DNA of 43,307 bases from Lachnospiraceae bacterium. Its GTDB lineage: Bacteria > Bacillota > Clostridia > Lachnospirales > Lachnospiraceae. The first letter of the stretch is position 1, and each line of letters begins with the position of its first letter. Below are positions 1 through 43,307 of this stretch, piece by piece. A program made the translations under genes and the position numbers. The notes under the pieces are model-generated. The model ran no database searches. It was not told the origin of the DNA and saw nothing but the letters and a program-made list of their open reading frames with translations. The stretch is taken from positions 1-43,307 of the forward strand of contig JAGCUO010000095.1 in the NCBI GenBank assembly GCA_017962825.1, read 5' to 3'.

Positions 1-52
1 GACGCTTCTATTTTGTCACCCGGTGACAAAATAGAAGCGTCCCTACTGTCAC
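1..52. repeat. Palindromic intergenic repeat, type 1, cut by window edge
   Basis: Two 20-bp arms (1-20 and 22-41) are perfect reverse complements around a single central base; the right flank reads CCTACTGTCAC. It is the same family as the elements at 7062, 33941 and 43262 (core GACGCTTCT plus TTTTGTCACC). It ends 1 nt before the stop codon of the minus-strand DUF436 gene, so it would be a hairpin at the 3' end of that transcript. The left outer arm lies outside the window. Confidence 0.9.
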
Positions 53-53
53 T

Positions 54-608
54 TTACATATCCTTATGATAAACGGCTCTTTCTCCGCCTACATACTTGG
101 GTCTGTGACGAGCTGCAAGCACGAATGCTTCCCCGATATGTCTCTGCTCAAGTCTCAAAGGCATAACTACGGGATGAATGTGCATACCGATCATAACTCC
201 CCCGATATCCATTCCGGCATCAGCCTTCTGTCCGATATTCTCTACGACAACGGGATCCGGCAGGCTTCCGTAATGCTTGACCGCAAATGCACCTCCTGCA
301 TGAGGCTGAGGAATAACATTCACCTCTTCGAATCCGTATTTTTTTGCAACGCTCCTGTCGCAAACGATCGCACGGTTTAAATGCTCGCAGCACTGAACCA
401 CAAGATCGATCTTTCTCTCAGCCATAGCCTTGGAAATCGCACCATATACGGTCTCAACTACCTGATCGGTCTCTCCGTCTGCGGATGTTCCCATCGTATT
501 TCCGATGATCTCACTTGATGAGCATCCCACCACAAACAGATCTCCCTCTTTAAGATTGGTCTTCTCAAAGATCTCTTTAAGTACCTTTTCAATATCATCC
601 TTAACCAT
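54..608 (-). CDS. DUF436 / UPF0340 (YwlG-like) protein, 184 aa
   Basis: Recognised as the UPF0340 family (B. subtilis YwlG, TIGR01440 type) by its overall sequence: an N-terminal helix, the segment VVGCSSSEIIG near residue 27, CCEHLNRA near residue 73 and the C-terminal stretch with GMHIHPVV. Full length for the family. The biochemical function is not established as far as I know. It starts with ATG behind GGGAGTAGGAA, 3 nt after the stop of the upstream hydrolase gene, so it is the last gene of a four-gene operon that begins with the metallo-hydrolase at 3939. A palindromic repeat follows its stop codon directly. Confidence 0.88.
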   Translation of the reverse strand: MVKDDIEKVLKEIFEKTNLKEGDLFVVGCSSSEIIGNTMGTSADGETDQVVETVYGAISKAMAERKIDLVVQCCEHLNRAIVCDRSVAKKYGFEEVNVIPQPHAGGAFAVKHYGSLPDPVVVENIGQKADAGMDIGGVMIGMHIHPVVMPLRLEQRHIGEAFVLAARHRPKYVGGERAVYHKDM

Positions 609-611
609 TTC

Positions 612-2807
612 CTACTCCCTATATTCCCAATATCCTAAATCATTGATTATTACCGAACCGTCTTCACTTCCGTCAAAATAAATCCTTATGGAGGTTACTT
701 TGGTGAAATCAAAATTTTCACTGTCTTCAAACATCTCCGGTGTCACCGTCACCGTCTGTAGCTGATGCTTATATTCATATGAATTAAAGATCACATCCTG
801 TCTGTAGAGCTGAACCGCAAGTGTATGATATACAAACTCGGGATTTTCTGTCTTGACGGTATTACCCATCAGATCTCTAAGTTCGATGGTATACCCCAGT
901 CCTTCACCGATCTCCTCGGTATCTTCCCTCATATCTGCTATACCGAAAGAAAGACAACCGCCTAAAATATTAACCTTGGGGAATTCAATTCTGACAACAG
1001 GTTCGTTTTCTTCTTTCCAACGGCAATACAGTGTATAATCTTCGCCTTCGACTCCTCTTCCCCTGTCATACTCTTCAAGTGTCCAGGTTCCGATTCCGTA
1101 ACACGATACGTTCACTCTTCCGTCATAGTTGCTTATATTTGTCGAATCCTGAAAATCACATATACTTACATAATTCGAATCACGGTAATTGGTTATATAA
1201 ACCGTATCGGGCAGATAACTTGTATAGGCAGAGTAATCCGATAAAAGTGAAGCATATGTATCATCAATATCCAGCGTCGTATCAAGGAATGCCCTGATAT
1301 ATGCTTTCGCAATAAGCTTCTGATCCGCTTCATCCAGGAAATTGTAAGTGTTAAGGTAGCAGTTGGTAACAGCCATCATATCATATCTGCCCCATCTGCT
1401 GTTGAACTGTCCGTGATTCGCTCCAAGTATGTAAACAGAAGATTTTAAATTAAACTCTTCACTGTCTTCGGTAAACGTTACATTATTATACTGCTTTTCT
1501 CCGCTCATGCTGCTTACATCCTGATCGTTCGATCCATGTATGAGCAGATAGTTTACATCAGAGATCTCCACCGAATGACCAACCGGCATGTACTGATCTA
1601 CTACCGGTGCGATGGCAACTATCGAAGTGATGTTAAAATGATAATCAAACTTTATATTACCGTCTTCGGGATAAACTGTCATATCGTTGAACAGATATGC
1701 GGTGGCAACCATCTCACCGCCCCTGGAATGTCCGCCGATGGCAATACGGTCTTCGTCTATCAGATCATGAATCTTACTCTCTTCATCCTCGTTAAGTTCA
1801 AGGATCCGCTTCATGTTGTCGAGAAGAAGGATCGCGCGCTTATCATTTCCTTCGCCCGTTGCATTGATTATATTTTCATCAACTGAGATGACCACATATC
1901 CGTTGGAAGCAAGATACTCTCCCAGGTAATCGTATCCGAGATAGGAAGGCACGGAGGAATCATGATTTCCGTGAACTATGAAAAATACAGGACAGTTCTT
2001 CTCGCCCTCGGGATACCAGATCTGTCCTTTTACGGGAACCTTGTCAAACTCATACCCGTGAAAAGAATCGAAAAGAGTATCAAATCCTCCTCTGTCTGCA
2101 ACAGAATCAAATCTGGTGTAATCAAGAATATCCGTAACAATATCATTATCTTCTTCCGGACCGTAGGAAAGTGTTGCAACAGTGCAAGGGCCGTTTTTCA
2201 GATACTCATCAAAACCGGAAACCTGCTCCGAACTCTCATCACTGATTCCGGTATAAAATGCAATCCTGCTCTCTCCAAAGGTATCGCTTGCCAGAAAATA
2301 GCAGTATGCGACAACATATGCCGCAGAGATAACAAATGCAAGATATCCGAATATCTGTTTAAACCTATGAGTTTTGATAAACGCCCAAAGAATTCTTCCG
2401 AGGATGTCCACGCTCAGTACAAGCGCAAAGCTCATCAAAAATGCCTGCGGCATCAAATTCCCCTGAGTTCCGATGGAATTTTCCATCATAACGCAGATCA
2501 GTGCACCCCAGAAATATACCTTGCACCTCTTGCTTCCGCCGACAATTAATTTAAGAAGAAAAACCGAAATTTCGGCTATCACAAAAAACAGCACAGCGAC
2601 AATTAAGTAATTCGCCCACTCGGGAGTTTTCCAATAAGTCGCAGATCCTATGACCCATCCGGTGAAAAGAATACCTAATGCAACCTCAAGTATCATCCCC
2701 CCCGGGCGTCCCGCCTTCATAAAATCTCTCGCCGGAGCGGTTTTCCTTTTGATAAAACCAAATGGCTTTTTTATCCCACTCCATAACTTCTTGAAAAACT
2801 TTTTCAT
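612..2807 (-). CDS. Membrane-anchored alpha/beta hydrolase, 731 aa
   Basis: The N-terminal ~180 residues are basic and then strongly hydrophobic, with about four to five predicted membrane spans (for example near residues 40-55, 65-90, 115-140 and 150-175). A large extracytoplasmic part follows. It holds an alpha/beta hydrolase core with FFIVHGNHD (oxyanion region) and GGHSRGGE, a nucleophile-elbow-like G-x-S-x-G motif around residue 360, and a late GANHGQF histidine. The C-terminal ~200 residues look like a beta-rich accessory domain. This resembles secreted acyl esterase or PET-hydrolase-like proteins, but the substrate is unknown. The start lies 3 nt after the preceding stop; the ribosome site (AAAGAGAG) is distant, suggesting translational coupling. 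Confidence 0.75.
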   Translation of the reverse strand: MKKFFKKLWSGIKKPFGFIKRKTAPARDFMKAGRPGGMILEVALGILFTGWVIGSATYWKTPEWANYLIVAVLFFVIAEISVFLLKLIVGGSKRCKVYFWGALICVMMENSIGTQGNLMPQAFLMSFALVLSVDILGRILWAFIKTHRFKQIFGYLAFVISAAYVVAYCYFLASDTFGESRIAFYTGISDESSEQVSGFDEYLKNGPCTVATLSYGPEEDNDIVTDILDYTRFDSVADRGGFDTLFDSFHGYEFDKVPVKGQIWYPEGEKNCPVFFIVHGNHDSSVPSYLGYDYLGEYLASNGYVVISVDENIINATGEGNDKRAILLLDNMKRILELNEDEESKIHDLIDEDRIAIGGHSRGGEMVATAYLFNDMTVYPEDGNIKFDYHFNITSIVAIAPVVDQYMPVGHSVEISDVNYLLIHGSNDQDVSSMSGEKQYNNVTFTEDSEEFNLKSSVYILGANHGQFNSRWGRYDMMAVTNCYLNTYNFLDEADQKLIAKAYIRAFLDTTLDIDDTYASLLSDYSAYTSYLPDTVYITNYRDSNYVSICDFQDSTNISNYDGRVNVSCYGIGTWTLEEYDRGRGVEGEDYTLYCRWKEENEPVVRIEFPKVNILGGCLSFGIADMREDTEEIGEGLGYTIELRDLMGNTVKTENPEFVYHTLAVQLYRQDVIFNSYEYKHQLQTVTVTPEMFEDSENFDFTKVTSIRIYFDGSEDGSVIINDLGYWEYRE

Positions 2808-2810
2808 GTG

Positions 2811-3287
2811 TTAACGACTCTCTTTCAATTTCTTAAATTCTTTTATCAGTTTTTCCGGACTCTTATTACACTCGTCAAAGTATAAATGCTCGGTTTTCTC
2901 ATAATTTTCTTTATATATAATTTCCAGGAATTTTACCTTGGTAGCTTCCTGTTCACGGCGAAGGGGATTCTTTCCTTTTCTGCCGAAAGCAAGCATGCCG
3001 CCCATAAGTCCGTCTGTCCAGTGTTTGGACTGCTTTTCGGTTTTATCCAAAGACTGTGCGGAATAATCAATCGAAGTTTTATACGGAGCATCAATTCTGA
3101 TATCATCGATCTGATCAAACTCGATAACATAATGATCCTCAAATGTTCCGTCGAAATTATCTTCCGATATGAACAGATGACCCGCAGTCAGTCTGATGAT
3201 AACCCTGCAATCGGGAATATTTTTATCCGTGGAATAGATCTTTGCAGTGAGCATTTCCACAACTTCTTCAGTCTTGTACATTTCCAT
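2811..3287 (-). CDS. Small soluble protein of unknown function, 158 aa
   Basis: I do not recognise the family. The protein begins with alternating strands (residues ~10-60) of the kind seen in PH-like or GRAM-like folds, contains a glycine-rich GLMGGMLAFGRKGKNP stretch near residue 95, and ends in a charged helix. The start is set at the ATG at 3287, not at the upstream in-frame TTG at 3305, because GAGGG lies 7 nt before this ATG and the TTG would overlap the preceding gene. It is 10 nt downstream of the metallo-hydrolase and 3 nt upstream of the large hydrolase, so it is cotranscribed. It may be a membrane-associated partner of the hydrolase; that is inference only. Confidence 0.7.
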   Translation of the reverse strand: MEMYKTEEVVEMLTAKIYSTDKNIPDCRVIIRLTAGHLFISEDNFDGTFEDHYVIEFDQIDDIRIDAPYKTSIDYSAQSLDKTEKQSKHWTDGLMGGMLAFGRKGKNPLRREQEATKVKFLEIIYKENYEKTEHLYFDECNKSPEKLIKEFKKLKESR

Positions 3288-3297
3288 ATATTTACCC

Positions 3298-3939
3298 TCA
3301 ATCAATACCCATCAATATCTCTACTTTAACAGCGGCATTAACAAGTGCCGCAAATTTCGCTCCATCCTCCGGGCTTCCCACTATGCTACCGTAGTGTGTG
3401 GGAATAGCAATCTCCGGCTTGATCGTATTAACAAGCTCTGCGGCGGCCTTGGTATCCATGGTATAGAATCCGCCTATCGGAACAAGAGCGATATCACATT
3501 TAACCGCCAGCGCTTCCTTGGTAACATCCGTGTCACCTGCGACATAAACCCTCTTTCCATCAGCTTCGAAAATATAACCGACCCAGCCGGCAGATTTCAT
3601 ATGGAACGGTTTCAGGGTGTTGTATGCCGGGATTGTTTCCAATACAAATCCGTTAAATTCTTTGGTCTCTCCCTGAGCGATGGTTTCTGTCTTCCCCACG
3701 CTTTCTCTTACCTTATCGGTTTTATCCGACATCTTCTCAGGAACCACCAATACAGTGTCTGCTTTGGAAACAGCTGCTATATCGCTTGGAGAGAAATGAT
3801 CGTAATGATCATGTGTTATCAGGATATAATCCGCATCGTGAGGGGCTTGCTTCATTTCAAAAGGGTCAATATAAATTGCTTTGTTTCCATTCTGAATCCT
3901 GATGCTGTTGTGAGTAAATACCTTAATATTCTCAACCAT
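3298..3939 (-). CDS. MBL-fold metal-dependent hydrolase (UPF0173 / YtkL-like), 213 aa
   Basis: A metallo-beta-lactamase fold is shown by the metal-binding motif THDHYDHF near residue 50, the AGDTDVT motif near residue 135 and PTHYG near residue 185. The length and sequence match the small UlaG/UPF0173 group, whose substrates are mostly unknown. The start is the ATG at 3939, with AAGGGGG 6 nt upstream; the ORF could extend six codons further to an ATG at 3957 but that one lacks a ribosome site. It is the first gene of the operon driven by the extended -10 promoter at 4056. Its leader carries a palindromic repeat. Confidence 0.85.
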   Translation of the reverse strand: MVENIKVFTHNSIRIQNGNKAIYIDPFEMKQAPHDADYILITHDHYDHFSPSDIAAVSKADTVLVVPEKMSDKTDKVRESVGKTETIAQGETKEFNGFVLETIPAYNTLKPFHMKSAGWVGYIFEADGKRVYVAGDTDVTKEALAVKCDIALVPIGGFYTMDTKAAAELVNTIKPEIAIPTHYGSIVGSPEDGAKFAALVNAAVKVEILMGID

Positions 3940-3964
3940 AATAGCCCCCTTATTCATACATAAG

Positions 3965-4027
3965 CTGACAATGGGGACGCACCCACATGTCAGGTTCCCT
4001 GACAGAGGGGTGCGTCCCCGGTGTCAG
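3965..4027. repeat. Palindromic intergenic repeat, diverged type 2
   Basis: Arms of 29 nt at 3965-3993 and 3999-4027 pair with four mismatches around a 5-nt loop, with the family core GGGGACGC..CCC. Unlike most copies it lies in the 5' leader of the next gene (MBL-fold protein), between the promoter at 4056 and the start codon at 3939, so any transcript from that promoter would contain the hairpin. Confidence 0.85.
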
Positions 4028-4064
4028 CCCGTTTCCTATGAAACTCACGGGCTTTATTATAGCA
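4027..4064 (-). promoter_or_regulatory. Extended -10 promoter and start-site hairpin for MBL operon
   Basis: On the minus strand TGCTATAAT (4064-4056) is a perfect extended -10 element; a weak TTTAAT lies 17 nt upstream of TATAAT. Directly after it is an inverted repeat, GCCCG/CGGGC with inner GAAAC/GTTTC arms (4027-4052), at or just after the expected start site near 4049. The hairpin could stabilise the 5' end. Promoter call is from motif only. Confidence 0.6.
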
Positions 4065-4093
4065 TTTTTGGATTTTGGATTAAAGAACCGCCC

Positions 4094-4978
4094 CTACTGA
4101 CTCATTTCTCTGTATTCTTCGAGAAGATCGTATATTCCGTCTTCGGATAGCACGCCACGTTTTAGATCCTTCGGAATAAGTCCTGCTTCATCAGCGGCAA
4201 AGTCCTTCTTCCATTCATAACTGAGGTAGTATCCCTCCAGTTCGCTCATCCATGCCTTAAGCTTCTTTGAGCTTGCTGCATCGGACTTGCCCAGAGCTTC
4301 CTTCGCCTTATCCATTATCTTCTCGTACTTTGAGATTCTTTCGATCGAATATCCGGAGTCCCACTGAAATCTCTTAAGATCTACTTTTCCGTCTTTTACT
4401 TCGATTCCTTCCTCCTCAAGAAGTTTTGCCTGTATTCCCGCTCCTCCGAATGCAAATTCACCGGACAGTTCTCCTTTTGAATTAACGACTCTGAAGCATG
4501 GAATGTTATCGGGATCAGGATTATTGTGAAGAGCGTTTCCCACGGCACGTGACATCTTCTTATTACCCGCAACTTCTGCGATCTGGCCGTAGGTTGCGAC
4601 TTTTCCGTAAGGGATTTTTTTAACAGTTTCGTAGATTTTTCTCGACGGGCTGTATGATACCAGGTCATAGCTTTCCGCGATCATCAGCTTTATATCTCTA
4701 TCGGGAATGCTGCCGTCTAAGATTACCGTATTCCAATTATCCTTATTCTGGTGATAACCGGGCATTACCGACTTATACCTGTCACGCCAAAAGAAAGCCT
4801 TCTCCGGATCCACCTTTACATTGAGATTAATGAAACCGTCCTTCTCATATGTCCAAAGGAACGCTTTCTTATTGCCCTTATATCTTACAAGCTGCCAGTT
4901 ATCATCATGAAAAGGAGCATCCTGATATGCTCCTTCAAAAGACAGTCCGTATTTTAATGCTTCTTCTCTCGTTTTCAT
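4094..4978 (-). CDS. Three-domain fusion: YjbR/MmcQ, alkyltransferase-like and DUF4298, 294 aa
   Basis: Residues ~1-108 match the YjbR/MmcQ (DUF419) fold (for example DDNWNTVILDG and the preceding tryptophan-rich strands). Residues ~110-205 are an O6-alkylguanine-DNA alkyltransferase-like domain with PYGKVATYGQIAE and the active-site motif IPCFRVV, which keeps the cysteine but has Phe in place of the usual His of PCHRV. The last ~85 residues match DUF4298 (ending with GVLSEDGIYDLLEE). The start is set at the ATG at 4978; the longer frame to 5041 would run through a palindromic repeat. The region before this ATG has only a weak GGTAAAAGAG. Likely a cytoplasmic DNA-alkylation repair or damage-recognition protein; the role of the outer domains is unknown. 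Confidence 0.85.
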   Translation of the reverse strand: MKTREEALKYGLSFEGAYQDAPFHDDNWQLVRYKGNKKAFLWTYEKDGFINLNVKVDPEKAFFWRDRYKSVMPGYHQNKDNWNTVILDGSIPDRDIKLMIAESYDLVSYSPSRKIYETVKKIPYGKVATYGQIAEVAGNKKMSRAVGNALHNNPDPDNIPCFRVVNSKGELSGEFAFGGAGIQAKLLEEEGIEVKDGKVDLKRFQWDSGYSIERISKYEKIMDKAKEALGKSDAASSKKLKAWMSELEGYYLSYEWKKDFAADEAGLIPKDLKRGVLSEDGIYDLLEEYREMSQ

Positions 4979-4990
4979 CTCTTTTACCGT

Positions 4991-5084
4991 GTGACAGTGG
5001 GACCTGACAATAGGGACGTACCCCTCTGTCAGAAAGGCCATCCTGACAGAGGGGTACGTCCCTATTGTCAGGTCTCACTGTCAC
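4991..5084. repeat. Long composite palindromic repeat, type 2
   Basis: The arms 4991-5032 and 5043-5084 are 42 nt each with a single wobble mismatch and a 10-nt loop, the longest perfect hairpin in the window. It is a nested version of the family: the CTGACAATAGGGACGTACCCCTC core is flanked by an extra GTGACAGTGGGAC half. It ends 1 nt before the stop codon of the DUF3021 gene and lies 12 nt upstream of the alkyltransferase fusion start, so it fills the whole intergenic space. Confidence 0.93.
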
Positions 5085-5085
5085 T

Positions 5086-5505
5086 TTATTTATTCAGCTC
5101 CTGAATCTCTTTAAGAAGCTCCTGCTGCTTCTTGGCATCTTTCCACAGTCCGTAATAATACAAAGCTGCTCCTATTGCATAAGGAATGGAAAATGATCTG
5201 AATAGTTCAAACCATCCCTTGGGAGTCACAGGGCCAAAAAAGCATGTTCCGATAAGAACTGCGATCGTGCAGAGCACACAGGCCACTATGTACTGAATAA
5301 CGATCATCGCAAGAGGGCTGAGCTTTTCGAAGAATTTGTGAATGGATAAAACAAACACCGCAATATTACAGAAGATAAACATCATGACAACGTTTACATT
5401 ATTTGTTTCCGTTCCTGCGATCATGTTTATGATTGCACCAACGACGGAGATTATCGTATAGGAACAGCACAGTTCCAACAGATAAGACTTTATAAAATCT
5501 TTCAT
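5086..5505 (-). CDS. DUF3021 membrane protein, 139 aa
   Basis: Four hydrophobic segments (approximate residues 10-30, 40-58, 67-92, 108-122) followed by a charged tail rich in Lys, Gln and Glu are typical of DUF3021 proteins, which are regularly encoded next to a LytTR regulator. The start is the ATG at 5505, which overlaps the LytTR stop (TGATG) and has AGGAGG 8 nt upstream; the in-frame GTG just before it is a weaker candidate. The LytTR-DUF3021 pair is a known cassette in which the membrane protein is thought to modulate the regulator; here that is inferred from the pairing. Confidence 0.86.
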   Translation of the reverse strand: MKDFIKSYLLELCCSYTIISVVGAIINMIAGTETNNVNVVMMFIFCNIAVFVLSIHKFFEKLSPLAMIVIQYIVACVLCTIAVLIGTCFFGPVTPKGWFELFRSFSIPYAIGAALYYYGLWKDAKKQQELLKEIQELNK

Positions 5506-5975
5506 CACGACGTCCTCCTCATTTTCTGCAGATACTCGGTAAAACTCTTTTTATAACTTCTGTTGATGCATATTCTCTCACCGTTATCAAATGAAACATA
5601 TACTTTCATGTTGATGTCCGGCTTGAGTTGTTTGATCTTATATATATTTACGAGATTTGATTTGGATATCCTTACGAAACCGTATGGTGATAACTGCTCT
5701 TCGATCGATGCGAGTGTGGTCATCAGTCTGTACACACCGTTCTCGGTATATGCAAAAAGCTTTCTCTCTACATGATCGAAATAATATATATCTCCCGGAT
5801 CAAGAAAGATTTCCTCTCCATCATCCAGATCTTCATCGGCAGGCCGCCCCGACAAGGAAGGCCTTTCCGATTTGACCAAATCTATAACCTGCTTAATGAC
5901 AGGTCTGACTTCACTGCAATATATGTCTATGTGCTCGTCTGTAATCTTCTTATCTTCAAAAAGATTGATCTTCAT
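5505..5975 (-). CDS. LytTR-family transcriptional regulator, 156 aa
   Basis: The C-terminal ~95 residues form a LytTR DNA-binding domain (YYFDHVERKLFAYT, then the FVRISKSNLVN motif and INRSYKK near the end). There is no receiver domain; the N-terminal 50 residues are a short charged region, as in stand-alone LytTR regulators paired with DUF3021. It starts 9 nt after the alpha/beta hydrolase stop and overlaps the DUF3021 gene, so three genes form an operon. Two perfect 9-bp direct repeats 21 bp apart upstream of that operon fit an autoregulatory LytTR site. Confidence 0.88.
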   Translation of the reverse strand: MKINLFEDKKITDEHIDIYCSEVRPVIKQVIDLVKSERPSLSGRPADEDLDDGEEIFLDPGDIYYFDHVERKLFAYTENGVYRLMTTLASIEEQLSPYGFVRISKSNLVNIYKIKQLKPDINMKVYVSFDNGERICINRSYKKSFTEYLQKMRRTS

Positions 5976-5984
5976 CTACCTGTA

Positions 5985-6956
5985 TTACAATCCGTATGAA
6001 CCGAGGAAGTCCATAACTCCGTTCATGTATCCTTCGGGATCGTCGATAACTCCTTCAATATGTGCACTGTCTACACTCATGAGAGTCTTCTCTTCAGTGC
6101 CGATATTATTGTACACTTCCAGAACCTTCTCGGGAAGACATGTTTCATCTTTTTCCGAAACGACAACCATGGTAGGAAGCATATCATTAGCTACAACCGC
6201 AACGGTATCTCCGTCAGCAAAATCAACATGATAGATAAGCTTGGTCGCGATCTTTCCTACGAAGATCATATAATTGGTAGAATCGTTATAAAAATCTTCT
6301 TCATTATCACTCTCTGAGAAAACACTGCGAAGCATATACTCCATTCCGGGAACGGGTGAATCACAGATGACCGCATCTGCTGCATTTACCTCTCCGGGAA
6401 CTACATTTGAAGCGTAGATTGCTACAGTCTGTCCGCCCATTGACTGTCCGTGTACGATAACCTTGTCAGCACCAAGTTCTTCTCTTGCATATGCAACCAT
6501 TGCTGCTACATCCAATGATTCATGTATTCCGAATGTTACTTTTCTATCCTGATTATCTCCGCATCCTCTCTGATCGATTGAGATAACATTGTATCCCCTC
6601 ATAAGATACTGCTCGGCAAGAGGGTATACACTCACCCTGTCTCCGCCTGCGCCGTGAACGAGTATCACAACCTCACCGTTATCTCCATCCGCATTAAAAT
6701 AGGTTCCGGGAACTACATTTCCGTCTTCAGCTACTGCACTTACTTCAATTCCGGTGTAGTTGGAATAAAATCCGTCGAGATCATATCCCCAGCCTTCTTT
6801 AAGCTGTCTCACGCTGGCGCCTTTAGTATCTGTTCCGTCGTTCTGATACATAATTCCGTCCGCTACCATCTTACCGATCACTCCCGAAGCGATGAGTCCG
6901 AGAACCGCAAGTACGATGACTACTGCCATAACGATCTTAAAAACTTTCTTTTTCAT
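5985..6956 (-). CDS. Membrane-anchored alpha/beta hydrolase, 323 aa
   Basis: An N-terminal signal-anchor (MKKK then ~20 hydrophobic residues) leads into an alpha/beta hydrolase domain with VILVHGAGG, the nucleophile elbow VHGQSMGGQ near residue 180, an acidic loop (VVSEKDETCLP) and a late histidine (VDSAHIEG). It resembles the YqkD/BEM46-like serine hydrolases. The start is the ATG at 6956 with AAAGGAG upstream; the ORF extends 35 codons further but that part overlaps the promoter and operator. It is the first gene of the hydrolase-LytTR-DUF3021 operon and thus a likely LytTR target. Substrate unknown; it probably acts outside the membrane. Confidence 0.83.
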   Translation of the reverse strand: MKKKVFKIVMAVVIVLAVLGLIASGVIGKMVADGIMYQNDGTDTKGASVRQLKEGWGYDLDGFYSNYTGIEVSAVAEDGNVVPGTYFNADGDNGEVVILVHGAGGDRVSVYPLAEQYLMRGYNVISIDQRGCGDNQDRKVTFGIHESLDVAAMVAYAREELGADKVIVHGQSMGGQTVAIYASNVVPGEVNAADAVICDSPVPGMEYMLRSVFSESDNEEDFYNDSTNYMIFVGKIATKLIYHVDFADGDTVAVVANDMLPTMVVVSEKDETCLPEKVLEVYNNIGTEEKTLMSVDSAHIEGVIDDPEGYMNGVMDFLGSYGL

Positions 6957-7005
6957 AATGTTTATCTCCTTTGTTTTCCTTGATGAGCATACTTTAACAA
7001 AGAAA

Positions 7006-7061
7006 AATGCAACCTGTGGGCAAATACGCACAAGTTGCATTTTGGGATGTATAAGTTGCAT
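7006..7061 (-). promoter_or_regulatory. LytTR-type operator and promoter for the hydrolase operon
   Basis: On the minus strand ATGCAACTT occurs at 7061-7053 and again at 7040-7032, exactly 21 bp apart (two helical turns), the geometry used by AgrA-like LytTR proteins. An inverted partial copy (AGGTTGCAT, 7015-7007) overlaps a possible -35 (TTGCAT), followed about 15 nt later by TATGCT. This would place the regulator just upstream of RNA polymerase, as for activation. The repeat element at 7062 abuts the distal site. Motif-based inference. Confidence 0.62.
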
Positions 7062-7125
7062 GTGACAGTTGGGGACGCTTCTGTTTTGTCACCCGGTGAC
7101 AAAACAGAAGCGTCCCCACTGTCAC
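7062..7125. repeat. Palindromic intergenic repeat, type 1
   Basis: Arms 7062-7093 and 7095-7125 pair almost perfectly (one extra T in the left arm), core GGGGACGCTTCTGTTTTGTC. It lies 5 nt downstream of the FtsX-type permease stop codon and touches the distal LytTR half-site of the next operon. Confidence 0.92.
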
Positions 7126-7130
7126 AACTG

Positions 7131-9644
7131 TCATCTATGACTTATAAGCCTGGGCACCATTACCGATACCAGCGCAAACACCGGAATACATGCAAATACG
7201 GGCCATACTACGAATTTATAACTGAACATGATCATACCGCCTGCAAGAAGGTTGACCAGGAAATAGTTCAGAACCATTCCCACTGTAAGTACCAGAGCAA
7301 AGGTAATGATTATATGTATAAATCCTTCGCTTTCCAGCATCCTTACCATCTGTTTTCTTGTCATACCGACCGCCCTGAGAACTGCAAGCTCGTTCTTGCG
7401 TTCATGAATTGAGGTATATGTAAGGTTTATGAAGTTCAAAAGGCCGATAAGTGCCAGTATCGCGCTGAGTGCACCACCAACTATAAGGAACATTCTGACC
7501 ATACCCCGGAAATCCTCCAGGAAAAATGCCCTTGATCTGTATCCGAGAGTAGGTCTCAGTTCATCACAATATTCGGTCAATATTTCATCCGTCGCATCCT
7601 CATATTCGTCATCGACATTGAAGAATAATTTCATTGCACCTTCAAACTCTTCATGACTTCTGAATTCGGAAGCCGGAATAGTAAAGTATACATCAAGGCT
7701 GTGAGTATGCTGAGGTCCCATGGCATATGAAACATCACCGATAGCCATTACCTCATATTCTTCTTTACTTCCATCGGAAAAGCAAACGTTCACTTTATCC
7801 CCGACCTTATAGAAAGCATAATCTTCATCGTGATCGCTTCCATTTACGGAAGATGATACGATCACATACTTTCCGCTTTGGAATTTCTCCCAATCAATTG
7901 TTCCTGCATCGATCGCCATTTCATCAAAAACGATCTTATCTACGCCATAGATATGTGATGTAATGGTTTTGTTCTCATATACGATCATATCATAATCAGG
8001 CTTATCGCTTTCTGACCATACGTAGTATTCAGGGTGTTCCTCATACAAAGCCGTCAGCCTGTCATAACCGCTACCTTCCATATGCTGAAGTGATTCCTTC
8101 ATATATATGGCACCAATCTCGGTAATTCCGGGAATATTACTCAGTTCTTCAATATCCTCATCCGTTACCCCTTCATAATTCTCACTCATGAACGATCCTC
8201 TGGAAAGCAGTGAGCCATCTCCTACAAAAAAGTCCGTTGCGGTATATTCTCTTACATACTTATCTTTGTCAAAGCTTTTTGTAATGGATACAGTCACATT
8301 GATCATAAGGATGCTGAGCGCAAGTGACAGTATAACAACCGCTGACTTTTTTCTGTTTCTTTTAAGATTCTCACCCGCCATGGTAAAGGGAGTAACTTTC
8401 CTGATCTTCTTATCACTTGCGAGATTGCTTCCGGAATACTCATTGTATCTTACTGCTTCAACGGGGGAGACATTTCTTACAACCTTGCATGGTTTAATAC
8501 AACTGATCCTTATGGTGATCCATGAAAAGAAAGCACTGAGGATAAAGATCCAAATATTAGCTTCAATTTTACATGCGTCATTCAACATCGACTCTGTGAT
8601 GAGAGGGAGAACTACTATTGAAACCAGATATCCAAGCAAAAGTCCTATCGGAATTGAGATAAATGCGAGAGCGGATGCCTGTTTGACCACAAGTCTCTTA
8701 AGCTGTTTGTTGGTCGTTCCAACAGTTTTAAGGAGTCCATAGTATCTGATATCCGATGAAACCGCAATATAAAAGATGTTGTAGATTATCAGATAGCCGG
8801 ATCCCATTATGAGAACGAGCAGGAATACTACAAGGATTACGGATGTAAGATCCACACTCCCTGCCAGGTAAGCCCAGTTGGTTCCTCCGCTTACATTTTC
8901 TCCAAAGCCAAGTCTCGTGGTAAGATCCTCAAGCTGTTTATCTATATTTACAGATGTTCTGAAATTGAATGAAGAGCTTATGGATCCAGAATATGAATTT
9001 AAATCATAATGCTCCTGTCTGTCTTCATCGCTCATCCAAGCGGGGGCATATTCCTCCTGGAACTCTTTGGATACATATATCTGATTTGCCATTGTAGAAG
9101 CGGGCTTATCCCAGTAACCGCAAAGGGTAAAATCTCCTTCGTATACTTCAGATCCGTTCCAAATACTCAGGTGAACCGACTGTCCGATTTCATGAGATAC
9201 TCCCAGATCATCAAGAACCTGAGTACAGGTTGCCACTTCATATTTCTCCTCGGGGAGTCTTCCGACTTCCGGGAGACTGAAGGATGAGATCGCACCCTTT
9301 TCCGTGGTGAATCTTATTTCCGTATAATCTTCGTAAAATTCGGGATTCACTACTTCACCGATTATGATATCGTATGACAGATTTCTTATGAGCAGATCTT
9401 TTGACAGGAGATCATACTCTTCCTGTGTCATGAATTTGTATCCGGCATGATCCTCCGTACCAACCTGATACATGGTTGATTTCTGTACGGATTTTAATAT
9501 GCTTCCGCCGACAGTAAAAAGAGTAGTCAACATGACGGTGGATAGAATAATGGCAAAAGCAAGGATTACATTTCTTCTGGCATTGGCAAATATACTTTTT
9601 TTGCACAGATTATCTATGCACTTTTTATTCTTAACATTACTCAT
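7131..9644 (-). CDS. FtsX-like ABC transporter permease, 837 aa
   Basis: The protein has an N-terminal membrane span (~25-50), an extracytoplasmic domain, three spans (~275-390), a second large extracytoplasmic region, and three C-terminal spans with the FtsX signature ([24 protein letters not shown] near residue 755, given here in part). This is the duplicated FtsX arrangement of MacB/BceB-like permeases. The start is the ATG at 9644, which overlaps the end of the ATPase gene; a GTG at 9653 is the alternative. Together with the ATPase it forms an exporter or a mechanotransmission complex for peptides, lipoproteins or cell-wall signals; the adjacent two-component genes suggest antimicrobial-peptide or envelope-stress response. 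Confidence 0.88.
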
Positions 9645-10323
9645 TCTTCTCACCGTCCTTTGAGATCACATGTCCGTCTTCTATACGGATGATACGGTCT
9701 GCCATCTGGGCTATCTCTTCATTATGTGTGATCATTATTATGGTCTGTCCGAACTTGGCACCGGTTGTCTTAAGAAGTCCGAGCACATCCTGGCTTGTCT
9801 TCGAATCAAGGTTTCCGGTAGGCTCATCCGCGAGAATAAATGAGGGCTTTGTTGCAAGTGCTCTTGCAATGGCCACTCTCTGCTGCTGTCCTCCGGAGAG
9901 CTGATTGGGCATACGGTTGATCTTTTCCGACATCCCAAGGACCTCGATGATCTCATTGACAAATTTCTCGTCCACATCGTTTCCGTCGAGCTGTATGGGA
10001 AGTACGATATTTTCATAAACATTCAATACAGGTACAAGATTGAAAGCCTGGAATACAAAACCTATCTTTCTTCTTCTGAAGATCGTTCTTTCCTCTTCGT
10101 TAAGTCCGAAGATATCCTTACCGTCTACAAAAACCTTACCTTCCGTCGGAGTATCAAGTCCTCCGAGCATATTCAGAAGTGTGGACTTACCGCTTCCGCT
10201 GGTTCCGACGATTGCCACGAACTCACCCTGTGCTACGCTGATATTTACTCCATCTATTGCCTTAACAGGTGAAGCACCCTGCTCGTAATATTTTTTCAGA
10301 TTCTCAGTTCTTAAGATTTCCAT
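9637..10323 (-). CDS. ABC transporter ATPase, MacB/LolD type, 228 aa
   Basis: Walker [10 protein letters not shown] near residue 40, Q-loop FQAFNLVP, signature LSGGQQQR near residue 143, Walker [14 protein letters not shown] and the H-loop ITHNEE are all intact. The sequence is of the MacB/LolD/BceA subfamily that pairs with FtsX permeases. The start is the ATG at 10323 behind a near-perfect GGAGG; an upstream extension to 10452 would run into the kinase gene. It is encoded 82 nt after the kinase stop, with a hairpin between. Confidence 0.93.
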
Positions 10324-10335
10324 TTCTAACCTCCA

Positions 10336-10373
10336 TAAAAATATGCTAAGCACCTTTGATGTACTTAGCATAT
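10336..10373 (-). terminator. Hairpin with U-run between kinase and ABC genes (possible attenuator)
   Basis: Ten-bp perfect arms ATATGCTAAG / CTTAGCATAT (10341-10350 and 10364-10373) enclose 13 nt and are followed on the minus strand by five T residues just before the GGAGG site of the ATPase gene. It could be a weak terminator that lowers ABC expression relative to the kinase, or an operator for the response regulator. A-T rich stem, so termination strength is uncertain. Confidence 0.5.
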
Positions 10374-10405
10374 CAATGCAATCTGACAAGGATATTTCCG
10401 AAATA

Positions 10406-11248
10406 TTACAGTTTTGACATATTTGGGAAAAAGAGTTCAAAAGTGCTTCCATTCCCCGGAACAGATCTGACCTTTATATATCCGCCCTGTCCCTCGACCA
10501 GCTGCCTTGCAAGATACAATCCGACTCCTATTCCTTCATTGTCACGTACTTCCCTGCTCCGGTAAAATCTGGCAAACAGTTTTGGAATCTCCTCTTCTTC
10601 TATTCCGATACCATGATCCTCAACGCTTATACAGGAGAACATTTCATAAGTATCTATCTTCAGATTTATACAGGTTCCTTCATCGGAATACTTTATTGCG
10701 TTGTCGATTATGTTAAAGACCGCCTCGGTCGTCCATTTTACATCGATCTTCACCTGAGAATCAGTGCTTTCGGAAAGGTTCAGCTCAATGTTTTTAAGTT
10801 TAGCCTTGGGGAGAGCCTGATCGCGTGCTCTTTTTAAAACGGTCAGAAGTGTACTGTCTTCGGGCTGAAGTCTGAATATTCCTGTTTCAAGTCTGGACAT
10901 CTTGACCAGAGCGGTTATAAGTTCTTCCAGCTTCTTACTCTGTGAATGAATCTCACCGGCATATTCTTTAAGTTCTCCGTCCGCCTTTTCGCCAAGAAGT
11001 TCCGAATACATCATTATATTGGTAAGAGGAGTCTTGGTCTGATGAGAGATGTTGGTGATGAGTTCTTCGATGTTTTCTTTTTCCTCACGAAGTTTTTTCT
11101 CCGAAATTGATGAGGTTGTAAGAAAGCGCATAAGCTTACTCTGCAATTTGGAAAGTTCGCTTTCATCAAAGCTGCTTTCGGCAAATTCACCGCTTATGGC
11201 TTCATCCAGCATTTTATTCAGGAGCTTGTATTCGGTAGATTTAAACAT
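10406..11248 (-). CDS. Soluble sensor histidine kinase, 280 aa
   Basis: HisKA H-box NISHQTKTPLTN (His near residue 69), N-box NIIDNAIKYS, G1 DHGIGI and G2 GIGVGLYLAR show a complete class I kinase. The first ~60 residues contain no hydrophobic segment, so no membrane sensor is visible; signal input may come through the neighbouring ABC permease, as proposed for BceS-type kinases. The start is the ATG at 11248 with AGGAG 8 nt upstream, directly after the regulator stop (TGATATG). Confidence 0.9.
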   Translation of the reverse strand: MFKSTEYKLLNKMLDEAISGEFAESSFDESELSKLQSKLMRFLTTSSISEKKLREEKENIEELITNISHQTKTPLTNIMMYSELLGEKADGELKEYAGEIHSQSKKLEELITALVKMSRLETGIFRLQPEDSTLLTVLKRARDQALPKAKLKNIELNLSESTDSQVKIDVKWTTEAVFNIIDNAIKYSDEGTCINLKIDTYEMFSCISVEDHGIGIEEEEIPKLFARFYRSREVRDNEGIGVGLYLARQLVEGQGGYIKVRSVPGNGSTFELFFPNMSKL

Positions 11249-11249
11249 A

Positions 11250-11909
11250 TCACTGCTCCTGTTTAAACACATACCCTATACCGTATACGGTATGGATGAG
11301 CTTTTCATTCTTATCTTCTATCTTATTACGAAGTCTTTTAACGGATACGGTGAGAGCATTTTCATCTACGAACTGTTCGTTCTGCCATACATAATCGATG
11401 AGTTTATCTCTCGAAAGAGTCGTGCCTTCATTTTCGGTAAAGCATCTGAGAAGTCTGATCTCGGTCTTACTCAGTTCGATCTCTTTTCCGTTTTTAAGGA
11501 ATCTGAGGCCGTCGAAATCAAGACTGAGGCCGTGCTTATCGTATGCATAAGAACTTCCGCTCCGGCCTATAAGCTTCTCAACTCTCAGTCTGAGAGCCAT
11601 TAACGAAAAGGGCTTTGTCACATAGTCATCTGCTCCGAGTGAAAGCCCCGTTACCTCATCAAGTTCCGTATCATTGGCGGTAAGCATCAGAACGGGAACC
11701 TGTGATGACTTTCTGAATTCCCTTAAAAAATCAAAACCGTTACCGTCCGGCAGGTTGACATCAAGTATTATAAGATCCGCTTTTTCCGGATCATTTACAT
11801 CTTTCAGACATAAAAACGGTGAAAACTCATAAAGCTCACTTCCGAGTGATAACTGTATTCCATGGTTTATGGAAGGATCGTCTTCTATTATATAGATTCG
11901 TTTTTTCAT
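11250..11909 (-). CDS. OmpR/PhoB-family response regulator, 219 aa
   Basis: Receiver domain with acidic pair near residues 10-11, phospho-acceptor Asp50 in LIILDVNLPDG, conserved Thr and Lys (LMLTAND, VTKPF), then a winged-helix trans_reg_C domain (LSKTEIRLLRCFTENEG, VKRLRNKIED). It leads the regulator-kinase-ABC operon and probably controls it. No ribosome site precedes the ATG, and a perfect extended -10 ends only 7 nt upstream, so the transcript may be leaderless. Confidence 0.93.
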   Translation of the reverse strand: MKKRIYIIEDDPSINHGIQLSLGSELYEFSPFLCLKDVNDPEKADLIILDVNLPDGNGFDFLREFRKSSQVPVLMLTANDTELDEVTGLSLGADDYVTKPFSLMALRLRVEKLIGRSGSSYAYDKHGLSLDFDGLRFLKNGKEIELSKTEIRLLRCFTENEGTTLSRDKLIDYVWQNEQFVDENALTVSVKRLRNKIEDKNEKLIHTVYGIGYVFKQEQ

Positions 11910-11916
11910 ACCCGCT

Positions 11917-11925
11917 ATTATAGCA
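11917..11925 (-). promoter_or_regulatory. Extended -10 promoter, probable leaderless start
   Basis: TGCTATAAT on the minus strand, with 7 nt between TATAAT and the ATG of the response regulator. The expected start site falls at or within 1-2 nt of the start codon. No good -35 is seen; the -35 position is occupied by the right end of a palindromic repeat. Confidence 0.6.
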
Positions 11926-11929
11926 CAAG

Positions 11930-11997
11930 GTGACAGTGGGGACGTACCTCTTTGTCAGGAAGATCCTCCTGACAAAAGGGTACGTCCCCACTGTCAC
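11930..11997. repeat. Palindromic intergenic repeat, type 2
   Basis: Arms 11930-11958 and 11969-11997 (29 nt each, one mismatch), 10-nt loop. It lies 6 nt after the stop of the PNPOx-fold gene and 4 nt upstream of the extended -10 of the response regulator operon. Confidence 0.93.
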
Positions 11998-12003
11998 CTA
12001 ACA

Positions 12004-12489
12004 CTAACCTATAAAATCCTTATCCGCATGTCCAAGGATCGGCAAGGTCTCAATTTCTTCCTGCAGCCTCTCCTTGAACGTCTCCAACCGGACTTCATCA
12101 GGAATGATCTCCCAATATCCCGCAACATCCGCATCCGGATTTTTCTCCGTCAGATTCCTGTATACCTCTTCATACTCCGGTCCCACCGTATGATCGGCAT
12201 AGGGAATTCCTTTGATCTGGTAACTGTTTCCTGCACTGTCCTTCAGAAGGACCGATACATGCCTGTTAAACCAAATGGCATGAGTAAGATTTCTGTTCGT
12301 CTGCGAACTTTCCAGCACCTCGATCAGCGTGATATTTCCATCATCATTCACGGAAATAGACCCTTTAAAAACCGCATGCACCTCTCCGTGTTTGTCCGTA
12401 GTAGCCAGGACTTTTATTGCATCTTTTGATTTTAACAGTTCTTTAACAGTATCACTTAGTTCTACTTTATTTATTTTGGGATATGCCAT
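12004..12489 (-). CDS. PNPOx-fold flavin-binding protein, copy 1, 161 aa
   Basis: A pyridoxamine 5'-phosphate oxidase-like split beta-barrel is indicated by the order of strands, the internal GSISVND and SSQTNRNLTHAIWFN motifs (the latter typical of FMN-phosphate contacts in this superfamily) and a C-terminal domain ending ILGHADKDFIG. About 45% similar to the copy at 20889, with the same SQTN(R/K)NLT and ILGH.DKD motifs. Starts with ATG behind AGGAG, 9 nt after the radical SAM gene; the pair radical SAM - PNPOx recurs at 21 kb. Probably binds FMN or another flavin and acts as redox partner; the substrate is unknown. Confidence 0.82.
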   Translation of the reverse strand: MAYPKINKVELSDTVKELLKSKDAIKVLATTDKHGEVHAVFKGSISVNDDGNITLIEVLESSQTNRNLTHAIWFNRHVSVLLKDSAGNSYQIKGIPYADHTVGPEYEEVYRNLTEKNPDADVAGYWEIIPDEVRLETFKERLQEEIETLPILGHADKDFIG

Positions 12490-12498
12490 CTCCGTCTC

Positions 12499-13779
12499 CT
12501 AATCTCGTAACAAATCCGAACTCGGATGAGTTCCGCATCGCTTATAATCATCAAAATATGTAAGGATGCCGTACTTTTGCTGAATATCATTTACCCCGCT
12601 AAATACCTTTGTATAGTATTCAAGTGAGGGCGGATAGAAATTCTTGAAAATGATCGTGGAAACAACTCCCCACACATTTGCAACAACACCGACATCATGC
12701 TGTGCCAATTCTTCAGTCAGTTTCAAAATAGCCTCGACGCTTTCATTCTCTGTCTTAAAACCATTGGGCTGAACAAGATCCGCACCGGCCACAATCTGAG
12801 TATTTACATTTCCTTTACCCAATACTTCGACTGCATCGTACAGTCTCTGCTTCCATCCCTCATAACCGACGTCCTTAGCCTTACCGGGACAGATCCATTC
12901 AAACAGTTCGGCTGTGGGCACTTCCAGATTCGTTGTAAATGCTATATTTCCCGTTGCCTCCTTCAATCTGATAAGCTGCTCTTTGTCAAAAGCACTCGCA
13001 ACGTACTGGAATCTCAATTCATCACCTTTAAAGTGTCTCCTTATCCTTGTGTATATTTCACTGTACATTTTGACTTCATCATCAAAAAGTTTATCACCGG
13101 TTGTTATAGACCCCGCAGTAGTACAAATGGTTGTGAAACGTCCCTTTTGCTTTAATGCCTCTACAACCGCCTCTTCAATCTCATCAGGATCTGCAAGCGC
13201 AGCCTCCGGATTATTACGATAGAATCTTGCGGCAGGTCCCAGGGAACAGAATTTACAGCCTTCACCTCTGCCCCAAAAGTTGCAATATTTATTCGCTGAA
13301 AAGACATCCAGTCGCCTGGGCCTTGCGGTAAGCACAGTTTCCATGGGATTACCCTTACTGGTAAGCTTGCCGTAATAATCGGGCTTTCTCCAGAAATCGA
13401 CATCCTCTATCTGTTCGCCCTGATCAGTGATGACAAATTTATCATCAACATAATCAATTACATAAGGATCTCTTATACCTTCATTCTGATTAGTAGAGCA
13501 TCCTATTGCTGTTCCGTCACGAAGCAATAGTCCTACGGGTGCTTTGCTTTCAGAAGTTATAACAGCTCCAAAATCCTTTTCGCTGTTATTTATAGCATTT
13601 ATATATATTGAATCATCAAAATGTTCTTTGGCTTTCTCCGTAAGGGTAAAACCTCTTCTGAGAATATCCGCTTTCAAAATAACAAAAGGTGAAACCGAAG
13701 GATATTTCTCTAATATCTCATTATATGAAAGCTCCTCATTTCTCCAATTCGGTAGCTTTAATTCTGCTGTATCAGCCAT
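12499..13779 (-). CDS. Radical SAM protein with CX8CX2C cluster motif, copy 1, 426 aa
   Basis: The cluster motif is C-N-F-W-G-R-G-E-G-C-K-F-C near residue 166, a CX8CX2C spacing rather than the canonical CX3CX2C. It is followed by a TIM-barrel-like half (TICTTAGSITTG, FEWICPGKAKDVGYEGW, NVNTQIVAGADLVQPNG) reminiscent of BioB-like enzymes. The N-terminal ~150 residues are an extra domain. The start is the ATG at 13779 with AAGAGG 9 nt upstream. Paralogue of the protein at 21376. It follows the activator gene by 15 nt. It may perform SAM-dependent radical chemistry on an imported sulfur compound; I do not recognise a characterised homologue. Confidence 0.85.
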   Translation of the reverse strand: MADTAELKLPNWRNEELSYNEILEKYPSVSPFVILKADILRRGFTLTEKAKEHFDDSIYINAINNSEKDFGAVITSESKAPVGLLLRDGTAIGCSTNQNEGIRDPYVIDYVDDKFVITDQGEQIEDVDFWRKPDYYGKLTSKGNPMETVLTARPRRLDVFSANKYCNFWGRGEGCKFCSLGPAARFYRNNPEAALADPDEIEEAVVEALKQKGRFTTICTTAGSITTGDKLFDDEVKMYSEIYTRIRRHFKGDELRFQYVASAFDKEQLIRLKEATGNIAFTTNLEVPTAELFEWICPGKAKDVGYEGWKQRLYDAVEVLGKGNVNTQIVAGADLVQPNGFKTENESVEAILKLTEELAQHDVGVVANVWGVVSTIIFKNFYPPSLEYYTKVFSGVNDIQQKYGILTYFDDYKRCGTHPSSDLLRD

Positions 13780-13794
13780 CTTTATCATCCTCTT

Positions 13795-14655
13795 TTAAAT
13801 TGCATACTGTATAAGTGAGCTTTCATGAAAGGCGGTTATAGCTGCGCCAAATGCTCCGGCATAAGTTGAGTCCAGTCGTGTCTTTGAAATCTTATTTCCG
13901 ATTTCTGTCTCAAGTGCTTTCACCATTCCCTGATTATGACTTACGCCACCCGTAAATACTATTTCATCCTCAAATCCGACTCTTCTGAGAAGGCCTTTCA
14001 CTCTTCTGGCTGTTGCCAAATGAATTCCCGCAGCAATATCTTCTTTGGGAACTCCTTTTGCTTTCAGAGATATTACCTCTGACTCCGCAAATACCACACA
14101 CTGACTGCTGATCTCAGCGGGATTGGTTGATTTAAGCGCACACTCACCAAGTTCATCCAGATTCAGGCTTAAAAGCTGAGCCACCTTTTCAAGGAATCTT
14201 CCTGTTCCCGCAGCACATTTATCATTCATAATAAATTCGACGACATTGCCGTTATCAGGGTCTATTTGAATAGCCTTTGAATCCTGACCGCCTATATCAA
14301 TGATCGTTCTGGTTTTACGGTTCATGTAATGAGCTCCAAGACCATGGCATGTTATCTCCGTAACTCCTTTGAACGGAATCAGACCGAAATTTAAAGCAAC
14401 TCGTCCATAACCTGTTCCGACGATGAAATCAACATCATCTAACCCTATTCCCGCTTCCCGTATCAGACTGTCCAACAGCTTATGAGCTGTATCATTGCTC
14501 GAAACGTCGCTGGATTGCAGAACAGTATAGAGATAACCGTTATTGATAAGAACCCCTTTAGCACCTCTGGAACCGATATCGATTCCTGCTGCGCTCGCAT
14601 GAGAAAGTTCTTCCGCAAAGTCATCATCAATAACATCTTTTAAGTTGTACTTCAT
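13795..14655 (-). CDS. 2-hydroxyacyl-CoA dehydratase activator-like ATPase (HgdC/BadF family), 286 aa
   Basis: ASKHA-fold ATPase motifs GIDIGSRGAKGV (~24-35), DIGGQDSKAI (~120) and FTGGVSHN are intact, as are the two cysteines that ligate the dimer-bridging [4Fe-4S] cluster (Cys147 in NDKCAAGTG, Cys186 in SSQC). Such proteins use ATP to push one electron to a low potential for an HgdB-type partner. The ATG overlaps the stop of the HgdB-like gene (ATGA), indicating coupled translation with its likely partner. Confidence 0.92.
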   Translation of the reverse strand: MKYNLKDVIDDDFAEELSHASAAGIDIGSRGAKGVLINNGYLYTVLQSSDVSSNDTAHKLLDSLIREAGIGLDDVDFIVGTGYGRVALNFGLIPFKGVTEITCHGLGAHYMNRKTRTIIDIGGQDSKAIQIDPDNGNVVEFIMNDKCAAGTGRFLEKVAQLLSLNLDELGECALKSTNPAEISSQCVVFAESEVISLKAKGVPKEDIAAGIHLATARRVKGLLRRVGFEDEIVFTGGVSHNQGMVKALETEIGNKISKTRLDSTYAGAFGAAITAFHESSLIQYAI

Positions 14656-15899
14656 GCTATCTTGCTCTCCTCTCTCTTCTTAGCGAGCATCTCTATAAAA
14701 GCTCGGACTCTGGTAGTTACCTGCCCGGTAACTGTTCCGACATCAAAAGAACCTATCAGCGATAATCCGGGGATATCATGCTCTTTAAAGTATTTTCTCT
14801 TGAGTTCAATATCTATGGTTGCAAATGAGCATCCCAGGTATCCGTACAAGATCACGCCGGTAGCACCATACTTTTCCATGTCTTTTAAAATATATCTGCA
14901 GGCGTTTTCCGTAGTTCCGCTGATGAGATCTCCCAATTCAAAATCAACCAGGGCATCTATAGGATCAATCTCCGTATTGAATTCATGAACGGTGTTATTG
15001 GGGATATTCCAGGAAAGAACGGCTCCGCCCGCTTCATCGATTGCTTCGAAAATATTGAATTCCTGACCTCTTGCTCCGGACCAGCAAAGTATTGCCTTCT
15101 CATCATGATATTCATTCGGTTTGAGGTCACTGAGTTCCTCTATGAGCTTGTCTATGGTTGCTTCATATTCAAGGGGCTTTCCGAAATAATGAGTGTTTCC
15201 CATAAGCAGCAGCATCATGGGAAGAGACCCGATGTAAGTGGGATGGTAGGCTCTCAGATTAAAGACAGTCCTGATCTTCCTTTGGATCTTGTTATAAAAG
15301 ATCAGCTCACTTCTGAGTTTCTCCGCATCATACTTACCGGGCGCAGCCCAATCGATCACCTTTAAATATTCATCTCTGTAATGTTTTTTAATATTTTCAA
15401 CTCTTTCACGTCTTGCTTTTCTGGGACCGAATCCCACATCCATGACATGTACATCGTATCCAACATCCTCTAAGAGCTGAAATGCCACATTATAGGGTTC
15501 GCAGGCTTTACTGCTGTAGAAGATCTTATTGGAGATCTTTCCCCTTTGAAGATAGAATTCTCCAAGGTCTGACTTGACCATTGCGCAGGTTTCATTGGGC
15601 ACCTGGAAAAATTCCTCTGCCAAAACTACAGCTTCTCCGGAACACAATCTTCCTATTTCAGTAAAAGATGCGGGAATTATCCCCAGGCTGTACAGAATTG
15701 CAGTATCGGTTCCCATACCCATGGTCCAGATAACATCCTTACCTGCCTGAAACTCCCTCTTGCAGTAATCTATGTAATCGATGCACAGATTCAAAAGATT
15801 CTGAGTAGCTTTAGAATGCTTATGAACAACATCTCTGGAATAAATAACATGATCAAGCTGTGTTTTGTTCTCTGTGCTTGTCTGCAACGTCTCTGACAT
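14652..15899 (-). CDS. HgdB-like (2-hydroxyacyl-CoA dehydratase family) protein, 415 aa
   Basis: Belongs to the HgdB/BcrC/double-cubane-cluster superfamily: cysteines 86 (GRLCSGE), 105 (NETCAMVKS) and 133 (SKACEPYN) sit at the cluster-ligand positions, and YGYLGCSFA and SFDVG follow in the second half. It is a true overlap of 47 nt with the upstream fusion gene, because its ATG has an excellent AGGAGGAAGAG site. With the activators it should form an ATP-driven reductase. The neighbourhood contains no CoA-transferase or acyl-CoA genes, which argues against amino-acid fermentation and for another reductive substrate. Confidence 0.87.
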   Translation of the reverse strand: MSETLQTSTENKTQLDHVIYSRDVVHKHSKATQNLLNLCIDYIDYCKREFQAGKDVIWTMGMGTDTAILYSLGIIPASFTEIGRLCSGEAVVLAEEFFQVPNETCAMVKSDLGEFYLQRGKISNKIFYSSKACEPYNVAFQLLEDVGYDVHVMDVGFGPRKARRERVENIKKHYRDEYLKVIDWAAPGKYDAEKLRSELIFYNKIQRKIRTVFNLRAYHPTYIGSLPMMLLLMGNTHYFGKPLEYEATIDKLIEELSDLKPNEYHDEKAILCWSGARGQEFNIFEAIDEAGGAVLSWNIPNNTVHEFNTEIDPIDALVDFELGDLISGTTENACRYILKDMEKYGATGVILYGYLGCSFATIDIELKRKYFKEHDIPGLSLIGSFDVGTVTGQVTTRVRAFIEMLAKKREESKIA

Positions 15900-17940
15900 T
15901 ATCTCTTCCTCCTAACATTTCCAAAAACGCCTCTGCCCTTATCTTGATCTGGCCCTCATCTCCTTTTGAATAATCGCTGGATACGACCAGAACAGGTACA
16001 CCGATGGACTGAAGTGCATCTGAATATTTCTTGATAAACATGCTGTAGGTCGGACAGAATTTGAGATAATAGAATACCGCTCCGTCAACCTTATATTTCT
16101 TGGCAAGTTCAACGGATGCATCTATCACCGAATTAAGAGGCTTCATTCTCGCACAGGGAGCCTGTCCTCTGTATCCTCTTGCAATATCCGTCTTCCAATC
16201 GCCCGTGTTTGGAATATCTTTTGAAAAAGGTCTGAGGCCTGCGCAGTTATCTTCAGCAACAATATTTGCTCCCAGATCCTCCAGGATCGAAGTCAGCTTA
16301 TTATCACCGTCTGCAATGATACCCCCGGCTACAAGGAGTCTCGGGCTGTTATCCCTGCTTTCATCGGCAACACCTTCCAGCTGCTCCAGTACTTTTCGCA
16401 GTTCTGCGATCAAAGTATCAACCGGAAGATAATAGAATCCGTGAGCAATGGTTTGAAATTCACTTCCGGAAAGAAGGCAATTGTCTTTTATCCTATACTC
16501 CGAGATGGTTCTCAATAATCTTCTTGCTTCGTTATAAAGTGATATATTCTTGTTTATTGTTTCATCGGAAATACTTTCACCCGTTAATTCTTCCAGATCC
16601 TTTTTGAATGCTTCTATTTCTGTGATATAGTATTCTTCCTGTGTCTCATCCTTTAGCAGACGGGGCATGTTATAGACCGTTGCGGGAACGTAATTACTGT
16701 TGACCGCTTCGATGGTCTTTCTCATACAGTCACAGGTAAAAAACGTATATACATGATCCAGTGCGGTGACTATGGGCTTTTCGGTTATAAAGCCACCCAA
16801 TACGCTTTTGGTCAGATCACAGAACACACTTTGTGTTACCGATTCACCTGCCATTATTTCATCCTGATTGCCGGCATGCATTATCCTGTAATGGGCAACA
16901 TTAGCGGATGCCAGAATCTCAATGGGAACATATGCGCATGTATAGGCAACAGTTTTCTTTTTACCTGTCTGTTTCTTTACGATCAGCTCTTTCTGATATT
17001 CGATGGCGTTTTTGTAAGACGATAGATTAATCTTAAATCCTGATTTTCTTCCGACATTTTCCTCGGAATACTCATTCGCATATTCATCTGCAAACACTGC
17101 TGCGCCAATGGCTCCGGCATATACAGTGTCAAGCTTGCTTTCTGATATCTCAAATCCCAGCTGTTCTTCAAAGGCTCTTCGAATTCCTACATTATTTGAT
17201 ACGCCTCCGGTAAAGAGAACATTCTTCTCTATACCGACTCTGCTGAGAAGTGCATACACTCTTCGAGCCACGGATTTATGAATTCCGTAAGCAATATCGC
17301 TTACATCTCTTCCCTTTGCTCTTTCTGATACAACCTCGGATTCTGCAAACACGATGCACTGCGCGCTTACATCCATGGCATCCTTGGACTTCAGAGATTC
17401 GGGTCCGATCTCTTTTACATCGAGACCAAGTACATTAGCTATCCTTTCCAGAAATCGTCCCGTGCCCGCCGCACACTTATCATTCATTGCAAAATCCAGG
17501 ACTTTTCCGGATTCAGGATCGATCTTTATCGCTTTGGAATCCTGTCCGCCTATATCAATGACCGTATGAATTCCGTCCCCCAGGAAATATGCTCCCTTTC
17601 CGTGACAGGCGATCTCCGTCACGATCCTGTTTGGAATATCATCGTATTGAAGTGCGATCCTTCCGTAACCGGTACTTACTATATATTTGATCTCGCTACG
17701 CTTAAGTCCGCTTTTGGACAGTAATTCCGATATGATAGTTTCCGCAGTTTCCTGCATGTAGAATCCGGTAGGTACCAAAGCTGTATAGATCTGATCCTTA
17801 TATAGAAGAACACCTTTTGATTGGCGTGATCCTATATCAATTCCCAGGACTGTATTATGGAAAAGAGAACCGACCTGTTTTTCTCCAAATACATCCGTCA
17901 GCTTTCCGTAACCGTTCCAGTTGTTTAAAGCCAAACTCAT
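15853..17940 (-). CDS. Fusion of HgdC-like activator ATPase with an HgdB-like module, 695 aa
   Basis: Residues ~30-290 are an activator ATPase (VLGIDIGSRQSKGV, DIGGQDSKAI, NDKCAAGTG with Cys156, SAQC with Cys195, FTGGVSNN). Residues ~325-690 are an HgdB-like module (TCAYVPIEILA, FFTCDCMRK, EDNCAGLRP, FYYLKFCPTYS). Natural fusions of this type are known in large BcrA/BadF-HgdB proteins. Together with the two separate genes downstream the locus encodes two activator and two HgdB-like domains, consistent with a heteromeric complex. Starts at ATG behind ACAGGAG; the ATPase gene of the importer ends 28 nt upstream. Confidence 0.9.
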   Translation of the reverse strand: MSLALNNWNGYGKLTDVFGEKQVGSLFHNTVLGIDIGSRQSKGVLLYKDQIYTALVPTGFYMQETAETIISELLSKSGLKRSEIKYIVSTGYGRIALQYDDIPNRIVTEIACHGKGAYFLGDGIHTVIDIGGQDSKAIKIDPESGKVLDFAMNDKCAAGTGRFLERIANVLGLDVKEIGPESLKSKDAMDVSAQCIVFAESEVVSERAKGRDVSDIAYGIHKSVARRVYALLSRVGIEKNVLFTGGVSNNVGIRRAFEEQLGFEISESKLDTVYAGAIGAAVFADEYANEYSEENVGRKSGFKINLSSYKNAIEYQKELIVKKQTGKKKTVAYTCAYVPIEILASANVAHYRIMHAGNQDEIMAGESVTQSVFCDLTKSVLGGFITEKPIVTALDHVYTFFTCDCMRKTIEAVNSNYVPATVYNMPRLLKDETQEEYYITEIEAFKKDLEELTGESISDETINKNISLYNEARRLLRTISEYRIKDNCLLSGSEFQTIAHGFYYLPVDTLIAELRKVLEQLEGVADESRDNSPRLLVAGGIIADGDNKLTSILEDLGANIVAEDNCAGLRPFSKDIPNTGDWKTDIARGYRGQAPCARMKPLNSVIDASVELAKKYKVDGAVFYYLKFCPTYSMFIKKYSDALQSIGVPVLVVSSDYSKGDEGQIKIRAEAFLEMLGGRDNVRDVADKHREQNTA

Positions 17941-17968
17941 TTCAACACTCCTGTTACTTTTTTAATAG

Positions 17969-18754
17969 TTAGATGTTGTACTCTTCCTTGATCTCCTCTT
18001 CAGTGAAGAACTTACCGTATATATACTTTCTCAGTCTCTCAAAGTATCCGGAGTTTCTTCTGCGTGGTCTTGGAAGATTCACATCGATCACCTCAAGGAT
18101 CTGACCCGGTCTGTTGGAAAAAACCAGGATCTTATCCCCCAGGTAGATTGCCTCGTCTATGTCGTGTGTAACAAGGATCATGGTTTTTCTCTCATGCTGC
18201 CAGATCCTGCTTATCTCGTTTTGCATATTCACGCGGGTCATGGCATCAAGTGCGCCAAAGGGTTCATCCAACAGTAAGACATCCGGATTTTCTATCAACG
18301 CTCTTGCAATACTTACTCTCTGCTGCATACCTCCGGACAGCTGATTCGGATAAGCGTTTACAAACTCCTCCAGACCCACCAGCTTGAGATATTTATGTAC
18401 CAGTTCGGATTTCTCTTCTTTGGAAAGCTTTTTTCCTTCAGATATTCCGAAGGCAACATTTTCAAATATGGTCAGCCAGGGGAACAGTCTGGATTCCTGA
18501 AAAGCCATTCCGATGTTTTTGCTGGGTCCTTTGATCGGATTACCTTTATTCAAAACCTGACCATCCGAATAGTTTTCAAGTCCGCCTATTATCCTCAGAA
18601 GAGTACTTTTACCGCATCCGCTTGCACCGACTATGCTTATAAATTCTCCCTGCCTAATATCAAGATTGATATTATTCAGAACCTGCAGCTCGCTTTCATC
18701 TTGAACAAAATACTTATTCAGATTCTTGATTGATATAATATTGTTCTCGGCCAT
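17969..18754 (-). CDS. SsuB/TauB-like ABC importer ATPase, copy 1, 261 aa
   Basis: Walker A GASGCGKST, Q-loop FQESRLFPWL, signature LSGGMQQR, Walker B VLLLDEPFGALD and H-loop VTHDIDEA are complete; the FPW motif after the Q-loop is characteristic of the nitrate/sulfonate/taurine importer ATPases. Paralogue of 22648. It follows the permease gene by 18 nt and belongs to the operon SBP - permease - ATPase - HgdC/HgdB genes - radical SAM - PNPOx. Confidence 0.93.
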   Translation of the reverse strand: MAENNIISIKNLNKYFVQDESELQVLNNINLDIRQGEFISIVGASGCGKSTLLRIIGGLENYSDGQVLNKGNPIKGPSKNIGMAFQESRLFPWLTIFENVAFGISEGKKLSKEEKSELVHKYLKLVGLEEFVNAYPNQLSGGMQQRVSIARALIENPDVLLLDEPFGALDAMTRVNMQNEISRIWQHERKTMILVTHDIDEAIYLGDKILVFSNRPGQILEVIDVNLPRPRRRNSGYFERLRKYIYGKFFTEEEIKEEYNI

Positions 18755-18772
18755 TCTGTCTCTTCCTTAAAT

Positions 18773-19552
18773 TCACTTAACGGTATTCCATTTCAATACT
18801 CTCTTCTCAACTCTTCTCAAGATCACATTGATCAGGAATCCGATAACTCCTACCACTAATACACCGGCAAACATCGTAGAAGGCTGAGCCATCTCTCGAT
18901 AATACGAGATCATAAATCCAAGTCCCGCAGATGCCGCTATAAGTTCAGCGCCTATAACACTGATCCATGCACTTCCGACTCCAACACGAAGACCCGTGAA
19001 AATACCCGGAAGAGCGGCAGGGAACATTACTTTTGTGATCTCGATTTTTTTTGACTTCAAAAAAATCTTTGATACTTCAACATATTTTCTGTCAACATTT
19101 CGGATACCGTCCGATGTGTTCAGATATACGGTCCAAAAAGTTCCGATCATGATCACGATTATTTTTGAAGTCTCTCCTATTCCGGTCCAAAGGATCAAAA
19201 CAGGGACCCAGGCTATTATCGGGATCGGTCGTATCAGCTCAAAAAGAACCGATACGATCTTTGTGGCTGTTTTCGACAGTCCCGTGATTATTCCGATCAC
19301 TATTCCGAGAGAAGCTCCGAGAGCATATCCCACCAGCACTCTTCTCAAACTCACTAGGATATTTACGGCAAGCTTTCCGCTTTCTGCCTGCTTTACAAGG
19401 GATCTCCATATTCTTGCAGGTGATGGTAATAATGAAGCATTTATCAATTCCAAATTCGATGCAAGCTGCCATATGAGTATCAGTCCCACAGGAAGTATTA
19501 TTCCCAGCCAGGATTTGGATCTGACAAAGCTCCTTATCTTTTTCTTTATCAT
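18773..19552 (-). CDS. SsuC/TauC-like ABC importer permease, copy 1, 259 aa
   Basis: Six hydrophobic segments and the binding-protein-dependent permease EAA region (VMFPAALPGIFTGLRVGVG near residue 180) define a BPD_transp_1 permease of the sulfonate/nitrate/taurine group. Starts at ATG 23 nt after the binding-protein gene. It should form the membrane channel with the neighbouring ATPase. Confidence 0.92.
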   Translation of the reverse strand: MIKKKIRSFVRSKSWLGIILPVGLILIWQLASNLELINASLLPSPARIWRSLVKQAESGKLAVNILVSLRRVLVGYALGASLGIVIGIITGLSKTATKIVSVLFELIRPIPIIAWVPVLILWTGIGETSKIIVIMIGTFWTVYLNTSDGIRNVDRKYVEVSKIFLKSKKIEITKVMFPAALPGIFTGLRVGVGSAWISVIGAELIAASAGLGFMISYYREMAQPSTMFAGVLVVGVIGFLINVILRRVEKRVLKWNTVK

Positions 19553-19575
19553 CCGATCACTTCTCCAATTCTCTT

Positions 19576-20655
19576 TTAGTTATCCTCAAGTCTCAAAGCT
19601 TCTTCATAATAAGAAGTGTTGATCGGAACATTCACATCAAAATCATTCTCGATCAGATCATTTTCATAGAGATAATTGATGTTGTATTCTAATGCATCGA
19701 TCTGCTCTGCATTAAACGGCTCATATCTCTCAAGTCTTGTGTATGTAACATATGTCGACTCGGAATTTCCGGTTGCTTCAACCAATGCTTCAATAACAGG
19801 ATGACTGTCCTCAAGCACTCCGTCCTCATACTGTCTGAATACCTGAATATACTTTGCTACGATCTCAGGGTTGGAACGGGCAAATGAAGCATTTGCAGCG
19901 ATGATGTTGGGGGAAATAACGTTATCTGCATTGATCCTCCATACAGCTTTTATTCCTTCGGTATTTTCTATCAGGGATGTAAAGGGTTCCCATGTTGCAA
20001 CGGCATCAATTTCACCTCCAACAAGAGGAGTCAGTGAATCTGCTGCCGCCAGATTTACGATCTCAATATCCGCTTCGCTCAATCCGTGTGCTTCAAGTCC
20101 CTGCAGGAAACTGATATGTGCCGCAGAGCCCACAGCAGTCGCAACTTTTCTTCCCTTCAGATCTTCAAGGCTATTGATTCCCGAATCCTCTCTTACCAAA
20201 ACACCTGTATTCGAGAAATCCGTTATCTGCTGATAGATAAATTCCACATCGGATCCGTTTGCATAGCTGGTAAGAGCAGGCGCAGCTCCAAGACCGGTTG
20301 CAATATCAATATCTCCTGAAGCCAGTGCTTCCATCATGGGAGGTCCATATGTGAAAAGTTCCCATTTAACTTCGATACCTTCATTTGCAAAGAAATCTTC
20401 CACAAAATGTGTCTTGCTGTTAAGTTCATAAAGCCCCATTCCGGCCTGATATCCGAGAACTATGGTAGTTGTTTCATTCAAGCCTTCGCCTGTCAGTACG
20501 GTATTGTTTTCATCAGCATCCGCAGACGTAGCAGCAGCCGATACCGTACTGATATCATTGCCTGTTACTGATCTTGTGCCGCAGCCTGCAAGGCTTCCGG
20601 CAGCCAAAATGATCGCCGATCCGATGGTCAAAATCTTTCTAAATTTATTTTTCAT
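19576..20655 (-). CDS. SsuA/TauA-like substrate-binding lipoprotein, copy 1, 359 aa
   Basis: A lipoprotein signal (basic MKNKFRK, hydrophobic stretch, lipobox LAGC with Cys near residue 25) is followed by a low-complexity linker and an NMT1/SsuA-like periplasmic-binding fold (GYQAGMGLYELN, DIATGLGAAPALT, KVATAVGSAAH, AVATWEPF). Presumably anchored outside the membrane, it captures the transported compound, probably an organosulfur anion by family and context. A tRNA-Cys-like gene lies ~55 nt upstream of the start codon, so the mRNA leader may include it. Confidence 0.92.
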   Translation of the reverse strand: MKNKFRKILTIGSAIILAAGSLAGCGTRSVTGNDISTVSAAATSADADENNTVLTGEGLNETTTIVLGYQAGMGLYELNSKTHFVEDFFANEGIEVKWELFTYGPPMMEALASGDIDIATGLGAAPALTSYANGSDVEFIYQQITDFSNTGVLVREDSGINSLEDLKGRKVATAVGSAAHISFLQGLEAHGLSEADIEIVNLAAADSLTPLVGGEIDAVATWEPFTSLIENTEGIKAVWRINADNVISPNIIAANASFARSNPEIVAKYIQVFRQYEDGVLEDSHPVIEALVEATGNSESTYVTYTRLERYEPFNAEQIDALEYNINYLYENDLIENDFDVNVPINTSYYEEALRLEDN

Positions 20656-20712
20656 AAAATCTTCTCCTCATTTTCTTAATTTCATCATTTGGTTCTTACA
20701 AATATTTGCAGA

Positions 20713-20782
20713 TGACACCGGCAGGATTCGAACCTGCATCTTCAGTTTTGCAAACCTATGCCATACCAGCGGCCACGGCATC
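20713..20782 (-). tRNA. tRNA-Cys(GCA)-like gene
   Basis: Cloverleaf readable on the minus strand: acceptor GATGCCG/CGGTGTC (two G-U pairs), D arm GCC/GGC with GG-T-A in the loop, anticodon loop TTGCAAA (anticodon GCA, Cys), T arm GCAGG/CCTGC with loop TTCGAAT. The anticodon stem has an A-G mismatch and a G-U pair. With the flanking T and A added the acceptor becomes 8 bp and the next base is U, the usual CysRS discriminator; with a 7-bp acceptor the discriminator is A. No CCA is encoded. It starts 3 nt after a terminator hairpin and ends ~55 nt before the SBP start. Confidence 0.8.
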
Positions 20783-20784
20783 AT

Positions 20785-20826
20785 AAAACCGGAGGTTTTA
20801 AGTTTTTCACTTAAAACCTCCGGTTT
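20785..20826 (-). terminator. Strong hairpin after the second PNPOx gene
   Basis: Eighteen-bp perfect arms (20786-20803 and 20809-20826), AAACCGGAGGTTTTAAGT type, with a 5-nt loop and TTTT on the minus-strand 3' side. It closes the copy-2 operon and immediately precedes the tRNA-Cys-like gene. The preceding ACTGACCGG.AAACCGGAGGTT segment is nearly identical to that before the metK terminator at 26530. Confidence 0.75.
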
Positions 20827-20838
20827 ACCGGTCAGTCC

Positions 20839-20877
20839 TTACAGCCTAATCTTTTTAATCTTCACCTGCTGATTTAA
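20839..20877 (-). pseudogene. Remnant of a second yezD 3' end
   Basis: In one frame the minus strand encodes L-N-Q-Q-V-K-I-K-K-I-R-L then stop, matching the C-terminus of YezD (intact copy at 26597 ends Q-I-D-K-N-E-K-I-R-L, stop). The match continues past the stop as TAAGxACTGACCGGxAAACCGGAGGTT (about 25 of 27 bases). There is no start codon or N-terminal part: it directly follows the PNPOx stop. It appears to be a deletion remnant of a yezD gene and its terminator, showing that the two loci share ancestry. Confidence 0.65.
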
Positions 20878-20888
20878 TTAGTCTGTTA

Positions 20889-21365
20889 TCACTTGTAATA
20901 ATCGGGATTTACATCTTTATCAAGATGTCCGAGAATAGGATACTTTGCCTTCTGCTCAGCTATCCTTGTGGGAAGAGTCAGATCTCTGAATTCGGTAGGT
21001 TCTATATACCACACACCCGCAAGATCATTTTCGGGATTTCTTTCGAGAGCTGCTACATATGCCTTCTCGTATACCGGTCCCTCGATCAGAACCTTTCTGG
21101 GTATTCCGCGGACCTGATACTCTGTCGCCCCGGGTCCCCAGAAAACTGCAGCCACTTCCTTGTCATACCAGAGGCTGTATGTAAGATTCTTGTTTGTCTG
21201 CGAGGTTTCAAGGAGTTCATTTACAACCAGGAGACCGTCTTCATAATGAAGAGATCCTTTGAATGCTACATTCACTCTTCCGTCTTTATCAACCGTGGCC
21301 AACGCTTTTTTTGTTTCTTTTCCGTTGATCACATCTATTACTTCCTGTGTAAGTGTTACGCTCAT
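20889..21365 (-). CDS. PNPOx-fold flavin-binding protein, copy 2, 158 aa
   Basis: Split-barrel flavoprotein like copy 1 at 12004, with the shared SSQ/TSQTNKNLTYSLWYD motif near residue 62 and ILGHLDKD near the end. The start is the ATG at 21365, which has AAGGGGG upstream; the longer frame to 21434 overlaps the radical SAM gene. Located 10 nt downstream of that gene, repeating the copy-1 gene order. Confidence 0.83.
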   Translation of the reverse strand: MSVTLTQEVIDVINGKETKKALATVDKDGRVNVAFKGSLHYEDGLLVVNELLETSQTNKNLTYSLWYDKEVAAVFWGPGATEYQVRGIPRKVLIEGPVYEKAYVAALERNPENDLAGVWYIEPTEFRDLTLPTRIAEQKAKYPILGHLDKDVNPDYYK

Positions 21366-21375
21366 ATTATCCCCC

Positions 21376-22632
21376 TTACCAATAAATTCTTCCGATATCC
21401 GTATTGGGATGATTACCGCATCTTCTGTAATCATCGAAATAGGGTTTAAGGTTATATTTGATGTTTATCTCATTAAGTCCCTTGGCAAGAGCGACGTAAT
21501 AATCCAGCGAAGGAACAACCTGATTGTGGAATATTCCGCAGACGCCCCATACTATGTACGCGATGGATACGCCATGCTTTGCAAAATCCTCGGCCTCTGC
21601 AAGATACTTCTCAAGAGCTTCTTCCTCGGTCTTAAAACCGTTAGGCTGTGCAAGTTCTACGCCACCGACGATTCCGGAGTTGACATTTCCCTCTCCGAAC
21701 ACTTCAACTGCATCGAAGATTCTCTTTTTCCACTCGTCATACCCGATATGTGCTGCTTTTCCGGGGCAGATCCACTCGAAGAGCTCCTTATTCATAACCT
21801 CGATATCCGAAGTATATCCGATTATACCGGTAGCTTCCTTGAGTCTCTTCAGCTGTTCTTTATCATATGCAGATGCAATGAGCTGTACTTTAAGATCATT
21901 GGTCTTGAAGATAGGCTTGATCTTTTCAAAAGCCTTAATGATCTCATCAACCTCATCATCAAATACCTTCTTTCCGGTAAGGATGGATCCGGTGGTGACC
22001 ATGATCATTGCATAACGTCCCTTTTGCTTAACTGCTTCAGCTACCGCCTCAGCAACCTCATCATAATCGAAGAGATCTGGAATACCCTTCTTAACGGAAT
22101 CGATTCCGTTTATTCCTACGTTGCAATACTTACATCCTTCACCGGGTTTATCCCAGAAATGACATACACGGCTTATTGCTACGTTAAGTCTCTGAGGTCT
22201 TACATTTACGACTTCTCCCATGGGAGTTCCCTTGCTGGTCTTCTTCCTGTAGAAATCGGGCTCGCGCCAGAATTCAACCTCCTCATACACCTTGCCGTTA
22301 TCGGTGAGGAAAAACTTTCCATCTATATCATCGATCACATAAGGATCTCTGATCCCGTAATTGGTATAATATCCTCCTACAAGAGAAGTTCCGTCTCTGA
22401 AAACAAGACCGATGGGAATCTTATTTTCTCCCTCCTTCTTACCGAAGATGGTATCTGCCTGGCTCTGATAATCTCCCTTATTAAAAAGGTCCTGAGCTTT
22501 CTCGCTTAAGATATATCCTCTCCTGTGTACATCCGTCTTTAAAATGACGATTTTGGGAATCTCGGGATATTTTTCAAATACTTCTTCAATGGAAAGTTCC
22601 TTCTCCCTCCAGTTCTCTATCTTTGTTTCCAT
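21376..22632 (-). CDS. Radical SAM protein with CX9CX2C cluster motif, copy 2, 418 aa
   Basis: Cluster motif C-H-F-W-D-K-P-G-E-G-C-K-Y-C near residue 157 (CX9CX2C). The N-terminal ~145 residues and the barrel (IMVTTGSILTGKK, FEWICPGKAAHIGYDEW, NVNSGIVGGVELAQPNG, C-terminal YFDDYRRCG) match copy 1 along the whole length. Starts at ATG with GGAGG upstream, 15 nt after the importer ATPase. No HgdB-type genes accompany this copy. Confidence 0.86.
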   Translation of the reverse strand: METKIENWREKELSIEEVFEKYPEIPKIVILKTDVHRRGYILSEKAQDLFNKGDYQSQADTIFGKKEGENKIPIGLVFRDGTSLVGGYYTNYGIRDPYVIDDIDGKFFLTDNGKVYEEVEFWREPDFYRKKTSKGTPMGEVVNVRPQRLNVAISRVCHFWDKPGEGCKYCNVGINGIDSVKKGIPDLFDYDEVAEAVAEAVKQKGRYAMIMVTTGSILTGKKVFDDEVDEIIKAFEKIKPIFKTNDLKVQLIASAYDKEQLKRLKEATGIIGYTSDIEVMNKELFEWICPGKAAHIGYDEWKKRIFDAVEVFGEGNVNSGIVGGVELAQPNGFKTEEEALEKYLAEAEDFAKHGVSIAYIVWGVCGIFHNQVVPSLDYYVALAKGLNEINIKYNLKPYFDDYRRCGNHPNTDIGRIYW

Positions 22633-22647
22633 TTCAACCTCCGTTTA

Positions 22648-23421
22648 TTAAATCGCGTAATCGATCTCGTGCTCGCTGTCTTCAAAGAATTCTTTGTAAA
22701 TCTCTTTGGTATAATATGCGAAATCTTTTGACCCACGTATCTTGGGATATGCAAGATCTATATTTAAGATCTTCTTGATACGTCCCGGTCTTTCGGACAA
22801 TATGACTACCTTGTTGCTCAGATATACAGCTTCCTCGATATCATGGGTAACCAGGATCATCGTTTTGTTTTCCTGTTTCCAGATCTTAAGTATCTCGCGC
22901 TGCATATTGATCCTTGTAAGTGCATCAAGCGCACCGAAGGGTTCGTCAAGGAGCAGTATATTGGGATTGGAGATCAGTGCTCTTGCAATACTGACTCTCT
23001 GCTGCATTCCTCCGGACAACTGTTTCGGAAGTGCATTTTCAAATCCGTTCAGTCCTACCATGTTGATGTATTTCTTGATCAACTCATCTCTTTCGGACTT
23101 TGGAACACTTTTATCAAGTCCGAATCCGATATTCTTATATACATTTCTCCATGGAAGAAGTCTCGCTTCCTGAAACGCCATCTTACACTCGAGTGCAGGT
23201 CCGTTTACCGCATTATCATTTATCAGGATTTCTCCCTCGATCGTGGATTCAAGTCCCGCGATCATCTTAAGCAGTGTACTTTTACCGCATCCGGATGATC
23301 CGACTATTGAAACAAACTCGCCTTCTCTCACATCAAAGTTGATATCGTTAAGGATTTCTTTGGTTTCTCCGTCTATGGTGAATTTCTTGTTCACATTTTT
23401 TATCTGTACTATTGTTCCCAT
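22648..23421 (-). CDS. SsuB/TauB-like ABC importer ATPase, copy 2, 257 aa
   Basis: Walker A GSSGCGKST, Q-loop FQEARLLPW, signature LSGGMQQR, Walker B ILLLDEPFGALD and VTHDIEEA are intact. The start is taken as the ATG at 23421 with AGGTGA upstream; a GTG at 23430 overlapping the permease stop is possible. Paralogue of 17969. Confidence 0.92.
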   Translation of the reverse strand: MGTIVQIKNVNKKFTIDGETKEILNDINFDVREGEFVSIVGSSGCGKSTLLKMIAGLESTIEGEILINDNAVNGPALECKMAFQEARLLPWRNVYKNIGFGLDKSVPKSERDELIKKYINMVGLNGFENALPKQLSGGMQQRVSIARALISNPNILLLDEPFGALDALTRINMQREILKIWKQENKTMILVTHDIEEAVYLSNKVVILSERPGRIKKILNIDLAYPKIRGSKDFAYYTKEIYKEFFEDSEHEIDYAI

Positions 23422-23426
23422 ATTCG

Positions 23427-24197
23427 TCACCTGTACCTGAATAAATATTTCTGAAGTTTCAGAACAAGGAGATCTACCACCAATCCGAATAATCCGATCT
23501 CTATTATTCCCACAAACAAAATTCCCGGCATTGCCATATTTCTTGCATACATTATTCTGTATCCGACTCCTGCGGATGCTGCGATCATCTCCGCAGTTAT
23601 TACGAATCCGATGGATGAAGTGATGCCGATCCTGATTCCCGTATATATTGAAGGGAATGCTGCAGGGAAAACGATCGACTTAACGATCTCTTTCTTACTC
23701 TTTCCGAGATTGATTCCGAGTTCTATCAGCTTTTTATCGACACCTTTTATTCCGTCTATTGTATTGATCAGAAGTGCCCAGAAAGTACCGAGTGCGATGA
23801 CCATTACTTTTGATTCTTCACCGATACCGAGCCACAGGATAAAAAGTGGAATAAGTGCAATAATGGGAACCGGCCTGAAAAGTGCGATAAATACTTTTGT
23901 GAGATTGTCCACTACAGGGAGCATTCCTACCAAAACACCGAGTACGATTCCTACGCTCGCTCCGAGGGCGAAGCCTTTCAATATTCTTGAAAGGCTGCAG
24001 AGAGCGTCCTCGACGAAAATGTTTTTTTCAAGCAGATAGGAAAGTGATTCTTTAACCGTCTTCGGTGCCGGGATGATGGAAGCTTTGACCCACCCGAATT
24101 TGGTCGAAAGAAACCATAACAGGATAAGTGCTATCGGAAAGAAAGAGAATGTAAGCAGATCAAGTATTCTGTTTTTACTTGCATTTGCACTAAGCAT
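23427..24197 (-). CDS. SsuC/TauC-like ABC importer permease, copy 2, 256 aa
   Basis: Six predicted spans and the EAA-type loop (VFPAAFPSIYTGIRIG near residue 180) of sulfonate/nitrate/taurine importers. The ATG follows the binding-protein stop by 2 nt, with its ribosome site (GAGGAG) inside the end of that gene, indicating tight coupling. Confidence 0.92.
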   Translation of the reverse strand: MLSANASKNRILDLLTFSFFPIALILLWFLSTKFGWVKASIIPAPKTVKESLSYLLEKNIFVEDALCSLSRILKGFALGASVGIVLGVLVGMLPVVDNLTKVFIALFRPVPIIALIPLFILWLGIGEESKVMVIALGTFWALLINTIDGIKGVDKKLIELGINLGKSKKEIVKSIVFPAAFPSIYTGIRIGITSSIGFVITAEMIAASAGVGYRIMYARNMAMPGILFVGIIEIGLFGLVVDLLVLKLQKYLFRYR

Positions 24198-24199
24198 CT

Positions 24200-25294
24200 T
24201 TACTCCTCATACAATCCGACCGCCTTTACATAGCTGTCATCATAGATATCTTCAACATTTACCTGAACCGTGATAAGTCCGTTGTCATACATGAATCCGA
24301 TATATCCCTCAAGATCGGATGCAATTTCGTTATTTCCGTGATTGTTGTAATTCTGTACGGGAAGTGCATTTCTGATAATGTCGGGATCTGTTCCGTAATA
24401 ATCCGATGCTATGCGAACCGTCTCTTCAGGATTCTCTTCGATGAACTCGATTGCTTTTCCGAAGAGTGCGACAATGTTAAGTACGATATCGGGATGCTCA
24501 GTAGCAAACTCATCCTTAACGGTAAGAATGCTCTTGGCGATTCCGAGTCCCGTTGCATCTGCGATGATCCTGAATTCCGTTCCATTATCCTTGGTTGCAT
24601 TATCAAAGATGGTTTTATATCCGACAGAAACATCAACCTCACCTGCTTCAAGTACAGTGGCTGCGGTGTTGAAGTCTATATTGATAAGCTGAATATCATC
24701 TACGGTAAGCCCGGCTTCTTCAAGTCTCTTGATCAGGAAACTGTGTCCGTTGGATCCGATGGTTACCGCTACCTTCTTGCCCCTAAGATCTTCAACGGTC
24801 TGAATATCCGAATCTCCTCTTGTCACGAGAAGGATATTCTGCTCCGCATCGTCAATAAGACTTATAGTCTTGATATCAACTCCGTTTGCTGCGCCGGATA
24901 CCGCAGGCTGAAGACCGAGCTGTGCGAAATCAATCGCGCCGGCGGTATATGCTTCAAGCATTTCGGGTCCGTTATTGAACTTTGCGATATTGATCTTGAT
25001 TCCGTAAGGAGCAAACACTTCATCAAACCATCCCTTTTCCAGAATTATGGGAACAATGTAATAGCCCTGCTCCGCAATGGTTACCTCAATATCTCTTGAG
25101 GTAACTTCTATTCCCGTAAAAGGAACTCCCGCAGCTGAATCACCGGGTTCCTGCGCAGATGCTGTGATCGTAGTGGAGGGAACCGATGCTGTTTCGGATC
25201 CCGATGATCCGCATGCGGTGGTAAATACCAATGCTCCGAGTGCTGCCAGAGTTATAAGCACTCTGCTTGCTGTTTTAAAACTTATCTTTTTCAT
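24200..25294 (-). CDS. SsuA/TauA-like substrate-binding lipoprotein, copy 2, 364 aa
   Basis: Lipoprotein signal MKKISFKTASR, hydrophobic core and lipobox FTTAC (Cys near residue 28), serine/threonine-rich linker, then an NMT1/SsuA-like binding fold (DFAQLGLQPAVSGAANG, KVAVTIGSNGHS, DVSVGYKTIF). Diverged from copy 1, so the two importers may have different ligands. It starts 29 nt after metK with GAGGAG upstream, so it is probably cotranscribed with metK. Confidence 0.91.
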   Translation of the reverse strand: MKKISFKTASRVLITLAALGALVFTTACGSSGSETASVPSTTITASAQEPGDSAAGVPFTGIEVTSRDIEVTIAEQGYYIVPIILEKGWFDEVFAPYGIKINIAKFNNGPEMLEAYTAGAIDFAQLGLQPAVSGAANGVDIKTISLIDDAEQNILLVTRGDSDIQTVEDLRGKKVAVTIGSNGHSFLIKRLEEAGLTVDDIQLINIDFNTAATVLEAGEVDVSVGYKTIFDNATKDNGTEFRIIADATGLGIAKSILTVKDEFATEHPDIVLNIVALFGKAIEFIEENPEETVRIASDYYGTDPDIIRNALPVQNYNNHGNNEIASDLEGYIGFMYDNGLITVQVNVEDIYDDSYVKAVGLYEE

Positions 25295-25323
25295 AATCTT
25301 TTCTCCTCATATATATTTTTGAA

Positions 25324-26505
25324 TTACAGATTCTTTTTAATCTCATCGACCTTATCGAGATGTTCCCAGGGAAGATCGATATCGGTTCTTCCGAAATGTC
25401 CGTATGCTGCGGTCTGTTTGTAGATGGGTCTTCTGAGATTAAGCGCATCTATAATCGCTGCAGGTCTGAGATCGAATACCTTATCGATGATCTCTACGAT
25501 CTTTTCATCGCTCACCTTACTCGTTCCGAAAGTCTCAACTGCGATCGATACGGGTTTTGCAACTCCGATGGCATAAGCAAGTTCTACCTCTGCCCTGTCG
25601 GCAACGCCTGCCGCTACAAGGTTTTTGGCCACCCATCTTGCCGCATAAGCTGCAGAGCGGTCTACCTTCGTAGGATCTTTTCCGGAAAATGCTCCGCCTC
25701 CGTGACGTCCGGTTCCGCCGTAGGTATCTACAATGATCTTTCTTCCGGTAAGTCCCGCATCACCCTGAGGTCCGCCGATAACAAATCTTCCGGTAGGATT
25801 TACATAGTAGATGGTCTCATCATCGAGAAGCTCGGCAGGGATCACAGGCTTAATGACTTTTTCAATTACATCTTTTCTGATCTGCTCAAGAGTTACATCC
25901 TCCGAATGCTGTGTTGAAATAACGATGGTGTGTACTCTCTTAACGGTAAGTCCGTCTTCGGCAAACTCAACTGTTACCTGTGATTTTCCGTCCGGTCTCA
26001 GATAAGGAAGTGTACCGTCCTTTCTCACCTTGGTAAGCTGTCTTGTAAGTCTGTGTGCAAAAGAGATTGCGGGGGGAAGATATTCCGGAGTCTCGTTGGT
26101 AGCATATCCGAAGATGATTCCCTGATCTCCTGCGCCGGTTCCGAAATCCTCTGTTACTCCGTCCTGTTTTGATTCGAATGCCTTATCAACACCAAGTGCT
26201 ATATCAGCGGACTGTTCATCAATTGATGTAAGTACTGCGATGGAATCCGCATTGTATCCGTCCACATTGTTTACGTAACCGATATCTCTGATGGTTTCTT
26301 TTGCGATCTTTGCGATATCTACATAAGCTTTTGTAGTGATCTCTCCTACCACAAGTGCAAGTCCCGTAGCTACTGTTGTCTCTGCTGCAACTCTCGAATA
26401 AGGATCCTGTGCGATCAGTGCATCGAGTATTGCGTCGGATATCTGGTCTGCTATTTTATCGGGATGTCCTTCCGTTACAGATTCCGAAGTAAATAATTTC
26501 CCCAT
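25324..26505 (-). CDS. S-adenosylmethionine synthetase, 393 aa
   Basis: Makes SAM from methionine and ATP. Hallmarks: N-terminal [32 protein letters not shown] (~120) and [19 protein letters not shown] (~260, phosphate-binding). Length is normal. The start is the ATG at 26505 with AAAGGAG; the 15-codon upstream extension is rejected because it overlaps the terminator tail. It is placed between a terminator hairpin and the second sulfur importer operon, supplying the cofactor that the linked radical SAM proteins need. Confidence 0.98.
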
Positions 26506-26529
26506 GTCTTTCTCCTTTAAAAATGTATT

Positions 26530-26578
26530 AAAAAAGAGGTTCAAGATCACGGCTAATGGAACCGTGACCCTGAACCTC
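26530..26578 (-). terminator. Rho-independent terminator between yezD and metK
   Basis: Seventeen-nt arms (26536-26552 and 26562-26578; GAGGTTCA..CACGG type, two mismatches), a 9-nt loop and six T residues on the minus strand. Only ~25 nt separate the T-run from metK and no promoter is visible there, so metK may depend on read-through. Confidence 0.8.
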
Positions 26579-26596
26579 CGGTTTTCCGGTCAGTTC

Positions 26597-26740
26597 TTAA
26601 AGTCTTATTTTTTCGTTCTTATCGATCTGGATGATCTTGCCATCCTGAATAATGATGTTTACCGATCCGTATTTGACGGATTCAATGTATTCTTTGATCT
26701 GCGCAAGTCTCTCTTCAGTAACCTCTTTTGGTTCCGCCAT
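26597..26740 (-). CDS. YezD family (DUF2292) small protein, 47 aa
   Basis: Too short for standard ORF cut-offs. ATG behind AAAGGAG at 26740; the protein begins M-A-E-P-K-E-V-T and carries the family core YGSVNIIIQDGKIIQID followed by the EKIRL end. YezD/DUF2292 proteins are small, often encoded beside sulfate or sulfonate assimilation genes; their biochemical role is unclear to me. Here it sits between a leader terminator (26776) and the metK terminator (26530), in the first transcript of the sulfur locus. Confidence 0.88.
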   Translation of the reverse strand: MAEPKEVTEERLAQIKEYIESVKYGSVNIIIQDGKIIQIDKNEKIRL

Positions 26741-26775
26741 GCCTACTCCTTTCGTAACACGGATCATCGAAGGAT

Positions 26776-26820
26776 AAAAAAAGACTTGGGACTTTCGGCC
26801 TTAGCTTTAGTCCCAAGTCT
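26776..26820 (-). terminator. Leader terminator upstream of yezD
   Basis: Twelve-bp perfect arms AGACTTGGGACT / AGTCCCAAGTCT (26782-26793 and 26809-26820), 15-nt loop and seven T residues on the minus strand. It lies after the Cys-rich leader ORF and 36 nt before the yezD start, the position expected for a transcription attenuator. Confidence 0.82.
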
Positions 26821-26844
26821 TTGATCTTATCAATCAACTTAAGT

Positions 26845-26982
26845 TCAGCTTTCAAGCCGGAATTTCAGACTGTTCTCTGTGGAACAAAGTCGGTTCATGG
26901 TACAACAAATAACAACCTTATGACACGTCATACAGGCAGTATTCATCATATCGGCTTTTACATAAGCTGTTCTCACGATCAC
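26845..26982 (-). CDS. Cysteine-rich leader peptide (45 aa), probable attenuation ORF
   Basis: A GTG at 26982 follows AAGGAAAT and opens a 45-codon frame with five cysteines, including A-C-M-T-C-H-K-V-V-I-C-C and R-L-C, plus five methionines counting the start. It lies ~40 nt after the expected transcription start, and a strong terminator begins 24 nt after its stop. This is the layout of amino-acid attenuation leaders. Cysteine-rich leader peptides before sulfur genes are known in actinobacteria. No ATG start and no homologue I can name, so the assignment rests on composition and position. Confidence 0.62.
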   Translation of the reverse strand: MIVRTAYVKADMMNTACMTCHKVVICCTMNRLCSTENSLKFRLES

Positions 26983-27002
26983 ATTTCCTTTCCCATACAC
27001 TA

Positions 27003-27058
27003 AACTTGATCAAGTATCAAGTTAGTCGAATTATATGTTATGCATAATTCTAATGCAA
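27003..27058 (-). promoter_or_regulatory. Sigma-A promoter and palindromic operator of the sulfur locus
   Basis: On the minus strand TTGCAT (27058-27053), a 17-nt spacer and TATAAT (27035-27030). The expected start (~27023) lies at the edge of the 12-bp palindrome ACTTGATCAAGT (27004-27015) plus a further TCAAGT half-site on the plus strand at 27017-27022. A repressor bound there would block early elongation. The regulator is not identifiable. Confidence 0.72.
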
Positions 27059-27118
27059 TACTTCAGGCTATTCCTAAATCTTTATGCCTGCTATAACTTT
27101 CGTTTATATGAGTGATAA

Positions 27119-27187
27119 GTGACAGTGGGGACGTACCCCTTTGTCAGGAAGTCCCTCCTGACAAAGGGGGTACGTCCCCACTGTCAC
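27119..27187. repeat. Palindromic intergenic repeat, type 2
   Basis: Arms 27119-27147 and 27158-27187 (one extra G in the right arm), 10-nt loop, core GGGGACGTACCCC. It ends 10 nt before the stop codon of the GH13 gene on the minus strand; the flank CACTGTCAT is an extra partial half. Confidence 0.93.
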
Positions 27188-27197
27188 CACTGTCATT

Positions 27198-28967
27198 TTA
27201 TACTCGTACTATAAGAACCCCGTTAGTTCCCAGCACTCCGCTTCCGGTTTTTTCTTCATTCCACTTTCTGGAATAGATAACTCCATGCAGATTACTGATA
27301 TCAAGTTTTACATCCGACTCTTCACAATTCAGATATACTTTGATGCTTTCTTTTTCTCCGAGTTTCAGATATGTGATCACTCTTTTCTCGGGGACATCAT
27401 CGGGAAAATGAAAGTTTCTGCTCTTGGCAGACTGCAGATTCTTTCTCATCTCGATGAGTGACTTCATATCATTTATGCGGTCATCAAATACTCCGGAATC
27501 GATCTCGTCCCATGGCATACATCTTCTGCAATCGGGATCGTGTCCACCGTCCATTGCAACTTCAGTTCCGTAGTAGATGCAGGGCGAACCCGGCATCGTA
27601 AAGAGTACGGCAAGCTGTTGATAAAACACATCTATGTTTCCGCCTGCTTTTTCCATGAGTCTGTTGGTATCGTGTGAATCAAGGAGATTGAAGAGCACGT
27701 CATTTACCTGAGAATAGTACATGGTAAAGCATCTGTTGATATCGTATTCAAACGTCTCGCGGCCTCTGTTTTTATAAACCCAGAAATCCGCAATGGCTGT
27801 TGAAAGAGGATAATTCATTACGGAATCGTATTCGTCTCCGCGAAGCCATGAAACGGAATCATGCCATATCTCACCAAGAAGATAAAAATCATTCTTTATG
27901 TGATACGCCATATATCTGACAGCCTTTAAGAATGAATGAGATATCTCGTTGCCAACATCGAATCTGAGTCCGTCGATATCAAATTCTTCTATCCAGAATC
28001 TGATGATATCAAGAAGATAATCCTGAACGGCCGGGTTATTTGTATTGAGTTTGGGCATGTACTCCGCAAAAGCAAAAGAATAATACCTTCCGTCTCTTGT
28101 ATCCCTGCCCTGCTCTACAGGCCATTTATTGACCATGTACCAGTCGGCGTACTCGGACTTCTCACCCTTTTCCAATACATCGACCCACATGGGATGATCT
28201 GAACCGGTATGGTTAAATACCGCATCCAGCATTACACGAATGCCCATATCATGAGCTTCTTTTACAAGAGCCTTAAGGTCTCTGTTTGTTCCGAAATGAG
28301 GATCTACTTTCTTGTAATCTTTCGTATTGTATTTGTGATTACTGTCCGCTTCAAATATGGGATTCAGATAAAGACCGGTAATTCCGAGTTCTTTCAGATA
28401 TGGAAGTCTGTCCCTGATCCCTTTTATGTCTCCACCGTAGTAGTCATGCATTCCAACTTTGCCGCTCTGCCAGGGAAGTACACCCTCGGGATCAAGACTC
28501 TTATCACCGTTACAGAATCTCTCGGGGAAGATCTGATACCACACGGTATCATTGACCCAGCCGGGCGTTCTGCAAATATCCGAAGGATTCATCCATGGCA
28601 TGATGAACTGGGAAAGAGTTTTTCCTTCCTGATTCATCTCCTCTTCCGTATAGAATCCGTCTTCGTACAGATAGATGCATTCATCACCGGAATGAAGTTC
28701 AAAATAATACTTACATCTCTTATAGGCGGGCTCTACCGTTGTGGTCCACCAGATGTGATTCTTAAGTCTTTTTTTGTAAACGATCTCCAGGCGCTCTCCG
28801 CTCCAGCGTTCCTTGCCGCCCATTATTCCGGCATCATAGGGATCTCCGTAGATCAGGAATACGTGATCTACGTCATAACCGGTCTTTATGTTGATGATAA
28901 GTTTATCCTCATCCAGAGGATAACAGTACTGCTCGGACATTCTGTGATAAATCGCACTTAATTCCAT
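27198..28967 (-). CDS. GH13 alpha-glucan hydrolase (neopullulanase/cyclomaltodextrinase type), 589 aa
   Basis: An N-terminal ~125-residue beta domain (CBM34-like) precedes the catalytic barrel: NDTVWYQIFPERF (~139), region I DAVFNH (~248), region II GLRFDVGNE with nucleophile Asp337, region III GEIWHD with acid Glu366 and region IV LLDSHDTNR with Asp433. A C-terminal beta domain ends the protein. No signal peptide, so it is probably cytosolic and acts on imported maltooligosaccharides, cyclodextrins or pullulan fragments (GH13 subfamily 20 by similarity). ATG behind AGGAGAG; its own promoter and a palindromic operator lie upstream. Confidence 0.93.
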   Translation of the reverse strand: MELSAIYHRMSEQYCYPLDEDKLIINIKTGYDVDHVFLIYGDPYDAGIMGGKERWSGERLEIVYKKRLKNHIWWTTTVEPAYKRCKYYFELHSGDECIYLYEDGFYTEEEMNQEGKTLSQFIMPWMNPSDICRTPGWVNDTVWYQIFPERFCNGDKSLDPEGVLPWQSGKVGMHDYYGGDIKGIRDRLPYLKELGITGLYLNPIFEADSNHKYNTKDYKKVDPHFGTNRDLKALVKEAHDMGIRVMLDAVFNHTGSDHPMWVDVLEKGEKSEYADWYMVNKWPVEQGRDTRDGRYYSFAFAEYMPKLNTNNPAVQDYLLDIIRFWIEEFDIDGLRFDVGNEISHSFLKAVRYMAYHIKNDFYLLGEIWHDSVSWLRGDEYDSVMNYPLSTAIADFWVYKNRGRETFEYDINRCFTMYYSQVNDVLFNLLDSHDTNRLMEKAGGNIDVFYQQLAVLFTMPGSPCIYYGTEVAMDGGHDPDCRRCMPWDEIDSGVFDDRINDMKSLIEMRKNLQSAKSRNFHFPDDVPEKRVITYLKLGEKESIKVYLNCEESDVKLDISNLHGVIYSRKWNEEKTGSGVLGTNGVLIVRV

Positions 28968-28984
28968 ATTCTCTCCTCATCTTA

Positions 28985-29041
28985 GGAAAACGTTTTCCAT
29001 CCGACTAAAAAAAATATAACCTATGCATGGAATTATTGCAA
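28985..29041 (-). promoter_or_regulatory. GH13 promoter with LacI-type palindromic operator
   Basis: Minus strand TTGCAA (29041-29036), 17 nt, TATATT (29018-29013). The perfect 14-bp palindrome GGAAAACGTTTTCC (28985-28998) lies ~8-21 nt after the expected start. A central CG in an A/T-flanked palindrome is typical of LacI/GalR-family operators, fitting sugar-responsive repression. Confidence 0.72.
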
Positions 29042-29066
29042 CAAGATTTTTTGAATGACAGATTGA

Positions 29067-29079
29067 TGACAGTGGGGAC
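29067..29079. repeat. Truncated half of a palindromic repeat
   Basis: TGACAGTGGGGAC, identical to the left outer arm of the intergenic repeats, but without a partner arm. It lies just after the stop of the small membrane peptide gene. Probably a decayed element. Confidence 0.5.
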
Positions 29080-29087
29080 TGTGTAGC

Positions 29088-29225
29088 TCAACTCCCTCTT
29101 CCGTATACTTGTTCAGAATATCCCAATAAGATCGCTCCGCCTATCAGTAAAGCAATTGCGCCAAATATAGATCCAAGCACTATGAGTACTATTTTCAGAG
29201 CTTTATGGGAATTGTTATTATTCAT
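29088..29225 (-). CDS. Putative small membrane peptide, 45 aa
   Basis: The ATG overlaps the last codons of the hybrid kinase gene (ATGAATAA). A short polar N-terminus (M-N-N-N-N-S-H-K) is followed by one long hydrophobic segment (residues ~10-35, KIVLIVLGSIFGAIALLIGG) and a polar tail. The overlap suggests translational coupling with the kinase. Single-span peptides of this kind can modulate kinases, but no family is recognised. Confidence 0.5.
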   Translation of the reverse strand: MNNNNSHKALKIVLIVLGSIFGAIALLIGGAILLGYSEQVYGRGS

Positions 29226-31107
29226 AATCTTCTCCCGCTAAAACTTCCTGCATCTTTTTCGGACTCAGTACTACCTTTTCAAGAGGAAGGTGTTTGATCA
29301 GCATCTTCTCAAGAGCCTTATAATCTATTGGCTTGGTCAGATAATTGTCGAAGCCTTCAGACAGATATCTTTCTTTGGCTCCGCTGATTGCATCCGCAGT
29401 CAAGCATATAAAAGGAATATCCTTATATGCAGGACACTCTTCCTTGATATGCTGCATGGTCTCGGTTCCGCCCATACCCGGCATTCTCTGGTCCATAAGC
29501 ACAAGGTCGTAAGTGTTCTTATACGCAAGTTCGATTGCCTCTGCTCCGCTAAGCGCTGTATCCGTCTGCAATCCCGTATCCTTAAGAAGTCCCTGGACAA
29601 CCATCAGGTTCATCCTTGTATCATCGACGATAAGTACCCTCGCATCGGGTGCATGGAATGATTCCTCATACTCTTCCATTGCCTCAATGCTTTCGTCAAA
29701 CTTTCTTCTGAAATCTCCGACAGGCTCTTTCGAAACAATGATCTGCGGCAGGAATATGGTGAAAACAGAACCCTGGCCATAGACACTGTGTACATCGATG
29801 TGTCCGCCCATCATCTCCAGGAGATTCTTGGTGATTGCAAGTCCGAGGCCCGTACCTTCTATCGTGGAGTTACGATCAAGGTCCATACGTTCAAACTTGT
29901 TGAAGAGTTTTCCGATATCCTCTTCCTTAATACCTATACCCGTATCCGAAACAATGATCATCAGGTTGAATACATTTGCAGAAAGATGCGTGTTCTCCTC
30001 GCCCTTAACCCGCAGAAGAACCGAACCTTCCTTGGTATACTTAACCGCATTGTTCAAGATATTTGTAATGATCTGACGAACACGAACCTCATCACCATGG
30101 AGACCGTCGGGTATATTTTTATCAACATCCACTTCAAACTTAAGTCCCTTTTCCTTGGCCTTGAAGTAGATCATGTTACTTACGTCGTTCAAAACTGAAC
30201 TGAACATGTAGTCCGATTCGACAAGCTGCATTTTTCCGGATTCGATCTTGGAAAAATCAAGAATGTCGTTTATCAGATAGAGCAGGTTGTTTCCCGCACT
30301 ACCGATATTTCCGGAATACTTGGCGATGTCCGCAAACTTCTTTCTTGTCTCAAGTTCATCACCCGGAAGGCGATTGCTTCCCGCAAGGCTGTCACGAAGT
30401 ATCATCTCGTTCATACCCAGCACAGCATTGATGGGGGTACGGATCTCATGGGACATATTGGAAAGGAAATCGCTCTTACCGCGGTTTGCTCTCTCCGCTT
30501 CTTCCTTTGCTTTGCGAAGGTCTTCGGCAGCATCGAGAAGTTTAAGAACCGACATGTGATAGTTGACCAGACAGATCGACATGAGTGCAAGGTTCAGGAA
30601 ATACAGGACGGGAAATCTGTCCATGAAAAATCTTGCATACTTATCTGTGAAAAAAGATCTGAGAGGTGTGTAGAAAAGAACTACAAGTAAGGTCTGGAAA
30701 TATATTCCGCAATAGATTCCGTAAAGCGCTTTTCCGAAATATCCGACACCAAGAGGAACAAGGATCGTCCACATCGCAGTTGTTCCGCCGGTTTGTCCGC
30801 TGAAGACATAGTAGGTGAAGATTATCAGACATATCAGGATCATCATATACGTCGGGATCATCTTATGACCCTTGCGTATTAAATAGACTATAACAAGTCC
30901 GCTGAGTGCCAGGATTGATGTGGATGCGACAGTGATCGGATGTCTGTTCGCGATCATATTCATGGTCGTCAGAACACATGACGCAATAAATACGAAGATA
31001 CCCACGAACATACACGCTTTCATGTTCTGAGTTCGCAGGTCTCCGACGTAAATATCCTTATGAAGTAAGGTCCAGATGTTTTTGAATTTCAGCCACAGAT
31101 TCTTCAT
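29218..31107 (-). CDS. Hybrid sensor histidine kinase with C-terminal receiver, 629 aa
   Basis: About six membrane spans in residues ~25-190, then a linker helix, HisKA (SDFLSNMSHEIRTPINAVLGM region, His near 218), HATPase motifs (NILNNAVKYT, DTGIGI, GTGLGLAI) and a receiver domain (phospho-acceptor Asp in LVLMDQRMPGMGG, Lys in YLTKPID). There is no DNA-binding output domain. The ATG overlaps the coaBC stop (ATGA), so it is cotranslated with coaBC. The signal is unknown. Confidence 0.92.
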   Translation of the reverse strand: MKNLWLKFKNIWTLLHKDIYVGDLRTQNMKACMFVGIFVFIASCVLTTMNMIANRHPITVASTSILALSGLVIVYLIRKGHKMIPTYMMILICLIIFTYYVFSGQTGGTTAMWTILVPLGVGYFGKALYGIYCGIYFQTLLVVLFYTPLRSFFTDKYARFFMDRFPVLYFLNLALMSICLVNYHMSVLKLLDAAEDLRKAKEEAERANRGKSDFLSNMSHEIRTPINAVLGMNEMILRDSLAGSNRLPGDELETRKKFADIAKYSGNIGSAGNNLLYLINDILDFSKIESGKMQLVESDYMFSSVLNDVSNMIYFKAKEKGLKFEVDVDKNIPDGLHGDEVRVRQIITNILNNAVKYTKEGSVLLRVKGEENTHLSANVFNLMIIVSDTGIGIKEEDIGKLFNKFERMDLDRNSTIEGTGLGLAITKNLLEMMGGHIDVHSVYGQGSVFTIFLPQIIVSKEPVGDFRRKFDESIEAMEEYEESFHAPDARVLIVDDTRMNLMVVQGLLKDTGLQTDTALSGAEAIELAYKNTYDLVLMDQRMPGMGGTETMQHIKEECPAYKDIPFICLTADAISGAKERYLSEGFDNYLTKPIDYKALEKMLIKHLPLEKVVLSPKKMQEVLAGEDYE

Positions 31108-32294
31108 ATTTTCGCTATTATCTCATCAAGAAGTGCATCCGCTGCCTGATCTTTGCTCATCATGGGAAGTTCCTTCTGATACTCTGCTGTAATAAGGGTA
31201 AGGATGTTGGTATCTACGCCGAATCCGGCACCCTCAACCTTTACGTTATTTGCTGCGATCATGTCCAGATTTTTCTTGGATAGCTTTGCCTTGCTGTTTT
31301 CGATCATGTTCTCTGTTTCCATTGAGAATCCGCAGAGGAACTGACCTTCTTTTTTGTTTTCCCCGAGGGTCTTTAATATATCGGTGGTGCGCTCGAGAGG
31401 GATGGACATGTCACCGTCCGTCTTCTTGATCTTGTTGTCTGCTACGGTTGATGGTCTGTAATCCGCAACCGCTGCGGCTTTGATGATGATGTCTGAATTG
31501 CCGGCTTCAGCTATTACCGCATCATACATATCCTGTGCAGAGGTGATATCCACCACTTTTACATACGCGGGTGCGGGAAGATCTGTTTTACCGGATACGA
31601 GCACAACCTCTGCGCCTCTTCTTGATGCGGCCTTTGCGATGGCGTATCCCATCTTGCCGGTAGAATGATTGGTCAGGTATCTTACGGGATCGAGAGCTTC
31701 TCTTGTGGGGCCTGCGGTTACCAAGACCTTCTTTCCTGTCATATCTTTCTCATGAGCTGCGGTATGAAGAACCGCTTCGAGAAGTCTTTCGGGCGCGGGA
31801 AGTTTTCCTTTTCCAACGGCACCGCATGCAAGCCTTCCGCTGTCAGGCTCTATTATCTCCCATCCGTAATGACGGAGAGTTTCTATATTATCCTGAGTTA
31901 CGGGGTTTTCCAGCATCGCGGTGTTCATGGAAGGAGCTATGGCTTTGGGGCATCTGCATGCAAGAACCGTGGTGGTCAGCATGTCATCTGCAATCCCGTG
32001 TGCCAGCTTTGCGATGATATTTGCGGTAGCGGGGGCGATAATGACCATATCCGCTTTATCCGCAACCGAAATATGCTCGACGCTATGGACGAAATTTCTG
32101 TCGAAAGTATCGGTAAGCGCTTTATTTCCCGTAAGCTGCTCAAATGTTATGGGAGTTACGAATTTGGTTGCATTTTCGGTCATGATGACCTGAACATCCG
32201 CGTGCTGTTTTACCAGCATTGATGCCAGTTCACACGCTTTATAACAGGCAATTCCGCCTGTTACTCCGAGTACGATATTTTTGCCCTTGAGCAT
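31104..32294 (-). CDS. Bifunctional phosphopantothenoylcysteine decarboxylase / phosphopantothenate-cysteine ligase, 396 aa
   Basis: Catalyses two consecutive steps of CoA synthesis, joining cysteine to 4'-phosphopantothenate and decarboxylating the product. The N-terminal CoaC flavoprotein domain (GVTGGIACYKA, VHSVEHISVAD, APATANIIAKLAHGI, PSMNTAM) spans ~1-180; the CoaB ligase domain (VLVTAGPTREALDPVRYLTNHSTG, KAAAVADYRP) spans ~185-396. Full length. ATG behind AGGAG. It is divergent from the ECF-coaX genes, so pantothenate uptake and two CoA enzymes are grouped here. Confidence 0.97.
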   Translation of the reverse strand: MLKGKNIVLGVTGGIACYKACELASMLVKQHADVQVIMTENATKFVTPITFEQLTGNKALTDTFDRNFVHSVEHISVADKADMVIIAPATANIIAKLAHGIADDMLTTTVLACRCPKAIAPSMNTAMLENPVTQDNIETLRHYGWEIIEPDSGRLACGAVGKGKLPAPERLLEAVLHTAAHEKDMTGKKVLVTAGPTREALDPVRYLTNHSTGKMGYAIAKAASRRGAEVVLVSGKTDLPAPAYVKVVDITSAQDMYDAVIAEAGNSDIIIKAAAVADYRPSTVADNKIKKTDGDMSIPLERTTDILKTLGENKKEGQFLCGFSMETENMIENSKAKLSKKNLDMIAANNVKVEGAGFGVDTNILTLITAEYQKELPMMSKDQAADALLDEIIAKI

Positions 32295-32363
32295 AGCTTG
32301 GTATCTCCTTAAAAGTACTGATTTACTTTACTCTATCACATGTATCCCAAAAAGAACAATCCA

Positions 32364-32395
32364 CCCCTTGTGGAAAGGGGTTCTTATGCTATAAT
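32364..32395 (+). promoter_or_regulatory. Promoter with overlapping inverted repeat for the ECF-coaX operon
   Basis: TTGTGG (32368-32373), 16 nt, TATAAT (32390-32395). The inverted repeat CCCCTT-n-AAGGGG (32364-32380) covers the -35, as expected for an operator of a pantothenate- or CoA-responsive repressor. Regulator unidentified. Confidence 0.65.
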
Positions 32396-32401
32396 CGACT
32401 T

Positions 32402-32525
32402 GTTTGCAGGGGAAATTGTTCCTTGTACCTTCCGGGTGAAGGGCAGGAGGACAAACGCCTTTCCCTCACAAACGTTGGTCTACGCAGTGTATCCCGCTAA
32501 GAGGAACACAAGCAAGGAGGAAAAT
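32402..32525 (+). other. Structured 5' leader of the ECF-coaX operon
   Basis: About 124 nt separate the expected start from the ATG. It holds a long stem, GGGTGAAGGGC with GCCTTTCCCTC (32434-32444 and 32457-32467, one mismatch), whose 12-nt loop contains AGGAGG, a ribosome-site sequence without a start codon nearby. The true site GGAGGAAAAT follows 55 nt later. I do not recognise a known riboswitch class. Confidence 0.4.
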
Positions 32526-33137
32526 ATGAATAACAGATCAAATCTCAGAAAGATGACGGAACTCGCCATCTTCATCACCATCATTCTCGTAATGAAGATA
32601 ACCGGTTTATCTTCTATCCCGGTAGGGCCTCTCGTAATGACGTTCACCATGGTCCCCATTGCAATCGGAGCTATGCTTTTAGGACCCGCAGAAGGCGCTG
32701 TCCTTGGTTTCATATACGGTCTTACCAGCCTTTATGATGCAATGACCGGAGCATCCGCCATGACCGGTTTCTTTTTCCAGATAAGCCCTGTACATACTAT
32801 TATTCTCTGCGTTGTTATGCGTACGCTGGTAGGTCTTCTTACCGGTCTTTGCTTCAAGGCACTCAAGAAGATCGATAAAAAGAAGATTTGGTGCTACTAC
32901 GCAGGCGGACTTATGGCGCCCATGTTTAACACAATCCTTTTCATGGGATACATCGTACTCGTATTCTACAAGACCGAGTTTATACAGAATCTTGTAGCTA
33001 AAGTCGGAGCTGCCAATCCTTTTATGTTCATTATCCTGGTCGTAGGAATCCAGGGAATGATCGAATGGCTCACCGGACTTGTTGCAGGCGGTACCGTTGC
33101 CAAGGCTGTAGCTCACGCACTTAAGAGAGATAACTGA
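32526..33137 (+). CDS. ECF transporter S component, probably for pantothenate, 203 aa
   Basis: Six hydrophobic segments with the ECF S-component pattern (MTELAIFITIILVMKIT, GPLVMTFTMVPIAIGAMLLGP, GFIYGLTSLYDAM). The start is the ATG at 32526 with AAGGAGG; the longer frame to 32340 covers the promoter and leader and is rejected. Substrate-binding subunits of this kind work with shared EcfA/EcfT. Pantothenate is inferred from the direct link to coaX (29 nt) and divergent coaBC; the sequence alone does not prove it. Confidence 0.78.
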   Translation: MNNRSNLRKMTELAIFITIILVMKITGLSSIPVGPLVMTFTMVPIAIGAMLLGPAEGAVLGFIYGLTSLYDAMTGASAMTGFFFQISPVHTIILCVVMRTLVGLLTGLCFKALKKIDKKKIWCYYAGGLMAPMFNTILFMGYIVLVFYKTEFIQNLVAKVGAANPFMFIILVVGIQGMIEWLTGLVAGGTVAKAVAHALKRDN

Positions 33138-33166
33138 TAACCCCTTAACCGCATGGGAGGTATAGT

Positions 33167-33931
33167 ATGATCCTGGCTATTGATGTAGGAAATACCAACA
33201 TTGTTCTCGGAGGCGTCGAGAACGGCAAAGAAATATTTTCGGCAAGACTTGCCAGTGACAAAAACAAAACAGAAGACCAGTATGCCCTCGACATCAAAGG
33301 CATACTGGATATGAATCATGTTGAAGTTAATGATATTGAAGGCGGAATAATCTCTTCCGTCGTTCCCTATCTTCAGAGCGTACTTCCCAAAGCGGTCAGG
33401 AAGCTTGCGGGCATCGATATCATGGTTGTAGGTCCCGGATTAAAAACAGGACTGGACATCCGTACCGACAATCCCGGTGCAGTAGGAAGCGACCTTATCG
33501 TGGGCGCTGTTGCCGCACGTGCCAAGTACAAGCCCCCCATTGCGATAGTTGATATGGGAACCGCAACAACCATGTCGGTCATCGACGAAAACGGAAGCTA
33601 CCGTGGAGGAATGATCATTCCCGGTCTCTGGGTTTCACTTAATGCACTGTCCGCCCAGACCGCACAGCTTCCAAATATCGATCTTACCGGCAAAGCCAAA
33701 GTCATCGGAACAAACACCGTCGACTCCATGCGTGCAGGTTCACTCATAGGTTGTGCGGCAATGCTTGACGGAATAATAGACAGAGTAGAGGAAGAACTGG
33801 GAAGTCCCGTCACCGCAGTTCTTACCGGTGGAGTAAGTCCTCTTGTTGCTCCTTACTGCAAAAGAGATTTCAAGCTCGAGCCGGATATACTGATTCAGGG
33901 ACTTGAGCTTCTATATAATAAGAATAAATAA
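33167..33931 (+). CDS. Type III pantothenate kinase, 254 aa
   Basis: Phosphorylates pantothenate, the first committed step of CoA synthesis. ASKHA-fold motifs MILAIDVGNTNIVLGG (start), GADL/GSDLIVGA region (~108), DMGTATTMSVID (~127), GGMIIPG and TGGVSPLV near the end identify CoaX. Length normal. ATG behind GGGAGG. Last gene of the plus-strand operon; a palindromic repeat follows within 10 nt. Confidence 0.97.
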   Translation: MILAIDVGNTNIVLGGVENGKEIFSARLASDKNKTEDQYALDIKGILDMNHVEVNDIEGGIISSVVPYLQSVLPKAVRKLAGIDIMVVGPGLKTGLDIRTDNPGAVGSDLIVGAVAARAKYKPPIAIVDMGTATTMSVIDENGSYRGGMIIPGLWVSLNALSAQTAQLPNIDLTGKAKVIGTNTVDSMRAGSLIGCAAMLDGIIDRVEEELGSPVTAVLTGGVSPLVAPYCKRDFKLEPDILIQGLELLYNKNK

Positions 33932-33940
33932 AGCCACAAA

Positions 33941-33987
33941 GGGGACGCTTCTGTTTTGACACCTGGTCCCAAAACAGAAGCGTCCCC
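33941..33987. repeat. Palindromic intergenic repeat, type 1, degenerate centre
   Basis: Seventeen-nt perfect arms GGGGACGCTTCTGTTTT / complement (33941-33957 and 33971-33987) with a changed centre, followed by two ACTGTCAT copies. Located between the convergent coaX and peptide-gene ends, so it may terminate both transcripts. Confidence 0.88.
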
Positions 33988-34013
33988 ACTGTCATCACTG
34001 TCATTCGTCAAGA

Positions 34014-34100
34014 TCAAAGTCCGAATCTAAAACATCCTATAACCGGAATTCCCTTATTGAAACATCCTGACTCTGCAACACTGTTCAAACAAAAAATCAT
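34014..34100 (-). CDS. RiPP precursor-like peptide B, 28 aa
   Basis: Below usual length cut-offs. The ATG at 34100 has AGGGG 8 nt upstream and lies 14 nt after the radical SAM/SPASM gene stop. The peptide starts M-I-F-C-L-N-S and contains the core G-C-F-N-K-G-I-P-V-I-G-C (residues 12-23) before an F-R-F-G-L tail. It aligns along its whole length with peptide A at 41464 (LNS, GCF, G-[IL]-P, GC conserved). Two cysteines nine residues apart inside a glycine/proline framework are plausible maturase targets. Likely a substrate of the adjacent enzyme. Confidence 0.78.
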   Translation of the reverse strand: MIFCLNSVAESGCFNKGIPVIGCFRFGL

Positions 34101-34114
34101 TTTCAATCCCCTTT

Positions 34115-35341
34115 CTATAAACCATATACTTTCTTTAATGAAGTAAACTTTTTATCCAGATTACTGTAACTGAGGTCACATATATCTGAATTTTTATATA
34201 TACTTCCCGTGCTCAGATAACTTCTTGCGCGGCATCCGCCTCCGCACAGATAAGCATACTTACACGATTTACAACTCTCCAGTGAATTGATATCCAGATT
34301 CAAAAATGGATTTGTATCGGAATAAATAATATCCTTAAGCTTCTTATCCAGAAGATTTCCCAATTTCAGTTCATCTACATGAAGCATGTGGCAGGGAAAA
34401 ACCGTTCCGTCAGCGGCGATGCTTACCATCATCTTACCGGCAGCACATCTGGATTTACATGAAAGGCCTTCACTTTCCATTGCAGAATCCGTTATCACCG
34501 CTTTATTGTGATTCACATACTCTTTGACTATCTCGAAGTCCTCATCCGTCAGTATGTAATCTTTAAATGCTTCATCATCCGGAGAAGTAGTCAGCATGCT
34601 GAAATTATGGGTCACTCCAAGATCCTCAGCCATCTGTCTGTATTCATACAGATAATTTGCATTTTTATGATGGAGCGTAAATATCAGATTTACGACCGCT
34701 CCTTCTTCTTTCAGCATCCTGACAGTTTCAAGAACCTTCGGCATGGTTCCTTCATCCCTTATAAAGCTTACCCTTTCATTATATCCGTCAACCGATACGC
34801 TGATACGGTCTATATAAGGAAGAGCCTTCTTATATCTGTCATGAGGCATGGTGCCGTTGGTGATGATCTTGGTATACATACCCAAGTCTTTGGCATATTT
34901 ACATATCTGATCAATATCTTCCCTCAGGAAAGGTTCACCTCCCGAGATCACTATGACCTCAAGTCCGTTTTCCGCCAGTTCATCCAGTTCCCGGCAGATC
35001 TGTTCCAATGTAAGATCCTTCTTGCAGTTTCTTCCGTCCACATACGAGTAACATCCGACGCAATGGAAATTGCATCTGTCGGTAACGTGAAAATATGCCG
35101 ACACAAGTTTGTTTTCTTTTTCCCCGTCACTGCTGAAAAACCTTCCGTCCCTGAACGCATAATACAGGGGCTGGATATTTTCAGCGACTTCAGGATTTTT
35201 TCCGTCCATTATCTCCTGAACGAATTTCGATCCGTTGTCATCAAGTCCGATAAGGGAACCTGTACGATTATTACCGATCATTCTGATCCCATCGATTTCA
35301 AATCTGATGATATCGGAATGAAACTTTTCCTTTGCTTCCAT
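34115..35341 (-). CDS. Radical SAM/SPASM peptide maturase, 408 aa
   Basis: An N-terminal ~75-residue region, partly PqqD/RRE-like in position only, precedes the canonical radical SAM motif C-N-F-H-C-V-G-C (Cys90, 94, 97), VISGGEPFLRED and a C-terminal SPASM domain with many cysteines (SCKSRC near 295, FPCHM, ESCKSCKYAYLCGGGC, DICD) for two auxiliary [4Fe-4S] clusters. This is the architecture of RiPP-modifying enzymes that make thioether or C-C crosslinks. Start ATG with GGGAGGT; its leader has a hairpin touching that site and LytTR-type direct repeats 65-95 nt upstream. Confidence 0.92.
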   Translation of the reverse strand: MEAKEKFHSDIIRFEIDGIRMIGNNRTGSLIGLDDNGSKFVQEIMDGKNPEVAENIQPLYYAFRDGRFFSSDGEKENKLVSAYFHVTDRCNFHCVGCYSYVDGRNCKKDLTLEQICRELDELAENGLEVIVISGGEPFLREDIDQICKYAKDLGMYTKIITNGTMPHDRYKKALPYIDRISVSVDGYNERVSFIRDEGTMPKVLETVRMLKEEGAVVNLIFTLHHKNANYLYEYRQMAEDLGVTHNFSMLTTSPDDEAFKDYILTDEDFEIVKEYVNHNKAVITDSAMESEGLSCKSRCAAGKMMVSIAADGTVFPCHMLHVDELKLGNLLDKKLKDIIYSDTNPFLNLDINSLESCKSCKYAYLCGGGCRARSYLSTGSIYKNSDICDLSYSNLDKKFTSLKKVYGL

Positions 35342-35352
35342 TTATGTACCTC

Positions 35353-35368
35353 CCAACGATTACGTTGG
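35353..35368 (-). other. Small hairpin abutting the maturase ribosome site
   Basis: CCAACG-n4-CGTTGG; the 3' arm runs into GGGAGG on the minus strand, so folding could partly mask the ribosome site and lower maturase translation. Confidence 0.5.
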
Positions 35369-35377
35369 TCGTATACT

Positions 35378-35438
35378 ATCATATATAATCTGATGATTTT
35401 TTCTTACTGTAATTATTTGTCGCTTTCAATGTAATTAT
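35378..35438 (-). promoter_or_regulatory. LytTR-type direct repeats and promoter of the maturase-peptide B unit
   Basis: Plus-strand TGTAATTAT at 35408-35416 and 35430-35438, 22 bp apart, separated by a tract including TTTCAA; a further ATGTAC follows. TATGAT (minus, 35383-35378) lies 24 nt from the proximal repeat. The same pattern, with TTTCAATGTAA identical, is found at 41660-41690. It overlaps the 3' end of the kinase gene. Confidence 0.65.
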
Positions 35439-36681
35439 CAATGTACAACAAAATATTTACGGTAAAGACAGCTCCATCATCCGACACATCGAATGTTCCG
35501 TTATATTTTTCAACAGTGTTTTTTACTATATCCAATCCAAGTCCGTGCCAGAATGAGTCCTTGCTGTATTTTACAGGTTTCCCGATGTAAGGATTCGATA
35601 CCTGTATCACCAGTGCATTGGCATTATAGAACATAAACCATTTGATCACCCGGTCTTCGATGTTATCATTTCTGAGTGCATTAATGGAATTATCAAGAAG
35701 ATTTCCGAATATCTTGATGCTGTCCTGATATGAGATGGGAATCATGGAAGGGATATTGATATCCTTCTTCACCTCGATACCCAGCTGTTCAGCAAGTGAA
35801 AACTTTATGTTCAAAACCGTATCGATCGCATCATTTCCGGTAGACACTACTCTGTTCAACCTGTATTGTTCCTTCAGCAGTTCACCCAGATAATCCTTGG
35901 CCTTCCCGTATTCTTCATCATCTATCATGCTCGAAACAACCTGCAGATTATTTTGCATATCATGCTTGATCTTCCTGAGAACATTCTGGTTATCCGAAAG
36001 AGTCTCATAATACTGACGCTGCCACATTATAAGCTTCTCATATTCCTCTTTCTGCTTTTTGGTCTCATAAGAGGAACTTATAATATCGTACAGATAGAAC
36101 ACCACAACATTCATATACAGGATCAGCAATGCGATCGGAAGGAGAAGTTTCATTTCTCTCTGACGCGAGATCTCATACATCTGCTCGCTTATAAGGACCA
36201 TGCATGGCATGGAGATAAAACTGATCAGGGGAACGGATACAAGAATAAGCAATAGTCTTATATCTATGCTTCTTCCCTTAATGGTCTGGTATCTTGCTAC
36301 GATCTCAAGAGTGATATAGAAAACAAGATGAGGAATAAAGAATGAATATATCGTATTGGACGAACAGTAATTGATCAGATACATCAGCGTTTGTGAAAAT
36401 CCGGCAAACGCAAGAAGAAGCAGTGCATATACCGCCTTATTCCTCCCGGACCCTTTATATGCCGGGAGATATATGCAAGTCCAAATGGACAGAGAAACCA
36501 GATTGCAATAAGGCAATTCCGGCACTATGAACAGAGTAAACAGACAAGTGAATATCACGACCGATGCAATGATAAACACATTTCTTTTCTTGCCGGTCTC
36601 CAATAGTCTGCCAAAATAGTGAAGTATTACAACAACATCAAATAAATTGATAAGCAAAGAGATCATAATCCCATTCTCCAC
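35413..36681 (-). CDS. AgrC-like sensor histidine kinase (GHKL type), 422 aa
   Basis: About six to seven membrane spans in residues ~1-205 are followed by a coiled segment with the H-box-like RKIKHDMQNNLQVVSSMI (~240) and a HATPase_c_5 domain (FGNLLDNSINALR, then FWHGLGLDIVKNT). This is the peptide-pheromone receptor architecture of AgrC/ComD. It overlaps the regulator gene by 19 nt. The ligand may be a mature form of peptide A or B (inference). Confidence 0.9.
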   Translation of the reverse strand: MENGIMISLLINLFDVVVILHYFGRLLETGKKRNVFIIASVVIFTCLFTLFIVPELPYCNLVSLSIWTCIYLPAYKGSGRNKAVYALLLLAFAGFSQTLMYLINYCSSNTIYSFFIPHLVFYITLEIVARYQTIKGRSIDIRLLLILVSVPLISFISMPCMVLISEQMYEISRQREMKLLLPIALLILYMNVVVFYLYDIISSSYETKKQKEEYEKLIMWQRQYYETLSDNQNVLRKIKHDMQNNLQVVSSMIDDEEYGKAKDYLGELLKEQYRLNRVVSTGNDAIDTVLNIKFSLAEQLGIEVKKDINIPSMIPISYQDSIKIFGNLLDNSINALRNDNIEDRVIKWFMFYNANALVIQVSNPYIGKPVKYSKDSFWHGLGLDIVKNTVEKYNGTFDVSDDGAVFTVNILLYIDNYIESDK

Positions 36682-37376
36682 TTAAGATATCTCATATGCT
36701 CAAGTTTTACGCTTCTTTGATACTTCCTGCTTATCGGCAGGTGCGCACCGTTATTGAGTACTATTTCGTCCGTATAAATAGCCTTAACATAATCCATGTT
36801 CACTATAAAAGAAACATGAATTCTTACAAACCAGCTGTTGTCCACCATTTTTTCGATATCTGACATTTTGGAATAGAAAGAATATGTCTCCTCCGGAAGA
36901 TAAACATTCACCTTACGTTTATCCCCTTCGAAATACATTATGTCTTCACAACAAAGCTGTATCTTGGCCTTATCAACAGAAATGAATATATACCTCTTAC
37001 TGGTATATATATAATTCACGGCAGCATGAATGACATTTTCAAGTTTTTCACGGTCTACGGGTTTATTAATAAAACGGAACGGCTGAACTTCAAATGAACT
37101 GAACACATAATCCGAATAAGCCGTAACAAAGATGATGATAGCTCTTTTATCTATCTCTCTTATCTGTTTGGCTGTTTCGAGTCCGTTGATCCCGGGCATT
37201 TCAATGTCCAGCAAATAGATCTGATAGAAGTTTTCTTTACTGTCGGAAATATAACGGAGCAGACTCTCACCGTTCTCAAAGCATTCAACTTCTGTTTCTC
37301 TGAGCTTCAAGCCGTCTACCACGTCTTCGAGGAGAGCAAGGTTCTCTTTACTGTCGTCACAAATGGCAATTCTCAT
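36663..37376 (-). CDS. LytTR response regulator (AgrA-like), 237 aa
   Basis: Receiver domain with acidic CDDS near residue 6, phospho-acceptor Asp57 in YLLDIEMPG, FVTAYSDY and NKPV; the LytTR DNA-binding domain covers ~137-237 (MYFEGDKRKVNVY, WFVRIHVSFIVNMDYV, LPISRKY). It probably binds the 22-bp-spaced direct repeats found at 35408 and 41660. GGAG lies 10 nt before the ATG. Confidence 0.93.
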   Translation of the reverse strand: MRIAICDDSKENLALLEDVVDGLKLRETEVECFENGESLLRYISDSKENFYQIYLLDIEMPGINGLETAKQIREIDKRAIIIFVTAYSDYVFSSFEVQPFRFINKPVDREKLENVIHAAVNYIYTSKRYIFISVDKAKIQLCCEDIMYFEGDKRKVNVYLPEETYSFYSKMSDIEKMVDNSWFVRIHVSFIVNMDYVKAIYTDEIVLNNGAHLPISRKYQRSVKLEHMRYLKWRMGL

Positions 37377-37420
37377 ACTACAATCACTCCATATGATCCA
37401 GCAAATCCCCTCAATTTCTG

Positions 37421-37429
37421 ATTATATCA
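37421..37429 (-). promoter_or_regulatory. Extended -10 promoter of the regulator-kinase genes
   Basis: TGATATAAT on the minus strand, overlapping the stop codon of the ABC exporter gene (its TAA lies in TATAAT). It would give an independent basal transcript for the signalling pair. Motif only. Confidence 0.5.
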
Positions 37430-39110
37430 TGCCGGCCTCCGCTTCTCTATCAGAATATTTATTTTTTTCTCTTAAGCATATATCCCGGAACAATCCGTTT
37501 TTCCCCATAAGGCTATCGTATGTCCCGGCCTCTACTATCTTTCCTCCCGCCATTACAAGTATCTTGTCAAAACCTGCCAGAAACGCCCCTATCCGGTGTG
37601 TTACCACGATGCAGGTTTTGTCGCAGCCCAGCATTATATCCCTTATCCGGTCTCCCGTCTCAACATCAAGGGCAGAATCCGGTTCATCCGCCATAAGCAC
37701 GGTTGAGCCCTTAAGCATCTCTCTCAGAAAAGCTATTCTTTGCCTCTCTCCGCCGGACAGTTCACCGGTTTTATTTTCACCGTCATCCTTAACCAGTCTG
37801 AGAGTATCCAAAGAAGCTGCCAGTTCCAAATAAGTCTCATCGGACTCGTGTTTTCCCGACATAAAGATATTTTCTGCGATCGTATCCTTGAAAAGGAAAA
37901 CCTGCTGAGGAAGATAGGATACATTTTTCCAAAAACCCGTATCTTTGATCTTCTTCCGTTCTGTTCCGTCGATGTTTATTTTTCCTTTATAAGAATGAAT
38001 GTCGTTCACACCCGCAAGAACTTTCAGAAGCGTACTCTTCCCGCTTCCGTTCTCGCCGACTATTGCATATTTCTTACCTTTTTCAAACTCACAGTTGATA
38101 TCATTCAATATCAAAGGAGCTTTATCCGAATATCCGAAATACAAGTGTTCGACCCTGATCTTGTCGTTCAGGTTAAAATCCTCATCTCCGTCATTTCTTC
38201 CCGCGGATACAAACTCCGCGTATTTATCCGCTATAGGCTTGGCTGCTTTGATATTACCGAGTGCCGTCATAACTCCCATCAAAGGTCCTTCCACATTAAA
38301 CAGCAGTTGAATAAGAGCTATCAATTCGCCAACGGTTATCACTTCTCTTATAACGGATTGCCCGCCCCATATGAAGATCATCAGTGTAAATACAGTTGTA
38401 ATCAATATAAGAGCAGACTGAAAGACTGCCATTACAAGAGAGTATTTCATCTTGGCGTTTTCATTGTCTCCCGCAGCTGCTTCGCATTCGTAAATCCCCT
38501 TATCCTCCGCAGAGAAAGTTCGAAGTGTTATAAATCCGTCCAACATCTCGTCGAACTTTTCCATAGATCTCGAATTTGTTCGTGTAAGGAGAGTATTCAG
38601 TTTCTTTACGGTCTTTCCGAACAGAAGCGGAATAATGACGGAGACTAACGCAAGCAGCACTACCAATACAACAAAATCAATATTGATCACCATTATTGCC
38701 ACGGTAGACATGATCATCAAAACCAGCTTTTCCGCCAGTTCAAATTTACCGGACAATATCTTCTGTTCATATATATTCAGATCATGAAACAGAAATGACT
38801 GATATTCACTCTTATCCCGTTTCATAAAAAAGCTTACATCATAATTAAATATACTTTTGATAAAACTTGATTTAAGCCTCATCATCTCAGCCTTAATGTA
38901 TCCGGTTTTTCCTTTTATATATATATAATGTCCTGATGCCTGTATGATCACCACAAACACAGCCAAAAGAATATACCGGCCAAATGCGGTATATTCTTTA
39001 TCGATAAGACTGTCGGTAATCAGTTTAAAACACCATGAAAATAATATTACCGATATGTTGTATATCAGCATGGATATTAATGCTATTATCAAGCGAGACC
39101 ATTTCTTCAT
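37422..39110 (-). CDS. ABC exporter (fused membrane and ATPase domains), 562 aa
   Basis: Six-span ABC_membrane domain (~1-310) and a full ATPase domain: Walker A GENGSGKST (~352), Q-loop LPQQVFLF, signature LSGGERQR (~450), Walker B LMADEPDSALD and H-loop VTHR. There is no N-terminal C39 peptidase domain, so leader removal must be done by another protein. It probably exports the modified peptide. It lies 9 nt after the CPBP gene. Confidence 0.9.
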   Translation of the reverse strand: MKKWSRLIIALISMLIYNISVILFSWCFKLITDSLIDKEYTAFGRYILLAVFVVIIQASGHYIYIKGKTGYIKAEMMRLKSSFIKSIFNYDVSFFMKRDKSEYQSFLFHDLNIYEQKILSGKFELAEKLVLMIMSTVAIMVINIDFVVLVVLLALVSVIIPLLFGKTVKKLNTLLTRTNSRSMEKFDEMLDGFITLRTFSAEDKGIYECEAAAGDNENAKMKYSLVMAVFQSALILITTVFTLMIFIWGGQSVIREVITVGELIALIQLLFNVEGPLMGVMTALGNIKAAKPIADKYAEFVSAGRNDGDEDFNLNDKIRVEHLYFGYSDKAPLILNDINCEFEKGKKYAIVGENGSGKSTLLKVLAGVNDIHSYKGKINIDGTERKKIKDTGFWKNVSYLPQQVFLFKDTIAENIFMSGKHESDETYLELAASLDTLRLVKDDGENKTGELSGGERQRIAFLREMLKGSTVLMADEPDSALDVETGDRIRDIMLGCDKTCIVVTHRIGAFLAGFDKILVMAGGKIVEAGTYDSLMGKNGLFRDICLREKNKYSDREAEAGMI

Positions 39111-39119
39111 ATCTTAAGT

Positions 39120-39752
39120 TCAATTTAAAACAGATGTTGTTATCAGATTGTTGGCTAAATGAAGAGTGACCGGGAGCCAAAGTGTTTCATTTCTCGCATA
39201 TATAAGTCCCAGGATAATTCCCATGGGAAATCTGTATGAAAGATTTACATAGAATGAGTCACTGGAATGAAATACAAACGCAAAGACTGCCGCGCATAAA
39301 ATGACCACAAATACTTTTTGGTCCGTTATCCGTTTTCCGAGATAAAAGAGCACGCCCTTGCTAAAGAATTCTTCAGCAAAAGCTATTCCCAGATTTTGAA
39401 GAAGTACGCTCACAAACAGTGCAGCGCTAAACATAGGCCGATTCATCATCAGCCATATAAGTACAGCTGCCATGATAAGCATGGCTATTGCCGGTTCATA
39501 TCTCCTCGGTTTTTTTATCCCCAAATCCGAAATCGGTACGGAGTACGCCTTTCTCAGGATCAGATACGGTATAATGCAAAAACCCGACAACATACTTGCC
39601 CATGTCACAAGGACTCCTGCCAGTCCGGAACGTGAAAAACTCGTTATATTAAATAATTTGCTGAAAGCCAGTCCGCACAGAAGTACCGCAACCGCTCCCA
39701 AAAAAGTTATTCCCGCAAAAACGGACAGATTTTTTACCTTATTCTTCATCAT
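39120..39752 (-). CDS. CPBP-family intramembrane metalloprotease-like protein, 210 aa
   Basis: Six to seven spans with the CPBP (Abi/Rce1-like) motifs: EEFFSKG (~128), FVFHSSD (~160) and a late LHLANNLI. The usual EExxxR motif has Lys in place of Arg, so activity is uncertain. The ATG at 39752 overlaps the permease stop (TGATG). Such proteins mature or give immunity to peptides in bacteriocin loci; here it could process peptide A/B or protect the producer. Confidence 0.82.
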   Translation of the reverse strand: MMKNKVKNLSVFAGITFLGAVAVLLCGLAFSKLFNITSFSRSGLAGVLVTWASMLSGFCIIPYLILRKAYSVPISDLGIKKPRRYEPAIAMLIMAAVLIWLMMNRPMFSAALFVSVLLQNLGIAFAEEFFSKGVLFYLGKRITDQKVFVVILCAAVFAFVFHSSDSFYVNLSYRFPMGIILGLIYARNETLWLPVTLHLANNLITTSVLN

Positions 39753-40549
39753 CAAAATTCTTTTCTGTCAAATGACTTCAAACCCCATACCGTAAGAAGC
39801 ACGAAATATATAATCGAGACAAGCACCTGTCCCATGACTGTTTTCAACACGAATCCCGGTTCCATGATAACTACATCCGTTGTTTCAAGTACGTCATATG
39901 CCAGAGTGTAAATGTAACTCATGGGATTCACGTATTTGATAAATGTATAGGTAAGCACATGATTACATACAACCGTCAGCCCGAAAGCTGCAACAATAGC
40001 CATAAGAGGTTTCAGTTTTATCCCCACAAACAATGCGAATTGAGGCATCAGGAAATACGTGAACAGAAATACCATAAGGCCCATTCCCAGAAGTGCGCCT
40101 ACGTTATTTCCCGTAAGAGTACCCGATACGAACTTACTGCCGCTAGATACGATCCACGCATATACGCCCAGAAGCACGAGCACCGTAAACAGGAAAAATA
40201 TTACCGATATAATGATCAGCGAAATACTTTTAGCCAGGTACAGCTTCTTTCTGTTTCTAACCCTGACAGTGAAGAGGGATATGCTGCCGTTATCGATCTC
40301 ACTGGAAAGCATCTGGGTTCCTATAAATGCACAGACAACAGGTCCTATGAACAAAACCGTAGATGTGAGAAGCTGAACCACAAGCCAAAGCAGTGCATTT
40401 TGATTCTCCGTTCCTTTAAAGCTCTCATCGCGCATTCCCACTGCATATATAAATGTCATCGCCACAATTGCAAAAACAGCAAATATGTCGCGACGTCTCA
40501 GAAATTTCATCAGTTCTATTTTTATAATTTGCCAAATTGATATTTTCAT
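39752..40549 (-). CDS. ABC-2 type transporter permease, 265 aa
   Basis: Six predicted spans (near residues 20-38, 65-90, 105-130, 145-168, 178-198 and 235-255) with the ABC-2/BcrB layout. Its ATG follows the ATPase stop by 2 nt. Together they form a two-component exporter as in bacitracin or lantibiotic self-protection (BcrAB, LanFE). Confidence 0.87.
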   Translation of the reverse strand: MKISIWQIIKIELMKFLRRRDIFAVFAIVAMTFIYAVGMRDESFKGTENQNALLWLVVQLLTSTVLFIGPVVCAFIGTQMLSSEIDNGSISLFTVRVRNRKKLYLAKSISLIIISVIFFLFTVLVLLGVYAWIVSSGSKFVSGTLTGNNVGALLGMGLMVFLFTYFLMPQFALFVGIKLKPLMAIVAAFGLTVVCNHVLTYTFIKYVNPMSYIYTLAYDVLETTDVVIMEPGFVLKTVMGQVLVSIIYFVLLTVWGLKSFDRKEF

Positions 40550-40551
40550 GA

Positions 40552-41382
40552 TCAGCCATCCTTAAATAAGTCATATAATGATGATTTTCGGATATCCAGA
40601 TTGATGATCTTTACACCGGAGGATTTCAAAGTAAGCAGAACCTCCATAAACTCATCCTGATCCTCGGTTTCCAATTTCTCCGTTTTGTTTTCATCATTCG
40701 ATGAAACATATTCGGCAATATAAGTCTTGGTGTATTCCATCACACCGTCGAATTTCTTCTCCCCGCCGTCGATGAGAACTATGCGGTCACAGATCTCTTC
40801 GACATCCTCAAGATCATGGCTGGAAAAAAGTATTCCAACCTTTTCTTCTCTCGCTTTTTGGATGATGATTTTTTTGAATATTTCTTTTCCGATCGGATCC
40901 AAACCGACAAAGGGCTCATCAAGTATCAAAAACTGGGGTTTATTCAACAAAGCCTGTGCCAATCCGAGACGTTGCTTCATTCCGAATGAATAGGCTCTGG
41001 TTTTTTCTCTTGTTTTATTTTTAAGACCTACTTCAGTCAGCAGTTCATCTATATTCTCCTCGTCGTCATATATACCGGTTATTTTAAGGAGAATATCCAG
41101 ATTATCATGTGCATTCAAATACGGTATAAATGTCGGTTCTATCAATATTCCAAATTCATTCAGACGATTTTCACTCTTAAGAAGTGTTTCACCTTTATAC
41201 AAAATATCTCCGCTCGTGGGATATATATAACCCGCGATACTGTTTAACAGAGTGGTTTTACCCGCTCCATTCTTGCCCAAAAGAGCAACAATTTCTCCGG
41301 CATTCACAGAGAAATTTAATCCTTTAAGGGCCTCAAATTCCCCGTATTTCTTTTTCAAATTCTTAATCTCAAGCAAAGACAT
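40552..41382 (-). CDS. ABC transporter ATPase (BcrA/LanF type), 276 aa
   Basis: Walker A GKNGAGKTT (~38), Q-loop/EPTFIPY, signature YSFGMKQR (~130), Walker B FLILDEPFVGLDP and SSHDLEDVE; a ~60-residue C-terminal extension follows, as in BcrA-type exporters. The start is set at the ATG at 41382, 10 nt after AGGAG; an upstream in-frame ATG at 41403 lacks a site. It follows the peptide A gene across a hairpin. Confidence 0.9.
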   Translation of the reverse strand: MSLLEIKNLKKKYGEFEALKGLNFSVNAGEIVALLGKNGAGKTTLLNSIAGYIYPTSGDILYKGETLLKSENRLNEFGILIEPTFIPYLNAHDNLDILLKITGIYDDEENIDELLTEVGLKNKTREKTRAYSFGMKQRLGLAQALLNKPQFLILDEPFVGLDPIGKEIFKKIIIQKAREEKVGILFSSHDLEDVEEICDRIVLIDGGEKKFDGVMEYTKTYIAEYVSSNDENKTEKLETEDQDEFMEVLLTLKSSGVKIINLDIRKSSLYDLFKDG

Positions 41383-41413
41383 ACATGTCTTTCTCCTCTT
41401 CATATAATCAATC

Positions 41414-41450
41414 AGTGGGATAGCATCCGTTTCCTCGACACTATCCCACT
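41414..41450 (-). other. Hairpin between peptide A and the ABC genes
   Basis: Ten-bp perfect arms AGTGGGATAG / CTATCCCACT (41414-41423 and 41441-41450) with a 17-nt loop; no T-run follows. Placed directly after a precursor gene, such stem-loops commonly act as partial terminators or as barriers to 3' decay so that precursor mRNA exceeds the downstream mRNA. Confidence 0.65.
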
Positions 41451-41463
41451 CAGAAGTTATTGC

Positions 41464-41550
41464 TTAGTCATCACCTACAACGATGCATCCGACGATGGGT
41501 AATCCAAACTGGAAACATCCGGTAGCTGCACTATTAAGATTAAACAGCAT
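41464..41550 (-). CDS. RiPP precursor-like peptide A, 28 aa
   Basis: ATG at 41550 with a strong AAGGAGG 8 nt upstream. The peptide begins M-L-F-N-L-N-S-A-A and carries the core G-C-F-Q-F-G-L-P-I-V-G-C (residues 11-22), then a short acidic end (V-V-G-D-D). It shares LNS, GCF, G-[IL]-P and GC with peptide B. It is the first gene after the LytTR-type operator, with a hairpin behind it. The leader would be only ~10 residues, unusually short. An unmodified pheromone is the alternative. Confidence 0.8.
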   Translation of the reverse strand: MLFNLNSAATGCFQFGLPIVGCIVVGDD

Positions 41551-41629
41551 AGTTTTTTCCTCCTTATAAAATTTTTGGTCGGTTAACCTGTTCAGCGCCT
41601 TTTCTCGAGCCGGCCTTGTGAGGTTATGT

Positions 41630-41690
41630 TATCATCACTATGCTTACTTTTATCCCATATGTAATTATCAGTACATTTCAATGTAAAATA
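41630..41690 (-). promoter_or_regulatory. LytTR-type direct repeats upstream of peptide A
   Basis: Plus-strand TGTAATTAT (41660-41668) and TGTAAAATA (41682-41690), 22 bp apart, with TTTCAATGTAA shared with the maturase site at 35408-35438. A weak -10 (GATGATAAC region) lies about 24 nt downstream on the minus strand. The leader to the ATG is ~75-80 nt. The close match at two places in the locus supports a common regulator, probably the linked LytTR protein. Confidence 0.66.
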
Positions 41691-41756
41691 TGACAGTGGG
41701 GACGTACCCCTTTGTCAGGAAGGTCCTCCTGACAAAGGGGTACGTCCCCACTGTCA
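41691..41756. repeat. Palindromic intergenic repeat, type 2
   Basis: Arms 41691-41718 and 41729-41756 are perfect 28-nt reverse complements around 10 nt. It ends 13 nt before the GH43 stop codon side and abuts the distal LytTR half-site of the peptide A promoter, repeating the arrangement at 7062. Confidence 0.94.
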
Positions 41757-41769
41757 TCACTTAATGATC

Positions 41770-43218
41770 TCAATCAAACGTAAATCTGTCGAACACGAAC
41801 GTCTCTTCAGTATCTTCCGAGCAGAACTCGAAATATACCGCGTGCTTTCCGATAACTCCGGTTGAAAGCGCTGCACTCTTTACCGTATCATTTCCGTCCA
41901 GATCGATTTCGGAAATTACTCTTCCTTTATAAGAATCTATACGGACTTTGATCTTTCCTTTCTTTTTATCCTCAAGAACTACCGTAACAGTTTGGGCGGG
42001 ATTACTTCCAAACTGTAAATATCTGAATCCAACCGTTGTTCCGCCCGTGATGTTTTCGATGGGAGCGGAGATGTTATCATCCTGTTCGTAAACCGGACGT
42101 ATGTTGGCATTTTTTCTGCTTCCGAACAGATGACATGCATAGCCTGCGGAGATCCACTTATACGCATCAAGTCCGTTTACATGCGGTCCCTGCGACGTCA
42201 TCTCTACAGGTTTCGACGAAACAGGTTCACCGTTCAGATACTTAATATCTCCGATGTATAACCTTCCGTCACTTCCCAGGGCAACATCAATGGGCTCCAG
42301 CATTGCCTGCCTTGAATACTCATTCACACCGGTCTGGCGATGATAAAAAACATACCACTTTCCGTTTATTTCCATTATGGAGCCGTGATTGTTTCCCCAT
42401 CTGTAAGTCATTGTCCCGAGACCTTCGCTGTCATGAAGGATCTCTCCTCCGTTGAAGCTGAAGTCTCCTCCGTCGTGGAAAGGTCCGAAAGGGGTATCGC
42501 TTATACGGTAGGATAAAAATCCGTTGCAGGGCTCGAATACTCCCAGCTCGGGAACAGGAACATCGTAACGCTTCGAATAGATATATACATATTTGCCAAG
42601 TACTTTTCTGGGACTTGATGCTTCAAAGAAAGCATCTATCAGATTGATATGTCCGTCATCCACAGGATTCCATGGACAAATAGAATGTCCGAGGGGATTT
42701 TCTACGAGAGTTCCTTCCTTAATAGTTGCCATGTCATCTTCCATCTCGGCAATATAACAGGGTGCGGCACATCCGCCCCAGTACGCATATACCCTGCCGT
42801 CATCATCTACCAGAACTCCGGGATCGAATCCAAGTTTTGTTTCTACCGGATTTTCAAAAGGTCCCCAGGGATTCTTTGAAGATGCAACCACAACCAGGCT
42901 TCCGCATCTTTCAGCGGCATACAGATAATATGTATCCCCCTTCTTGACCACATCGGGTGCATAGAGGATTGAATCATAGTGAGTCTCATAGGAGACACCA
43001 TGATATTTCCATTCGGTCAGGTCATCCACCGGAGCAGACCATACGACATAGTTTCTTCCGCAATACTTGTCTCTTTCGATATCGTGGGATCCGTATATGT
43101 ATACCCTCTTCTCACCGTTATGTTCAAACACTCTGGGTTCCCCGTCAGGTATATGCTCCCATAAAGGCAGATAAGGATTGGCCCCTTTTATAAATTCCTT
43201 ATTACTGTTTGCTAACAT
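41770..43218 (-). CDS. GH43-family glycoside hydrolase with C-terminal beta domain, 482 aa
   Basis: Five-bladed beta-propeller signatures of GH43: a leading WEHIPDGEPRVF with candidate base Asp25, APDVVKKGDTYYLYA, GFDPGVLVDDDGRVYAYWGG, and FFEASSPRK with the candidate acid Glu. Residues ~345-482 form a CBM6-like beta-sandwich (TGGTTVGFRYLQFG). No signal peptide, so an intracellular beta-xylosidase or alpha-L-arabinofuranosidase acting on imported oligosaccharides is likely; the exact specificity cannot be read. ATG with GAGGG upstream. Confidence 0.92.
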   Translation of the reverse strand: MLANSNKEFIKGANPYLPLWEHIPDGEPRVFEHNGEKRVYIYGSHDIERDKYCGRNYVVWSAPVDDLTEWKYHGVSYETHYDSILYAPDVVKKGDTYYLYAAERCGSLVVVASSKNPWGPFENPVETKLGFDPGVLVDDDGRVYAYWGGCAAPCYIAEMEDDMATIKEGTLVENPLGHSICPWNPVDDGHINLIDAFFEASSPRKVLGKYVYIYSKRYDVPVPELGVFEPCNGFLSYRISDTPFGPFHDGGDFSFNGGEILHDSEGLGTMTYRWGNNHGSIMEINGKWYVFYHRQTGVNEYSRQAMLEPIDVALGSDGRLYIGDIKYLNGEPVSSKPVEMTSQGPHVNGLDAYKWISAGYACHLFGSRKNANIRPVYEQDDNISAPIENITGGTTVGFRYLQFGSNPAQTVTVVLEDKKKGKIKVRIDSYKGRVISEIDLDGNDTVKSAALSTGVIGKHAVYFEFCSEDTEETFVFDRFTFD

Positions 43219-43248
43219 AGATAATCCCTCGCTTTCATATCTTTATTG

Positions 43249-43257
43249 ATTATAACA
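43249..43257 (-). promoter_or_regulatory. Extended -10 promoter of the GH43 gene
   Basis: TGTTATAAT on the minus strand, ~31 nt before the GH43 ATG; no clear -35, since a palindromic repeat begins 5 nt further upstream. Same layout as at 11917. Confidence 0.58.
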
Positions 43258-43261
43258 CGAG

Positions 43262-43307
43262 GTGACAGTGGGGACGCTTCAATTTTGTCACCCGGTGACA
43301 AAATTGA
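43262..43307. repeat. Palindromic intergenic repeat, type 1, cut by window edge
   Basis: Begins GTGACAGTGGGGACGCTTC and passes the central GTCACCCGGTGAC; the right arm is only partly inside the window. Same family as at 1-52. Confidence 0.88.

Follow-up and report, generated by a model that had tools for sequence, protein, structure and literature searches.

The locus lies on the minus strand of the window, the 43,307-nucleotide stretch of DNA analysed here, and consists of seven genes bracketed by two very short open reading frames. Precursor peptide 1 (W1, 41464-41550, 28 aa) opens the locus and is separated by a hairpin (41404-41463; -22.9 kcal/mol, z -4.67) from the genes of an ABC-2 type transporter ATPase (40552-41403; PF00005) and permease (39752-40549; PF12730, PF12679). 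These are followed by a CPBP (Rce1-like) intramembrane protease (39120-39755; PF02517), an ABC exporter (37422-39110; ABC_membrane and ABC_tran) with no match to a peptidase domain in Pfam or NCBIfam, an AgrA-like LytTR response regulator (36663-37376; PF00072, PF04397), an AgrC-like GHKL sensor kinase (35413-36681; PF14501) with about six N-terminal membrane segments by hydropathy, and a radical SAM/SPASM peptide maturase (34115-35341; 408 aa). Precursor peptide 2 (W2, 34014-34100, 28 aa) starts 14 nt beyond the stop codon of the maturase. An earlier note, made from the letters alone, had proposed this set of genes between the precursors, which the domain searches matched, as well as the placement of the two precursors, which the coordinates confirmed.

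Searching the locus proteins against NCBIfam gave no match above cut-off among the best 25 of 92 matched models. For the ABC-2 ATPase the best model was a lantibiotic-protection ATPase (179.1 bits, below the cut-off of 309.75). The CPBP protein keeps the catalytic motif residues, with Lys instead of Arg in the first motif, and the EE pair, the conserved His and the C-terminal HxxxN/D were kept in all ten CPBP sequences aligned. Upstream of W1, no 9-base direct repeats of the kind expected for a LytTR operator (8/9 matching, 19-24 apart) were found, and a sigma-70 scan of the locus gave 20 sites against 23.3 in shuffles. Hairpins following the precursor had z scores of -3.15 or lower in 8 of the 10 loci folded, and we infer that the one 3' of W1 is attenuator-like.

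W1 (MLFNLNSAATGCFQFGLPIVGCIVVGDD) and W2 (MIFCLNSVAESGCFNKGIPVIGCFRFGL) each run for 28 codons from ATG to stop, with the ribosome sites AAGGAGG upstream of W1 and AAAGGGGA upstream of W2. Their local BLOSUM62 score was 74, compared with 50 for the best of 20,000 shuffles, in agreement with the earlier description of two homologous 28-codon ORFs. The GCFxxGxPxxGC motif given for them understates the conserved pattern, which comprises two successive C-x3-G units: the second Cys of each peptide also opens such a unit, giving CFQFG and CIVVG in W1 and CFNKG and CFRFG in W2. Of 846 start-stop frames of 20-45 residues considered in the window, only W1, W2 (with its alternative starts) and one on the plus strand at 31322, for which no ribosome site could be seen, had a double C-x3-G.

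A search for small ORFs next to homologous maturases had been named beforehand as the check on this locus; 19 further short ORFs were found adjoining related SPASM enzymes, which brings the precursors to 21, spread over 11 loci (the window, nine other genomes and one Streptococcus salivarius plasmid) in five bacterial families (f1, f5, f55, f188 and Streptococcaceae). This recurrence supports assigning the window locus to the radical-SAM RiPPs, with W1 and W2 as its two short precursors. Precursors of the family are 28-44 codons long, number one to four per locus, contain one to three Cys, and all start with ATG behind a ribosome-site-like stretch. They adjoined all eight of the closest SPASM relatives from other genomes (G139, G144, G251, G482, G855, G1215, G1395 and G1533) and none of five weaker ones (G1134, G1122, G1371, G1420 and G1490; E 1e-61 to 1e-74; 3.3 kb examined for G1122), and none was found beside the relatives in L021, L028, L029 and L038-L040.

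In these 21 precursors, chosen by eye from small-frame lists in a way that favours Cys-rich frames, C-x3-G occurred in 18 against 4.9 expected (shuffle maximum 13 in 5000), and the double unit [G/A/S]C-x3-G-x3-5-C-x3-G in 15 (shuffle mean 0.09, maximum 3 in 5000). The subset of 14 listed without a C...G filter gave 12 and 9, respectively. Three of the 21 have no C-x3-G and six have a single Cys, so the enzyme family would need to handle other substrates as well.

Profile matches were almost confined to the 11 loci, and the profile search newly yielded the four precursors of G1544, which adjoin SPASM, CPBP and exporter genes. Group-held-out profiles recovered 15 of the 21 (E 0.0016 or better) and missed six (E 0.34 to 39), including W2. 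With the window sequences removed, W1 ranked first of 1515 window frames (E 2.8e-4) and W2 was missed (E 39), so the tie of W2 to the family runs via W1. Two other matches were set aside as false positives, one in G1539 (E 2.5e-5) lying antisense inside a transketolase-like ORF, as judged by eye, and one in G787 (E 0.0049). No precursor matched Pfam, and none exceeded an NCBIfam cut-off, with three chance-level matches far below; the S. salivarius precursor also goes unlisted in its plasmid record, whose gene table is incomplete. Such loci can therefore pass for orphan SPASM enzymes. Searching plasmids with two further queries returned the S. salivarius record again and no other; phages gave no SPASM relative at 1e-15, viral contigs gave 19 weak ones (E 4e-4 or better), and a scan of genome contigs gave one distant relative. 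The codon-level test of protein-coding selection, also proposed in advance, gave clear purifying selection in two of seven precursor pairs (pN/pS 0.18 and 0.09) and no clear signal in the other five (0.50 to 1.36).

The window maturase carries a SPASM domain above cut-off (PF13186), and C299, C317, C357, C360, C366, C370 and C388 were invariant across eight aligned enzymes. It is thus a SPASM-type enzyme with extra Fe-S cluster cysteines, as in sactipeptide systems, linked to a short conserved precursor gene, as in radical-SAM RiPP systems generally. The enzyme motif, CNFHCVGC in the window, ended in GC in all nine enzymes compared, that of L028 included. A maturase profile matched 5wgg best in the PDB (E 4.3e-31), which we take to be CteB, the thioether-forming SCIFF maturase; anaerobic sulfatase maturases, which are not crosslinkers, ranked second and third, and SkfB fourth of 25. 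The full-length profile aligned into the N-terminus of 5wgg, and the N-terminal 80 residues alone gave no RRE match (Pfam for six enzymes, a PDB profile of eight).

On balance, the two very short precursors of the locus are probably turned into thioether-crosslinked radical-SAM RiPPs, and the precursor family is best read as a thioether-type radical SAM RiPP. From the spacing of C-x3-G we infer a thioether from Cys to an alpha carbon. The SPASM enzyme would recognise the N-terminal 10-13 precursor residues (often ML[F]...K...) and link the sulfur of every core Cys (i) to the alpha carbon of the downstream Gly at i+4; each peptide would then lose 4 H and carry two small, un-nested rings. Leader removal and export would fall to the CPBP protease and the ABC exporter, the ABC-2 pair may provide immunity to the producer, the GHKL/LytTR pair would control expression, and the hairpin after W1 may allow the precursor to be produced in excess. 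By analogy with streptosactin, the product is most likely a narrow antimicrobial acting on close relatives. A wider reading can be offered only tentatively: a widespread RiPP family, so far undescribed, whose precursors are unusually short and whose C-x3-G units would each form one Cys-Gly(i+4) sactionine ring. The whole product would consist of two identical un-nested mini-rings, tandem paralogous precursors would yield a cocktail, and in agr-like loci the peptide would, in addition, induce the operon that encodes it.

The enzyme might instead form another bond, either a C-C crosslink or a non-alpha thioether as in ranthipeptides; Gly would then be conserved for turn geometry alone. The nearest solved relative, 5wgg, is presumably CteB acting on a SCIFF peptide, and there is precedent in the links described as C-gamma for SCIFF and as C-beta for freyrasin and NxxcA; moreover, all 15 double-unit precursors have Ile, Val or Phe at position 2 of unit 1, which could be an alternative acceptor. 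In the same 15 precursors, however, both units have an invariant Gly at i+4 and variable residues before it, and the alpha carbon is the only acceptor carbon that glycine has, which makes a different bond rather unlikely.

We hold it equally improbable that the modified peptide is a dedicated pheromone, a ligand of the AgrC-like kinase that induces its own operon and has no antimicrobial role. GHKL and LytTR genes lie inside the window operon and, in L012, L022 and L019, next to the cluster, and the CPBP protein MroQ has been described as maturing AgrD-derived signals, with the window CPBP matching the NCBIfam MroQ model weakly (21 bits, cut-off 270). Against this, the regulator type changes between loci (LuxR-type by eye in L013 and L014, a HisKA kinase in L020), and none was noticed in the examined stretches of L027, L036, L037 and L096. 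In L019 there is a separate agrB-like gene together with an agrD that exceeds the NCBIfam cut-off, and ABC-2 pairs, being more typical of immunity, point away from signalling. The earlier suggestion of self-induction therefore looks weak, with a GHKL/LytTR pair in 4 of 11 loci, and the varying regulators and the agrBD of L019 lowered our estimate of a pheromone as the main role.

EpeE epimerises Val and Ile residues of EpeX, whose operon also includes a radical SAM enzyme and an ABC-2 pair, and EpeX is described as being processed by the intramembrane protease EpeP. An enzyme that likewise epimerises Val/Ile and leaves Cys unbridged would suit the frequent Ile and Val in the cores; epimerisation is not known to require Cys in the substrate, however, and all 21 precursors have a core Cys, followed in 18 by Gly at the fourth residue, making this reading very improbable. 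That the ORFs arose by chance and lack function is scarcely credible despite their short length, the five pairs without clear purifying selection and the failure of a profile from other loci to find W2, as family members adjoin this kind of enzyme at all 11 loci, every ORF starting with ATG behind a ribosome-site-like stretch, and the W1-W2 score surpasses every shuffle.

If the ring rule of the thioether reading is true, Cys to Gly i+4 on precursors of 28-44 residues would constitute a minimal radical SAM thioether substrate, simple to synthesise and to vary. Among the matches listed from open-licence PMC papers, none described the precursor family. Short leaders by themselves have precedent, and the earlier remark that such precursors, with leaders of about ten residues, match no familiar RiPP family was not supported as regards leader length: sactipeptide leaders of 8-29 residues have been described, and the streptosactin crosslinks reach only precursor residue 34.

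Freyrasin (PapA/PapB) and SCIFF also depend on SPASM enzymes, which form thioethers in those systems and would do so here. The bonds of freyrasin are arranged in C-x3-D units, and six Cys-Asp bonds have been described; freyrasin and SCIFF use Asp or other acceptors, beta or gamma carbons and six Cys, whereas the acceptor here would be Gly and the core Cys number one or two. The window maturase scored 80.9 bits against the ranthipeptide PapB model of NCBIfam (cut-off 340), and the precursors, which are 28-44 residues long and contain one to three Cys, differ from SCIFF, with six Cys in about forty-five residues. The agr system shares the GHKL and LytTR pair and, through MroQ processing, a CPBP protease; no AgrB match was found among the seven larger locus proteins (Pfam) and no AgrD match for W1 or W2 (NCBIfam, Pfam). 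Thuricin CD-like clusters in Clostridia, including Anaerococcus and Caldicellulosiruptor, likewise combine small Cys peptides with radical SAM and ABC genes; as described there, the enzyme motifs resemble CNLRCKYC, in contrast to the motif ending in GC here, and the peptides have other sizes and motifs (Murphy et al. 2011, PMC3132745). Streptosactin (GggA/GggB), a type II un-nested sactipeptide, is also made from a short precursor by a SPASM enzyme; NCBIfam models of its GGG subfamily matched the window maturase (StsB, 128.5 bits, cut-off 625) and exporter (GggC, 110.2 bits, cut-off 750) well below cut-off. Its subfamily is described as Rgg/SHP-linked, in contrast to the two-component or other regulators of the present loci. 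As in the product proposed here, streptosactin is described with two small un-nested rings, each closed between a Cys and a nearby downstream residue, in one case Gly (Cys25-Ser28 and Cys31-Gly34), the spacing being Cys-x2-Ser/Gly there and Cys-x3-Gly here.

The earlier note had proposed that two short precursor genes frame a set of maturation, export and sensing genes, and both 28-codon ORFs, W1 (41464-41550, minus strand) and W2 (34014-34100, minus strand), were present in the window with ribosome sites and the spacing claimed. Their homology was borne out by a local score of 74, as compared with 50 for the best among 20,000 shuffles. The seven genes between them also matched their earlier identities, giving the minus-strand order W1, ABC-2 ATPase, ABC-2 permease, CPBP protein, ABC exporter, LytTR regulator, GHKL kinase, radical SAM/SPASM maturase (SPASM; 34115-35341, minus strand) and W2, with intergenic gaps of -19 to 71 nt. 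The locus is flanked on both sides by near-perfect palindromes built on GTGGGGACG (~33941-34003 and 41690-41759), REP-like by look, and similar cores recur in the window at ~7111, 11936-11991, 27125-27181 and 43268-43307. A separate region (12499-25294) carries two SsuABC/NrtABC-like transporter gene sets, each accompanied by a protein of 418-429 residues, the two being related, together with BadF/HgdC-like activase and dehydratase-like genes, all named by eye.

Near genes for SPASM relatives we found short ORFs with ribosome-site-like stretches, most of which start with ML, and these gave a set of 21 precursors in 11 loci, W1 and W2 included, all ATG-started and 28-44 codons long. Locus L012 carries four in tandem downstream of SPASM, L096 four, L037 three and L019 two, while L013, L014, L020, L022, L027 and L036 have one each. 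Precursors were chosen by eye out of small-frame lists; a C...G filter was applied in listing the L037 set, the L096 precursors were found by profile, and the remaining 14 came from lists that were unfiltered or filtered by ribosome site or by looser Cys criteria, not by C...G. A 17-precursor profile gave 16 matches in 40 whole genomes at E 1.9e-6 or better, all known and all beside SPASM genes; as these were training members, the informative part is the absence elsewhere, with nothing else below E 0.035 in the same genomes. In 13 genomes of the G1533 family, the precursor profile detected four new precursors in G1544, the genome of L096 (E 5.8e-12 to 1.1e-4), which precede the genes for SPASM, CPBP and exporter; a match in G1539 from this search was rejected as false. 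The profile returned the known precursor alone in three genomes of the G144 genus (E 0.001), the window's own alone in 139 phylum genomes (E 0.01), and the window's, that of G855 (the genome of L020) and one weak G787 match in 138 class genomes (E 0.01).

When each locus group was left out in turn, held-out profiles recovered 15 of the 21 precursors at E 0.0016 or better and missed L027 (E 0.34, rank 2 of 1146 frames), L019b (0.78, rank 1 of 500), L036 (13), L019a (23), L096a (29) and W2 (39). W2 is joined to the family via W1 and by position, and L019a, L036 and L096a are its least certain members. None of the 21 matched Pfam, and 18 had no match in NCBIfam, the other three matches being at chance level and far below cut-off (W1 to TrbC, 0.14; L096a to an SSB model, 0.0073; L096d, 0.17).

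The precursors shared a C-x3-G unit, found in 18/21 sequences against a mean of 4.9 and a maximum of 13 when the residues beyond position 8 were shuffled 5000 times, and 15/21 had two such units (shuffle mean 0.09, maximum 3), separated by 3-5 residues. Other spacings were under expectation (C-x0-G to C-x2-G, C-x4-G, C-x5-G and C-x7-G) or occurred at 6 vs 4.2 expected (C-x6-G) and 8 vs 3.6 expected (C-x8-G). The residue preceding the first Cys was Gly, Ala or Ser in all 15 double-unit precursors. Among the exceptions with one Cys, L019a, L019b and L022 retained C-x3-G and L027, L036 and L096a were without it; in an alignment of the first 17 precursors, one Cys and one Gly were invariant. Coding selection was clear in the pairs L013/L014 (18 of 28 differences on third positions, pN/pS 0.18) and L037c/L096d (0.09). 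Higher ratios in L037a/L096b (0.50), W1/W2 (0.59 over 17 codons), L037b/L096c (0.73), L036/L096a (1.06) and the L019 paralogues (1.36) are consistent with diversifying peptides, and are not proof for each pair.

Identified by comparison with window proteins and counting the window, CPBP was present in 9/11 loci, the ABC exporter in 9/11 and an ABC-2 ATPase adjoining the cluster in 7/11; the L014 locus stops at a contig end. No CPBP or ABC-2 match was found within 12.2 kb in L019 and no exporter match within 19 kb in L012, and in L036 and L037 an ABC of different type comes next. All 10 aligned CPBP sequences (nine precursor loci and L028, the locus of a further SPASM relative) retain the EE, His and HxxxN/D positions. 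The ABC-2 ATPase of the window resembles lantibiotic protection transporters, below cut-off. Regulators vary: GHKL and LytTR proteins in the window, L012, L019 and L022; a kinase and a LuxR-type regulator (the latter by eye) near L013 and L014, the L013 kinase matching HATPase-type alone; a HisKA kinase in L020; and none noticed in L027, L036, L037 and L096. L019 also encodes an AgrD that passes the NCBIfam cut-off, together with an AgrB-like protein that falls short. The RiPP locus of L020 adjoins another radical SAM gene set (524-3620, minus strand), accompanied by a small ORF.

Among the ten loci folded (all but L036), the stretch after the precursor had a z at or below -3.15 in eight (window W1, at -4.67, L012, L013, L014, L019, L027, L037 and L096), and L020 (z -1.58) and L022 (z -0.75) folded little beyond shuffles. 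This hairpin looks like an attenuator that would let precursor exceed enzyme.

The SPASM protein was rare among the genomes sampled. Matches of E 1e-40 or better occurred in 4/397 family genomes, counting that of the window, and matches at E 1e-20 in 2/31 genomes of the genus, that of the window and one at 2.2e-24 whose gene surroundings appear unrelated. At E 1e-60 or better the SPASM profile matched 2/392 genomes of the order, 2/391 of the class and 6/329 of the phylum (own genome counted in each) and 4/120 of the G855 family, in overlapping samples whose larger searches scored only the top few candidates of each genome. Among 72,556 plasmid records a single one matched, covering 63% of the query, and phage records gave no match. 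In that plasmid (Streptococcus salivarius NZ_CP018188.1, L022), the SPASM gene (9852-12825) is interrupted by two genes, one for an ISSag10-family transposase and one predicted as lnu(C); in L096 (10022-13598) the SPASM gene is split around two ORFs, possibly for transposases, that share their length (317 aa) and their start. With an eight-member SPASM profile the top solved relative was 5wgg (E 4.3e-31), the structure of CteB, a thioether maturase of a SCIFF peptide, followed by anaerobic sulfatase maturases, with the sactisynthase SkfB 4th of 25 solved structures. None of the best 25 of 92 NCBIfam models matched by the window protein reached cut-off, the top being sactipeptide maturase StsB (128.5 bits vs 625), and the first 80 enzyme residues, searched alone, matched no RRE model or structure.

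These results strongly supported the radical-SAM RiPP reading of the earlier note and left its pheromone reading possible; thioether formation is probable. No such precursor family is described in the parts consulted of Murphy et al. (PMC3132745), PMC9062424 or PMC4289311. PMC13361665 lists 16 streptococcal Rgg-linked subfamilies, none of them named for the C-x3-G motif; the S. salivarius member may equal one of those listed (VSA, CGx, GRC or others). A 69-residue ORF in L012 (9034-9243, plus strand), which stops 3 nt upstream of the SPASM gene and matched neither NCBIfam nor Pfam, has VGG followed by CILGCTTIC, the C-x3-C-x3-C pattern applied to thuricin CD-like sactipeptides. In excerpts of the cited papers, the two sactionine rings of the precedent streptosactin are un-nested and link Cys25 to Ser28 and Cys31 to Gly34 (PMC8172795, where Cys25 appears as Cys15 in one passage), sactipeptide leaders span 8-29 residues and freyrasin contains six thioethers between Cys and Asp (both PMC8326336). 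By analogy, each repeated C-x3-G unit is interpreted as a bond from its Cys to the Gly at i+4. Leader removal may fall to the CPBP protein, in keeping with the role of MroQ in agr (excerpt of PMC10885120), or this protein may instead confer immunity; SilX, a CAAX protease that an excerpt of PMC9298176 places at a bacteriocin locus of streptococci, offers a second parallel.
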